A program made the position numbers and the translations under genes. Under the pieces are notes generated by a model that saw nothing but the letters and a program-made list of their open reading frames with translations, was not told the DNA's origin and made no database searches. 64,000 bases of DNA, from positions 1-64,000 of the forward strand of contig ML991784.1 in assembly GCA_010094025.1 (NCBI GenBank), written 5' to 3'. Positions 1 to 64,000 of this stretch are shown one piece after another. The stretch is from Viridothelium virens (taxonomy: Eukaryota; Ascomycota; Dothideomycetes; Trypetheliales; Trypetheliaceae). Position 1 is the stretch's first letter. Every line of letters starts with the position of its first letter.

Positions 1-76
1 TGCGACTATCGGCGCTATCAAGATAGCGCACCGATAACTATCGGCCGATAGCGCTGTTATCGGATAGCGGTATCGG
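1..76. repeat. Hairpin-rich block of TATCGG/CCGATA hexamers
   Basis: Six copies of TATCGG or its complement occur in 76 bases (7-12, 31-36, 39-44, 45-50, 58-63, 71-76). Bases 12-19 and 22-29 form a perfect 8-base inverted repeat with a 2-base loop, extended outward by TATCGG/CCGATA. Bases 39-50 are a perfect 12-base palindrome. The block probably continues to the left of the window, so its full nature (satellite, element end or hairpin cluster) cannot be told. Confidence 0.6.
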
Positions 77-1604
77 ACCTATCACGCCCAAGTCTGACGA
101 CACCAGCTCAAGGGATACGCCACAACTGAGCCAATGCTGAAAGCTACGCCTGGGCGATCTAAGCCTGCTCGAGTTATGTCTGATTAACGCGTGTACCCGC
201 CTAAGTACCGCCCAAGTACCGCCTGATTACCATCTGAACAGCTTCTGGTTACTGCCAAGTGACAATTGGCGGTGCTAAGCCCATCAGCGGAGGGTAGTAT
301 GTTCATGGTACTCTGCCGAACAATAATCTAATCGTCAATCATGTTGTATCATCCTATCCTGTCCTATCCAACTAAGCGATCGAAAATTAATATTAATAAC
401 TTCTAGGTAACAGGTATGCCAGCCCTCTGTAAGGCTGAGCCATAGGAGTTACATAGGACTAAGAAAACATACATATCTAAGGTAGGTAAAGTCGATATTG
501 TTTTCAAGACAAAGTTGTTGGAGTAGGAATACTGAAATGTAGTTTTCAAGTTTAAGTAGCAGAGAGAGAAAAAGAAAGAGAAAAGGTGAAGATAACTGCA
601 AGCATTACCTAGTACCAACGAGGTTACGAGATAATATCTGCCCTAAGAACTCGCTTCAATCCGGTGACTCTGGAAGCCACTTCCTCCAACAAAAGTTGTC
701 TACCTATAGTCCTGCTCACTACAAGAGGCGCCTCGCGGCATAGGAACGGATGTTATCCCTCTTTTCCCTGCTCAGTTCCACCCTGGCTAATTAATTCACT
801 GAGCGTCCTAGATGATCTTCGGGCATGAGCGATATGCTGAAGCACCTTCCTTGAGCTTGACTGATCATTGCAAGCCTCCTTTACCTTCCAACAATCGCAT
901 GATGCCCGAAGCATTCCAGGCAGCGACGCAAAGAGCCGGCACATGAGATGGTGCAGAAAAAGAGACAAGATGTCGACCGGCATATGTGCAGAGAGTACTC
1001 TACAGTAGGATGGGGGCCTAGGATTGAGCCCCCACGAACCTACGTCACCGATCGCACCGACCACACGGAACAACACTTTAATCTCACGGATCGCATCGTC
1101 CGCATCTACTGCCGAAGTAAGCCGGCGTCTGAGGGTGCAAGCGCGGCCACAGCACGAATTAGGGCTCAAGTCTACATGCGGCCCTGCAGGCGAATATCTC
1201 AGCGCTAATGATGCTTGGTATGGCTGCACCGCTGGTAATTAACCCAAGTGCAGTCGTCGAGATTGCGTGGCCCGGGCCTATTGCCTTTTCCAACAGCATC
1301 AATATACCCTACGCTAGTTTCTACCGACGATGAGTGGGTGGAGCTGGAAATTGGAGTATCTTCCTGTGCCATAGGCAAAGCAATATGTACTTCGCAAGAT
1401 GTACCAGAGAAACTTGGACCTGGAGCAGTCTTGGCCGATGCTGCGACAATGCACTGCAAACGCCACTCTCCATACGACCAATCGTTAATCTATTTCGAGA
1501 ACCATACGTTTACGATGTCGCACGCTAGAACGAGAGTTCACCCCTTGAACCGCACAATGCGGAACCATATATGAATAGACCAGTACTTATCTGAGCTTAG
1601 AAAC
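77..1604. other. Intergenic, no supported gene
   Basis: Only short, overlapping open frames on both strands are seen, none with a recognisable motif. The longest is a 158-codon minus-strand frame at 753-1229 with no family resemblance. The 3' part must contain the promoter of the O-methyltransferase that starts near 1605. I see no clear TATA box. Confidence 0.5.
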
Positions 1605-3048
1605 GTGGATTCCGTAGGTACTTTACCCTGGTTTTGTGCACTCGATATTACTCTAGACAACACAGCAATGTTCGCCAACGCTCGAACGATGGGTAATGAC
1701 GCGTCTATCCATCAGCACAAGCTAAGCAGCAATGCAAATAGCTGCCGGCAGAGCAGAATAGTCGAACTATCTTCCATCGTAGCATCAAATACGCTCAAGC
1801 TCGATCAGTACTTCGCCTCTGCCGGTGTCCCTACGCCCTCGTTCGACATCGACGCGCCTGTCAACATTCCACTGCCACCCGACCTCGAATCCTTACGAGA
1901 AAGTATCCTCGATGCCAGTACGGAGCTTAATGAGCTTCTACTCGGGCCTCGCGAAACCATGGTAGACTGGCAGTTCAACTACTATGTCCCGCTGCATGCT
2001 ATATCACATTACAAGCTCGCACATACCTTTCCGGTAGGAGAAGAAGCAAGCTTTGAGGATATCGCAGAAAAGAGTGGCCTCTCCACTCCCTTGGTACGGC
2101 GCTTGCTACGACATGCGATCGCCAATCGCATTTTCAAGGAAGTCAGGAAAGGGGTCGTCGCACACACGGCGATGTCCAGGTTGCTCGCGGAAGACACGCT
2201 GTTTCAAGACTATGTCGCTACCGGTGAGGATACACTTCGCGCAACCAGTTACACGGTGCGTGCTATGCTTAAATATCCGGGCTCGGAAGAACCAGGGCAG
2301 ACAGGCTTCTCACTGGGAGAAGGTAGCGATGACTCCTTCTACCAGATTATGGCGAGTGATCCGAGACGGGCGGAAAGATTCATGAATTGCATGATCATGA
2401 AATTACAAGGGCCCGGATACGATGTGGAGCATCTTGCTGGATACTCCCTTTGGGAAACCTTACCTGCAGGAAGCACAGTCGTCGATGTTGGCGGATCACA
2501 TGGAGAAGTAGCGAGCGCAATTGCGAAGCGATATCCTTCACTGAAATTCATCGTCCAGGATCTGGAAGCTACAGTAGACGTCCACACACATCTTTCAGAT
2601 CCTCTGGAAGGCCGTATCAGATTCATGGCGCACAACTTTTTCCAGCCACAGCCGGTGAAAGGCGCTGACGCATACATTCTCCGCTGGATCCTCCACAACT
2701 GGCCTGACAAATACTGCCTCAAGATACTCCGGAATCTGATACCTGCTTTGAAGACTGGAGCACGTATTTTGATCAATGAGTCGTGCTTGCCAGAGCCGAA
2801 TACGATGCCAAACAGGGCGGACAGGAAGCTACGGTTTGTTGTCTCTGATCTTTACACCAATTGAGTTACTGAAGATAGGCAGGGTAAATGACACATTGAT
2901 GTTGACACTTTTTAATTCTCAAGAACGCGACGAAGAGGAATGGATTGATCTGTTCCGCCGTACGGATCAGAGGTTTAGATTTGTTGGCATGAGTACTCCG
3001 GAGGGAGCGAATCTTTCTACCCTTGAGTTTGAATGGGCACCTGTATGA
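1605..3048 (+). CDS. Class I SAM-dependent O-methyltransferase (cluster O-MT 1)
   Basis: This gene likely methylates a phenolic or quinol hydroxyl of the cluster product. Two exons (1605-2833 and 2883-3048) are separated by a 49-base intron (GTTTGT...GGCAG). Splicing changes frame and restores the conserved C-terminus MLTLFNSQERDEEEW, so the apparent stop after codon 419 is intronic. The protein is about 464 aa. The N-terminal dimerisation part reads SRIVELSSIVASNTLKLD. The SAM-binding glycine loop is VDVGGSHGE, followed by the acidic VQDL. The catalytic-base region is LRWILHNWPD, with the His kept. The start is uncertain: in-frame Met codons at 1605, 1668 and 1689 are all possible, and the family is usually 400-440 aa. 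It is transcribed towards the NRPS-like gene, with about 450 bases between the two stops. Confidence 0.88.
2834..2882 (+). other. Intron of O-MT 1
   Basis: The donor is GTTTGT, which is unusual, and the acceptor is GGCAG. A TACTGAA-like branch site lies near the 3' end. The length is 49 bases, so removal shifts the frame and joins R-VNDTLMLTLF, matching the O-methyltransferase family. Confidence 0.75.
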
Positions 3049-3504
3049 CGAAATCTGGCATACTGTATCCTTGGAAACGAGTATGTCATCCAAATTTCTC
3101 ATATCCCGAGTCTGATCTATAATGCAGAAAGATGGATAGACTCCAAATATTGTCTCAGAGGAACGAAAATATTCTGTACTTTGAGCACAACCCTCTAGAT
3201 TTCCGAAAGATTTGTCCACTTGATTACCTGTCACATCCTGCATTCCTCATCTACCTTGTGTAGCGCTACCTTGCGGCTAGAAATCGACTGTATTACTGTC
3301 CGCATCCGTTTAGGGGAGGCAGGAGGGTAGCTCCCACGTAATTACCACCTCTACTCTACCCAACCTGCCCAGGTAGGTTCGGTAGGTATTACCTTAGGTA
3401 GACAACTTCACTTCCACCTGGATAGCTTCGGACTACATACATCAGACAGATCAATGAATGCATCGTGCATACTTTCATCTTGATCGTTGTGGTCGCCAGC
3501 AGAC
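3049..3504. other. Shared 3' intergenic region between convergent genes
   Basis: This region separates the 3' ends of O-MT 1 and the NRPS-like gene. It holds both transcription ends. Around 3350-3405 it has several copies of short TACCT/AGGTA-type words such as AGGTAGGTT, GTAGGTATTACC and TTAGGTAG, a motif cluster common in fungal intergenic DNA. No gene was seen. Confidence 0.5.
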
Positions 3505-6306
3505 TCAGAGTCCTCGCTCCTCAAGTGCCCTTTTCAATGTACTTTGAAATGAAACAACGTGCGTCGGACTGATCATTGTATAATGCTCTCCATCCACATC
3601 GTGGATTCGTGGCGCTGTCTTCGAGAAATCGTTCCATTTGCTTAAGCTATTCTCCTTCCACTCCTGCTTCGAACTCGACACCGCAGCAAGCGGTATCGCA
3701 CAAAAGACATCGATACTATCGACCATACCTGACGGCTCATAATCACGAGCCATACTCTGAAGATTATGTGCCAGGTTTGCCCAATTGGATAATTTATTTG
3801 CCGTGAGACCGAGGCACTCCAGTCGCGCAGGGTCCGAATCAGCAAGAATAGCGTCAACGACTTCATTCTTTGTAGAAAGCGCATGCATCGCTGTAGAGAT
3901 AGCGCGGGCGTGACTGGAAGTGATGAGCTCGAGGAAATAGGAAAGATTGAGGATGCCTTCGACCCAATCGAGCTGTTCCATGCGCGACTTGATATGTGGT
4001 GGAAGATTAAACGAGCCAAGGAATTTGATCTCACTGTCATCTTCAGCTTTCATCGCTTTCGAGACTTCAAAGGCTAGCATAGACCCATAAGAATAGCCCG
4101 CAATTGCATATGGGCCTTGTGGTTGTCGTTGCTTAATTGCTCGATGGTAGGTTTGAGTCGCGTCCGTGATGTCGCTAAAGTATGCTTCGCCGTCGAAGCC
4201 TCGGGCGCGTAAAGCGTAGATTGGGCGATCGCTAAAGTACTCGGCTAGCGCTAAAAATACTAGGACTTCTCCGACGCCAGGGTGGATAAGCCATAACGGC
4301 GTCTTCTTCCCCCCACTTTGAAGTACCACGACAGGATCGTATGAGTGGGGGTTTTGGAGACCATCAATAGCAGAAGTCAGTGCCCGAACAGTTGGGTTTG
4401 TCATGATTGTGATTAACGGTATTTCATCAAAGCCCAACACTATTTGAAGGCGCTTTTTGAGCCGAAGCAGGTTAATGGATGTTATCCCAGCTCCAAAAAT
4501 GCTGGTTTCAACCCCGATTTCCTGGCTACAAGAGCTCAAAATAAGTTTGCATTCCTTCAAGATCGTTTGTTCTGTTCGATTCGTGGGCTGGTCGTGGGTG
4601 AGGGATCTTGATTTGCGTAACAACTCGTCGTTGCGTTCTTGGAACGTCAGAAAGTCGCCTCTTCCGAACGCAGCCTGGATCTTGCTTCGTGATAGTTTTC
4701 CCAGTGTAGATCTGGGTAGCACCGATAAATCTAAAGGTAGAACGTAGGGACATACACCCATATACATTATCGTAATTTGTTCGATCCTGTCTTTGGTATT
4801 AATCCGCGCCGTAATATCGTGTGGTTCATAGGTAGGAGCATAGACTATGCACACTTGCTCGGTCGGCGAGTCCTGCGGGCGATATGCGAAAGCAAGAGTG
4901 TGGTTGGGTGTAATTCCGATGCTCCGATCATCTTCAATAGCAGTCTCAAGCCCATCGGGAGAGTGTTTTACGCCGTTGACGTTGAGGACTTCTTTAATTC
5001 GGCCGGCTAGATTCAGATGGCCTGCTTCATCGATGTAGGCTCGATCACCTGTTACGAACCATCCGTCACTGGTAAATGCGGCCGCAGTCGAGACGGGATC
5101 GTTGTAGTACCTCTTGAAGACTGAAACCCCACAGAGCTCTAGTTGACCAGGTTCATTGGTTGCTGCCATTTTTCCAGCCTCCCCTTGGACTGTGATGCGC
5201 ATCTCCGTACCAGGGTTGCATATGCCAAGAGATGCGAACTGACGGTTTAAGCTGATGTCATTTCGCGGGCCCAAAGTATTATAAATAGCGCCGGCACACG
5301 TCTCTGTCATACCGAATCCCGGCGTGACGGTAATCCTCTTGGCTCCATGGGCTCTGAACATCTTGTTAATAGCATCACAAATCTCGACAACGTTAGCTTC
5401 CCCGCCCGAAGCGATGGTCCGCAAATGTGAGAAATCCAAATTGAGTATTTGGCCATCGATAGTATCAAAAGCCGATTTCAGTCTTGTGAGGAAGAAATTA
5501 GGCGCAAATGAGAAAGTCGCCTTGTGTTTGCTTAATAGCCGAAGGAAGCCATCCGGATCCGAGAGCACATCTGTGGCAGATACGAGGACTTGGTCGGCTT
5601 GGACGTACATTGCTGCGATATGGCTCTCGACTAGACTGGCAACGTGATCCAAGCCGACCCAATTGAGGAATGTATCTCCTGGTTTGAAACCAAGGCCATG
5701 ACTCTTACCCAAGATTGCACTGATGACTTGCGCGTGCGTCAAGCAGACGGCTTTGGCATTAGCAGTGCTCCCGGAGGTGAGCATTAGCATAGCTATGTCC
5801 TCGCTGCGCGCTATGTCGGGATCGACCTTGTGTTGTTGACTATCGGAGCTTCTTAATTCTCTTATTTCCTCGACTGTGCGAATGTTGAGATCATTGCCTC
5901 CTTCAAACTCGTGAAGGAGACTCTGTCGAGTAATGCAAATAGGGTGGCCAAGAAGAGTCTTCAGATGCTCGATGTGCCGTTGCCTCTGCTCTCCATGACT
6001 TGTGAAGGGGGTAGAGATAGTCGGCACACACCCAGCTATTACAGCCGCCCAAAACCACTGAATGTTATCGATGTGGTCGTGAAAATGGATGAGTACTATT
6101 GAACGACTACGTATTCCTTCAATTCTTTGCAGTAAGTCCGAATAATTGTGAGCTCGCCGCAACAATTCTCGATAGCTCATCCAATTTCCATTTCCGATAT
6201 TACCGGGAGGATAGAGAAAGAGACCTCTGTTCTTCTCAACGGCAGCGGTGTATAGGACATCTGATAAAATTTGAGCTGGCATTATGAAGCAATTTAGGGA
6301 GGTCAA
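3505..6306 (-). CDS. NRPS-like synthetase, A-T-TE (quinone/furanone synthetase type)
   Basis: This is one uninterrupted 933-codon frame with the TdiA/AtrA/MicA architecture: adenylation, thiolation and thioesterase, with no condensation domain. Family members activate two aromatic alpha-keto acids (phenyl-, 4-hydroxyphenyl- or indole-pyruvate) and fuse them on the TE. The A domain (about 10-560) shows LMLTSGSTANAKAV (A3), NWVGLDHVASLVE (A4), GFGMTETCAG (A5), GDRAYIDEAG (A7), GRIKEVLNVNG (A8) and the PRSTLGKLSRSKI Lys region (A10). The T domain has FGAGITSINLL, with the carrier Ser at about 610. The TE has GYSYGS, with nucleophile Ser at about 739, and GEHYTM, with catalytic His at about 908. 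All expected catalytic residues are present, so it appears functional. Met9 is an alternative start. It is the core gene of the putative cluster. The substrate cannot be read off by eye. Confidence 0.93.
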   Translation of the reverse strand: MTSLNCFIMPAQILSDVLYTAAVEKNRGLFLYPPGNIGNGNWMSYRELLRRAHNYSDLLQRIEGIRSRSIVLIHFHDHIDNIQWFWAAVIAGCVPTISTPFTSHGEQRQRHIEHLKTLLGHPICITRQSLLHEFEGGNDLNIRTVEEIRELRSSDSQQHKVDPDIARSEDIAMLMLTSGSTANAKAVCLTHAQVISAILGKSHGLGFKPGDTFLNWVGLDHVASLVESHIAAMYVQADQVLVSATDVLSDPDGFLRLLSKHKATFSFAPNFFLTRLKSAFDTIDGQILNLDFSHLRTIASGGEANVVEICDAINKMFRAHGAKRITVTPGFGMTETCAGAIYNTLGPRNDISLNRQFASLGICNPGTEMRITVQGEAGKMAATNEPGQLELCGVSVFKRYYNDPVSTAAAFTSDGWFVTGDRAYIDEAGHLNLAGRIKEVLNVNGVKHSPDGLETAIEDDRSIGITPNHTLAFAYRPQDSPTEQVCIVYAPTYEPHDITARINTKDRIEQITIMYMGVCPYVLPLDLSVLPRSTLGKLSRSKIQAAFGRGDFLTFQERNDELLRKSRSLTHDQPTNRTEQTILKECKLILSSCSQEIGVETSIFGAGITSINLLRLKKRLQIVLGFDEIPLITIMTNPTVRALTSAIDGLQNPHSYDPVVVLQSGGKKTPLWLIHPGVGEVLVFLALAEYFSDRPIYALRARGFDGEAYFSDITDATQTYHRAIKQRQPQGPYAIAGYSYGSMLAFEVSKAMKAEDDSEIKFLGSFNLPPHIKSRMEQLDWVEGILNLSYFLELITSSHARAISTAMHALSTKNEVVDAILADSDPARLECLGLTANKLSNWANLAHNLQSMARDYEPSGMVDSIDVFCAIPLAAVSSSKQEWKENSLSKWNDFSKTAPRIHDVDGEHYTMISPTHVVSFQSTLKRALEERGL

Positions 6307-7816
6307 GGAAATGGAAGAATTTCAGGTGACGGGGAGAAATAGGAAAGGCCTCTAATGAAAGTGACATAGTCCATCTACATTCGGCACTTTTGCGGACTTG
6401 TACGCCAGGTTGACCAGGGCAACTGTGGGCCCCAGACCTGCAGAGGTACATAACGTGAAGTCATTACTTAGAAGCGAACCAAACTCCGCCTTTTGAACGG
6501 TGTGAAGAAAACCTACGAATAAGAGCGCCACGTTGAGGAAATTACTTCAAACGAGCTCATGATCCAACAAAGGCCATGATCGCATTCCGTTGCAGTGACT
6601 AGCTTCAGCCGAGGCGTAAGATGCAAGGCATTGCCATCCTCGCCGCCTTACCTAGGCATTACAGAGCCAGGGTGTGCTTTTCGTGCTAGGGAGGATACGG
6701 TATTTCGAGCGCTATCCGGTGCTATTGGTTGGTGTGTCTACAAACGTCTGTTGGATGAGATCCACTGCGATGGAGTCCAATGAGAGATCGTGAACAGAAA
6801 GAATGGCAGACTGGTTTGATGTAAAAACAGACAGCGTCTCGGCTTGACTGTTCAAAATACCGTGGATAATGGAGCCTACGTGACTGCGTCCTCCAGACAA
6901 AATACCGTGGGCCCATGTCGAGGTTATTTCCGGAACTCAGCTGCCATGTTGGTGCTATCTTCAGTTACTCGAACTGCCAGCAGGACTTCTGGAGGTGGCC
7001 TGCATTTCCAGGGGTCGGATATGTGTCGAAAAGATCACAGAGAACGTCGGCCGGAAGTGAATCGCATTCCCGTGCCGCTCCCGGAGGCGGTGAAGCGTTC
7101 CGTGGACTAGGTAATTGCCACCCCTACCGTGCGGCGCATACGATACCGTATGTCTTGGACGTAGACGGTGGAGGTAGGATTCGAAACTACTCCGTACATC
7201 TCACCCGATCCAAACGACTTCGAAAAGGCGATCATTGCACCCTATAAGGCAGTCTGACTGAATCCGCTGGACTCATGTACCGGTGCGGAGCCGGCTTTTG
7301 CATTGTTGAGCCAATCATATTCAGACATCAAAGCCATCATGACAGCTGAAAGTGATTCAAACATATGTGTAGTCCATCAGCTCAATCGCCGCACCTGGGC
7401 ATATGTCATGTTCATGAATCTAATCCCAGATCGCCGGTCTAATTCCTTGATGAGCTGCTTGCAATTCGGATTCGGCTCTTGACCGAAGAGACACGGTTAG
7501 AGTATGCCTCGGCGCTCTCGGCAGAAGTAAGCAAAACGGTCAGCTTCTTTCCTTGGTCTGCTTTTCTTGAAGTGAATGTCTTTTTGCAGAACGCAGCTGT
7601 TCACGTTAGCTCTGTTCTGAACTTCTGCCAAGCCTTACGCAAGTAGGGGTCCCGTCCTCTCGAGTCGAAAATCCAAGCTTATCTCCGTTGACGCCTGAAT
7701 ATAGCGTTTCTTGGCTAGGCTTGTCTACTCAATCTATTTGTGAGGTTTTCCGCAGGTTCTCTGGAACAGTTTGTGCCTCAAATTCATTGTCCGCAAAATT
7801 CCCTTGCCCCTCCGAT
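6307..7816. other. 1.5 kb gap in cluster; possible decayed gene
   Basis: The left part holds the NRPS-like promoter. No intact gene was found. Short frames at 6915-7247, and near 7185-7255 in another frame (PYISPDPNDFEKAI), have protein-like composition but are broken by stops, and no family was recognised. A 13-base word CAAAATACCGTGG occurs twice (near 6853 and 6898). The right end must carry the promoter of the dehydrogenase-like gene. Confidence 0.35.
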
Positions 7817-8960
7817 ATGGCTGTCTCGAGCGAGCACATAGCTTTTCTAGGAATAGGTAACATGGGTCAGGTCAGCTCTACTCCAAGCTGTGAGGCAAGC
7901 GATTATCAATGCTAAGGGTCATAAGGGTATCACAAAAAACCTAATTTCGAAGGGCAGGCTACGGGAGCAACTAGTGCTATGGAATAGAACTTATCGAGTC
8001 GCCGCAGACCACAGTACAGCCATCGGACATTCAAGAGCTACGTCGGACATTTCAGAAGCTATTGATGGATCGAGTATTGTTTGGTCGTGCCTTTCGAACC
8101 AAGAAGCTGTGATAGAAGTTTTTGGCCGGGCTTTGCAGAGGGACGTGCGAGGCAAGCTGTTTGTCGAAAGCTCCACCATTACTTCGCAGGCTACAGATAA
8201 GATTTGCCGAATGGTCGAAGCAGCCGGAGCAGACTTCATTGCTATGCCGGGTAAGTCTTCTATCCCTAGATGGCAGCAATGACAGCTAATTGATCTTTTC
8301 TTTTTCCGTGCAGTCTTTGGAGAGCCCACAATGGCGCAAAAGGGCATTCTTACGTGTGTACCTTGCGGAAAAAGGGAGGCTGTAGATCGCATTCGACCGT
8401 TCTTAATCGGAGTGTTAGTCGCACTTCTTTCCGGGTCCGTGGAAATCACAACAGGGCTAACTCTACTAGTGTTGCTCGAGCAATCGTTGATTTGAGTGGA
8501 GAACAGCCTGGCAAGGCATCACTCCTAAAGCTGCTCGGGAATACTCTCATATTGAATACCATAGAAATGATTGCTGAGAGCCATGTTTTCGCAGAGAAGA
8601 CAGGTCTGGGAGTTGAAAATCTGCAGAAATTGATTGAGACCACATTCTCCGGGGGCCCGTCCATGATATATTCGAGGCGTATGAGCAGTGGTGAATATAG
8701 TCAAGGAAAGGTCAGTCTACTGAATATCATTTGGGGCACAGCTGCTTATTGCTCCTCAGCCTATGGTCAATGCTGGCCCTGCAACAGAGCTGGCAGCGCA
8801 TGTTCTGGAGGCTGCGCGGGAGTCTGGCGCGCATCTGCCTGCGTATGAAGTCGCAGTCAAGCACTTAACGGCCGTGCGGGATCGCACTGGAGCGACTGAA
8901 GATATATCTGGAATTTACGGTGTCGTGAGGCTTGAAAGCGGTCTAAGGTATAGTGATTAG
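7817..8960 (+). CDS. 3-hydroxyisobutyrate dehydrogenase / 6PGDH-NAD-binding family reductase
   Basis: This is an NAD(P)-dependent beta-hydroxyacid dehydrogenase-like protein of about 309 aa, the usual length of the family. There are five exons: 7817-7870, 7917-8250, 8314-8413, 8470-8710 and 8760-8960. All introns are GT-AG, of 46, 63, 56 and 49 bases. The N-terminus has the Rossmann motif FLGIGNMG. The middle has VLWNRT and the substrate-loop signature LFVESSTITSQATDK. The conserved lysine region is GEQPGKASLLKLLGN, and the C-terminus ends GIYGVVRLESGLRYSD. Splicing restores the family sequence across every junction, including AMPVFGEPTM and FLIGVVARAIVDLSG. Its place in the cluster suggests reduction of a keto group or imine of an intermediate. 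A primary role in valine catabolism is less likely, because the gene sits between cluster genes. Confidence 0.87.
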
Positions 8961-10632
8961 GGCTCATAGTCATGTGCCGCATGCAAGTGCTCTGATGTTG
9001 ATAGATTTCCCTTTGCTTCTTTCTTGGACTGGTAGTGCTTTTTTAGGACGCGGTAGACTTCATATCTGGCATGGTCGATACTCTCCTTGTAGAACTGGAA
9101 TACTACGACCCCGGAGTATGTCGAATAATTACATGGATACGGATCTTGAGTTGACTTCCTCCAATTTACCATGCGAGTCTCCGAGCAACGAACTGATGCT
9201 TGACCGCAGCCGGCGACTCTGGAGCCATGCGACCTCGATCTTAGGAATGTTGCCTGATGTAGGCCGTCTGTGCATCCGGGGGGGCCATCGGACCACACCC
9301 AATTTGGCATAGGGTATGTTGCTGTCTCGTCGCCTTTCACCAATACTCTACTCTATTCGTTAGAAGTACAGATGTGGCAGCCGCAACGTTGGCTTTACTC
9401 TAGTCAACTGTCTTCAGAATTTCAGCTGTCGACTGTGCCGCAAGCGGCGTGCAGCCCCGCAGAATATTGATGCAAGTTGCCCCGCAGGGTGCAGTTGGCT
9501 ACCTAGAATGCTACATACCTGACGGTACATGGTTGTCTGCATCGGAAAGCACGATCGACGGGATTCCCCCACGTACTCTATCCAATAACCCTGTCTCTAG
9601 ACCACGCACACATACACCCATGCACAAACACGTCAAGGGACTTACGCCGGTCCGTCATCCGATAAAGCTCGTTGGGAGCTGAGATTGGATGGTCTGCCGG
9701 GATAAGGCTGCATTGCGGAAGGCAGCGGGCCGTCCGCAAGGCATTGGTTCACCGGGTGCTAGCAGATGGGTAGAAAAAATTCCTGCCGCCACTTGTCTCG
9801 GCCATCGCACGCCTCTACTTGGCAAAGCCTACCTAGTTTCTTGGCGGTAGAGCAAGGTCAGGGGTCTCAATTTCTTGCCTTTCCTTCTGCTTCGCTTAAT
9901 CGGGCACAGCACTTATCTTGCAACGCTGTGCCTTTTTCCTGCCTTCGGGGTCGGTGTATCATGCGCCTCAAAGATTACTTTTATCTTTTTCTACGGCTGC
10001 TAGACATTTTGGCCAATCGCACTCCTCTCCCATTTCTTTGCTAACGCGAATCTTTGTAGCTTCGACATGAGCTTTGTTCATTCCCTACTTCTCATGCTGA
10101 AGTGCCTTGACTACAAATCCACACAGATGCAGATATGCAAGCTTGGTCCAGTCTGGCGGTTCTCGTTTCGACAAATCGTTTCATATGTCTGGATATCCAT
10201 GTCCTCCAATTTCAGCTCAATGTAGATCAACGAGTAATTGACTGCCGATACTCTATTCCTTTTCCGGCGCGTGAATTTTGAGCAGAGTGCTCTTGCATAT
10301 CATGTCTGGTTCGCTCGGAGCAGAGGAAGGCAGCCACTTGACCTATTTCATATCCAACTGCAGAAACAAGCGTACACGGCAAGTACGCCATCAATGCATG
10401 GATACAATAACACTGCGGCGCAGCGAATGGTATGGAGCGCAGAAATCTGCAGTTGCCGCCGCCTTGGCCTTCCTCCTTCACGTACTCTACAGAGTTGCCG
10501 CAGGCCTCTTACTAATTTGCAACGCCGTGCTTTCACTTGCTTTCTGAGGCCATAGAAGTCCTCAAAGATCCTCTATTCTATTTCTTTACCTGACATATTT
10601 TGAACACTGCACGCTAGACAACGTCAGCAGAC
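8961..10632. other. 1.7 kb intergenic region with a duplicated promoter-like segment
   Basis: No gene with a recognisable motif was seen; the open frames are short and inconsistent. The region ends in the promoter of the SAT4-family gene. It contains a diverged direct repeat, listed separately (about 9910-10010 and 10507-10602). Confidence 0.5.
9910..10010. repeat. Diverged direct repeat, copy 1 (copy 2 at 10507-10602)
   Basis: Copy 1 has GCAACGCTGTGC at 9920-9931 and CCTCAAAGAT at 9966-9975. Copy 2 has GCAACGCCGTGC at 10519-10530 and CCTCAAAGAT at 10560-10569. A T/C-rich stretch and a GACAT(A)TTTT word follow in both, and the spacing is alike (46 and 41 bases). Copy 2 is the core promoter of the SAT4-family gene, so copy 1 looks like a relic promoter duplication. 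Confidence 0.5.
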
Positions 10633-11964
10633 ATGGAGGAAAGTCGTTATGTCACTACCATTGCTGTGGGTATAGTGATGGCAACCCTGGCTTCGATTGC
10701 TGTGGCCCTACGTTTTCGCGCACGCCGTGTACGCAAAGTTTCCTTCAAAGCCGATGATTACGCTGTTGTCATTGCTCTGGTAACAATACAAAGGAGGTCA
10801 CCCGGAGGAAGCGATGACTGACCATGAATCAGATCTGTCTGTTGGGACAATGCATTTGCAATCTCGTTGGTGAGCCACAAAGAACCTCTGGCGTGACCAC
10901 ACACCCCACAGTGCGGACTTTTGACGTATACTGTAAGGAGCGATCGTCGGTAGGATGGGAACGCACTACTCCCTTTCGCATATGGATCCTTCTGACACTG
11001 TCGCACTTCAGAAGATGATTCTCCGGTCAAAGGTAAGATGGCATCCGCCAGCTCTACCGTAGCAATGGTGCTCACTATCTTGTGCAGGTCATTTGGTCGC
11101 TGAATGTCCTGTGTTCCCTTGGGCCTGGCTTTGTTAGAACGAGCGTGATCCTTTTTTATCAGAGAATATTCATCGAAACTCCGTTCTTGATGGTCTCTTG
11201 GACAATTTTCGCGCTAAATGCTACTTGGACACTCGGCTTCTTCCTCAGCAATCTCTGTAAGTTGCTTGCGCAAGCAATGAAGCTAGTAGGTACTAATAGA
11301 TCCAGTATCCTGTGTCCCAATTTCTGGAAATTGGGCCGTGGGGCTTCCTCCATCCAGCTGCGTCGACTTTCTCATGCTATTTAAGTCCATGGTAGTCTCG
11401 AGCGTCATCCTTGATGGCGTAGTTCTTATGCTACCATGGTATCCGCTGTGGAAGCTTAACATGCCTACGATGCGCAAGGTTGTTGTCTCTGGTATCTTAC
11501 TCCTTGGTGGCTTGGCGGTGCTCTTCAGTATCTTTCGCGCCGTTGCAATGTTTGATGCCTTAGTACCAAATCCTGATACTACATGGACCCGTGCGCCTGC
11601 ATTCTACTGGGCAACGCTCGAGACTGGCATGGGTACCATAAGTGCCTGTCTGCCGACGCTCCGACCTTTAATGAGCAAGCCGGGTCCCGAGAGCATGGTC
11701 AGGAGTCTACACCGAAAGCTTCGTCGTACTCTATCAAGGACGAAACTCTCGCAAGACTCGAACTCTATGGAGCATTTCCCAAGAGAGAGTGGCGAATCCG
11801 GAGAGAAGTCGTTCCGTACAATGGAAGCTCAAGGACCGTTAGTGTATGATGGACCCAGGTCGACGGCGTACGATCGAGCAACCCGCATCGAGGCGGGGCA
11901 AAACGAAGATTTGCCCACTTCTTCCGAGGCTATCGTGGTCAAGTCTACGTTTCAATCGTATTGA
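10633..11964 (+). CDS. SAT4/rhodopsin-like integral membrane protein
   Basis: This fungal seven-helix membrane protein belongs to the family often found in biosynthetic clusters and near PTH11-like receptors. Its biochemical role is unknown. The N-terminus has a first helix (TIAVGIVMATLASIAVAL), then ALRFRARRVRK and DDYAVV. Later exons give VIWSLNVLCSLGPGFVRTS, SWTIFALNATWTLGFFLS and SSVILDGVVLMLPWYPLWKL. The family-typical TISACLPTLRPL precedes a polar cytosolic tail. The intron with donor GTAAGTTGC near 11257 and acceptor near 11307 joins LSNL to LSCVPISGNWAVG, so the frame change there is splicing and not damage. An intron runs from about 11033 to 11088. The first introns (from about 10780) are not fully resolved, so residues 50-80 are uncertain. 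Confidence 0.78.
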
Positions 11965-12915
11965 CAAGAGACGAGAACGTTGAACAAATAGCTAAGCTCC
12001 TGGAGATCGGGTCGAAGACTTTCGACATAACTTGGTTGCTGCCCAAGCAAAAAGAAAAGTCGTTTTCTGTTTTGCTATACAGTCTATGTTCCAATGGTGA
12101 TGAGCTGGTGGTATACTTAGGACTCAAGCGCGCCTAGTGCCATTGATCTTTTTCTCGTAAGGTCTTTCGCTTGTCCAGACAGTGTAATTGCATAAAGCCT
12201 CAGAATTTAGCACTCCTAGTGTTTTAGTTTTCAAATATCAGGATGGCTCGAAAGGATTGTGTTGAAAAGCACATATACCTGCGATTTAGGCACCCCGATG
12301 CTAGCTCTTTTTCTCCCGAGCACAGCTCCTTTCGACGTGAGCTATGACCTGCTCAGTTTATCAGGGATCAACCAAAACTAAGAAAGGATCACCTAAGATT
12401 GGACGAGGATTAGACGCAAGGTGAGTAACGTGCATTGCACCGATACAGGCAGCAAGCGTGTAGGCAATGAGACGGCTCACAACTCCGGTCCCATGCGAGC
12501 GGCCTAGGTAATTCTGTTGGCGCTTTAATGTAAGGGCTCACTGGGCTCTGCGCGCTTTCGCCCTTCGGAACACAGCCGTGTCCGCTCGACTGGGAACGGC
12601 CAATACAACTGGGTACCTAATGTACGCATCCATCGGCGCTAAGAGAGGCACCTGACAATACGGCAACTTGAGAGGGCTCGCTGCAGAACTAGGCAACAGC
12701 TGCAAGAACCAACAGAGCATTTCCCCCTGTAGCTCGGGGTTGTTGACCTCTGTTTTGGATGACACTGCCGTCTTCTTCGCTAGCTATTCTAGAACGTCCT
12801 CCGATACAGGACAAGTATTTAGGCGTGAGAGGCTCTTGAAGAGTGTGCGAGTTGACAGAATTCAACAGCAGACGATTTTGCTCTCGTTCAGAAACATCAC
12901 CTTTCAGTAGATGCA
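11965..12915. other. Intergenic region within the cluster
   Basis: This is a 951-base gap with no supported gene. It holds the SAT4-gene 3' end and the upstream region of the GST-like gene. No repeat or clear promoter element was seen. Confidence 0.5.
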
Positions 12916-14080
12916 ATGACCAGCAAATGGTTCAATCCTCCACCTCCGGCATTCACGTCTTTCATTACCTCCGATCCAGCGTCAGAATTTCCTGCTGAGC
13001 CTAACCGCTATGTAAGAATGGTTTCTTAACCCAAGTCACAAACCAAGATTAATGCATCTGCTTCTTTCAGGTTCTCTATGTCCACTATGGCTGCCCATTT
13101 GCTCATCGAACCAACATCGTGTACCACTTGAAGCGTCTTCAGTCCTTGGTCGGATTCAGCGCGGTCTCCATTCATCGCGATGGGGACAACGGGTGGGGTT
13201 ACGATGGAAGCTCTGGCTCTGATAGCGCAGATCCTATCTACGGCTTCAAGAATCTCCGGCAGCTCTACGAAAAAGCCGACCCTGAGTACAAAGGCGGCTA
13301 TTCAGTACCGTTTATTTTTGATCGTAAAAAGGAAACGATCGTGAGCAATGATAGTAGCGATATTGTTCGGATGCTCTCCACTGCGTTTGACAGTAACCTG
13401 GACCCCGACCTGCGGGAGGAGAACAAAGCTGGCGGAGGCCTTTTGCCTGCACCTTTGAAGGCAGAGATTGAGGAATTGAACGACTGGGTCAACGAGGACG
13501 TGAGCTGGGGCGCCTACAAGTGCGGCTTTTCTCAAACGCAGGAACATTACGATGAGGCTATGACCGCTTTGTACAAGGCGCTCGACAAGCTGGAGGAGAG
13601 ATTGGCAGAAACAAAATTCTTGTTTGGAGACCATATCACAGAGGCGGATGTCCGGTAAGAAGAGCGAAGATCTTGAAGTACCGGCAATGAAGCTCAGAAT
13701 CTGCGATAGCTTGTTCCCGACGATAGCGCGATTTGACATGGCGTATGTTACGGTCATGAATTGCGACTGGAAACAAATCCGATATGATTATCCAAATCTG
13801 CACCGCTGGCTCAGACATTTGTACTGGGAAGTTGACAACGATGCCAAAGATGCATTCAAAGGAACGACCCATTTCGATATCGTAAGTCCCATCAAATCAG
13901 TCTTGCTCTGACGATGCCTTTGGATCCAGATTAATCCCCAAAAATTATCACGCATGTTCTCAACGCTAGCTATATTGCTGACCCAAAAAATAGTTCATGG
14001 AAGGATACGCAAAGTCCGCGATGAGATTGAAGCTTGTGCCTTGGGGTCCTAAAAAGCCGATATTGCCATTGAGTGATTAG
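12916..14080 (+). CDS. Glutathionyl-hydroquinone reductase-like (xi-class) GST
   Basis: Members of this family (ECM4/Gto, PcpF-like) use a Cys to remove glutathione from glutathionyl-hydroquinones. Four exons (12916-13011, 13071-13654, 13710-13881, 13994-14080) encode about 312 aa. The N-terminal thioredoxin-like domain has LYVHYGCPFAHRTNIV, with the catalytic Cys at about residue 40 in the CPxAHR motif. Further family marks are a Val-Pro cis-proline site (YSVPFIFDRK), SSDIVRML, AYKCGFSQTQEHY, LFGDHITEADVRL, RFDMAYV, YDYPNLHRWLRHLYW and the C-terminal VPWGPKKPILPL. The 112-base third intron could hide a small extra exon, but single-intron splicing gives the family ending. Next to an A-T-TE synthetase, which can make quinones, a role in quinone tailoring or self-protection is an inference. 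Confidence 0.85.
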
Positions 14081-14674
14081 ATCTAGGTGAAGCGTGTCCC
14101 TTGCGGTGGCGTGACTCTGGCCGAGAAGTCATGCAGGATATACAACACGAGTGACGAGTCACAAGTGACGAATGGATCATGGCGTGCGTAGATGAATAGA
14201 GAGGGCTACCCGAGCATGAAAGTAGAACAAGCTTTAGCACACTCAAGCCATCCTTGCGCTTACTGCAAATGAATGATTGGTACCTTGACTTCTTGGTGCC
14301 GAGGTCAAGTCACCAATATTTAGCGCTCTCGTCGGTTCTCCCGGTGATGACGAATAGAGATATGCGTCCCAAAGGCGCAGTAGGTACGTGCTCGAGGCAG
14401 AGGAAGGGGCACTGCTTTCCAGGATCTAAAGTAGGCGAATTCCGAATTTTCCCTTTGAAATCAGGCTGGACGATGACTGCATTTGCGCGAGGCTGAGATG
14501 CGTTGGGTTGAAGCTGAAGGTCACCGGAAGTCTGTGCATGCCTCAAGACGCCGATTAGTTTTGCAGGCTCCGGAGAGTCGTGAAGGTTCCTTGGAGCCGG
14601 ACCCAAATAACTTGGGACGTACAGACTATACAAAGGAATGAAATTCTAATCACCATCTTCTCTGTAAAGTCGGA
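14081..14674. other. Intergenic region upstream of O-MT 2
   Basis: No gene was seen in these 594 bases. Near 14140-14170 there is a cluster of GTGACGAGTCACAAGTGACG, a local direct and inverted repeat. The right end carries a TATA-like box before O-MT 2. Confidence 0.5.
14627..14634 (+). promoter_or_regulatory. TATA-like box of O-MT 2
   Basis: TATACAAA lies about 41-48 bases upstream of the ATG at 14675, with no other gene between them. This is a single sequence match, not a tested promoter. Confidence 0.3.
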
Positions 14675-16162
14675 ATGATGGAACAAACGCTCGAGCAGCT
14701 ACGACAATTCGCCGTCGATGCAGACACAGCTAGTAAGAGAAACCTCTCACTTGCATTGAGAGAATTTTCCTATGCTCTGGAGTCTCCAGAAGACACGACA
14801 GCAAGAATCACTTCCTACGTAGGCTTTCCCGAAGCCATTAGCTCTTGCTCGCAAGCAGTCCGAGCCACTCACGTAATGATTAGATCCTCGAGGCGGCAGT
14901 TGTGCGGACCGGTATTGACGTAAAATTGTTCAAATGTCTCGCAAATAGTGAAACTCCTCTGCGTGTCGAAGATCTGGCTTCGGAAAGTGGGATGGAAGCC
15001 GATTTCGCTGGTAAGGATGGTACAAATCCTATGAGAAGTCGTCTCCGCTGAAGCAAGATCCACAGGCAGATATCTGCGATGTCTGGCATCCTTTGGATAC
15101 ATCGACGAACCCTCAAGTAACATGTTTGTAGCAAACAATGTCACAAAAGCAATAGACGATCCAGGAAGGCAGGCAGAGATTATCCACTAGTAAGTCCATG
15201 TAACTCCAATTCTCCATTTTCAAGTCTTCGAACCCAAGCCTCAGCCAGGCTGTGTTTCCTGCCTTGCAAACCTTCTTACTTCTTCTGGGGTGGTAGCTTC
15301 GACACCGTTGGTCCAGCAATTTGCGCTATGCCTGAGTTTCACCGGATCCACGGCTATACCAATCCGCCCTCTGCAACCAATTGCCCTTTCCAGCTTGCGT
15401 ATCAGACCTCAAAGTCTGCATTCGAATTTATGCCAGAGCTTTCGCAGTACAGACTCGATGCATTTCACACATACATGAGCACCCGTACAGCCAACGCCAA
15501 ATCCTGGCTTTCGGTATATCCATTTGCTCAGGAGATTGATGAGAGTGGTCCAAGCGATGTAGTCTTCGTCGATGTAGGCGGCGGAGCGGGACATCAGTGC
15601 GTTGAACTTCGAAAGGCTTTTCCAGAATTGCAAGGAAGGGTCATTGTTCAGGATCTAGAGTATCCGATTAACAAAAGGCTTCAACACCCGGGCGTGGAGG
15701 GAATGGTACATGATGCATTCAAGAAACAGCCTGTGAAAGGTTCGCAAGATACCCCTCTCCCGCCTTAGCTAATGCTCGCGCCACGCTGCACGACGCAACA
15801 GAGTTTCCCAGATGAAAAGACTGACAGCGGATGCAGGTGCACGTTTCTATTATCTCCGCGCTGTACTTCACGATTGGTCGGACGAGGCCTGTGTCTCCAT
15901 GCTCAGTAACCTCAAACCCGCCATGGATCTTCAATCGCGCATCTTGATTGACGAACAAGTCCTGCCAGACCAAAGCGTAGACCGGATCGCGGCGGGCATG
16001 GATCTCACGATGATGGCATGCTTTGGTAGCAAGGAACGCACTGAAAGCCAATGGAAAAATATGCTGGACGATGTAGGGCTGTTAATCGAGCGCCAACGGC
16101 GCTATGAAGGTCGCGTGGGGTATGAGACCGTAATGACCGTCAGGAAGAAGGAATTGTCATGA
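14675..16162 (+). CDS. Class I SAM-dependent O-methyltransferase (cluster O-MT 2)
   Basis: A second cluster methyltransferase, clearly different from O-MT 1. Five exons (14675-14818, 14884-15010, 15066-15189, 15297-15739, 15837-16162) give about 387 aa. Two adjacent ATG codons (14675 and 14678) can start it. Splicing restores the plant-caffeate-type fold: AAVVRTGIDVKLFKCLA, GRYLRCLASFGYIDE, ANNVTKAI, HYFDTVGPAI, then the SAM loop VDVGGGAGH, VQDLEY and the catalytic stretch GARFYYLRAVLHDWSD with its His. The end is YETVMTVRKKELS. All introns are GT-AG and consistent in phase. Its likely role is O-methylation of a hydroxyl of the scaffold made by the NRPS-like enzyme. Two O-methyltransferases suggest two methylation positions or two intermediates. 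Confidence 0.88.
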
Positions 16163-17426
16163 ACGGAGGACTCTCTCCGGAGTTCTGTACACAACCAGGA
16201 AATTCATGCAAGTGGCTCGTGCGTCTGTTTTCGTACAGCAAACAGGCTGGTGGTTGATAAATTATCCTATCAAGGCGGTGGGCCGATAGAGCCATTTTTA
16301 CGATCGCTTAATAATCAGTAAGACTTGTCAGCTCTACTAGTACACCGATGTTTAATTATTATTACTTGAAATGCAAAGGTGATAAGATATCAGTCACTAG
16401 GATCGAGTAAAGGCTGGTCCAGCCTGCAAGGAAGGTGAACAGAAGTGGCAGATTACAGACTCTACCTGTTCGACTAAGAAATGTCCTATTTTGACACGGC
16501 CACCATATCCAAAAACTTCATCTTAACTGATTTGGTGATTTGATATTTGCTTATTTAGTGATTCACTCTACAAATTTTGTATAGTCTTCTACAGTAGCTT
16601 TCATATGGCCAAGAATCCAAGAACTTAAGGAGTGTTTTAGACTCTTAGAGCTCCAGATTTGATCTTTTTTTTCTGTCCAGAATCCATCTGTAAAGGATTG
16701 GTTGTGATAGCGTGAAAGATATAGACTTCTAAAATGTAAATAGTTCACGTGTAGCTTCTAACTAGATATTTAGCAGTATGTACAGATCGGGGATTCTAAC
16801 TCCATTCTGCCATTCTTCTAATTGGTTTAATTATAAAAACACCAGCTTGTTATTCTCATCTGTTCTTTTATATCTATTAATTGCTCGATATCTATTGAAA
16901 TTTTTGGAAAAGAGTTTATATTCTTAATAGTTTAAATTTAATAGTGGATATTAAATCACCAAGTCGGTGAGGAATTCGACACGCATTGATTAAGCCGAAG
17001 TGCGCAATGACCTTGCCATACACCCAGCCAGGCTAGCAGCCTTGGCCCGACGACCCAGCAAAATTACGCCCAGCTCAATGTTGGCTTAAATTTGGCTTGG
17101 GCTTGCTGCGCTCAGTCTGGCTCAAGTCAGTGCTTAAATATAAGCTAGAGCTAGATAGCTTAGCATGGGGTGTGGACACAGGGTCGCGTAGCCTACGACA
17201 ACTCAATTCAAAGTCGCGGAAGTGGTCTTAACGAATGCTTCCTTTTTCTTGCCTTTTCTCCTAGGCCGAGCGTAAGAGAGGTGGAATATTTGGTAAAAAC
17301 CTGTGAAATTACCTTCTGAGGCTTTGTACAAACCAATGTGCGCCGCATCACGTGACCGAAGATTGTACATTCACAGAACTTCTGACAGCGCACCTCCTCT
17401 GCTCTATTGACCATTAAATAGTCGCT
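16163..17426. other. AT-rich, gene-poor boundary region
   Basis: No gene is supported. Bases about 16,480-16,960 are visibly AT-rich, with many TTTA/TAAT words and stops in all frames, unlike the neighbouring genes. This is the look of old repeat DNA, possibly affected by repeat-induced point mutation, but I recognise no transposase. It marks the right edge of the putative cluster. Confidence 0.5.
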
Positions 17427-18922
17427 TTATCGCGTCGTTTTGGTACGCTTCGAGGGGCGACTAGGGTTTGATGCTAGAGAAGGACGCTTTGCTCGGGCAG
17501 GAACTTGACCATCGGGTGAGTTGGCACTATCGTTCGGCGAACGTGATATTGAATTAGAAGTCAAAGCTGGTTCCGCATCCCATTGACTCGGATTGTTTTC
17601 GCTCTCGATTTGGTCTGCGATGCTATTTGCCAATCCAATTGCCTCATCCCTTTGCTCCTTAGCCCAGTCTCGTAGGTTCCTGAATGCGGCTGTTCCTCTT
17701 CGGAAGGTCTCAATGTCCCCGGCCATTGCCCAAGAACCAATGGGGTACGTGTAATACTTTTGTCGATTACTTGTTTGAGTAGTGTAGACAGTATATATTG
17801 AAAGCGCGGAGTAGAGATAGACTGACGTAATGGTGTGCGCATTGTTGTCGAAATTTGCTTCGTTTGTCCCATATGAGCGAAGCTGATGCTGCCCTCTTTC
17901 ACCTAATGCGCCGTCATAAACACACTGTCGTTGTGCTACCCGTATGGTGCCGTCGAAACCCTTTAGATGAAGAAAAAAGTTCGGTGCAATAGGATGTGTT
18001 TCTAGGGAGGAAGGAATGATTGTCCGATAGAGCCTGTCCCGCACTCGACGATCAAGCTGCTCGGGGGGTGCGCCATCATATAGGTCAGGATTGCCCGGTG
18101 TGAGAGGATAATCGATCAGACTTTGAAAGTTCGCAAACTTGACTTTACTAGAAAAAGTATAGGCCTCTTGGGTACTGCCTTCAATGGTGTTGACTACGTT
18201 CCTTGAAACGTGGTCCTCGTCTGATGACTTTGCTGCAACATACTGAAACTCTTCGAACTCCTCATCTGTATATCGAGATGGCGAAAGAGAAGATCGACGT
18301 TGTTCTGCTCTCTCTTTGATCTCTTCTATATTCTTCGGTTTCTCAGGCCTTCGACCATCTGGATATTTGTAAAGGGGTGGGAAAATCCCATTGTCAACAA
18401 GGATCTGTTCGAAGTTACGAGAATAGGGGCCGGTGCTTTCAGTCTTTGCGGTAATGGTAGCGTCTGTATTCTTCGAGACCGATAGACGGTTTGTTGGTGG
18501 CATTGTAGAGTGTTCGAGAGGGTTAATAGGTTCTAGATACTAAATGAGATTAGCATTTAAATGTATTTATGACATCTGATTATGCATACCCCTCTTAGAT
18601 CAGACGTGTCTGGTCCACCCAGTTTGGAAAACCGTTTAAGCTCCTCAAAATCGTCCTTTGAGTATTTATTCAATATCTCAGATATGGACTGCTGGCCTTT
18701 GGTCCACTTGGTAAGAAGGCTTCGAGTGAGAGGCCGGCGAAATCGTCGATATGGTGGTGGGCCATTGTTAGGCTTGTTGTTTCTGCGGTTCAACTCTTTC
18801 AATGCGCGTTTGGTGAGCCAGATCTTGGACGGTTTATCCCAATAACTTGATGGCGGCTGAGAGTCTCTGTGATTGAGTTGGGAACGCCGCTCCGTACATC
18901 GGAGTATGTGTAAATCAGACAT
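17427..18922 (-). CDS. Fungal orphan-family protein (DUF7924-like)
   Basis: Two exons (18922-18590 and 18539-17427) with a 50-base intron (GTATGC...TTTAG) join GGPDTSDLRG to YLEPINPLEH and give about 481 aa. I recognise the pattern from a family repeated in many ascomycete genomes, often in variable regions: LTKRALKELNRRN near the N-terminus, then STGPYSRNFEQILVDNG, the tract SLSPSRYTDEEFEEFQ, LTPGNPDLYDG, APPEQLDRRVRD, IAPNFFLHLKG and VYDGALGERG. The name DUF7924 is from memory and should be confirmed. The C-terminus is basic and Ser/Pro-rich (KRPSLASNPSRPSKRTK), a possible nuclear signal. The function is unknown. The gene lies between AT-rich DNA and a MITE-like element, which suggests accessory DNA. 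Confidence 0.72.
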
Positions 18923-20031
18923 TCTGACAAAGCGCCGCGCCAGAGCTTAAGTAGACGGTGTTCAGTGTTTTTTAATTCTTGCCTTTGCTTTCCATATTCT
19001 GAGGCGCGGAACTTTGTTCAGAGACATTTTCGTCTGAATGGGCGGTGACATCAAGAATGCGCGAAACTGCAGAAAATCGTGGTATATTTAAAGCACCAAA
19101 CAAAGGCACAGGGAGACAGCTCAGACTCAAAGGAGAGGAATGTTTGGAATGGCTGCAAGCGGACTGATTTCTCGCGTCGCATCACCGCATATTAGTCCAA
19201 AATATTTTACGCGATACCCGATCTGCCTTAGCCAATGCTACGGGCATGCCGCCTTACAGTAAGGTACCTGAGATATACGACACCCTTAATTTTGGAAAGG
19301 CCGCAGACACAGCTTCCCCACTACTCCATACACTTTAAATAGACTCTCTCTCTCCAGGTAAAGAAAAAGTGTCCGATTTTGCCACGGACCATCACCACCC
19401 CAAGACCGTTCGTTATCAGCGAATTTCGGAGGAAGAAAGAAATTAAAAACGAATTCATCATAAATACAATCATTACTACAAGCGACTACATAATATTGGT
19501 AAAGCAAATGGCCAAATAAACCAATGTTTAAAAATCGAATTCGATGAGATAAAAGGTCTTGGGGTGGTGGCGGTCTGTACCAAAATCGGACACTTTTTGT
19601 TCATCTGGAGTGACTCTCTTTACTTAAGCGCTCTAGACCAACAAGAGACCATGCCAAACCCCTATCCTTTTACATGATTGCTACCGATATCTAAAGCCAG
19701 CAGTGAGGCTGTCCTAGCCGTGGGGGGCAAGAGGTAGTGGAAGGCTGAAACGTTCAGATGGATATAGAATAGAAGGAAGAGCTTCGCACTGAGTTACTTA
19801 CTAAGAGAGGTTGAGATAAAGCTGGTGAGGTTGAGAAGAGGGATACGGGTATTCAGGCGAGTGTTCCGGAGGAGACGCCATTCATCAAGAAATAATGAAC
19901 ATCCCGAGGTAGAAAACCAAATTGCGCGGCTACACAGATTGAGAAACCCATCGATGTCCATTTGTTTCTCTAGGTAGTTGAATCGGCGGTCGTGGTCTAG
20001 GATATCAAAGCAACACGCAGTATTCCGTCCT
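18923..20031. other. Intergenic region containing a MITE-like element
   Basis: No gene was seen. The main feature is the inverted-repeat element at 19364-19598, listed separately. The rest carries only short random frames. Confidence 0.5.
19364..19598. mobile_element. MITE-like element with ~50-base imperfect terminal inverted repeats
   Basis: The left arm starts AAAAAGTGTCCGATTTTG (19364) and runs to about 19416. The right arm (about 19548-19598) is its reverse complement, ending CAAAATCGGACACTTTTT. Both arms share CCACCACCCCAAGACC with a few mismatches. The centre is an AT-rich stretch of about 130 bases with no coding capacity for a transposase. A target-site duplication was not clear. 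The size and structure fit a non-autonomous DNA transposon, perhaps Tc1/mariner-like, but the superfamily is a guess. Confidence 0.65.
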
Positions 20032-22345
20032 TCACCGAATCACAGTGTCACTCTCATCTACTCCATGCAAGCTCTCCAAGATCTTACTACCCCCAAGTAA
20101 CCCCTGTCTACTTCTCCCACCTATTTCTTTCGAACCCTTCGGCTCACACCACACTTCATGGAACTTGATGCTCGCATCGCTCGTGGCCACGACCACACAC
20201 CCCTCACTCCTCGTCCCCTTTCCCCAGATATCACCCTCCTTCCCCTTCCCCTTCCCCTTTCCTTTACCTTTCTCATCCCTCCCCTTCCCCTTCCCCTTCC
20301 CTTTCTTCCCCCCACTCCCCGCCGTCATCCCCGTCCCAGGCCCGCCCGGATACCCCACCACACACAACGCCCTGCACTCATCCCACCACGGCACCGCAAC
20401 CACCTGCTCACATCCGGGCCAGCGAAACACCGCCAACCTCACACTATGCTCCGGACAACTAGCAAATCCAAAGCTGGCGCAGATCTCCCGCCGAGTTGTC
20501 GCCCAGAGCAGGCCCGTCACCTGCGCCGCGCAGTCGATGCGCGCGAGCGTCGCGCCTGACCGCGTCTCGAAGAAGTGGATGCAGCGGTCGTTGGAGCCGC
20601 CCCCGGCTGCGAGCAGCGAGCTCGACCACGGCGCGAAGGCGAGCGCTTTGATGGCGGCTTGGAGACGGAAGGTGTGCGTTTGGAGGCCTGGGCGGAGGGC
20701 GAGGACGGCGCCGTGGCCGGGGATGAGGGTGCGGCGGGTGGGAGTGAGGCCGAAGGGTGGAGTGGTGGGGAGGCTGCTGCTGGTGGGATGATGATACGTG
20801 GAGAGCGGGCTCGAGGGGGTGGAGTCGGTTGAGCCGTCTGTCTTTTGGGAGTGGGGTGCTTGGTGGGATGCGAGGATCTTGCGGATTTCGAAGAGGCAGC
20901 AGGTGTTGTCGTTGCCGCCGGTGGCGAAGAGGTGGCCGGAGGCGGACCACGCAAGGCCGCAGATTTGCTGATCATGTACGGCGAGGCGAGCGATGAGATT
21001 CATGGCGCCGGGATAGCCGAATAGATTGCGGTCTCGCTCCGAGGGCCATTCGATTTTGTAGAGATAGACGTGCCCGACTTCATCGCCAACGAGGAGCTCT
21101 TCGTGGTTCACGAGAAGAGCAGGATCTCGTGCTGAAGGACCTTTGACTGGTATGTTATTGAATGCGACGCAGGAGACTGGGTGTGGTTGGTCAGAGTCAA
21201 ATCGGGGTTCATCGTCGAGCGGACTCCAAAGAGTGACACGTCCGTTGGCGCGTCCGATCGCGAGGATTGCCTGGCCTCCTTGAGTCGATGAGAAAGAGAG
21301 GGAGGTGATGTGTGCATGATGATTGGCGTTACTGTTAAGACCTGGTGGGGAATTGACGCCTTCGGACTCGGACCAGAGATAGACTTGGCTCCCGAGGCCT
21401 ACGGCGAGGCACTTCACAGTGGGAGAGTAGGAAAGTAGAGAGCAGTAATAGTCGTCACGGAGAGAGGGGGCATCAAGAACTGTATTATCTCTATCAGTAA
21501 GCTTAGGACAATTAGGCGATTGAGATACGTATCTGAACGGAATGATTGGAACTTGTCGCTGCGTTTTCCGAACACGGTTTGGACCTTTGGAGGATCTTGT
21601 GTCAGCGAGTACTAGTTACTGCGAGACTCCGGTACGAACAGTTTCCGACGTCTTCTTTAGTCCATTGGCTATCCCGCCAGATCGGCTGCACATAATCTGG
21701 ACGGTAGGCTTGAGGGCTACCAACGGGTGAGGCCGATGATGAAGGTGAGCTAGAGGACAGAGGAGGGCTCGAAGGCGGACTCAGAATTTTACTGTCTCTA
21801 TCAACGTCAAGCGCCAAAGCAAGCCGCCTCTCATGCGCGTCCAGGTCAGCCGTGGCATCGGTTCCAGATAGAAATTGGGAAGAATATAGCGGAGCGTTTG
21901 TTCCACTTGCTAAACGCCCGCCGCGCCCATCTAAGACTCCAGTGGGATGATCGGAAGCAGCGCTACTCCCTCCTACATTCCAAATAGTTCCTTGGCTTAT
22001 AATTCGTTGGCCAGTTCCTTGATGCAATCGGTTGAACCCTATCGTGCTTGGAAGAGTGGGGAGGCCGGCGGGTACTGAGTGACGCTGTGTTCGAAGTTGC
22101 CGGTGTTGCTCTGTCACTAACGGTACATTGCGAACAGGAGGAGTGAATGGGTCCCGGCCAACGTTCTGTCTGTAGAGGATTTTTTCGTTATCGTTAAGCT
22201 CAAATAGTCGCTTGCTTAGGTGTAGACTGTTTCGAGCGTCTGTTGGGGATCTGCGACCCGGGATGAAACGATCCGAATACTGACGGACTAATGATGATGC
22301 TGTTGAGCGTGTCCAGTGGCCATCAAAATCATCTTCCGGTAGCAT
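20032..22345 (-). CDS. ama1: AMA1-type meiosis-specific APC/C activator (Cdc20/Cdh1 family WD40)
   Basis: A Cdc20-family activator recruits substrates to the anaphase-promoting complex; AMA1 acts in meiosis. The N-terminal exon has the C-box DRFIPGR, then SLHLSKRLFELNDNEKILYRQNVGRDPF. The next part reads TQRQVPIIPF, then LDAPSLRDDYYCSLLSYSPTVKCLAVGLG, which starts the WD40 propeller (SQVYLWSES, GRVTLWSP, SGHLFATGGND, SSLLAAGGGSNDR). The protein ends in the family's Ile-Arg tail (TVIR). A Gly-Lys/Glu-rich insert lies in a late loop. The first in-frame ATG is at about 22345; the frame is open to about 22500 without an ATG, so an upstream exon is possible. The splice between about 21,600 and 21,470 is not resolved: the obvious GTATCT donor and ATACAG acceptor do not keep phase. 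It is divergent from BET4. Confidence 0.85.
20230..20312. repeat. Homopyrimidine tract (CCTTCC-type) inside ama1
   Basis: The plus strand is almost pure C/T, with repeats of CCCCTTCC and CCTTTCC. On the coding (minus) strand it reads GGGAAGG-type codons and gives a GKGKGK/GKGKE low-complexity insert in a WD40 loop. Such mirror purine tracts can vary in length and adopt unusual DNA structure. Confidence 0.7.
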
Positions 22346-22909
22346 TCCTCCAATGATATTGTCAAACAATCCACCACGCCCGACCGTTCGTCGCCGCTGG
22401 GTTGTTTCGATACGTGCTTCAGATGGGCCCACTTCTGCATAGGCTTCAAGAACACACCGGCGCACACGACGCAAGTAACAATGATGCCGAGCAGAAATAC
22501 CCCTAGCAGGATACGGAGCAACGCCCGACGGTTCTCAGGTGATGCAACAGCCATCAGAGACCCATCGAGAGCAGGACGAGCGGGCTTCACCAATTGTGAT
22601 GGAGAATCGTTTAGTTTTGAGAGCGATGAGTGACGAACCTGTTGGGTTAGTAATATCGCACTGAGATCTGAAAAAGAGAAGATATGTAGGGAGCGACAAG
22701 GAACCTTCATGCATGCTGAGATGGGACATCTTCACTGGTGAGCCTAAAAGCATCCGCAAAAGGCAACAGCCACTCGAAGCATCGGACCGTCACGCTTACT
22801 TCGACACCTACACCAACGGGTATTTCGCCAAGCATCATCGCGACCGCTGCTTTTGATAACTTCGGTTGAAAAGATTGATCGTTGGATCTCCATACGAAGC
22901 GTTGCGGAG
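22346..22909. promoter_or_regulatory. Divergent upstream region of ama1 and BET4
   Basis: This region lies between the two divergent starts and should hold both promoters and 5' UTRs. A minus-strand frame here (about 22288-22710) would encode a hydrophobic stretch but overlaps the ama1 frame and has no family match. No TATA box was recognised. Confidence 0.4.
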
Positions 22910-22918
22910 ATGGCAAGT
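22910..22918 (+). other. 9-base coding micro-exon of BET4
   Basis: ATGGCAAGT is followed at once by GTGAGC. A branch-like GCTGAC and an AACAG acceptor follow 53 bases later. Only this junction keeps frame and gives MAS-HGVSR, as in fungal homologues. Reading through instead soon meets a stop. Confidence 0.75.
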
Positions 22919-24113
22919 GTGAGCGAGGAAATCGCCGGCTTCTTGAAGGTGTTGCTGACGCGTCGGAACAGCACGGTGTATCACGACCAGCAGTAGCAGC
23001 CGTAAAGTCTGAGCAGGCGCGTCGCCAAGAGCTGGCAGAGATCGAGAAGTACAAGAGCCTATCGGAACTCGTCAATAAAAAGGTAGAGGTTCTTGTACAT
23101 CTTGCAAGACAATTAATGATGGTTGACCGAGTGTGTAGAAAGCGGAGAATGATCTCTCTCTGGATGCGCTCGACCTCACAACAAAACTAGTCTCGCTGAA
23201 TCCAGAATACTATACGCTATGGAATTATCGACGTCTGATACTGCTACGGCTGTTTGAGCAGGAACAAGGAAACGGAGGGTCTACAGGATCTGAAGCGACG
23301 GATGCTCTTTCGCCCCGTCAACAAGTAGTGGAAGAACTCATCACCGCAGATCTCCAGTTTCTAATTCCTTTATTTTTCAAGAACCCAAAATGCTATTGGC
23401 TCTGGAATCATAGGGATTGGCTTCTCCAACAAGCTCAAGCCCAATTACCTCCGGTGACTGCCCTCAAACTATGGCAGGGCGAACTCAGCTTAGTTGGCAA
23501 GATGCTGAGCCTTGATAGCCGCAATTTTCACGGTTGGGGCTATCGGCGGACCGTTATTGCCAAATTAGAGCAGCTTCAAGATACGAATATGGCTGAATCG
23601 GAGTTCGAGTACACCACGAAAGTCATTAAAGCTAGCCTGTCCAATTTCTCGGCCTGGCATTATCGTGGCAACCTTATTCCACGCTTATTGGACAGCTGTC
23701 AGGCAGATAGTACAACTCGCCGCAAAAGGCTGAACGATGAATTCAAGTTCATCGAGCAAGCACTGTGGACGGATCCCTATGACCAATCTCTGTGGGGTTA
23801 CCACCAGCTCTTAATTCTGAATATTGTGCCTACGGCGGGGCGGCAGTCATTCGTATCGGATCTAACAAATTCCGAACGTCTTGATCTACTCGAACGTGAA
23901 TTCAAGGGCACACGGGACTTGTTGGAAGGCGCTGAGAAGTGCAAATGGATTTACCAAGCTCTTCTCCAGTACGCCGAACTGTATCTTGAGCTCGATGCCA
24001 GCAATCGATTGTTTACCACACAAGACCTACGACATTGGCTTGACCAGTTGAAGGAGTTGGATACTCTACGCACGGGCAGATGGAATGACCTGGAAAAGAA
24101 GCTCAATTTATAA
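22910..24113 (+). CDS. BET4: Rab geranylgeranyltransferase alpha subunit
   Basis: This is the alpha subunit of the type II protein prenyltransferase that adds geranylgeranyl groups to Rab/Ypt GTPases bound to their escort protein. The gene begins with a 9-base micro-exon (22910-22918, M-A-S), then a 53-base intron (GTGAGC...AACAG). Exon 2 is 22972-23082, the second intron is 23083-23138, and exon 3 runs 23139-24113. The joined N-terminus MASHGVSRP and EIEKYKSLSELVNKK fits the family. Five prenyltransferase alpha repeats are visible: YYTLWNYRR, CYWLWNHRDWLL, NFHGWGYRR, NFSAWHYRGNLI and QSLWGYHQLLI. The length of about 361 aa matches fungal Bet4. It acts in the cytosol. Confidence 0.92.
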
Positions 24114-24294
24114 TCAAAAAAAGTCTACGGTCTATCATTCTATGTTATGCCGCCTTCGGACAACTTGGTAAGGTGGACTCACCCATTACCAGAACGAAAG
24201 GGTTTTTCAGCAAACGGCCTTCTTAGCAGCAAACTCGTTGACAACACCTGTTGCGCCACCGCTCCATTTTCCGACTGAGTTTCTCCGAAAGCCT

Positions 24295-25977
24295 TCACGT
24301 CTGCCACCGCAACATGTAGATGGAATGTTTGCGGAAGATGAACGGTCCTTTTCCGTCCCATCTGCTTTCGTCGACTTTTACCTCTGTCTTCTCTTGGGTA
24401 TTGCCCACTTTGGGGCTCTCACCAGTGACGTGGTAAATCTGGACATCTCCAGCAGTAACGCCTTCCAATGGTGTCTCAAAGTCTCTACTGTCGTGAATGT
24501 TCACAACAACCATGCTCACTATTTTGTCTTCGTTGATTGTTGCACTCACATCCAAGAAAGGCGTAGCAACCGTCCCACGGATCCATTCAGGCTGAGTCGG
24601 GCCCTCATACTCAGGACAACGGACATTGACCGCCAGAAGATGGCCTCGCATATATCTGCTGAACAGGCACAGCGGCCACCACGTCGTTTGCTTGACAAGA
24701 CCTTCGGCAGTAGTTAGAAGCGGCGCAATGACGTTGACGTTTTGCGCGATGGTGGCCATTCCAATATACTTCGATTGACGCACGAGGACGTTCAACCAGA
24801 CACCGACTGCGAGAGCATCAGAAAGGGTGTACCTTTCTTCAGCACCCTGCTCACCTAGATATTATTAGTCCAGATCTTGTCGCGCAGCTCAGTGATAATC
24901 TACCTGGAGCCCTGTCCGGCATCCACACATTCCATTCATCAAAACATATTGTCTGTCTCGGTATCGTATGCGGCACGCCGTTCTCAATTCTTGCCAAGTC
25001 AATGAACCCGGCCGCCATCTCGATTGCCCTCTCAGCCGATAAGGGTGCTGTTACGTTTGGAAAGTGCTCCTCCGATCCCGTATATATATGGATACTGTGC
25101 ATCGCAATCAAGCTGGCCGTCGTACTTCCCCCAAGGTCGTGCAAACTCCACCTTACACATTCCTTCAGCACATACACATCCCAGCTCGAATACCCCGTCT
25201 CTCCACACAATACCAGCTCTATACTCGGATCCAACAGCTTCAGCGCCTTCGCCCACTGATACGCTTTCGTCGCATACGCCTCCTTGCTCATCTGCTCCAC
25301 CTGCCACGGGCCCCAGACCTCATTCCCCAACGCCCAGTACTTGACCCCCCATGGCTTCTCCCGCCCGTTCTGTCTCCGAAGATTCGCATAATACGTGTTC
25401 TGATCGGAATTGCAGTATTCGAGCCACGCCAACGCCTCATCTAGCGTCCCCGTCCCAAAGTTCAGACATAGGAATGGTTGTGCGCCGACCTTCTCGCACC
25501 AGAGCATGAATTCATCCGTACCGAAGGCGTTGGACTCGTACCCGGCCCATGCGAGAGACGGTCGTGAGGGACGCGAAGAGCGCGGGCCGATTCCGTCTTG
25601 CCAGTGGTAGGTGGCGGTGAAATTACCGCCGGGGTAGCGGATTACGGGGACGGAGAGCTCGCGGAGGGCGGAGATGACGTCGGTGCGGAAGCCGTGGGAG
25701 TCGGAAAGGTGAGAGTCTGGGTCGTAGATGCCCTTCACTGTTGATCAGTAGGGGCTGGAAAAGCCGAGGAAACGGGCGATGACGGACACCGTAGATGCAG
25801 CGGCCCATATGTCTGGGAAGCAGGTGAGTACTGTGAGCACTTGCGGACAGAAACTACTTCAGCATCATACTCTGTGAAGCCGCCATAAATATTGTCGTTG
25901 ATCTTGTTTAATTTGTTTACTGCATTGATATAGATGTATGGCTGCTGCTCCTCCGTCAACTTCGTGAAGGAAGTCAT
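24295..25977 (-). CDS. abfC: Intracellular alpha-L-arabinofuranosidase, GH51
   Basis: This enzyme hydrolyses terminal alpha-L-arabinofuranosyl residues from arabino-oligosaccharides. Four exons run from the ATG at 25977 to the stop at 24295. The small second exon encodes HMGRCIYG. Homology supports the GGT|GTCCGT donor with a GTGAAG acceptor, giving CIYGGIYDPDS. The TIM-barrel motifs are RYPGGNFTATYHW, FGTDEF and LGNEVWGPWQ, whose Glu is the acid/base. The nucleophile Glu is in CFDEWNVW. The C-terminal beta-domain ends KHSIYMLRWQT. No signal peptide is seen, which agrees with the intracellular AbfC branch and its length near 500 aa. It shares a 566-base upstream region with a divergent sugar transporter, which suggests joint use of arabinose-containing sugars. 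Confidence 0.92.
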
Positions 25978-26543
25978 ATTCACTGTCTGATATTCTGAAA
26001 AATGGCAGACGCCGACATCAAGCTATTAATACCTGAATTCACGAACCCCGTCAACAATTTATTTCGCTTTCAACGCTTAGCAAAAATTACTGTCCATCAC
26101 GTGTAGCGGGGTGTAGAGGGGCATCTTCAGTTCCCTGACTCGAAATGATTGGTGGAGAAACTTCATTTTTCCAGTCCGCCTTGCCATGCGACGAGCTCAA
26201 TTTCTTCCCAAAATCAAATCTAACCCAAATCGCATCTAATTGCTTTTTGTAGTCCGCGGCCTCGGCTCTGCCGACCCTGTTTCTCGATCTGCCAACGATA
26301 ATGATTGGCGAAAAGGTGGCGCCAACGCCCAGGAACTCCCCAGACATGGAGCTTGACGAGGGTCATTGCCGATTTAGTTCCCCGCATGGAGATTGTCCGT
26401 GGAGAGAAAAAGTGCTTGGTGCAGGGACGGCACATGGCATGTGGATCCTATAAGATGGGCATAGAGCTTTTGGCAAATCTCGTTCAATCTCGTCTTTGCT
26501 GTTGCTTTCACTGAGTGGCAAGGGAGAAAGAATTCAAGTCAAG
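25978..26543. promoter_or_regulatory. Bidirectional promoter region, abfC / sugar transporter
   Basis: This divergent spacer of 566 bases separates the two starts. It contains GCGGGG at 26106-26111 and CCCCGC at 26380-26385, both fitting the short CreA/Mig1-type SYGGRG carbon-repression site. On the transporter side a CTATAAGA box lies at 26448-26455. The motif matches are short and could be chance. Confidence 0.4.
26449..26454 (+). promoter_or_regulatory. TATA-like box of the sugar transporter
   Basis: TATAAG lies about 90 bases before the ATG at 26544 and is followed by a T/C-rich stretch, a common fungal arrangement near transcription starts. Confidence 0.4.
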
Positions 26544-28339
26544 ATGCCTCAATTGCCCCCAAAATGGTACCAGGTGAGTCGATAGACCGATGGATAGATT
26601 GATATGCGTTAACAATGATACTCTCTAGTTTCTGGTTTCCATGTTTGCCTCTCTTGGATCCATCCTTTACGGTTACGATCTTGGTGTCATTGCTGGAGCC
26701 ATCGCATCCAACAATTTTGTCGCCAAGTTTAATGCTTCCGACAATGAGACGTGAGCTGGCTTTTCAGAAACTGGAACCTCTGAATCCCAAGAAACTAATT
26801 TTGGCAGTGGCGCTGTTGTTTCCGTCTTCACTGGTGGTGCCTTCTTTGGCGCTGCATTCGCTGGTCCCGTTGGTGATTGGCTCGGACGAAGATGGACAAT
26901 CATGATGGGTGCGATCATCTTCTGTCTTGGAGGTGGACTTCAGACCGGCGCTCAAAATCTTGGATACCTTTATGCAGGTCGCGCGATTGCCGGACTTGGG
27001 TAAGCAAGACTGTACAGAAGTTCTTTGAAAAATCCGCGAGAACTCATCACGATATTCAGTGTCGGATTTTTGACTATGATCGTTCCGCTGTACCAGGCTG
27101 AGCTGGCACATCCCAGTATACGTGGTCGCGTAACTGCCCTACAGCAATTCATGCTTGGTGTTGGTGCGTTGGTTGCATCTTGGGTCGCCTTCGGCGCTTG
27201 GGATTTCCCCGACAGCAGCAGCAAGCAATGGCGCCTTCCTCTCGGTATCCAGATTATCCCTGCTGGTATCTTGGCGCTTTTGATTTTGCTCTTCCCTGAA
27301 TCGCCTCGTTGGTTGATTGACCACGGTCGTCCCGAAGAAGGTCTCCGTACGTTGGCCCGGCTACATGCTCATGGTGACGAATATGACCCATGGGTCAAGG
27401 CCGAGTTTGAGCAAATTCAGGACATGATCACGTTCGAGCATGAGCATGAAGCTAAGTCGTACAAGGAATTATTCACGAATAGGTCGAGTTTCCGGAGACT
27501 TTTTTTGGCTTGCTCGATTCAGGCCAGTGTACAGATGACAGGTGTTAGCGCAATCCAGTACTATTCCGTGACCATCTTCAAACAAATTGGGATCAGTGGA
27601 GACAACACGCTCAAGTACCAGGCAATCAGGTGAGCCGAATCGATTGCACATCATCTCCGAAGCTTACTGATAATATCACAGTTCCGTCATTGCTCTCATT
27701 GCACAATTCATCTGCATGCTCCTGATCGATACGACAGGGCGTCGGTGGGCGATGATCGGAGGCAACCTCGGCAACTGCCTATTCTTCATCCTCGCCACAA
27801 TTCTCTTAGCTCTCTTCCCTCCCGGAGCCTCAAAGAACAGTGGCGCCTCATGGGGCTTCATCGTAATGACATGGCTGTATAATTTCAGCTTCAGTGCCAC
27901 CAATGGTCCACTCTCTTGGATCATTCCGGCTGAAATATTTGACACAAGAACCCGTTCAAAAGGTGTCAGTATCGCCACAATGACGAGTTTTGGATTCAAT
28001 ACAATGATTGGGCAAGTTACGCCAATTGCCTTGGCGCACATTGGATACAGATACTACTTCCTATTTTGCGTAAGTCTAACGGAGTTGTCCATGTGCAGTT
28101 GAATCCAAGCTGAAAAAATTTCCTAGATCTGCAACTTTACGAACGCGTTGTTCTTTTGGGCGATTCTGCCCGAAACCGCCAAGCGCCCGCTTGAGGAGAT
28201 GAATTATCTTTTCACGAATGCTCCATATTTTGTGCCGGGAATGAAGAAGACCGACTTCGAGACTCATGATCTTGAGAGGCGCGTAGAGGAAGTGGAGAGA
28301 AAGGGCAGTGTCAGCCATCATGAGGTTGAAATCAAGTAA
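26544..28339 (+). CDS. MFS sugar porter (hexose/pentose transporter)
   Basis: A 12-helix plasma-membrane sugar transporter of the major facilitator sugar-porter family. The first exon, MPQLPPKWYQ, ends at 26573. The next exons, with introns of about 55-63 bases, give FASLGSILYGYDLGVIAGAI and the GRR signature of loop 2-3 (GDWLGRRWTI). After these come GRAIAGLGVGFLTMIVPLYQAE, PESPRWL, the QMTGVSAIQYYS stretch of helix 7, DTTGRRW and PETAKRPLEEM. All hallmark motifs of the family are present. It is divergent from the GH51 arabinofuranosidase, so uptake of arabinose or arabino-oligosaccharide products is a reasonable guess; substrate specificity cannot be read from sequence. The C-terminal tail is acidic and basic mixed (RRVEEVERKGS). 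Confidence 0.9.
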
Positions 28340-28855
28340 ACATTAGCTTAGTAATCGAGGCAATTGGGTAGACCTTTTGGAGCTTTTGCTCCGTATACTT
28401 AATACAACGAGTATCTTGCCAAAGCCACTCTGTCTGGCAAAAGACGCGGATTGAATGTCGAGTCAACATATTGAAATATAATCCTCATGCCCGTATTGCT
28501 AAGAACGGTTACGTCTCTACGGCGGCCAGAGGTTGGCAGAGCTAGCGACGAGTAGAAACTGCAATCTAATCCATGAGTATATATTCAGGAGCCAGCAGTA
28601 GAATTTCATGTCGTTAAAGTAGTTGAGACACGTCGACGTCGTAGTCAACAGCTGACATTGTGGCGCGTGTGGATAGCAACCACGATCGGAAAATCTCCAA
28701 CCGAAGCTCCGACAAAGCCGCACTCGGCAAGCCAGCCAATCGCTACCCGCCCACACAGAGTCGCACACTAACAACCTCAAGCACCACGATACCTCCATCC
28801 TTCCTAACCAGCAAAACTTCTTCAGCCGGCCACCTCCACCCCTCATTCCGGCAAG
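28340..28855. promoter_or_regulatory. Intergenic region with the eS6 promoter
   Basis: This 516-base gap holds the transporter 3' end and the upstream region of ribosomal protein eS6. The last 120 bases are rich in C and A words (CACACAGAG, CCTCAAGCACC, CTCCATCC), as in many fungal ribosomal-protein leaders. No gene was seen. Confidence 0.4.
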
Positions 28856-29730
28856 ATGAAGCTCAACATTTCCTACCCTGCCAATGGCTCGCAAAAACTT
28901 ATCGAGGTCGAAGACGAGCGCAAACTCCGCGTGTTCATGGACCGTCGCATGGGTGCAGAAGTGCCCGGCGACAGCGTGGGCGACGAATTCAAGGGCTACA
29001 TCTTCCGCATCACGGGTGGCAACGACAAGCAGGGCTTTCCCATGAAGCAGGGTGTCATGCATGCGACGAGAGTGCGTCTCTTGCTCTCAGGTGGCCACAG
29101 CTGCTACCGGCCACGACGCACGGGTGAGCGCAAGAGGAAGAGTGTGCGAGGGTGCATCGTTGGCATGGATCTGGCAGTCCTGGCACTCAGTATCGTGAAA
29201 CAGGGCGATGAGGATGTTCCGGGCCTCACAGATGTGGTGCTCCCAAAACGGTTGGGACCGAAGAGGGCGACCAAGATTCGGAAGTTCTTTGGGCTCAGCA
29301 AGGAAGACGATGTGAGTACACCCCGCTGCTGGCGGTGGCTCGATGTCATCTCTTCGCCAGCTTCGATGGCTTTATGCGATTGAGCTGAGACTGATGCCAT
29401 TGGGTTTGACTAGGTTCGGAAATTCGTGATCCGTCGTGAAGTTCAGCCAAAGAAGGAGGGCGCGAAGCCCTACACCAAAGCTCCCAAGATTCAGCGTCTG
29501 GTGACTCCTCAGCGTCTACAACATAAACGTCATAGGCTCGCCCTCAAGCGTCGACGTGCGGAGGCTTCCAAGGATGCAGCAGTATGTCAACAAACACCAT
29601 TCTTTTGATCCTTCCATACTAATGTGTGCCATAGAATGAGTACGCTCAGATCTTGCACAAGCGTGTCGGCGAAGAGAAAGCCAAGCAAGCCGAGATGCGT
29701 AAGCGTCGTGCTTCCTCGATGAGGAAGTAG
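28856..29730 (+). CDS. rps6: 40S ribosomal protein eS6
   Basis: This is a core protein of the small ribosomal subunit and a target of TOR/S6-kinase signalling. Three exons (28856-29311, 29414-29581, 29635-29730) encode 239 aa, the normal length. The sequence begins [20 protein letters not shown], contains [27 protein letters not shown] and [22 protein letters not shown], and ends [12 protein letters not shown]. The Ser-rich tail RRRASS is the S6-kinase site. Introns of 102 and 53 bases have standard GTGAGT and GTATGT donors. Confidence 0.97.
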
Positions 29731-30092
29731 ATGCACGGGGCGGGGAGAGCAGTACTTTTGGGAGAAGACTTAAGAAAAAGCATGAACACCCGAAGAAGGT
29801 ACTGTGCACTGTCTATGCGGCCGGTGGTGGACAGCGCTTTGCTACAGTCATTCGGTAGGGCAGATGGCGAAATTTGATGGAAACTTTTCAATTGCATGGG
29901 ATGGTCTGAAGTTATTTGTAGCTAGTCTATGTCAGAAATAGACCGGCCAATGATACACTACCTATGCTTTACTGTGTTTTTCTTCATCCGATCTTCCCAA
30001 GAACGATGAGTGCCAGTCATTACAGACTTTGATCTCAACATTTTTGGGCCAGAACCACGAACATGCCATGTGGAAGAGCTTCACCAACAACG
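29731..30092. other. 3' intergenic region between convergent eS6 and TSC13
   Basis: This 362-base spacer holds both 3' ends. No gene or repeat was recognised. Confidence 0.5.
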
Positions 30093-31113
30093 TCAACAAA
30101 TTCCTGGTAGCATGGTGTACCTCTTCTTCTTATACTTTTCCGGAAAATCCTTTCTGAGCCTACTTTCCTTCTTCCGCGCCCACAACACCATCTGTATGAT
30201 CGCAACTCCCATGAACACTAAAGTGCTCCAGCTTCGATTGACTATCGCAATCGCCACCCACGCCAATATCTCAAACATGTAATTTGGACATGTCACCAGA
30301 TTGAATCCCAAACCCTGTGGTATGCCTCTCTCAGTGCCTCCAGAGCTACGTAGTTTCCGCAAGCACAGATGTGCATTAAGGTTACCTAGCTCACCAATGA
30401 AGTACAGTGCAATTGCAGGATATGTGAGGGCAGGATTTGAGGGGGCGGCAGTGGCAGATGTGGGGGAGTATGTGACATAAGCAATGAGAAGGCCTGCCAA
30501 AAACCAATAGTGTCCAGAATTCTTGAATAGGTTGAAGAGAGGCATGCTCGCATTGGAGAAGCGGTGGAGGAAGAGAGTCTCGAGCTCGCGTTTGAGGAAA
30601 TGCACCGTGATCATGAGGAGAGAGATGGTTTGAAGCGAGGAAGGCGCACGCAAACCGTCATGGTAGATGTACGGACGGAGGAGATAAACTAAGGGGTGGA
30701 AGAGGAGGGGTCCGAGGTATTCGACAACGAAGACGGTTTGCCAGGAGATTTGGGGTCCTGCAATCAATGCGTTAGAAAGGCACCAATGGTCGTGAGCCAT
30801 AACATACCGAGGTCCTTGACGAAAATTGTGCCATGGCTGAGCAGACTGGTCTGATGGAGAAGAAGGTCCCTTGAGCTCGGCACAGGCAGCTTTCCGCCAC
30901 TATCAGTGGTAATTCGCAAGCGGTAGACGCTATAATTGGACTGCGCCGCAATCTTCTCATATAATTTGGCGGTATTGTCAGTTGGTTCGAGTCTGATGCT
31001 TTCGGGTAGTCCTCGAATAGGTCTGCCTGATCCGCAGTCAGGCTTAATAGGCTTGGAGAGACAATCAGGGGACTGCAATTACCACGAGGCTTAACTTGGA
31101 GCGTGATTGACAT
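30093..31113 (-). CDS. TSC13: Very-long-chain enoyl-CoA reductase (TSC13)
   Basis: This ER enzyme reduces the trans-2,3 double bond in the last step of fatty-acid elongation, for sphingolipid very-long-chain fatty acids. Three exons (31113-31083, 31026-30808, 30757-30093) encode about 304 aa. Splicing gives MSITLQVKPRGRPIRGLPES, a ubiquitin-like N-terminal domain with YSVYRLRITTDSGGK, then DLGPQISWQTVFVVEYLGPLLFHP. The steroid-reductase domain shows HFLKRELETLFLHRFS, FKNSGHYWFLAG, GELGNLNAHLCLRKLRSSGG, the NADPH-site-like NLVTCPNYMFEILAW and a C-terminal KYKKKRYTMLPGI. Several membrane helices are clear. The stop is shared with no other gene; eS6 converges on it. Confidence 0.93.
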
Positions 31114-32512
31114 GATAGCCAGCCAGTAGCTCACCTACAACTTCTGGTCTGGTTGAGGCTGGTCTGGAGAAGTTGAGACCCTCTTCCATCAACTCGGGCA
31201 CTAATTAAAAATTCATCCAAGCTTCATTTATCCTGACTGGGTGATTGTGACGCTAACGACAGCACGTGACCATACATTGTGCATCATGCAGGTGGTGGAT
31301 GGGATTTTCGCCGGGCGAAAAAAGCATTTCTCCTCTGCATAGGTTTGAGCGACGTAAAGCTGCAGGAACCCGCGTCGCTCTTCGTCGCCACCACCATCCA
31401 AACTACCAACTTATGCATACGCAGTCGCAAGGCGCAATCGATCTCTTCCGAGCTATGAATCTGGATCGCTCTGCTCATGCCTGGTTGCCTCCGACACCAA
31501 CCTCTGCCTTCTTCTCCTGTTGATGTTGGAGAAGGCACCCCTTATCACCGCTATCCCTTGCATCACGTCATCATTCAAAGATTCAAAGCAATTGGCGTCC
31601 TGAAGAATAGGCAGCCACTGCAGCTCTGCGCGGCCGTAGACTCAGATTGTCAGATCAGCTTACTATTTTAGAAAATGGTATCGTGTGGGGCTTGCGGGCG
31701 CTTAGCTGACGGAAAGCAATTCGCTCCCATCCCGCTCCTCCCATTGGCCAATTCCATCTTCGACAGCAAGCTAAGTCTGTTGGATTTCGTCGGGCTTCGC
31801 CGCGTCGACGGTTTCGTCGGTATTCTGGGCCACGACTGTGAGGGCTATTGCGGTAATTGCCATGGGTCCGATGGAACCATGGACCGATCATCTTTTGCAT
31901 GCCGGCCGTTGGTATGTTGATCAGCCGCAGCTGCATTCTGTAAGAGCAAACGCACATCGTAGCATTCCTAGTCGTAGCTTATCCTCGGCATTGCCATTGG
32001 TCTGCGGGCTATGTCCAGTCCAGGAACATCTTAGAAGGACCGAACCCTTTTCATGATGCCTTAAAGGGCTGTTGCACTCTCCGGAGCATCTCAAATCTTC
32101 ATCATCGCTTTCTCGCAAGTTTATCGCTCATTCATCTCATTGCAGTTCCATACCCTACTGTCTTTGCGAACTTTATAATAGTTTAATACGTTAAGCGTCT
32201 GGTCTTTAGTTAGAGTGACACTACAAAAGGTTAGTCCATCGCATAATTCCCCTATTTGGCACTATGAACCGAGTAAGATCATCCCATGTCTGCAAACTTT
32301 CCCTTACTTGGCAGCCTTCACGACTGTGCAGGAATAGTAGGCCAGAATTCGTACTCCACGCATCGCAGAAGAAGAGACTTTGTCCTTACACCATCTCTTA
32401 TCACTCATGTCTTCCCAGAGTTTCATAGCCAGAATCGCCATAGAATATGCCAAGAAATCATGCAGTGCTTCATAGCTATTGACTGATTATTTAGCCTAGG
32501 AACAAACAGGCG
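31114..32512. other. 1.4 kb intergenic region upstream of the Ppo gene and TSC13
   Basis: Both TSC13 and the dioxygenase gene start from this region, so it holds two divergent promoters. Short frames on both strands show no motif. No repeat or RNA gene was recognised. Confidence 0.5.
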
Positions 32513-35500
32513 ATGTCCTACGGTCAGGAAGCCTTGCCAAATGGCAATATCACGCCATCTCATACGCGGGGCGAAGGCCACCTGGATGATTTCATGACGC
32601 TGTTGCACGCAAGACAAAGTGCCATGCCTACACAGACTGGCGATGGGACATATGTTCCAGAAGATCCTCGAGATCATCCTTTCTCCGGCATCGAAAAATT
32701 TCTCGATACCGTATCAAATCTTCCTTCGACAGAAGACCTAGAGACATTGAAGAACCTCATACATCTAAGGATAACCGGCGAGCCCTGGGACGATCGAAAA
32801 TACGTGATGGAAGGCCTTATTCAGCTTGCAGCAAAACGTCCGTCTGGTGACCCTCTAGGAACGAAACTAACTAATGGATTCATCACCCAACTTTGGAATG
32901 ATCTTCAGCATCCTCCGCAGTCATATCTTGGAAAAGAGTTCCAGTATCGACGGGCTGACGGTTCTGGAAATAGCATTCTCTATCCTCACATTGGCGCTGC
33001 AAACACACCTTACGCAAGAAGCGTACAACCTCGGACAGTCCAGCCAGCTGCACTTCCGGATCCAGGGGTACTCTTCGATAGCTTACTTGCACGACAGAAG
33101 CATGAGCCACATCCCAGCGGCATATCCAGCATGCTCTTCTACCTTGCTACTATTATCATTCATGATCTATTCCGGACAGATCATCAGAATTTCGCAAACT
33201 CAAAAACCTCCTCATATTTGGATCTTTCGCCATTGTATGGCAGTGTCTGGGAAGAGCAGGAGAAGGTGCGGGCATTTCAAGACGGAAAGCTGAAACCGGA
33301 CTGCTTCTCTGAAGTGCGCATTCTGAGCTTTCCTCCAGGTGTCGGAGCTTTACTCATTATGTTCAACCGATTCCATAATTACGTTGTTGAGCAATTAGCA
33401 CTCATCGATGAGAATGGCCGTTTTTCTAGGTCAAAGCAGAGGGATGAGGATCTGTTCCAGACCGGTCGGCTTATTACTTGCGGGCTGTACGTGTCGATTA
33501 TCTTGGGAGATTACCTACGAACCATCATGAACCTCAACAGAACAAATGCGAAGTGGATGATCGATCCAAGGACGGATATTGACAATCTCCCAAAGGGTCA
33601 TGGGAACCAAGTCTCAGCCGAATTCAATCTCGTCTATCGCTGGCATTCCGCCGTCTCCAAGCGAGACGTCGAATTTACTGAAGAGTACTTCCAGAAATTA
33701 TTTCCGGGCAAAGCGGTTGAGCAGATTGAAGAACGCGAACTCCTTCAAAGACTAAGCATTTTAGAGAACAAATTGCTTGCACAAGATCCAGAAGAGCGTG
33801 ATTTTCATGGGCTTGAGCGCACTGATGGCAAATTCTCCGACGATGATCTCGTTAAGATCATCAAGGAGAGAATCGAAGACTGTGGAAATGAGTTTGGGGC
33901 TCGGACAGTACCAAGTGTCTTCAAAGCTGTGGAAGCTCTTGGCATAAAGCAAGCTAGAGCATGGAATCTCTCAACACTGAATGAGTTCCGCAAACATTTT
34001 AACCTTACTACTTACAAGACATTTGAAGAGATAAATCCAGACCCATACGTTGCGGATCAGCTCAAGCATCTATATGATCATCCAGACAATGTCGAGATCT
34101 ATCCCGGCCTTGCGGTGGAAGGGAAGAAGAAGGTCACAGTCCCGGGGTCAGGTCTCGTTCCACCTTTCACAATCGCACGTGCTCTCTTCTCCGACGCTAC
34201 GGCTGTGATTCGGGGCGATCGCTTCTATTCTATAGAGCATACCCCCAAGCAGCTTACAAATTGGGGCTATGCAGAGCAGGACGCGGACATGGAAATCGAC
34301 AACGGTTGCTGCTTCTACAAGCTCTTCCAGCGAGCGTTTCCTAACCACTTCCGCCAAGATAGCATGTGGGCTCATTATCCTTTGACAATCCCTGAGGAGA
34401 TGAGAAAAATCCTTGTCGACCTTGAAACCATCGACAACTACACAACTGACGGGCCAAAGCGTATGCCACCACGAAAGGTCATTAGCTCATATGAAGCCGC
34501 GAAGAATGTTCTCGGAGACGAAAACACCTTCAAAGTTACTTGGGGCGAGGCAATTGAATGCTTGGGCGGTCCCGCAGCGAAGGAATTCGCGCTCGTTGGC
34601 GATGGCCCCACCAATCCACAATCCCAAGATCTCATGCAAAGAGTACTTTACCCTGAGGGTTGGGAGGCTGAGGTCAAAACGTACTTCGAAAAGATCACCG
34701 CAAAGCTCCTCCATGATAAGTCCCATCCTATTGCCAACTTGCCACAGGCAGATATCATCCGTGATATTGGCAACCTCGCCCCCCTGCATTTCATCTCTGA
34801 ACTCTTCTGTATCCCCATCAAGACCCCCGAGCATCCACACGTTCCCTTCACCGAAGCCGAGCTATACGAGATCATGGCAGCATGCTACATCTCCTTCTTT
34901 TTCGACCCGGATCCTGAGCACTCCTTCGACCTACGCCAGCGCGCACGTCCGGGTCTCAGGCTACTTGCCCACGAGATTCAGACGAATATTGTCAGTCTAA
35001 GAGATACAGGGCTGGTGAGCAGGCTGCTACATGCGCTCCCGTGGATGCATAAGGAGCACCGCACGCTAACGAGCTACGGGCCGGAGTGTATCAATCGGTT
35101 GCTGGAGTCAGGTCGTGACGTCAGGCATCTGGTATGGACGAACGTGATCTGGAGTGCTGCGGGGATCGTAGTGCATTACGGAGCGTTGTTCGCACAGGCT
35201 GTAGAATACTTCCTTGGACCTGGAAAGGAGCACATGGGACGGCTGAGCGAGCTTGCACGACAAGATGGCGAGGACGCCGATAAAGAGCTGCTAGGGTATT
35301 TCTTGGAGGCTACCCGGCTGGCGAATGAGTCCGGAGTCGTTCGTGAAGTTGCGCAAGACACCACGATCATGGATGTAGGTAAGGAGGTAAAGTTTGAGAT
35401 TGGAGACCGTGTCCTTGTGAACGTCAAGGCGGCGTCTCGTGACGGCACTGCGTTCGAGAATCCCGACACCTTCGACCCTCATCGTGATCCGGATTCGTAT

Positions 35501-35954
35501 ATTCATCTCGGTTTTGGTCCTGGACGTGAAGGGCTTGGTGCCCCGATGGCAAAGGTGGCGCTGACAGCCATGTTCAAGACTGTGATGAAACTGGACAATC
35601 TGCAGCCTATGCCAGGGCCGCAGGGACAGATAAAGAAGGTCTTGAGAAAGTTTGGGAGGGAGGATGGCGAGTTCAGGTATCATCTTTCCGTGGGGACGAA
35701 CTCGAGTCTTGGGGAGAAGGTCGCAAAGGTGGTGGAAGGGAAGGGAAATGAAGTAGTGAAAGAGGAGGAGGAACGCAAAGAGGGATATCATGTCTACATG
35801 ACGAACACATGGGATATGTATTTCCCGTTCCCAACAAGTGAGTGCTCTTCCAAGTTCCGTTGCCGCCCCAAAGTGGTTATTCTGAGTGGTCTTGAATCCA
35901 TGCTGACTTCTTTTAGCAATGAGAGTAAGGTGGACCGGGGATATTCCGTCTTGA
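32513..35954 (+). CDS. ppoC: PpoC-like fatty acid dioxygenase (10R-DOX type) with degenerate P450 domain
   Basis: Ppo enzymes make oxylipin signals (psi factors) from linoleic and oleic acid and affect sporulation. Exon 1 (32513-35837) and a short last exon (35917-35954) flank a 79-base intron (GTGAGT...TTTTAG). The splice replaces a read-through tail with FPTTMRVRWTGDIPS, the family ending, giving about 1,120 aa. The haem-peroxidase-like domain has the distal His in HDLFRTDH (His217) and the catalytic Tyr/proximal His motif YRWH (375-378). The P450-like domain keeps an ExxR (EATR). At the haem-thiolate loop it reads GFGPGREGLG (about 999-1008), where active Ppo P450s have HxCLG, so the Cys is absent. 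Loss of this Cys is known for PpoC/10R-dioxygenases, which release a 10-hydroperoxide without isomerising it. Confidence 0.92.
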
Positions 35955-36497
35955 GTCTGTAACGAGATCTAATTCTTCTTTCTTTTGTTACATATTTCCC
36001 GCCATTACCATGAATCATATCTGGCATATGTAAGATAATATCAGAAGCCCTGAGATTTTATATTCAGAGCACTGTATCAAGGATTTTCTCCTGATGTTGT
36101 CAAAGTGAAGAACCTGCCATTTTCGACAGAAGGTCCTTTATGCTCAATATCGTAGTCGTACCCTCTCAAAACACCATGCCGAAACCCCACATCAAGCCAG
36201 GCACTGCGATGCGCGTGCCTTGCCCAAACCCCTCATTCGAACTCACGTCCCTGTAGGGTCCATCGCCTCGTGAGAAAGAGATGAATGCAGAGGTAGCATC
36301 GAGAAATCTTGCATTCGACCTCACTAGCCCCTCTAGATACCAAAGCTACAATGGAACTTTGTTGTCGGAGATTCGGTCAAAAGACTAGGCGTAAGTCCTA
36401 TCGAGCTCCATGTCTAGTACTGGACTTCACGCCTGGTGCCAGGTTTGCTCATGCTCTCAGATCCTTGGCAACGTTGTGGAAACCAAGGCATCGAGAT
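35955..36497. other. 3' intergenic region between convergent ppoC and GON7
   Basis: This 543-base region holds the ends of ppoC (plus) and GON7 (minus). No gene or repeat was recognised. Confidence 0.5.
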
Positions 36498-36839
36498 CTA
36501 TTTGCCCTTTCCCTCTATCCCAGATCCATTCTCTATGACTTCCTCATTATCATCTGCAACCTCCTCCCCGTAGTTCTCCTCTGCTTGAGCGTCTTCAGCC
36601 TTAACTTCGCCTTTATCCTCCTCCATCTTTTTCGTCAGAAACGTATTGATCTCAGCCTGTAGCTTGGAAACGGAGGATCGAACAGAGTGCAAGTACTCGC
36701 TTTGCGGGTCTGAGCTTAAGGATGCTTCGTTCGACTGTGCCGGCTGGCTGGAAGAGGCCGATGATTCGGAAGAGGGAAGGATAAAGGTGTGACTTTCGAT
36801 TGGAGAGTCGTAGACTGCAGTGACCGAGGGACGAGACAT
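36498..36839 (-). CDS. GON7: EKC/KEOPS complex subunit GON7
   Basis: This small accessory subunit of the KEOPS complex is needed for the t6A modification of tRNA and linked to telomere and transcription roles. The 113-aa single-exon protein starts at the Met in MSRPSVTAVYDSP. Two codons upstream there is another in-frame Met. The family core is SEYLHSVRSSVSKLQAEINTFLTKKMEEDK, followed by the acidic EENYGEEVADDNEE tail. These match fungal Gon7 in order and length. The N-terminal half has a Ser-rich insert. Confidence 0.82.
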   Translation of the reverse strand: MSRPSVTAVYDSPIESHTFILPSSESSASSSQPAQSNEASLSSDPQSEYLHSVRSSVSKLQAEINTFLTKKMEEDKGEVKAEDAQAEENYGEEVADDNEEVIENGSGIEGKGK

Positions 36840-37184
36840 GATCAAGACTGTCTGCCCAGAGTATATGCCGGGAATTGGAGATCCATACGCGACACCGTTT
36901 CAGTAGTCTGATTGAAAGTGTGGCGGCGTTGTACTCCGTACTGAGTGCCTCGTTTCGTCACCCCACGTCGTCTAGGCCTGCCCGCCTCGCATGCACATTT
37001 CCGCGACAGCTCCAAACCTCACGCCGAGGCTCGCCCCTAACTGACATCTCTGTACTTCTTTCCGCTCTAGATATGATCGGAATCAGGATCTGGACGCTCT
37101 TCTCCCATGCGTGCGCGCAATGAACGGCTAGTGAGGGTTGCCAGCTCCCCCTGTACCACCACCGCCAGCATTACTTAGACCACA
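36840..37184. promoter_or_regulatory. Divergent spacer GON7 / HbrB-like gene
   Basis: The 345 bases between the two divergent starts should contain both promoters. No distinct element was recognised. Confidence 0.4.
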
Positions 37185-39833
37185 ATGAACTCTCCCCGAC
37201 CTGGATCGAGTCACCGCTCTCCTGGTTATCCTCCTCAGTCTCAATCTCGAGACCCTCCGCCGCTTCGGGACAGAAATGCCTCACTCTCAAGTGATTCGTC
37301 CGACTCCTCGCAACTCACGGCTCGCTCCTTCGCTAGAAAACTCCCTTACGTCCAAGGCAACCAGAGTGCCAGTACGACCAGTCTCCATAATTTCTCTCGC
37401 CCTACCATACCGCTGAAAGCAAATGACTCCCCTCTTCGTACTCAGTCACCCGCTCTCGAAGCTCCACCGACACCTTCAACCCAAGCACAGATAGGCCATC
37501 GACCACGGCAGCATTCACAAGGTTTCTTTGAACCTTCACTTCCATCCCAGTCCAACATGTCCAATCTCAGCGCGTCTCAAATTGCCGCACAGGCGGCTAT
37601 GCATGTGCAAAATGGCCAGCATAATCGGAAGCGGTCCACGACCATACCTGATCCAAGGTCCATCCAAGCTGCGAATACACGACGTCAACTAAACTCACCC
37701 CCGCCACCGCTTCCTAGTACTAAAGGTACGCCAGCAGACGCCGTGAGAAACACGCAATACAATTCGTCCGGTACTGGAGGTGGTCGATTTGCAACAGCTG
37801 GCGCAAATGCTGCTTTCCCTCGCAGCCCTGCTTCTCCAATCGATGCTGTATCTTCAATGCCACCGCCTCCGCCACCTCCTCCACCCCCACTACCACAGAA
37901 AGAGGCGAAAGGAAAGGAGAAATCTAAGATAAAGCTATTCTCAAAGCCCAAGAATATTGGCATTTCCAAGGAGAAAGACGATAGGCGGCCACCGCCATTA
38001 CCATCTCCTGGGAAAAGCATATTCGGATCCAATCTAAATCAGTCTACTACCAGTCTGGCCGACTCGACCTTTTCCGGTGCTACTTCGTTGTACTCATCCG
38101 CCAACGCCTCGACATCGACCCTTGTTCCCCTTGATAAAACCCCAACAAATGAAAAGGAGAAGCATAGACATCACTTCCTCTCCCGACCAAAGCACAAGAA
38201 GGACGACTTTGGCCTTACTCTATCCTCCGCAGCTAGTAATTCTCGACCAACTGAACCAAATGCTCCACAACTCTACAATTTTGCACCTTCTTCTCCCGGA
38301 CCAGCTAGTACTTTTGCCAAGTCAGTCAGTGGATTTGACCTCCGGCATGGCGGACGAGCACTCCGCGAAAAGAAGAAAGAGGAAAAGGCGGCGGCAACGA
38401 CTGCAAATACTAATCTGGGGCCTGGATATCGACCTCGAGATCAGTCCTTAAACTACGATGCTTCGGAATGGCCGATGGTCAGCGGTCCTGATTCTGCCGG
38501 TGCTTCGTCCTTTGGCCCCCCTAGTGGGGGGCCAAGCGTCTTTTCTTTGCCCTCGGATTCTTCTGTTTTCAACGCTGGATTAACTAGCTTTGGGCTATCA
38601 GGCATGACATCAGACGACGCATGGCCGCTGTTGAAAGCTCGTCTTCTAAACATATTTGAAGGTGAAGATCTACGAACTCCTATCGAAGATTTCAATCAAC
38701 TAGTTGTTGCGCATATGAGACGCTGCATTCAGCGACGAACCCCTGTCGTGCTGATCGAAGATTTGAGAGAGCTGCTTCAGACCGGTTTCTCGTCACTTGA
38801 TCAAACACTACGAAAGATACCAGATGATCGGCTTGTGCCACACATCACAGACATTTGGCTTAACGTATTTACGAATATTCTCCCTTTCATCCAAGCCGTC
38901 TTCCTTCCCCTCGACCTCGAGTTCAAGGGACGCGGCTCAATAATGTCAGCGCGCGAAGCCGCGGAATTCTGGGGCGTCAGCCTTCCCACTAACGACGACT
39001 CAAACGATAACATCCCTACTCTCGGCGAAGAACTCGACGTCCGCCGTTTCGTCCTCCTCACCTTCCGCGACACCGTCATCCTCCCCCGCCACGACGCCCT
39101 CCTCACCATCTTCTCCCGCCTCTCCCTCGACAGCATCAACCCCACCGCCGACCCCTCCACCTCCCAGAGCACCTCCACCATCACCGCCATCCCCTCTTCC
39201 CATGACCCCACCACCACCGCCGGCCGCCCCGGCACCGCTGCCTCCCTCGACGCCGGCCTCTCGAGCTTCAACTCCCAAGGCTCCACTCTCTTCGACTACT
39301 CCTCCGGCGCCCGCTCCCGCGCCACCTCCAACACCTCCGCGGGCTCCTTCTCCGCCCGCTCCCTGCACTCGCCGACGCCCACGCACCCACACCACCGGCA
39401 CTCAGGGTCGCAGCCCACCATCCACACCATCATGCCACTCGGAGCCGCATCCTCCACCGTCGCCTTCGCGCCATCTTCGGGTCCATCTACCGCTGCTGCT
39501 GCAGCCGCTACGCGTCCTACAGGCGCGAACGCGCCCGCGCAGCTGAAGCCGGTGTCGGCGGTGGCGTCGCAGCCGGGGTCAGCGGCGCCGACGCCGCTGC
39601 TGCCCCCGTCGAGCGCGCAGGTGACGGAGACGGTGGCGCGCATGCTGCAGTGTGTGGCGGTTTTGAGCTCGGTCCAGAGTGGGGATGATGGGCAGAATAA
39701 GACAGAGAGGTTGGGTCGGGAGCTCAAGTATAATTGGCTGGGACGGGGGAGGACGGGGAGACAGCGGAGGGGGTTTGTTGGAGCGAAAGGGGCGGGGAGG
39801 CAGGGGATTGGGGTTGCTGTTGGGGCGGGGTGA
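37185..39833 (+). CDS. HbrB-like TORC2 component
   Basis: This is a single-exon protein of 882 aa. The HbrB domain (Bit61/PRR5 family, a subunit of TOR complex 2 in actin and cell-polarity control) lies at about residues 475-660. It shows DAWPLLKARLLNIFEGEDLRT, FNQLVVAHMRRCIQRR, LLQTGFSSLDQTLRKIPD and LEFKGRGSIMSAREAAEFW. The N-terminal half is disordered, Ser/Pro-rich, with a run of ten prolines (about 227-236) and a basic KEKSKIKLFSKPK patch. The C-terminal third is Ser/Ala/Thr-rich, then a conserved-looking NKTERLGRELKYNWLGRGRTGRQRRGFVG tail segment. The 39,000-39,400 stretch is very GC-rich with C-ending codons, which produces long shadow frames on the opposite strand. Confidence 0.88.
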   Translation: MNSPRPGSSHRSPGYPPQSQSRDPPPLRDRNASLSSDSSDSSQLTARSFARKLPYVQGNQSASTTSLHNFSRPTIPLKANDSPLRTQSPALEAPPTPSTQAQIGHRPRQHSQGFFEPSLPSQSNMSNLSASQIAAQAAMHVQNGQHNRKRSTTIPDPRSIQAANTRRQLNSPPPPLPSTKGTPADAVRNTQYNSSGTGGGRFATAGANAAFPRSPASPIDAVSSMPPPPPPPPPPLPQKEAKGKEKSKIKLFSKPKNIGISKEKDDRRPPPLPSPGKSIFGSNLNQSTTSLADSTFSGATSLYSSANASTSTLVPLDKTPTNEKEKHRHHFLSRPKHKKDDFGLTLSSAASNSRPTEPNAPQLYNFAPSSPGPASTFAKSVSGFDLRHGGRALREKKKEEKAAATTANTNLGPGYRPRDQSLNYDASEWPMVSGPDSAGASSFGPPSGGPSVFSLPSDSSVFNAGLTSFGLSGMTSDDAWPLLKARLLNIFEGEDLRTPIEDFNQLVVAHMRRCIQRRTPVVLIEDLRELLQTGFSSLDQTLRKIPDDRLVPHITDIWLNVFTNILPFIQAVFLPLDLEFKGRGSIMSAREAAEFWGVSLPTNDDSNDNIPTLGEELDVRRFVLLTFRDTVILPRHDALLTIFSRLSLDSINPTADPSTSQSTSTITAIPSSHDPTTTAGRPGTAASLDAGLSSFNSQGSTLFDYSSGARSRATSNTSAGSFSARSLHSPTPTHPHHRHSGSQPTIHTIMPLGAASSTVAFAPSSGPSTAAAAAATRPTGANAPAQLKPVSAVASQPGSAAPTPLLPPSSAQVTETVARMLQCVAVLSSVQSGDDGQNKTERLGRELKYNWLGRGRTGRQRRGFVGAKGAGRQGIGVAVGAG

Positions 39834-40701
39834 GTGGGAAGAGTGATGGGGAGGGGGATGGGAGGGGACTGAGAAGGGTTGGGGGACTGTTAATCTCATG
39901 ATACCATGTTATTTTTACAGCCACGAGCATTAAGGAATGAGATGGAGCCTGTTTGCTTCTAGAGGTGTTGAGCATAGTACGACCTGAAAACCCTGCTTAT
40001 GTTCTTCGGTCCCATGATATAAAGGCCTACTGGAATTCTGCATCTGCATTTGACCTAGTCGTTATGAAGCTCGGAGCCTCGACTTGGAGTGCCCATTCTG
40101 TTGGGCCCAGAATGAGGTCATGCGATGTGCACGTAATGAGTCCAGAATGAGCCTAAGATATTTAAGCGGCTGGTCGGGGTTCTTTTATTGTGAAAGATCC
40201 CCTTAACGCTATTTTCTAATAGTGCTTAGTGGTAAGTGTGGCTCGTGCGATGTCGATCATGCCTTGTACCTAAGCGAGCGAGGGGCTTGAACCTCTTAAA
40301 ATATTAATTCCTAAAATAGTATTATAGGAGGAAAACTGCCTCCTCAAAGAGCCTACCATCACTAGCGAAAAGGACGCATGCTCCAAATCAGATAACCACC
40401 AAGAATCGCTCTGCAAGACAGTACAGCCCACCTTCTTGAGCTCCAGCTCGAAGTTTCTGAAACTCTCTTTACTGATGGCGCAACGTTGGAGGTTCTCAAA
40501 TATTTCGGCTGAACGTCTGGTTGCTCTAGAATCTCTACGCATCTACCATCAAGACTAAGCACAAGCCGTTCTTGTCCCAACGAGGCGCATCAGGACTAGC
40601 TAGCTTTGGTAAACGCATGTCAAAATTTTTGGATTTCGAGTCTACCAAGACTCGTCCATTGAAGAGATAGGGTATCTAAATAGGTGGACTTGGCACATCG
40701 T
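39834..40701. other. 3' intergenic region, possible retroelement remnant
   Basis: The HbrB-like gene and VPS39 converge here. Bases about 40,099-40,230 resemble a decayed LTR (listed separately). Minus-strand frames at 40,270-40,580 have protein-like pieces but no intact gene or known family. Confidence 0.4.
40099..40229 (+). mobile_element. Candidate decayed solo LTR (fungal LTR retrotransposon)
   Basis: The segment begins TGTTGGGCCCAGAATGAG, has a TATTTAAG box in the middle and a T/C-rich stretch after it, an order like that of fungal Copia-type LTRs. No internal region or partner LTR is visible, and no target-site duplication was clear. If real it is an old, broken fragment. The end is approximate. 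Confidence 0.22.
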
Positions 40702-43700
40702 CTACCAACCCCTCCTCACCTCCCTCTCCCCCTCTCCACCCTTCCCTCGATCAAAACACCCATAATGCACCACTTCTCCATCCGGATACACCCGAATCGC
40801 ACTCCCTCCAAAGCGCTTATGACAAACCCGACAATGATCCTCCTCTCGAATCACCACCCTCCGACTCAACCCGCCCTTTTCCCTCTCACCGTCCCCGCCA
40901 ATCCTCAACTCCCGATCTTCCCTCGCTTTCCACACTCCCCACAATCCGCTTGCAACTCCCACCTCCGCCGCCTCTGCCTTTCCAGCCTGCAGTCTGCCGC
41001 GGAAGTAGCGCTCCAGCTCCCGTATGGGCAGAGTCGACGGGACGAGGTCGAGCACCCGCGACGCGGGGAGGCGCGCACCATGGCGGGAGAGAAGGTCGAG
41101 AGCTGGTGGCCAGGAAGGCTTGTGCGGTGGTGGAGGGGTGAGGTAGAGGGAGAGTAAGAGGTGATAGATTGATGGGTCGCCACGGTCAGTGGCATTGGGA
41201 GACGGAGTGGCGGGTGACGAGGGAGTTTTGTGAGTGGGGAGAGAGGAGAGGTAGATGTCGTTGCAATAGGCTTCGGCTTTTTCGGGGGAAGCGAGGTCGA
41301 AGACGTAGATGGAGAGGGCTTTTTGATGTTGGCCCATGGCGCGGAGGACGAGCGCTCGAGATTCGTGGAAGGTGGGATCTGAATGAAGATTAGCTTCGTT
41401 TGGTAACGGTTGTTGAGCGGGAGGCGTGTAGTACTCACTGTCTGTGGGCAATTGCTGGAAGGTCCGAAACTTGTTGTATTGAGTGCTGCTGCGTAGGAAC
41501 GTTTGCAACTTTTCCTGTACGTGGCTGCGCTGTTTGGGATCCACGAGGTGAGTTGGCAGACCAGGGGCCGCCTTGAGCTGTTCCAGATACAATTCTATTA
41601 GTCTTTGGTGAATGTCTGGTGTGAGGTCATTCAGCTCGCTGATAATGTGCTCCAAGTATTGCACTGCCAAGGGCTGTTGTATATGCTGCAAGTAATCAAG
41701 TACGCGATGGCGCGGAAGTTCCTCAGCATTCTCAGACTCGGCAAGGAAAACTTCCATGCCCAGCGCCGAATCCGTGCGCAGTGGCCACTCAGCGTATTGT
41801 AGAATAGTATCGATCATCTCTGGTGGCAATTGCTGTAGATAGGCGACAGTTCTTCGTGGTCCCCGAAGTGCAGAAGGTATCTCTTTTGAAAGATGCTCTT
41901 CTTCAACGTTCTTGCCGAATTTTGCCAGGAGCTCCAAAGCCTCTTTATGACGTTTCTTTTGATACAAAAAGTCAATGAGCTCAATGTATCTACCCATTTC
42001 ATACAATTTGTCTCGCACAACCGGGGGATCAAGGAAATTGTCTAGCCTTACTAGCGACCCCACCAGAGAAGGTTTAGCGAGGATGTATGCGCGGAATAGC
42101 GTCGTATCGACGAGACAGGCCGTATCCCGCAGTTTTTGTTCCCAATCAATGTTGGTCTCCTCCGAAGAATGGTCAAGTAGAAAGTTGAAGTCCGGAAGTG
42201 ACTTCCCCCCCTGGCCGCCTTTGGAATCTACAAGAGGTGTCTTGAGACTTCCGTCACGGTTAAGGAAATCGTTGACCTGAGTGCGACGCTGCACGAGAAA
42301 AGAACAAAGTTCGTTGATTGCAACCATGAGATCTTTTCCTTCTGTCAACCAATTAGTTTGATAACTTATAAGGGGTCGGAAGATGATTCTGTATACCGAG
42401 AGGCTTATCCGGCACTGTCTCTGTAACTTTGCCCTTGATGCTGACAGCATCACTATCTCCTTTGCGCAGAGATGATCTGATTGAAGCCGTATCAGAATCC
42501 GCCTTCTCCGCTCTAAATCGACCCAGCATTGAGCGACTTGGTGTTGATCGCGCATCGGTAGTTTTGGAGTCGATCAGACTGCTATCTGCGGCTTTCTCTT
42601 CACGTTCAGCCTCGCTCTCTTCATCATCCTTTTCTTCAATCTTCGATAGATCACCAGCAATTGACCTTGGATAAAGGGAAATCACCCGTTTCGGGGGGGC
42701 AGGGGCATCTCTGAAAAGCTCCAATGCTTTGCGGTAATGTCTTCGATCAAAATGGAACTGTGCTTGTCGTATCAGAATATCCCTCTTCTGGCCGGCCTTG
42801 TCTTCCACTAAGGTATCTTCTAGCATGTCAAGCAAGCTAATAGCTTCGTCAAATCTTGACTTCTCGACCAGCTCTTCAATCTGCGAGTCGTATCCCAGAG
42901 CCTGCATACGCCAGATGCAGCGATCGCTGGCAACAAGGAACCCTTTGGCAGCGTGTGCAAGACTGATATTTGGAGCTGGCACGTAGAGAAGTGTTGCGCT
43001 TGGCAAAGAAATTGTTTGGAGCAGTGAGAGCGTCTCGGGGTTGCGCACTTCCAGGATGCCCTTGGATGGCTGCTGAAGAGCAAGTAAGTACGGATACGAG
43101 TAGCCAATGGCCTCGGGAACGAAGGCCCAGGGCACTTGGCGTTTTGTCGAAGCTTCTCCATGCGTATTGGTGAAAAGAGTATTTACGTCCTTTGCCAGGA
43201 GAAGCTGATCTTCTGATAGCTTTGTTGCCATGGGTTTTGGTATCCAGCCACCCATACCAACGTAACTCATTCCTGAAGAATTGACCGCACCAAATCTTGC
43301 GCCAATTTGACCATTCGCTTCTCCGGTAGTGCTAGACCTGTTGATGTCCGTAACTTGGTGACTTTCAATGTCCACCATGACAAAGCCGGGGTCCATTCCG
43401 GCAATAAGCTTAGTCCCTGTTGCCCAAGTCAGAGACTTGATGGCGGCCACTAACGTCATCTCCGTAACGTCAGGAGACAGCTCTATGTCTTGCCATGACC
43501 ATAGCATAATCCTCCTTTTGACCGCGACAGCTAGTCGAGATACTATAGAGGGTATGCCAGTACTGGGATCGTTGACGATATTGGACGTTACCGCGAAGGA
43601 GGTCGCACCTTTCGTCCTTTCTAAACGTTCTTGCAAGGTGAAGCTTTGGAGGTCATGGATTGAAACATAGTTGTCGGAAAGAGAGACGAGAATGTTGGCT

Positions 43701-44035
43701 TCCTTGATGATTGCTAGCTGCTGGATAGGCCTTTTTGAGAACTTTTCCTCCTCACGTAGCAGATCAACTGCTCTGTGCTTCGCATTCTGTTCTTCAGGTG
43801 GTTCGCCATTGCTGTAAGTCGGGGAAGTATGGTCCTCTTCCGTCTCATTCACTCTGTAGATGCGTAGACTCCCAGTTTGAAGGCCAACAAGAACTCGGTC
43901 GCCTTGCTGGAATTAGTAGGAGTTCCGAGCTCGTTTTAGGGATGCGACAATACCATAAGCGAGAATGGATTCAATCTTTGACTTATCGCGCTGCTTGAAT
44001 TCGATGATGGGGCGCGCTTGGAAGGCAGACAGCAT
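40702..44035 (-). CDS. VPS39: HOPS/CORVET-linked subunit Vps39/Vam6
   Basis: This vacuolar tethering subunit binds Ypt7/Rab7 and is also found in vacuole-mitochondrion contacts. Exon 1 (44035-43954) encodes MLSAFQARPIIEFKQRDKSK. Exon 2 starts at 43902 with DRVLVGLQTGSLRIYRV and carries the CNH domain. A later intron joins DKPL to EGKDLMVAINELCSFLVQRR. A 57-base intron (about 41437-41381, GTGAGT...TTCAG) is a multiple of three and does not break the frame; removing it gives LPTDNPTFHESRALVLRAMGQHQ, the family sequence. The middle has the clathrin-repeat region (LIDFLYQKKRHKEALELL). The C-terminus ends in a CRVCHKRF...VHYGCF zinc motif typical of Vps39. The whole protein is about 1,050 aa. Confidence 0.92.
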
Positions 44036-44582
44036 GCTGCCTTATGGACGGTCGCAGGTTTCTGAGATGCTGCAAAATCATGGCTCTGTCATTCGAAGGA
44101 CCAGTCAGCTGCCGTATGCGACACCTGGGAGTCGGGGTGAAAGTTGTTGTCAGGTGGGTAGAGCTTCCTTGCTGATCCTGTGTATCTGTGCAGATGACGA
44201 TCCGCTTCGTCGGGGATGCCACAGCAGGTCACTGACAGCGGCGCCCTTGATCTCCAATCAAGACAAACAGCCGTCACGCCGTCAAATGTAGCTGCAGTAG
44301 CGAACCATTTTGGACGGGGAACTGTGACCAAGAACGCGCACCACTTCGCCTTGAAATGCCAACCTATCCCGCGCCATCCCACTCTCCGACGTCCACAGCG
44401 GTCCTCAGCAAAAAGCCACGCTGGAAGGCAGAACGAATACGCTGCCCACTACTTTTGGAGATGACATAGAATTAGCCTCCCTCCCCGGACCCAGAGCAGC
44501 CAACAGGCTATCCTCTCGCAGTCAAGACAGGCGCCAACTTGCGCGAGAAGAGAAGTACAAGAGGCTGCTTGAGGAATACGAG
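44036..44582. promoter_or_regulatory. Divergent spacer VPS39 / phosphate transporter
   Basis: The 547 bases should hold both promoters. The right part, read on the plus strand, has no supported upstream coding exon: the SPX domain starts directly at the ATG at 44583 in family-typical form. No clear regulatory site was seen. Confidence 0.4.
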
Positions 44583-47383
44583 ATGAAGTTCTCCCACAGC
44601 ATTCAGTTCAATGCAGTGCCGGATTGGAGCAGCCACTACATCGCCTATAGCAACCTCAAGAAGCTGTGAGTCTACTTTCGCTAATGCAAAGCTTTGTATA
44701 CGCATGGCTGACTGGCATAACCAGCATATATTCTTTAGAAAAACAAATACATCAAAGGCATGACACCACTACAGACGCCGAGGCCTCGCCCCTCCTCGAA
44801 AGCTCTACGGATGATCCGGACAAGGTATTCATTGCCGCTTTAGAGAAAGAGTTGGAGAAAATATGTTCGTTCTACCAGCTTAAAGAATTAGAAATCTACG
44901 GTGAACTCGACGGGCTCTTGAAAGATGAGGAGAACTATGAGGAGGGACAAGACATGCTGGAGTCTGACGTTCTCGACGGCCCTCCCGGGAGTCGCGGCTC
45001 AAAGGGGCGTCAACGTATGAATAGTCTCCTCAACGCCTTCTCCCTAAAAGGCAGCCGCCGACGAGGCAGCACTGCCAGCGCCTATCTTCGCGAAGAAGAC
45101 GAGGACGACGACAGCGACGACGACAACGCCACCAACGAACGTTCCGCGCTCCGCAAGACCAAGTCTCGGAATCCCAATGGCAACGGAAGCAACCACCAGC
45201 ACGAGGACATGCGTAGCTCCTCCGAGCTCCTTTCCCGTCGACGTGCCAGCCGAGTAGGGGAGGACCTACAAAGCTCCACAGAGCTATTGTCGCGCCGCCG
45301 CACAAGCCAGGCCTACGAGGACTACAACGAGCAAACGCTGTCCGCCCTCTTCGACACCGGCATCACGCTCAAGAAGCGCGCCATCAGCCTGTACGTCTCG
45401 GTCTGCGAGCTCAAGTCCTTCATCCAGCTCAACCGCACGGGCTTCGCGAAAGTGCTGAAGAAGTACGACAAGATCCTCGACCGGAGCCTCAAGGCGCGCT
45501 ACATCGAGGACCACGTCGCGCCCGCCCAGCCGTTCCAGCCGGCGACGATGCAGCGGCTGAACGAGAACGTGGCGAAGCTGGAGCAGGTGTATGCGGACGT
45601 GGTGACCAAGGGCGATATGCAGGCGGCGAAGCAGGAGCTGCGCCTGCATCTGCGCGAGCATGTGGTCTGGGATCGGAATACGGTGTGGCGTGAGATGATT
45701 GGGATCGAGCGGAAGGCGCAGGCGGCGAATATGGGAGTGCGACAGACGATGCTGGGGGGCGTGGAGGCGGATCGGTTGCAGGGCGATGAGGCGCCCTCGA
45801 AAAAGGAGATCCACACGCCTGTGGGACGTTACAGGCTGCCGGCTTGGGTATTTGATACGGCGTTTTACACGCTGTTGCTGTCGCTTGTGGTGTTTTTGGT
45901 TCTGCTGTATGTACCCATTATGAAAAGACCGGAGCAGCAGAATTGTCTCGCGATGGTGGTGTTTGTTAGCCTGCTTTGGGCGACTGAGGTATGGGATTTC
46001 CTTCCTATCTATCTGCGAATCCAATATTTTGAGTCGAATGGAGCTAATCCGGCTTCTAGGCTATACCTCTCTTTGTCACTTCTCTCCTCGTCCCCTTCCT
46101 CGCCGTCGTTCTCCGCGTCGTCCGCACTGATGAACGCCCCCACACGCGCATGTCCTCTAAGCATGCCGCAGATTATGTTCTTGCCGCAATGTGGACACCG
46201 GTCATCATGCTTCTGCTCGGCGGCTTCACTATCGCAGCTGCCCTGTCCAAATACAATATTGCGAAGATGATGGCAACTTTCGTCCTTTCCAAAGCAGGGA
46301 CACGGCCCCGCACCGTCCTCGTCACGACCATGTTCGTCGCCTGCTTCGCTAGCATGTGGATATCCAACGTGGCGGCCCCGGTGCTATGCTACAGCATCGT
46401 TCAGCCTATCTTGCGCAACCTGCCAGGAGAGAGTGACATGAGTAAGGCTCTCATCATGGGCATCGCACTCAGCAGTAATATTGGAGGTGCTGCCAGCCCA
46501 ATCGCAAGCCCACAGAACCTCATCGCGCTACAGAACATGCACCCTCAGCCTGGATGGGGCGTTTGGTTCTTCGTTGCGCTTCCTGTGTGCATCATCTCCA
46601 TTTTAGCAATCTGGTTGCTACTTCTGGTGACATTTCGGCCTGGGCGCGGCACTTCGATTGTTCCGATCAAGGCGATGAAGGATAGGATGACTGGCACGCA
46701 ATGGTTCATAAGTGGCGTTACGCTCGCGACGATTGGCCTGTGGTGTGTTAGCCATCAGCTGCAAGGCGTATTTGGGGACATGGGGGTCATTGCTCTCATT
46801 CCCTTGGTGTTGTTCTTTGGCACAGGCATATTAACGAAGGAGGACTTCAACAACTTCCTATGGACCATCATCATTCTAGCAGCAGGAGGTCTGGCTCTTG
46901 GTAAATCCGTAAATTCATCAGGGTTACTACACACGATTGCTGGAGAAATCACAGCGAAGGTCGAGAGTTTCAGCCTGTATGGTGTACTGGTAGTGTTTGC
47001 GGCGCTGATATTGGTCGTTGCAACATTCATCAGCCACACAGTGGCAGCACTCATCATTTTGCCGCTTGTACAATCTGTTGGGCAGGGCATGAGCGAGCCG
47101 CACCCGAATTTATTGGTCATGGGGAGCGTCTTAATGGCTAGTGGAGCCATGGGTCTTCCGACCTCTGGATTCCCAAATATGAGTGAGTCATGCCTTATTC
47201 TCGATCTTCAACCGTGAGACTGATTGGTATTTTACAGCGGCGATCATGATGGAAGATTCCCAGACTGGTAAAAGGTATTTAAGGGTCAAGGACTTTATTA
47301 CGCGCGGGGTTCCAAGCTCAATAATTGTGTTTATCGTCATTACTACAATCGGATACGGGCTCATGTGGGCTGTAGGGTTTTAG
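44583..47383 (+). CDS. SPX-domain low-affinity phosphate transporter (Pho87/Pho90/Pho91 type)
   Basis: This membrane phosphate carrier has an N-terminal SPX domain that senses inositol pyrophosphates. Four exons (44583-44665, 44725-45988, 46060-47182, 47238-47383) give 871 aa. The SPX part starts MKFSHSIQFNAVPDWSSHYI and continues across the first intron to NLKKLIYSLEKQ; its second half has SLYVSVCELKSFIQLNRTGFAKVLKKYDKI. A Ser/Asp/Arg-rich insert (EDEDDDSDDDN, then two SSELLSRRR/SSTELLSRRR repeats) separates them. The transport domain (DASS/ArsB-like) has about 12 helices, with SNIGGAASPIASPQN and SGAMGLPTSGFPNMT as the conserved re-entrant motifs. The last exon is TAIMMEDSQTGKRYLRVKDF...WAVGF. 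It acts at the plasma membrane or vacuole. Confidence 0.93.
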
Positions 47384-48418
47384 ATTCAGTGGCTTTTCCG
47401 GCGTTTGGGGATGCCGCCTCTTCTAACGGCCTTAACTGTTTCAAGAAATTTGGAGTTTTGGGGTTGGAAGATCGGATGAGACTTGCAAATGCGCCATACT
47501 GGGAGTCTGGGCCTGATCGGGACGCAATTATCATAGCAAAATTCGCAACGTTAACTCATTGAAGCACGCGCAGGGAGAACTTAATGCATTGGAGTCCGTG
47601 TGGCTACGTCGGAGTTGCCCGTGCATTGAAGCCAGATGCGTGACAGTAACCACTTCAGAGAACTCGCTTTACAAAATCTACTAAATAAGAAAAAAGGGGA
47701 CTTCATAGATTTTCAGGGGGAGAATATGTCAAGCTATTGAATTCATTTACTAGATCCGTCAGATAAACGGGAAGTAGATGTTCAGAGCAGGGCCAGAGTA
47801 TCAGTCATCGAACACCGGAAAATTGGAAAATTTTATAGGCATGCTAAGCTCATTTCCTTCCTTCCCCGAGATCGAGTTGCCTAGAGGCAACCTGGTGCCA
47901 GCCATGATTGTTCACCTGCTTAGCTTCTTGACCTTAGGCAACTTGGCTCGCAATCGTCGACTAAACCCCTGCACAAACTCTCCCTTGAACCTCTTCATGG
48001 CGGTATAGCTCAAATTGAACACATGTTTAGAGATCAATAATTTTCAAAGAAAGAAAGATCTTCGGGAAGGCTGTATGATCCGAAAAGAAGGGCTCCATGG
48101 GGAGCGCACAATCGTGATATGGCAAGTGAAGGTGGAAGTACCAAATGTGGACACGTGTAATAAAGATGTCACGCTCGGACGAGGTCAACTCTCCGTGGTA
48201 TCTAGACTCCCGCACCGCAATATCATAAAGGCGTATCTTTGAACAAAGCGCTACCACGAGGCGCGCCTTCTCCAATTTTCTCCTTATGTGGTATTCCCCG
48301 TCACAATACGATTAAACTTTCTTCTTTTCACGCTCCCCCTTTTCAACATTTGATCCTATCGCAAACAAGGTTCGAGACGTAGGGCCCTCTCGCCAATTCC
48401 TACGTTATAGAATTCGGT
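47384..48418. other. 1 kb 3' intergenic region
   Basis: This convergent region holds the ends of the phosphate transporter and the minus-strand 214-aa gene. Only short frames were seen, with no RNA gene or repeat recognised. Confidence 0.5.
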
Positions 48419-49063
48419 TCAGCAGTCTATCTGGCTCGCTTCTTCAATAGCCTTCAGCAACTCGCTATTGAGGTGGTCCGGGATCTCGAGTTCGGGCATG
48501 TCGTTCTGATCAGGCATGTAAAGGTCGTAACCAGTCGGTATTGGCCCGACCATATCGAAAGGTTGGAACGGCACTACATTCCACATTGTCCATGCAACAG
48601 TGGGATTGTTGCTTGGGAGCCTTGGAAGCGCAAGAAAACGGCCAAAGCTCCTTCCACTCTTGGAGTTGACGCGATCATCACCCTCGTACTTCTGTTGCTC
48701 GAGCGTAGGCCAAGGGGCTATGGCTTCGAAGTCGGGGTACCACTCCATCGGTATCCAAACGGTGAATTCGCTCAGGACGGGGCCACGAGGACAGGGATGA
48801 TGGCCTTTGAACACCGTTCCGTTGTACGGTGTTAGCCTTGGCTTCGAAAACAATTGCCACTCGCAAGTGCTTGCTGCTTTCCTTGCAGCGACCGAGGCCT
48901 TCGCCTGCGCATACTTGCGAGTGTCTTCTAGAAATGCCACGCGGCTAGCTGGTTTGAAAGGTGTATCCGGAAACCTAGTGTTGAAGGACTTCATCTCGGC
49001 CGTCCATTGTCGATTGGCTGTGAACTCTTCAGAGTGCCATTTTTTGGTGTAAGTGTGCGACAT
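48419..49063 (-). CDS. Hypothetical protein, 214 aa
   Basis: I do not recognise a named domain. The single-exon frame starts best at MSHTYTKKWHSEEF (49063); a Met ten codons upstream is also in frame. The sequence is not low-complexity. It is rich in aromatic residues and Pro (WIPMEWYPDFEAIAPWPTLEQQ, AWTMWNVVPFQPFD), with an Ala/Lys helix-like stretch (YAQAKASVAARKAAS). It has no signal peptide or membrane segment. The even amino-acid composition and length support a real gene, probably a fungal-specific globular protein. A short intron upstream cannot be ruled out. Confidence 0.6.
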   Translation of the reverse strand: MSHTYTKKWHSEEFTANRQWTAEMKSFNTRFPDTPFKPASRVAFLEDTRKYAQAKASVAARKAASTCEWQLFSKPRLTPYNGTVFKGHHPCPRGPVLSEFTVWIPMEWYPDFEAIAPWPTLEQQKYEGDDRVNSKSGRSFGRFLALPRLPSNNPTVAWTMWNVVPFQPFDMVGPIPTGYDLYMPDQNDMPELEIPDHLNSELLKAIEEASQIDC

Positions 49064-51979
49064 GGCGAATAGAGAAGGGCGATGTCGAAGCACTCGGAAT
49101 GACAGAAAGACTTTTTGATGATCGAGGTCTTTGGTTGGAGTTCACCGGGTATTTGGTCGGAGCGGGGAGGATTAAGGAGGCCAAAGGGTTGAGGAGGCAA
49201 GTCGTGTCAGAAAGTGAGTAACAGAGATGCCTATAGGCAACTCGTCCCCGCATGCAACGAAAGGCCTCCTTCTGCTACCTCTCATGCGCTCGAGTATTCG
49301 ACAAGAGAATCAAGCGAATGAAATTCCGTGTCAGCGCAGGCGATTGGTCAAATCTGAAGGTATGTCAATATGTCGTATCGTGCTGTAGCAAGATCCAGCA
49401 CTCATGAGGTAGAAATTAGATTCGGTACTTACGAGCGACTGGTGTCTCGTCCCAAAATTGTTTCAACTGCTGTCGAGACATGAACTGTCGGAAAGAAAGA
49501 GGAAAGCTTTGCTGGACCTGCAAAGAAAGAGGTGCTGCTGGATCAAGCACGAGAGTGACAACGCACAGTGGATCGCTCGATAGAAGGTTGATAAAAGCGA
49601 AAGGTTACTATAGGATGGAATTTGCCGTAGATTTCAACCCTGCCTGAGCATTGCCCCAAGCTGGTATCCCGGGTTGTGGAGAACAATAGCGGTTTCTGGT
49701 CAATAAGATATTCACTGAACGGGTTGAATAGAGGGACGTCCTCTTCTTTACCAGGACAAGATTCTGCACTCTGTCATCGTCATAAATGCATGCTTGTGCG
49801 AGGCATCTGACACCACAGGGTGATTTCACGTGGGGGCTTTTTGAAGCAGGACAAGACCATCTGAGGCCGTGTAGATTCCCTGAGGGCGAACATCTGATCG
49901 ATGATCTCGATTAGGAAAATGCTCCGCATGTCACACAAGTGTCTGTGCTTTCTCTCTCTGTGAGAACGTCAGACGGGCTCGGCGTCAATGGAAAGCCAGG
50001 TCAAGAGCGCGAGGGTGGATTATTGTGAGGTTGCGAGCTCTCCAGGATTCCACTCCTGTCATTGTTGCTGGAAGCCGTGGATCTTCATAGCCTGGACCAA
50101 TAGCGGACATGTCATGCTCGGAGCTGCTGCGCTCCATCCATGGCGATGCAATGCCCCATTGGAACTATGCAGCGCCCAGAAAGGTGACTTTCAAGTTGAC
50201 AGGGGCAACTCAGATGTCGCAGAATTGCAGCAGTTCCAATGGACTTTCAGTTCGCGACAATAGACCAGCCGGTTAGTGAGTGCTTTCGAGGAAGGCCGCA
50301 GCTGTACGAATTGAGGTCAAGCAAGGATTGCACATTAGCAGATAGAGCAGGAAATCTTGCACCGCGATTCTAAGAATGCTAAGAAATCGATCCAAATACT
50401 ATCTGTGAGGAGCAGTACGCTTTTCGGTGGCATCAACATACCCCTGGTCAGACCAAGGGAGCTCTACAGTCACTTACAACCCTAACAATGTATGAACGCT
50501 AGCAGAACCCAGAGAGGTTCGAAAGAGTTATGAGGAAACATTCTTCCGACCTTCCCCAAATTTCCCTGTGGTGGTCTTGAGTGCCTCGTTGGAAGTTCCG
50601 ATAGGAAACAGAAGGTAGCCACCCCTCTTCCAGGGTACGAAAGCTACCGTTCATGGATCCATCGATTCATGAACGAGCAGGCCCGAGAGATGCGAATGAT
50701 GGCAAGATTTGCGCCGGTAGGAGAACGCATATCGTTTTAGTCGCCCTCTGCGTTCGATATCTCTTTATATTCCTGTTCCTTCATTCGGTACTTGTCACCA
50801 GAATTTCATGCTCAGCCTCGAGAAAAGCGTTCCATTGAAGAGCCAGGAGAAAGAGCCCAGATAGAGACAGTGCCTTTCCACAGCGAACCAGGGAGAGCGA
50901 AAGACGGTGAGCAGGAGCCAAATTGTTGCGGCGCAACCGTTCTGACACTGGGAAGCGGTGACGTCTAATTAAACTTGGAGGAAGAGCGTGCCAAAGCGTT
51001 GGTCGACGCCACCCAAGTCCGACCAATCATCACGCGCCGCCGATCGTCATGGGCCTAAAGTGGCAGGAACGGCCAGATTCGCGTGCCATCGTGATCCGCC
51101 CATAAAACCTGCTTCGTCGCCATCATCCAAGAATTCGGGCGCTGCCATCGACACCTGCGTGTGCTTCCTCTCCTCACCCATACCGACCACACGCAGCGGC
51201 GCTCCCTTGCGGTTACTGACAAGCAACAGAAGATGATATCCCTTTTCATCATCGTCTGTGAAGCCGCAAGTCGGGCGCGAAGCCGTAGGAGAGCCGACCC
51301 GTGATCAGGTCCGACACGATCACGGTCATGATATTGAGAAGCCCTTTCATTGACCGGACCAGACTAGTCAGATCGAAACAGACTTGTCGGAACCAGCCAT
51401 CAAAAGGACTGAAGAGGAACCAAGTCTATTTTTGCCGGTTTACCTCCTCTGATAAATCGGTTGTTTCCTTCCGTCTAGACTAAAGGGCATTGATTGGCCA
51501 AGAAGTCATGGTCGGCTTTCCGCCAGCGCGTAGCCCTATGACCTTAACAAAGCAGCCTCAGTCTCCTGGGTAGAGACATGAATGACTGGCTCAAAGAGGG
51601 GTCTCTCTTTCGGGGAAACTTCTTTGTTTCAAATGAGGTCGTGTGGCAGGCTGCGCGGTTCCTAGGTACGCTTCCGCTGCCATTTTCTATTGTCCATGAC
51701 CTTATTCTACCATACCTCTCATTAATGCCCCCATCGCCCCACTCACAACAATCACGTTTGCTGCCATGCATCCTTCCTGCATCTTGCTAGTTCACTGTTT
51801 TTTCATTCGGAACTGCTAATGTTCTTTTTAATTGGTATCGGCGTTGAGGCACTTTGCTCTTCCATTGTACTCTTACTCTTCCCGCCAACCAATTTCGCAA
51901 TCAAGACGGTTCTTGCTGGCCTAGACTGAATCTTGATTTGTACAGGACCGCGCCCTCGCGCAACCTCCTCCTAATCTTC
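49064..51979. other. 2.9 kb intergenic region upstream of PRM1
   Basis: No coding gene is supported over 2.9 kb; the frames are short, switch strand and have no motif. A 10-base perfect inverted repeat CATTGGAACT/AGTTCCAATG (50157-50166 and 50232-50241) is the only structure noted. The region must hold the promoters of the 214-aa gene and PRM1, and could hold a non-coding transcript or a long leader. Confidence 0.45.
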
Positions 51980-54340
51980 ATGTCCTCTACGGACTACCAA
52001 CAGCACACCTTTCCGGCCGCGCCTCCATCTCTCTCCGCTGGCGACCATGAGATGCGAGACTACTACGCTGCGCAGGACGCATCGCGACCGACAGTAAACC
52101 AAGACCCATACCTCACCCCATATCTCGGCCTTCGAGCACGACTCTCTCAAACATGGATCAACAAGTGGACCGTTTTATTACTTCTCGTTCTTGTACGAAT
52201 GCTCATTGCGTGTGCCAGTCTTAATAGTGGCCTTGGATCCGCCCAGAGGGAAGCTCTCTCGGCATGCACAGGTGTTCAAGGCGCTGGCAGCTCCTTAGCA
52301 AGCATGCCTCACTACATGGCCCAGGGCGTCAATGTACTAGCCGCTGATGGCATCGATAAAGCAGTCAACGGACTCATGTCAATGCTCCTTATGACTATCA
52401 CTGGTGTTGAAGAGATCGTCGTCTTTGTCATTAATCTTCTGACATCGACATACCTCTGTCTTCTCACCTTGGCAATTGGCGGAAGTCTTCACGTTGCCCT
52501 CGGCGTGATCGAAGATGCATCAAATTTCTTGAATTCCACACTGAAGGGCATTGGCCACGACATCGAAAACGGTATCGCGGATTTTGAGAAGGGCCTCGAC
52601 ACATTCGTTGACGGCTTGAACAAGGTTGGACAAGCCTTCGGAAGTCACTCTTCAATTCCCACGCTCGATGTCAACTCATCCATCAATGCTCTCAATAATC
52701 TACAACTACCATCGGGACTAGACGAAGGTCTCACAAAGCTCAACAACTCGATTCCGACTTTTTCAGACGTCAATAATTTCACGAACAACGCAATCAAGTT
52801 TCCTTTTGAAGAAGTCAAGAAGCTGATTAATGAATCCCTGCCAAAGTATTCAACGAATCGCTCATTGTTCCCCGTCCCGGATAAAAAATCGCTATCCTTT
52901 TGTGGTGCGAACAGTGGGGTCAATGAATTCTTCGAGGACTTGATAGGCATTGTGCGACTAGCCCGGAAAATCTTCATGGTTGTTCTCATCATCTTTGCGA
53001 TATTGGCTTGCATACCTATGGCATATCGTGAACTCCGGCAGTGGCGCACTCAACGACATCGAGCACAACTAATTAGCCGAGAAGTGCGCGATCCAATGGA
53101 CGCTGTCTACATTTGCTCACGTCCGTATACCGCTGAAGCCGGTATACGCATTGCCGACCGATTCAGCTCCCCTCGCGTTAAGACACTGATACGTTGGGCT
53201 ATCGCCTACGGAACGAGCATCCCAGCACTTTTCGTTCTTTCCCTCGGAATTGCAGGCCTTTTCTCGAGTCTCTGCCAGTACATCTTACTCAGCACTATTG
53301 TCAAAGAGGTGCCAAAACTGGAACATGAGCTTGGAACTTTTGCCGATAGCGTGGTGAACTCTTTAGACGTCGCTTCGCAACAATGGGCGACCGGAGCGAA
53401 TGGCATCATCAACGACACCAGCAACGTGATTAATCACGACGTCTTTGGATGGGTCAACACCTCGACAACAGCGGTCAACAACACACTCAATGTCTTTGTT
53501 GATGATACAATGAAAGTATTGAATGAGACCTTTGGCGGTACCATTCTCTACACCCCAATCCTAGACGTGCTCAACTGTCTAGTGCTTCTCAAAGTCCGGG
53601 GCATCGAGAAGGGCCTTACTTGGGTCCAAGATAATGCTTACGTCGATTTTCCAATGTTTCCAAACAATACCTTTTCAATCGGCGCTCTGGCCGAAACGAG
53701 CGGCAACAATACGGCACCTTCTGCTGACTCGTTGCTCACACCGGGCAATAATCAGGCCTCAAACGCCGTCACCGATGCTATTGCATATGTCATCAATTCC
53801 ATGCTCAATAGCCTGCGCACTGAGGCCATAATTAGCTCGGTACTTGTGGGAATGTGGATTGCCGTCGTACTTATTGGAATTCTTCGATGTCTTCTACTCC
53901 TCGTCCTGCCCAGCTTTGTCGAGAAATACCTTGCCTATCGCGAGCCACCGTATGACGATCCAAAACCCGCCGCGCCAGGTTCCGAAAAGGCCCGTGAATT
54001 GGACAATTTCTCCACCGCACCTTCCGTGAACGTGAATGCAACAGATGTCAGTGCTCCGCCGTATGAAGCTCATGACAATACCGGCAATAGATTCCATGGT
54101 GCTTCATATACACTGACACCACGCCCGTTTCCGCAACCTGCAAGTGCTCCGCTCAATCCTAATCAACTGGCAGTTCCGAACGACGAATCAGGCAACATCA
54201 AATCCGGTCAAGTCAGATCTGGCGTTGCGACCACTCGACCTGCACCACCTCGTCAAAGTTCACATGTTGATCTGGCTACAACTACCCCATACCTGGGTGA
54301 AAAATCACCTGTCGAGGATCCTTTTGCCGACCCGCGCTGA
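51980..54340 (+). CDS. PRM1: Plasma membrane fusion protein PRM1
   Basis: This multi-pass membrane protein promotes plasma-membrane fusion during mating and hyphal fusion. It is a single exon. The chosen start is MSSTDYQQHTFPA (51980), 42 codons inside a longer open frame whose upstream part is not protein-like; this gives about 786 aa. Helices are seen at WTVLLLLVLVRMLIACAS, in the GVEEIVVFVINLLTSTYLCLLTLAI stretch, at IFMVVLIIFAILACIPMAY, PALFVLSLGIAGLFSSLCQYILL and VGMWIAVVLIGILRCLLLLVLPSF. Between them are large outer domains with many N-glycosylation sites (NSS, NNS, NNFT, NES, NRS, NTS, NNT, NET). The family segments YLTPYLGLRARLSQTWINKWT and DPMDAVYICSRPY are present. The cytosolic tail is Pro/Ser-rich. 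Confidence 0.95.
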   Translation: MSSTDYQQHTFPAAPPSLSAGDHEMRDYYAAQDASRPTVNQDPYLTPYLGLRARLSQTWINKWTVLLLLVLVRMLIACASLNSGLGSAQREALSACTGVQGAGSSLASMPHYMAQGVNVLAADGIDKAVNGLMSMLLMTITGVEEIVVFVINLLTSTYLCLLTLAIGGSLHVALGVIEDASNFLNSTLKGIGHDIENGIADFEKGLDTFVDGLNKVGQAFGSHSSIPTLDVNSSINALNNLQLPSGLDEGLTKLNNSIPTFSDVNNFTNNAIKFPFEEVKKLINESLPKYSTNRSLFPVPDKKSLSFCGANSGVNEFFEDLIGIVRLARKIFMVVLIIFAILACIPMAYRELRQWRTQRHRAQLISREVRDPMDAVYICSRPYTAEAGIRIADRFSSPRVKTLIRWAIAYGTSIPALFVLSLGIAGLFSSLCQYILLSTIVKEVPKLEHELGTFADSVVNSLDVASQQWATGANGIINDTSNVINHDVFGWVNTSTTAVNNTLNVFVDDTMKVLNETFGGTILYTPILDVLNCLVLLKVRGIEKGLTWVQDNAYVDFPMFPNNTFSIGALAETSGNNTAPSADSLLTPGNNQASNAVTDAIAYVINSMLNSLRTEAIISSVLVGMWIAVVLIGILRCLLLLVLPSFVEKYLAYREPPYDDPKPAAPGSEKARELDNFSTAPSVNVNATDVSAPPYEAHDNTGNRFHGASYTLTPRPFPQPASAPLNPNQLAVPNDESGNIKSGQVRSGVATTRPAPPRQSSHVDLATTTPYLGEKSPVEDPFADPR

Positions 54341-56505
54341 GTCCCTAGCTTTGACCTCTCCTCCGCCTGTTGTGTGAGGTTTGTTGTCGCAGCTGCGGCC
54401 ACGCCAGGTCGTCTTGTTTTGAAAGAGGCCCATTTTGCACAAATTTACGAATATGGTTACGAGGTACCCCATTTTTGACTCAATTGAGCTCTTTGCCTCT
54501 TGAAGCGGGGGAAAATATGATGCCATATGATGATGACACCTAGCTCTCATCATTTTGCGCGACCTTATATTTCTGGTTTTCGAAAGCATGCAGTCCCTCT
54601 TTTTCATAGTTTAGATACCCCATTGTGATACCATTCCTTTAGCATCCAGCCCAATTTTCCTTACAACTTCTCGACAACCTACCGGAAGACATTTCTGTTG
54701 GAATAACGGATCTGCCCTCCTGCGCTCAATGCAAGTCCCCTCACATATCCCGTATCTTAAACTTCCCACGCATGTCTTTCTTTCTTATCATCTTGGTTTA
54801 CCGCTCTGTGTCGCGCTCTGCCTCCGCTGCTGCAGCGGTTGGATAGTTGCAGCCCCCGCGCCTCCTCCCCCAAGTAGCTCAGGAATTCACCTTCCCTAGC
54901 GGATGGCGACAAGCGTGAGCGTGTCTTGGCAGGAGGTTGGCGCGGCTTGCTCCTTCCTTGGTAATATGTCTCGGTACTCGGCCCCATCCCTCCCGCCCCT
55001 CTGGCCCTCGACTCCACCTGATTTCATCTCTCCGCCCTGGTTCTTCGTGTCTGCTTGTTCTTCTCGACGCCCGTTGGCTTGCCCGGCGCGGAATGGCGAG
55101 TAGAGAACGAAACGAGGGTGATGCGTTTTGGCGGGTGTGCATGCGGGGTCACGGGCCGGACATATGGGGTATGGTCGCTCTCGAACTTCTTTTTGTTCCC
55201 TCTAGGGGTACCACGCGTCGATCGCGCTTTCAGAACTCCTGTGGTTGCTATCAACGCATGGATGTGATGTATATCGGATCCATGGGTTGGATCACAGTTT
55301 GGCCTCTGAGTTAGTGCTAACCGGTCTGAGGGCAGGGAAGATTGAAGTTTGAATAACGAGCGTCCCTATTGGCGGGCCCTTTGCGACCTCTAATTTTCGT
55401 TGCATCCTCGAATTCAGTTGTGTTGCAGAGGGCCTGAGGGTTCTGCATCTCTTTCGCTGGACAACCGCAGAGATGTAGATGAGAGGATGGCTTGTTGTGC
55501 GGTTGATGCAAGGCACATCCACTTCAGACTGAAGTCGGGTTGATAGTCCTGCTGTGAGCTTCTGCTAGAGTAGCTAGTGATGCTTTGCTCCTGTTTCTCT
55601 CGCAGAAGCCTACCTTGTAGATAGGAAAATTGAACGACTTCTGCTTTGACTGAGTGCTGGAATGCTTCGTGATTTCTATTCGTTAATTATCCATGTTCGG
55701 TGGCCTCTTACTATCACGTAGGAATTTTAGTCTTCGTCGGCAGACCAGACGTACGGGATTAAGGACAGTGCCTTGCCGACTGATAAGAAGGCACCATTTC
55801 CGGTGTGGCAACCAAAGTCTAGTTCTGTGATCTTTGGAACCATTGGAGCTAATAAAAAAGATAATGACTTTCTATAGTAATTTACTATATTCTGTACGAT
55901 GTTAGATGCTACTCTACGGAGTACCTTGGTACTTATTGGTAAGAGCGCAAGGACGTATCGTATGCGATAGACGCAACACCCAGACGCTTTTTCTTCGCAT
56001 TCCGGCGCTGAAAAATGACGCGCCTCACTCTATTAAGCAAAACCGAGGTATTTATGGAGCTTACCGGCCTCCCAGAGAAGTCTAGGGAAAATAGTTCTGT
56101 GCGAGGGGCTGCACGTGGCTCCGCAAGCTGAGTTACTGTGTATGCTTGCATCGTAGTAGAGTAAGCTTCAAAAATCTATGGTCTGCAAGACAGAATACAG
56201 GAGTGAAGACTATCAGTGACACAATTGTTACAGAGATGCTTACCTCACTTCGCCAGCCTCCTACTTCGGGATCGACCCTCGCGCACAAGCGTAGCAGGGG
56301 AAGATAAAAAAGAAAAACCACTTACCAATCTGTGTCTATATATAGATATTGATATATATATTCATATATATGCCATGGATCATCCGATCAACTCTGGCAA
56401 GGATCCGGCAAGGCAAGAAGGTCCAGAAATTCCGTGGCTCTTCGTTTTCGTCGCCAGGTCCTGATCAGCGCTGATCAGATATCCCAACTCCCTCAATTAG
56501 AGTCC
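54341..56505. other. 2.2 kb 3' intergenic region
   Basis: PRM1 and the minus-strand 627-aa gene converge here. No gene was recognised. A TA-rich microsatellite lies at 56336-56371. Around 55,850-55,920 the DNA is AT-rich. Confidence 0.5.
56336..56371. repeat. TA/TATATA-rich microsatellite
   Basis: TCTATATATAGATATTGATATATATATTCATATATA-type sequence: an imperfect run of AT dinucleotides about 36 bases long, shown here only in outline. It is intergenic. Confidence 0.7.
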
Positions 56506-58389
56506 TCAAAACCATCCTCCGCTCTCCTCTGCTTCTCTCACCACCATCTCATCCCTTGCATACCCCTTGCCCCTCGCATCCCTCCCACCCTGCCAGAGCT
56601 GCCTCTCGTACTCCCGCCCCGCCTCAAAAATCCCTTGCTCCCTCCGATCCCCGGAAAATGGCACGCCTCGACTCCGCCGGCGGTTCCTCTTCATTGAATC
56701 AGGCACCGGAATGAAGGCTGGCTGATAGGCGTCATACGTCTCAGCTTTGGTGCCAGGTGCAGGTGGAGGACCTCCACGGAAGGTGACGTGGGGGTTGTCC
56801 GCGTTGGGGTTGGAGTAGAGGGAGAAGAGGCTGAGGTCGAAGTTTGCGACAGTTTCGCCGCGGGTTGCTGGAAGTGGCTTTCTGGAGTGAGGGGCGAAGT
56901 CTGGAAAAGGGAAGCCGGATGTGGTGGAGTCGGGTGCTCTGAGAGTATTGCTGCCAGTGCTCGGCTCTGGGGGGAAGACGGCCGAAGAGAGCGCCACCGT
57001 GATGATTGAGCCCTCGTCTGCACCGTATTCAGTGTCCGTATTGTAGACGGAAGCAGAGAATGAGAGGTGGAGGTCCGGAGATGGAATTGTTGTGACGAGA
57101 TGCCGGGAGAAGTTCATATGCATCCGCGGAGAGGGAACGCGTACTGCGACCTGCGGAGCGTATGATGAGTCTAGGGGCAGAGATGAGCGGGGAAGAGCAG
57201 GAAGGGGCTTGTTTACGTTCAAACCTGTTCGTTGTAGTTGATTCTCCTGGGGCTGGGCGTGAGATGCCTTGGAGACGATCAGCGGCGCTGGCACGAGATC
57301 GTGCTCATCCGTGTCCGCTGCAAACTGGTCGCGTAGATTGGAAACACCTTCTTGCGCCCTCCGTAGCCGTGAGTTTTCGCGGTTCATGAACAAGCTGTCT
57401 GGGTGCCGACTTGTTCTCTGCGATTGTCTGCTGAGAAAGTGAGCTGGAAGGGGCTTCCTCGTGGGCACGCGTGCCAAAGAGGGACTTCCAAGGGCCACAC
57501 CAAGTAGCTCGGAAGAGAAAGATAAACCATCTGGATGTACGGCACTGTATCGGTATAGCCGCTCTGGTCGAGGTGGAGGGGTTTTTTTCTCGGGAGCCTT
57601 TGCATTGGGGTGCATTTGCTGTGCACCGTAATTGTAAGGGATGTACTTTTGTTGGTGTTTAGAGTCATTGTTCGCTTTCTGCGCATTCAAAGACTTAGAG
57701 CCGGCCTGCGGTGAAGTGCTTGGAAGAAACGGCCAGCAAGTTTCGGCGTCGACGTATTGCGCCAGGTCTGCTAGATCGTCACCTTCCCCACACTTTCCAT
57801 CTGCAGTCTTTGCAGTGGCGTTCGAGGTCTCCAGCAAGTTGGTGTTGCTTGGGAAACCCTCAAGCAGGTTCTTGGTATTGGCTCGGTGCGAAGCAATATG
57901 CTGTTCCAGCTCCCCTGATTCTGGAGTGTCGGTCGAACAGCTCGCGCTTGTCGTGTAGGATAAATGTGTGGGGCCGATGCTGTTACGTACTGACAAGATC
58001 GTTTTGCCGTTTCGATACTCCATCGTCTCATCCGTTGTTTTCCGTCCCGTCTTTTGGTAATGCAGCCGTCCATTAGAACCAGTCTGAAGTATTTCTGGCT
58101 GGCGGACCTCGGAATTCACGACTTGGCTCCCAGGACGAATGGCCGTATAGCTTCGGTAGCTAGGGTCAGTAAGAGAATCCGAGACTCTGAAATCTGAAAT
58201 GGTAAGCTTCGAAGCTTGGGATTCCCGAACGAACCCATTTCTACCGAATAGAAGGTACATATAAGCCTCTACCTTGGGGAAATATCGCCAACGGCGTTGA
58301 CGTACTTTAATCTGTAGAGGTGAGTGCCGATGCGACACTCTGCCACCTTTCAACCGCTTTTTCCTGTCGTTCCAGTTTTGGGTAGTCAT
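56506..58389 (-). CDS. Hypothetical disordered protein, 627 aa
   Basis: One uninterrupted frame. I recognise no catalytic domain. The N-terminus is strongly basic (RKKRLKGGRVSHRHSP, then RQRRWRYFPKVEAYMY). Most of the rest is Ser/Pro/Asn-rich and probably disordered. It has proline motifs of the KPLPA type (KPLPAHFL, KPLPALPR, KPLPATRG) and a PPPRPERLYRY tract, which could bind SH3 or related domains. The C-terminus has a charged helix-like end (GIFEAGREYERQLWQGG). No signal peptide or membrane helix. A 1.9 kb open frame in DNA of ordinary composition is unlikely by chance. Some of the upstream part could be intron. Confidence 0.6.
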   Translation of the reverse strand: MTTQNWNDRKKRLKGGRVSHRHSPLQIKVRQRRWRYFPKVEAYMYLLFGRNGFVRESQASKLTISDFRVSDSLTDPSYRSYTAIRPGSQVVNSEVRQPEILQTGSNGRLHYQKTGRKTTDETMEYRNGKTILSVRNSIGPTHLSYTTSASCSTDTPESGELEQHIASHRANTKNLLEGFPSNTNLLETSNATAKTADGKCGEGDDLADLAQYVDAETCWPFLPSTSPQAGSKSLNAQKANNDSKHQQKYIPYNYGAQQMHPNAKAPEKKTPPPRPERLYRYSAVHPDGLSFSSELLGVALGSPSLARVPTRKPLPAHFLSRQSQRTSRHPDSLFMNRENSRLRRAQEGVSNLRDQFAADTDEHDLVPAPLIVSKASHAQPQENQLQRTGLNVNKPLPALPRSSLPLDSSYAPQVAVRVPSPRMHMNFSRHLVTTIPSPDLHLSFSASVYNTDTEYGADEGSIITVALSSAVFPPEPSTGSNTLRAPDSTTSGFPFPDFAPHSRKPLPATRGETVANFDLSLFSLYSNPNADNPHVTFRGGPPPAPGTKAETYDAYQPAFIPVPDSMKRNRRRSRGVPFSGDRREQGIFEAGREYERQLWQGGRDARGKGYARDEMVVREAEESGGWF

Positions 58390-59139
58390 TTTTAAAGGTT
58401 GATAATAATATTTCGTGGAAACTTTTCATGGGTTATGAGGCTAACATCAAGAGAATGCGTATATAAAAAATACAGGAAAATGCCGAAGGGCTGTACCAGA
58501 CAGCCTAGATGGTAGCTGAGCAGATCTCTGCTGACTCTAAACTTCAAACAGGTTCTGGAGGGGAGGAGCAATGTACCATATCAAGACGCGCATACAACGC
58601 GTCTAGGTGTGATCGCATAAGATAGAAGGGATAATAGCTTTGTAAGAGACAAAGGGATACTCCCTGATTTGATAGAGAGAACATAGTCAGAAGAAGGGCT
58701 CTTTGGTCCAACAAAGGGTATTTGAGAGCTTCAACGTATCAAGCTCATGAGAACAAAGGAAACTCCTCTCGAAGATGACGTATTTCACCCTTTTTTTTAC
58801 CCTGGAAGATGAAAATATTAGGAAAAGTTTGAAGCGAAATAATCTGTGGATGAAACTTGCACCGACAAGCATTGCAGAATGCCCCCGGTGTGTATGCGTT
58901 TGGAGTACGTACAAGATCCAGTCGGTATTGGGGCCGAAGATAACCGTTGCAAGAAAGTCAGGGCGCTTAACATACTCATATCCTCGTACATATGCATCCC
59001 GCTCAAATGCATGCAAAGACGGCCTCCAAGATGCTGTAAATGCCGACGTAGAAATCTCGAAACTATCGTGTAATTTGTGATTGACACTTTTGTACGCCCA
59101 TCATTTATATCGTGTCAGGACTTAGCAATCCGATAATAT
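58390..59139. other. 750-base intergenic region
   Basis: This lies between the start of the 627-aa gene and the stop of the Utp12-domain gene, both on the minus strand. It holds the promoter of the first and the 3' end of the second. No gene was recognised. Confidence 0.5.
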
Positions 59140-60654
59140 TCACGCCCCCGATAAAGTTGTTTCTCCGGCCTCTGAACTACTTGACCCACTCTCATCCTCG
59201 TCTTCACCGACATCTGCGTTTTCAAGGTCATCTCCAGTGTCCGCATCGGTCTCCTCAGCCTCATCGTCCAGCAGATCTTCTTCATTTTCGCTATCTTCAT
59301 CCTCTTCCTCATTCTCAGCTACGCCATTGACCATTTCATTCTCCTCATCTTCGCTTTCCCCAAGCCCTGGATCTTCTATTTCACCCGTTTCGTGACTCCG
59401 CACCGAGATCTGTCCTCTTGTCTTGTCAACCTTTTCATCAGCCTCGCTTTCGTCGTCATCTTCGCCCTCCACATAAATTACTGGCTCTTCTTCCTCCTCT
59501 TCCATCTCTTCGCGAGTAGCAATTTGTTTGCTCCTCCGCAATTCGAGTTGAGCACTGAGCATATCAAGCTTCCCTTTCAGCGCAAGTAGGGGTTGCAGAC
59601 TTGCCGCCCGCTCTCGTAGAACGCGATCAAGAGATGCCAGCTGTTTCACGATTTCAGGCTGACTAGCTAAGTAACCGCCATGTGCGACTATGGACCACTG
59701 TACCCAAATCATGAGGTTTCCTGCTCTTCCTGGACGTTTATGTAACCGCTCTGCTATTCTCTGGAGGAGTTTTGAGACAAGGCTCGATTGAAGACGGTCG
59801 ATCGTAGTACGAATGCTATCGCCGTCGTTCATACGGAAACAGCTTTCTAGTAAATCATTATCATTTGTTCGAAGCGCCTGGGCAAGGACTGTTGTGAGAG
59901 AGGTAGCGGATGGGATAGAGAGGGCCTTTGTGTCAGCGGATAGAGCAAACGGGTGGACTGCAGATTGGGACGGTGATCCAGGGCTGCCAAAGGCTGCATC
60001 CACGTCGACGGCATCAGGGTCGTGGGCACGTAGTAGGTCACCAAAGGAAGGCTCCTCTGCTGCGGCCTCCTCCGCATCCTCCAGATCTTGCTCTGCATCT
60101 TCGTCGTTTTCGACTTCTTGATGAGCACCGTCATCAGTTTCAGGTAAGTCTTCTCCGTCGACGCCGTTTGTGAAAACTGGGTTGGAGCTGTGTGGAGTCT
60201 GTAGACCGGATGCGTCTCTTGCCGCGCCAGCAATTGCTTGACTTTCTTTTGCGTTCTGCGAGTCTTCTGTCCCTTCATCCTCATTCGACTCATCCTCATC
60301 TTCATCGGATAGCGCGCTACCACTTTCTTCGTCACTCGATATCATTACTACTTCTTTAGAAATGGCATTATCGACCTCGTTGGTCGGTGCAACAACTGTC
60401 GTGTGGGATTCGTCCAAGTTACTGTTAGAAGCACCCTTGACTCCATTGGTCAAATGGGCCCGAAGAATTTTTCCATTCTGAGGTTCAGAAGGAGATTTAG
60501 GGCGAGAGCTGGATTTTGAATGTGCTGGGTGCACTGAGGGGGCGTCGTTGGTAAATTTGGCTCGCTTTCGAGAGTGCTCAGGAGAGTGAGATGAGCTCAC
60601 CGGAGCTGCGATTGAACTAGAGTGCCGCTTTCTCGATGCCGCTGGAGCGGACAT
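59140..60654 (-). CDS. Utp12-domain protein of the small-subunit processome (Utp5/Dip2-like)
   Basis: The U3 snoRNP/SSU processome assembles early 18S rRNA precursors in the nucleolus. The 504-aa single-exon protein is started at MSAPAASRKRHSS (60654). The Utp12 domain is at about residues 245-380: SLTTVLAQALRTNDNDLLESCF, IRTTIDRLQSSLVSKLLQRIAERL, RAGNLMIWVQWSIVAHGGYL and RERAASLQPLLALKGKLDML. The N-terminus is basic with RKRAKF. Two acidic tracts flank the domain, and the C-terminus is nearly all Asp/Glu/Ser (EDEDESGSSSSEAGE). The WD40 repeats of WDR43/Utp12 are absent, so it fits the WD-less fungal form; exact identity is uncertain. Confidence 0.75.
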   Translation of the reverse strand: MSAPAASRKRHSSSIAAPVSSSHSPEHSRKRAKFTNDAPSVHPAHSKSSSRPKSPSEPQNGKILRAHLTNGVKGASNSNLDESHTTVVAPTNEVDNAISKEVVMISSDEESGSALSDEDEDESNEDEGTEDSQNAKESQAIAGAARDASGLQTPHSSNPVFTNGVDGEDLPETDDGAHQEVENDEDAEQDLEDAEEAAAEEPSFGDLLRAHDPDAVDVDAAFGSPGSPSQSAVHPFALSADTKALSIPSATSLTTVLAQALRTNDNDLLESCFRMNDGDSIRTTIDRLQSSLVSKLLQRIAERLHKRPGRAGNLMIWVQWSIVAHGGYLASQPEIVKQLASLDRVLRERAASLQPLLALKGKLDMLSAQLELRRSKQIATREEMEEEEEEPVIYVEGEDDDESEADEKVDKTRGQISVRSHETGEIEDPGLGESEDEENEMVNGVAENEEEDEDSENEEDLLDDEAEETDADTGDDLENADVGEDEDESGSSSSEAGETTLSGA

Positions 60655-62373
60655 GTTGAAATTATCGAGGCGGAGGGGTTGCAAGCACAAGAGAGCAGCA
60701 GAAGATCCGAGTTGATGATGCGGTGATAGGCCACATGAAAAGCTCCGACAAATTTTGGTTGGCGCACGGACTGCTGCGCAACTTTCAAGCGAGCGAGGCG
60801 AGGCTCGTCTCTCGCTACTTAATATTGCCGAGGATGATCCGGATTTTCGATTTGCCCGAGCCCGGCAGGCATGATCAAAAAGCTCTGGCGGGGAGCAGAA
60901 GGACGTGTCTCTCGAACACCTCTAGCTTCACATGTAGCTTGGCATCTACAGTCACTGCGACAGAGAGTCCATTTCCACCAGTCGAGAAGACTCCATTCCC
61001 CGCTGGCCCTTGAACTTGGCCGACCACAATATTCAATTGCAGGCTTCTACGCACATGGTCGACCATGCAATTGCTTGCGAAAATCCTACGAAGCCTATCT
61101 ACCTCATTTATCTCTGGCTACCCCTTGGCATCAACTTCATGGATCAGCCACGGAATCCACGGAACCTTGGGATAAAGCAGGTTTCGAAATGAGGAGCGGA
61201 ACGAAATTCTGATCGACAACTCGATGGATGGAAGGTGAGTCTCTGGATATTCTGCATCTCCGCATGGGATGGATGACAGAGCGCGTCAGCCCGTGCCTCT
61301 GTGGTACGCAAGGCAGTGTTGGTTGATGGCCAGCCTCCGCCCGACAGTCGTTATGTCCCAGATCCGGCAGCTCCTGGTGCTCCCTCTCTGCTGCGCAACG
61401 CGAGCAGGCTGCAGGAGTCCAGCTTGACGACCTTAGACACCTTAACAGTGAGGCGGAAAAGAATCGGTCACGGTGTGGCGGCGGATTGCGTTCCACCGGC
61501 CCGAAGAGGTTTAGTCGGGCGCAAGCTCTGGCTTGGGCCAGCCCCTGAGCAGGAGGGAAGTGTGCGGTCAGAAGAGGCTGGAGCGAATCAGGGGCGAGCT
61601 TGGGGCGGTGGTCGCCCGCGCACCCGGATCCCTGGGAGGTTTGGGTGCTTCGGGAGCGTGGTGCAGTCTGGGTGGGCCAGGTCACTCATAAAAGCTGAAT
61701 GCCCCTCGGACAGGCGTTTCGAAGTCTTTTGTGATCCTGCCCACAGCCCGGCCGGCCTCTGATTCGTCCATTTCCCATCGTCTTCCCCTCCGCTGAGTCC
61801 GAGCACGGGCCACCACCTTATCGCGGGCCTTGGATCGTTTTAGAGCTCATGCAAAAAATTCTGCTGAGCTCATAAATTCCCAGTTTGTCGGATGCGCATT
61901 CTGAGTGAATTTTCGCATCCCATCGCGTCTCACCTTCCACGCTTCGCGCCTTAAAACGCTGTCGCGTGACCCGACCCTTCGTTTTTTCGTCTTTCGGTGC
62001 CTGGTGAAGTGAGTCTTACTGTAGTTACAGTGACCTCTGCGGCGTTGTTTTGTTTATTGATTTGGCTGTGTTTGCCATTTCGATCCCGCACTTTTACCAT
62101 CATCACGGTGGAAAGTCCGGGTGAGGCAAAAGCTGCATGACGCAACTCGGATTAACTGTTGATCCGACCGACCGTTCGCCTTCCGCGCGCATAAATAAAC
62201 CTTTGCGCGCGATCCGGGTCTCTACAGAGCTCCCTTCGCGTCACTTCATAGCTCGGATCTTCCCGACTCTTCACTTACGCCGATCGCGCATTACGTCGTT
62301 TGGCAAGAAGTGACAATTTCGCTACCATTTGCTCTACTATCGGTAGGCAAGCCATTGCGCGCCATCAGCGATC
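60655..62373. promoter_or_regulatory. 1.7 kb divergent intergenic region
   Basis: This region separates the divergent Utp12-domain and BDF1-type genes. Only short frames are present and no RNA gene was recognised. Near the bromodomain gene, ATAAATAAA (62191-62199) is flanked by GCGCGC at 62185-62190 and 62206-62210 and by GATCCG words, which looks like a core promoter. Confidence 0.4.
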
Positions 62374-64000
62374 ATGGCTTCTCTTTCTACATCTTCGCCT
62401 CACGCGCACAAGGCTCACCCGTTCCCGCCTTCAGACATCATGGCAGTGGAGTCAGATATCAACGGGTGAGTCGCGTTTGTTTGTCACTTGGCCTATCGTT
62501 GTCCCTGTGACTCACAATAACTTTTCTCACGCGTCTATATTTTTTGAACCCAACTGAGAATCTTTCAGAAATTCGCACGCAGAATCTTTATCCTTGAACC
62601 AATCTGCGTACCAAGATAATACTCTCATTGATTCTTCTGCGCCCACTATGAACACCTCGAGCGCACCAAGTGCCCCTACCGATTCTGTACCAGCGACTGG
62701 CGAACAACCTTTAGCTACCGCCGAGTCAGTCGTAAATACGAACTCGACACCCCTCACCGATCTACCAGCCACCTCTACAGTCCCTCCGAACATCGAACCA
62801 CCCACGTCTGACGAGCGCGAGCATCCTGCATCCTCTGTGCAGATGGAGGACATAGGCGTAAATACATTTGCCACGCAAACGGGAGCATCAGCAGGAAAAG
62901 CGCAGTCAAATACGGCCGACGAAATGGATGTTGTGGGAGCAGATATTAATACTGAGGTCGACAATGGACAAGTAATGGACAATTTGGACTCATCAATACC
63001 CGCTGCGTCACTAGAAGCTCCTACACAAGCCATACCACCTCAGGATGCTACTGAACCCGTGGAAACTACAGAAATTGCATCGCGGCCCAAAGTAGGATCT
63101 GATGCCACTATGACAGAAGCACCCGAGCCAGCAGACCCGGTATCGGCGACTCGTATGATGGCATCAGCTGACTTGGCTGACAATGCGGGCGACAGTGGAT
63201 CCGCGGGTAAAATTCGGCCAAGAGAAGATGATGGAGAGGATGGCAGTCCTGCAAGCAAGCGTACTAAGCTTGAGGAACTCGAGGATTCTACGGCCGAATT
63301 CAAGGTTCCGGAGGTCCCGGCGGTCCCACAACCTGCTATCGCAGCAGAAGAGGAGAAGCTGCGAGGTGCAGTTCCTTCGGAATCGTCCGCATCATCAGCT
63401 CCTTCGACCTTCGCAGGCCCTCAAGCCGATACGGGACCTATAACAACTGCACAGCAAAAGTCATTAGCAGAGATTCTGAAGAATGTCAGGAAAGTGAAGG
63501 ACGCAAAAGCGTTCGTCGATCGTGTCGATCCCGTCAAACTGAACCTACCGACATACTTCGAAATCATACAAACTCCCATGGATCTGAAAACTATAGAATC
63601 AAAGCTGAAGAACTCTGAATACAAATCTGTTGCAGATTTAGCCTCCGATTTCGACTTGATGATTCAAAACTCGCACACCTTTAACGGTGCACAACACCCA
63701 GTTTCTGTGGCCGGTTCAAACCTTCAAGCTTACTTCAGGAAAGCACTGTCTAAAGTACCAGCTCGCGATGCCCCCCAGCCAGCTCCACCCGAGAAGAAAC
63801 CGAAGCGGCCTTCCGTTGGGGCACGTCCGGCTCCGGAAGCTCCCCGTCGACCTTCGAGGATTTCTGGTGGCAACGCGCGTTCGCCGCCGGCAGAGAAATC
63901 GAAGGATGCGTTCGCTCTGGGTCCCGACGGTACACCGGTGATTCGGCGTGACTCAACACTCGGTGATCGGCCCAAACGTGAAATTCACCGTCCAGCCAAG
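62374..64000 (+). CDS. BDF1: BDF1-type BET bromodomain protein, 5' part (cut by window end)
   Basis: BET proteins bind acetylated histone H4 and help TFIID recruitment. The gene begins at the ATG at 62374 or the in-frame ATG at 62440 (MAVESDING). A 103-base intron (62466-62568, GTGAGT...TTTCAG) joins ING to NSHAESLSL. Exon 2 is open to the window edge. After a long Ser/Thr/Pro/Ala-rich, acidic N-terminal region comes KIRPREDDGEDGSPASKRTKLEE, a likely nuclear signal, then the first bromodomain from about 63450: AEILKNVRKVKDAKAFVDRVDPVKLNLPTYFEII, PMDLKTIESKLKN and LMIQNSHTFNG, where the Asn is the acetyl-lysine anchor. A second bromodomain and ET domain would lie beyond 64000. Confidence 0.88.

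What the first reader, a model, noticed from the sequence alone, without database searches (positions are those of the whole stretch)
1605..16162. Putative quinone-type biosynthetic cluster: A-T-TE synthetase + two O-MTs + hydroquinone reductase-like GST
The sequence shows an intact A-T-TE enzyme, two unlike O-methyltransferases, a 3-HIBDH-like reductase, a SAT4 membrane protein and a xi-class GST within 15 kb. A-T-TE enzymes of the TdiA/AtrA family are known to build terphenylquinones and related scaffolds from two aromatic alpha-keto acids. Xi-class GSTs are known to reduce glutathionyl-quinones. The combination suggests a methylated (hydro)quinone with a dedicated quinone-conjugate recycling or protection step. 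I know of no described cluster with exactly this set, but that is memory, not a search.
Basis: partly seen in the sequence, partly recalled or inferred. Interest (0 to 1): 0.78.

Follow-up and report, generated by a model that had tools for sequence, protein, structure and literature searches.

The report
Fungal cluster for methylated p-terphenyls
A fungus carries a compact set of genes that most likely joins two phenylalanine-derived units into a three-ring quinone, reduces it and adds methyl groups, a kind of pathway already described in other fungi, with one unusual extra: an enzyme that may rescue the reactive quinone from glutathione.

Summary
Window 1668-16162 encodes an intact A-T-TE synthetase (925 aa), two family-2 O-methyltransferases, a 3-hydroxyisobutyrate-dehydrogenase-like (HIBDH-like) reductase, a fungal-rhodopsin (SAT4) protein and a xi-class GST. 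In the published alf cluster a dehydrogenase of this apparent kind (AlfC) reductively dehydrates polyporic acid to 2,3,5-trihydroxy-p-terphenyl, and an O-methyltransferase turns that into terferol (PMC12105029). The same genome holds a second A-T-TE gene (47% identical) with its own HIBDH-like gene beside it (52%, same four intron positions), so the pair belongs together. The A domain has Ile where published polyporic acid synthetases have Ile/Val, predicting phenylpyruvate. Best reading: a cluster for O-methylated 2,3,5-trihydroxy-p-terphenyls. New member of a known kind. The point worth testing is whether the clustered xi-GST removes glutathione from the C-H-bearing quinone intermediate; a 2014 review called the physiological substrates of such enzymes an open question (PMC4138524).

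The parts
1668..3048 (+). OMT1: family-2 O-methyltransferase, 443 aa, exons 1668-2833 and 2883-3048
   Evidence: models; PF00891 5.1e-28; LHNW motif
3505..6282 (-). A-T-TE NRPS-like synthetase, 925 aa, no intron; predicted polyporic acid synthetase
   Evidence: Ile290 at inferred code position 5, TE Ser731 and His900; best solved relative McyG 2e-71
7817..8960 (+). HIBDH-like (beta-hydroxyacid dehydrogenase fold) reductase, 306 aa, 5 exons; predicted AlfC/UcdB-type quinone reductive dehydratase; Lys180 kept
   Evidence: paralogue beside the second A-T-TE with the same four intron positions
10633..11964 (+). SAT4 / fungal rhodopsin-domain membrane protein, several exons, partly modelled; role unknown
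   Evidence: PF20684 1.8e-29 on 11290-11964
12916..14080 (+). Xi-class Cys-GST (glutathionyl-hydroquinone reductase type), 312 aa, 4 exons, Cys40 in GCPFAHR
   Evidence: (exon 2 only)
14675..16162 (+). OMT2: family-2 O-methyltransferase, 387 aa, 5 exons
   Evidence: models; PF00891 7.7e-21; LHDW where LepI reads LRDF
16200..17000 (.). A+T-rich patch with repeat relics (39% GC in 16001-17000) at the right edge of the cluster

Best explanation
A biosynthetic cluster for O-methylated p-terphenyls. Step 1 (inferred from domain make-up and pocket residues): the A-T-TE enzyme activates two phenylpyruvates and its TE domain condenses them to the benzoquinone polyporic acid. Step 2 (inferred from the published AlfC reaction and the conserved A-T-TE/HIBDH pair): the HIBDH-like enzyme reduces and dehydrates polyporic acid to 2,3,5-trihydroxy-p-terphenyl. 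Step 3 (inferred): the two O-methyltransferases cap two of the three hydroxyls, giving a dimethoxy-hydroxy-p-terphenyl such as 2-hydroxy-3,5-dimethoxy-p-terphenyl, a compound known from a lichen, and so keep the intermediate from re-oxidising. Side step (speculative): the trihydroxyterphenyl re-oxidises to deoxypolyporic acid, a quinone with one bare C-H that glutathione can attack; the xi-GST would strip the glutathione off and return the hydroquinone. The SAT4 protein's role is unknown.
For: Intact A-T-TE with TE Ser and His. The residue aligned with Ile290 is Ile in 64, Val in 4, Leu in 2 and unresolved in 10 of 80 bacterial loci; PMC10316625 links Ile/Val at code position 5 to phenylpyruvate and Asn to 4-hydroxyphenylpyruvate (passages). 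PMC12105029 (parts 1-2 of 6): AlfA makes polyporic acid, AlfC (306 aa) reductively dehydrates it, AlfD methylates to terferol; without methylation the intermediate re-oxidises and dimerises. The HIBDH-like protein here is also 306 aa and its paralogue sits beside the second A-T-TE. Both OMTs keep the catalytic-type His. An OMT1-like hit lies in 8 of 80 bacterial A-T-TE loci. PMC9000585 (part 1 of 3): 2-hydroxy-3,5-dimethoxy- and 2,5,6-trimethoxy-p-terphenyl are lichen metabolites. GST: of 11 PDB sequences at E<=1e-5, the best three are Trametes Xi GSTs, with the Cys aligned.
Against: AlfC, UcdB, RicF, AlfA, TdiA and MicA sequences are not held, so orthology of the reductase and the quinone-versus-furanone fate of the TE were not tested. 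Ile290 = position 5 rests on my recall of GrsA and on published residue numbers, not on a computed GrsA alignment; PMC10316625 itself says position 5 contributes to but does not strictly set specificity. Inferred position 322 is Gly here but Ala in 69 of 70 bacterial homologues, and the acid of the TE triad was not assigned. No shared promoter word among six upstream regions beyond shuffles. No aminotransferase, regulator or transporter was recognised in the stretch, and the left edge is a contig end. The second A-T-TE locus has no O-MT or xi-GST nearby. 0 of 80 bacterial A-T-TE loci (up to 8 kb held) have an HIBDH or GST relative; bacteria use other enzymes (EchB/EchC type), so they lend the pairing no support.
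Confidence: 0.72

Rival explanations
1. The A-T-TE makes a furanone, butyrolactone or dioxolanone (MicA-, BtyA- or PgnA-like), and the HIBDH-like enzyme reduces a side-chain ketone.
For: The TE sets the ring type and its product cannot be read from sequence here; PMC8403587 (passage) says the ring depends on the catalytic triad.
Against: The HIBDH-like partner matches the quinone pathway shown for alf and proposed for ucd; in my recall furanone clusters lack it. TE Ser731 and His900 are Ser in 77 of 77 and His in 71 of 71 resolved bacterial homologues, of 80; by taxon (mostly Streptomyces) these probably include EchA/DatA-type polyporic acid synthetases, but none was identified.
Confidence: 0.15
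2. As in the best explanation, but from 4-hydroxyphenylpyruvate (atromentin, rickenyl/terphenyllin type).
For: The most similar published gene set (ric) was predicted by its authors to use 4-hydroxyphenylpyruvate.
Against: Ile at the inferred code position 5, where 4-hydroxyphenylpyruvate enzymes have Asn; the second A-T-TE of this genome also has Ile there.
Confidence: 0.12
3. The GST (and perhaps SAT4) is a bystander: an ordinary xi-GST paralogue that happens to lie here.
For: Other related loci exist in the genome (C16 54%, C1 45%, C48 35% in two pieces, class of the last not checked); the alf table lists no GST; the C27 contig has none; no shared promoter motif.
Against: It lies between SAT4 and OMT2, 0.6 kb from OMT2, is intact with its Cys, and a GST-like gene is named in the legend of the ric/terrequinone-type cluster figure. 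Paralogues elsewhere could cover housekeeping.
Confidence: 0.45
4. One or both OMT-fold proteins are pericyclases of the LepI or HpiI kind, not methyltransferases.
For: Nearest solved structures are LepI (OMT2, 5e-67) and 7bqj/HpiI (OMT1, 9e-39) (that these are pericyclases is recalled). HpiI keeps a His at the place where OMT1 has its own (LHKE against LHNW), so for OMT1 the motif is a weak test.
Against: OMT2 keeps LHDW where LepI reads LRDF, and the O-methyltransferase mpaG' is close too (9e-47). OMT1 keeps HNW, as does its third hit 8pha, named only as an O-methyltransferase-domain protein.
Confidence: 0.1

Closest known systems
alf cluster (allantofuranone, Allantophomopsis lycopodina; PMC12105029)
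   Same: A-T-TE synthetase, a 306-aa dehydrogenase whose listed UniProt hit (P63936, recalled to be a 3-HIBDH) fits the fold seen here, and an O-methyltransferase
   Different: alf has a ring-cleavage dioxygenase, DAHP synthase and Zn regulator, one O-MT and no GST in its table; the window has two O-MTs, a GST and a SAT4 protein
ric cluster (rickenyls, Hypoxylon rickii; PMC8403587)
   Same: A-T-TE, two O-MTs and an NADP-dependent oxidoreductase; a GST-like gene is named in the figure legend (panel not stated)
   Different: ric was predicted to use 4-hydroxyphenylpyruvate, and RicF to make leucoatromentin (reduction only); the fold of RicF is not given in the passages read; no sequences to compare; no SAT4 mentioned
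ucd cluster (uscandidusins, Aspergillus ustus; as described in PMC12105029)
   Same: A-T-TE plus proposed bifunctional reductive dehydratase UcdB and methylation
   Different: ucd has prenylation, hydroxylation and an aminotransferase, and starts from atromentin
tdi / terrequinone cluster
   Same: A-T-TE and a quinone-reducing enzyme
   Different: tdi has a prenyltransferase and an aminotransferase and uses indolepyruvate
Xi-class GST / glutathionyl-hydroquinone reductases
   Same: sequence (1e-44 to Trametes Xi 3) and active-site Cys
   Different: here the gene sits inside a quinone-pathway cluster

Membership tests
A-T-TE NRPS-like (quinone synthetase family) | A-T-TE order, no condensation domain | tested here: met
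   PF00501, PF00550, PF00975 in order, no other family at E<=0.01
A-T-TE NRPS-like (quinone synthetase family) | Val at code position 1 (alpha-keto acid) and Ile/Val at position 5 (phenylpyruvate) | tested here: inconclusive
   Val214 and Ile290 at the inferred positions; mapping to GrsA numbering partly recalled
A-T-TE NRPS-like (quinone synthetase family) | TE forms a benzoquinone, not a furanone | not testable with these tools
   no characterised fungal sequences held; Ser731 and His900 present
alf/ucd-type p-terphenyl cluster | HIBDH-superfamily dehydrogenase beside the A-T-TE | tested here: met
   fold and position; pair recurs at C27; activity not tested
alf/ucd-type p-terphenyl cluster | sequence orthology of the reductase to AlfC/UcdB | not testable with these tools
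   AlfC and UcdB sequences not held
alf/ucd-type p-terphenyl cluster | family-2 O-methyltransferase with catalytic-type His | tested here: met
allantofuranone (alf) cluster proper | ring-cleavage dioxygenase (AlfB type) | tested here: not met
   none among the ten proteins and ORFs of window 1668-18509 scanned; small or multi-exon genes could be missed, and the left edge is a contig end
ric (rickenyl) cluster | A-T-TE + two O-MTs + oxidoreductase | tested here: met
   gene content against PMC8403587
ric (rickenyl) cluster | sequence homology to RicA, RicB, RicC and RicF | not testable with these tools
   ric sequences not held
terrequinone (tdi) cluster | prenyltransferase and aminotransferase | tested here: not met
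   none among the ten proteins and ORFs scanned (same limits)
Xi-class GST / glutathionyl-hydroquinone reductase | catalytic Cys in a CPWA-type motif and similarity to Xi/GHR structures | tested here: met
   Cys40 aligned with the Trametes Xi Cys; 9 of the 11 PDB sequences hit are Xi GSTs or GHRs by their own name or by the table in PMC4138524, the other two are named omega-like 2 (5lkb) and GST (6gzf)
Xi-class GST / glutathionyl-hydroquinone reductase | deglutathionylation of glutathionyl-hydroquinones | not testable with these tools
   needs an enzyme assay
OMT-fold pericyclase of the LepI kind (OMT2) | loss of the His-Asp-Trp motif | tested here: not met
   LHDW against LepI LRDF
OMT-fold pericyclase of the HpiI kind (OMT1) | loss of the His-Asn/Asp-Trp motif | tested here: inconclusive
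   OMT1 has LHNW; HpiI and 7bqj read LHKE and so keep the His

The most novel reading that the evidence does not exclude
The clustered xi-class GST is a dedicated biosynthetic glutathionyl-hydroquinone reductase. The HIBDH-like step exposes the first bare C-H on the central ring; the re-oxidised quinone is caught by glutathione there, and the GST returns it to the pathway before the O-methyltransferases lock it. That would give this enzyme class, found in bacteria, fungi and plants, a natural substrate.
Probability: 0.35. Interest if true: 0.62.

Novelty: new member of a known kind. Interest (0 to 1): 0.4.

Why it matters
The pathway logic is known, so the cluster itself is one more p-terphenyl locus. 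It would matter for the GST. A 2014 review (PMC4138524, passages) calls the physiological substrates of glutathionyl-hydroquinone reductases an open question, because the major cell quinones have no carbon that glutathione can take. A xi-GST gene lying inside a pathway whose predicted intermediate has just such a carbon makes that question directly testable with five genes in a laboratory host.

Tried and rejected
Tree of the A-T-TE enzyme with TdiA, AtrA, MicA, RalA and BtyA: not possible, no fungal sequences held. Relatives in bacterial genomes: the search for related loci with the two-sequence alignment A1 found none; a DNA pattern for HPGVGEVLVF found 101 stretches, of which 80 were given as loci, and 80 of 80 hold an A-T-TE homologue. 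The family is widespread in bacteria, but no HIBDH or GST neighbour lies within the up to 8 kb held.

Shared regulatory motif in six 600-base upstream regions: no word of 6-10 bases above shuffles, CGG dyads in three of six: inconclusive. Subtelomeric location: the first ~97 bases of the window recur at or near the ends of contigs C29, C131, C56, C12 and (in part) C62, but the sequence looks like the end of a transposable element (my reading) and the telomere pattern matched only on C156, whose start I fetched but did not compare: dropped. Naming the organism by 5.8S rRNA: no match in this assembly.

Pericyclase reading of the OMTs: rejected for OMT2 on its motif; for OMT1 the motif is a weak test, and on checking I raised that rival from 0.07 to 0.10. 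A GST in other A-T-TE clusters in print: searches listed 20 of 71, 20 of 10,198 and 20 of 26 papers, and most were not opened. Of those opened and searched for the word, PMC8403587 has the legend, PMC9047271 and PMC5523082 have none, and PMC4274970 names GSTs only in gliotoxin references. Papers seen in passages: PMC9047271, PMC10316625, PMC5523082, PMC8403587, PMC9379647, PMC4274970, PMC13178068, PMC4138524; in part: PMC12105029 (parts 1-2 of 6) and PMC9000585 (part 1 of 3). No paper was read whole. A structure prediction was not run: the folds are clear from sequence.
Full report
What is there. The window is the first 64 kb of contig C14 of an unnamed fungal genome of 30.7 Mb in 175 contigs. 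Between 1668 and 16162 lie six genes: OMT1 (+), A-T-TE (-), HIBDH-like (+), SAT4 (+), xi-GST (+), OMT2 (+). I read the DNA, spliced four genes and rechecked them: all 12 introns are GT..AG and the proteins have no internal stop. The A-T-TE is one open frame of 925 aa; the 922-aa stretch used in searches leaves off its last three residues. Three ORFs in the gaps gave no Pfam match. To the right of a 39% GC patch with repeat relics the genes look ordinary by eye. To the left is the contig end, whose first ~97 bases recur at or near five other contig ends, so more of the cluster could lie beyond.

The synthetase. Its A domain is closest among solved structures to McyG (2e-71) and then to a synthetase A domain (6ulx, 1e-45) that I recall as alpha-keto-acid-activating. 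Val214, Ala215, Phe263, Ile290 and Lys529 fall where I infer code positions. Of 101 stretches found in bacterial genomes by a DNA pattern, 80 were given as loci, and 80 of 80 encode a homologue. The residue aligned with Ile290 is Ile in 64, Val in 4, Leu in 2 and unresolved in 10; at inferred position 322 the window has Gly against Ala in 69 of 70. PMC10316625 (passages) reports Ile/Val at code position 5 in polyporic acid synthetases and Asn in atromentin synthetases, and that the residue contributes to, but does not strictly set, specificity. The TE keeps Ser731 and His900, Ser in 77 of 77 and His in 71 of 71 resolved homologues; the acid of the triad was not assigned. I predict phenylpyruvate and polyporic acid; the ring type was not tested.

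The reductase is the key. PMC12105029 (parts 1 and 2 of 6) shows by expression in A. oryzae that AlfA makes polyporic acid, that with the 306-aa dehydrogenase AlfC deoxypolyporic acid and a 5,5-linked dimer appear, which its authors explain by an unstable 2,3,5-trihydroxyterphenyl that re-oxidises or dimerises, and that the O-methyltransferase AlfD gives terferol. AlfC's listed hit is P63936, which I recall as a mycobacterial 3-hydroxyisobutyrate dehydrogenase. The window's HIBDH-like protein is also 306 aa, has the NAD-binding fold (8.5e-25), with the C-terminal HIBDH domain below its Pfam cut-off, and keeps Lys180 of the KLLGN stretch (role recalled). In the whole genome one search shows two intact A-T-TE genes (C14, and C27:243229-245985, 47% identical) and three loci of this reductase family (C14, C27, C20). 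Both A-T-TE genes have a reductase next door (1.5 kb and 0.9 kb). The two cluster reductases are 52.0% identical and share four intron positions; they are less like the C20 copy (40.7% and 47.7%), which shows only two of these introns. This is the strongest evidence that the pair is one functional unit. On C27 no xi-GST match was found and the only O-MT match listed lies about 94 kb away (lists of best candidates only); nine nearby ORFs scanned gave no tailoring enzyme.

The methyltransferases. Both belong to PF00891. Their nearest solved relatives are LepI (OMT2) and 7bqj/HpiI (OMT1), which I recall as pericyclases. OMT2 reads LHDW where LepI reads LRDF, so it looks like a working methyltransferase. 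OMT1 reads LHNW where 7bqj and HpiI read LHKE; those two also keep the His, so this test is weaker. The genome has many such genes (70 matching stretches for each OMT query, many of them exon pieces), so one O-MT near a cluster is no surprise; two within 15 kb is less likely by accident. An OMT1-like hit lies in 8 of 80 bacterial A-T-TE loci.

The GST. Of 11 solved-structure sequences at E up to 1e-5 the best three are Trametes Xi GSTs, and 9 of 11 are Xi GSTs or glutathionyl-hydroquinone reductases by name or by the table in PMC4138524; the others are named omega-like 2 and GST (query was exon 2). Cys40 falls on their catalytic Cys. Related loci elsewhere in the genome are 54% (C16), 45% (C1) and 35% identical (C48, in pieces, class not checked), so this one is free to be dedicated. 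Chemically it makes sense after the reductase step: polyporic acid has no bare ring carbon (recalled structure), deoxypolyporic acid has one, and I take that to be the carbon of the 5,5-linked dimer. Glutathione could add there, and this enzyme class removes it again. This is inference. Against it: the alf table has no GST, the C27 locus has none, no bacterial locus has one (0 of 80), and no promoter motif ties the GST to the other genes.

Comparison with the known. Gene content matches much of the ric cluster of Hypoxylon rickii: A-T-TE RicA, O-methyltransferases RicB and RicC, oxidoreductase RicF (PMC8403587; passages). The legend of its Fig. 15 lists "GST: Glutathione S-transferase-like", but not in which panel. 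Its authors assign RicF a plain reduction to leucoatromentin from 4-hydroxyphenylpyruvate-derived atromentin, and no SAT4 gene is mentioned in what I read. So the core set is not new, though "exactly this set" is not strictly refuted. Dimethoxy- and trimethoxy-p-terphenyls of the predicted kind are known from the lichen Stereocaulon alpinum (PMC9000585, part 1 of 3).

Verdict. Novelty: new member of a known kind. Its real interest is the GST, which would make the question of a natural substrate for glutathionyl-hydroquinone reductases testable.

Noticed in passing
L027:208-3000 (+) and 3885-5025 (+), genome C27:243208-248025: Second A-T-TE gene with its own HIBDH-like gene downstream on the same strand and no O-MT or xi-GST nearby: a minimal two-gene version of the same pathway.
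   Followed up: yes
genome C93:1287-1928 (-), L035: Degenerate TE-like fragment with stops (34% identical to the window TE) near a contig end: perhaps a decayed third A-T-TE.
   Followed up: partly
window 1-97: Palindrome-rich repeat end (GATAGCG/CGCTATC motifs) at the very start of the contig, 99-100% identical to stretches at or near the ends of contigs C29, C131, C56, C12 and partly C62: probably the end of a transposable element that broke the assembly.
   Followed up: partly
window 16459-16614: A+T-rich relic repeat, 77-78% identical to copies on C131, C33 and C4.
   Followed up: partly
window 17427-18509 (-): ORF with DUF7924 (PF25545, 1.5e-7), next to the cluster's right edge.
   Followed up: no
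window 32495-35962 (+): Long fatty-acid dioxygenase (Ppo-like, recognised by eye) whose P450-like part reads GFGPGREGLG, apparently without the heme-ligand Cys, as I recall for PpoC-type enzymes.
   Followed up: no
whole genome G000: Many family-2 O-methyltransferase loci: 70 matching stretches for each OMT query, many of them exon pieces; no comparison genome was checked.
   Followed up: no
L037-L116: 80 of 80 bacterial loci fetched by a TE motif (mostly Streptomyces, also Sporolactobacillus, Nocardia, Burkholderia and kin, myxobacteria) hold A-T-TE homologues at 35-44% identity: the family is wide in bacteria.
   Followed up: partly
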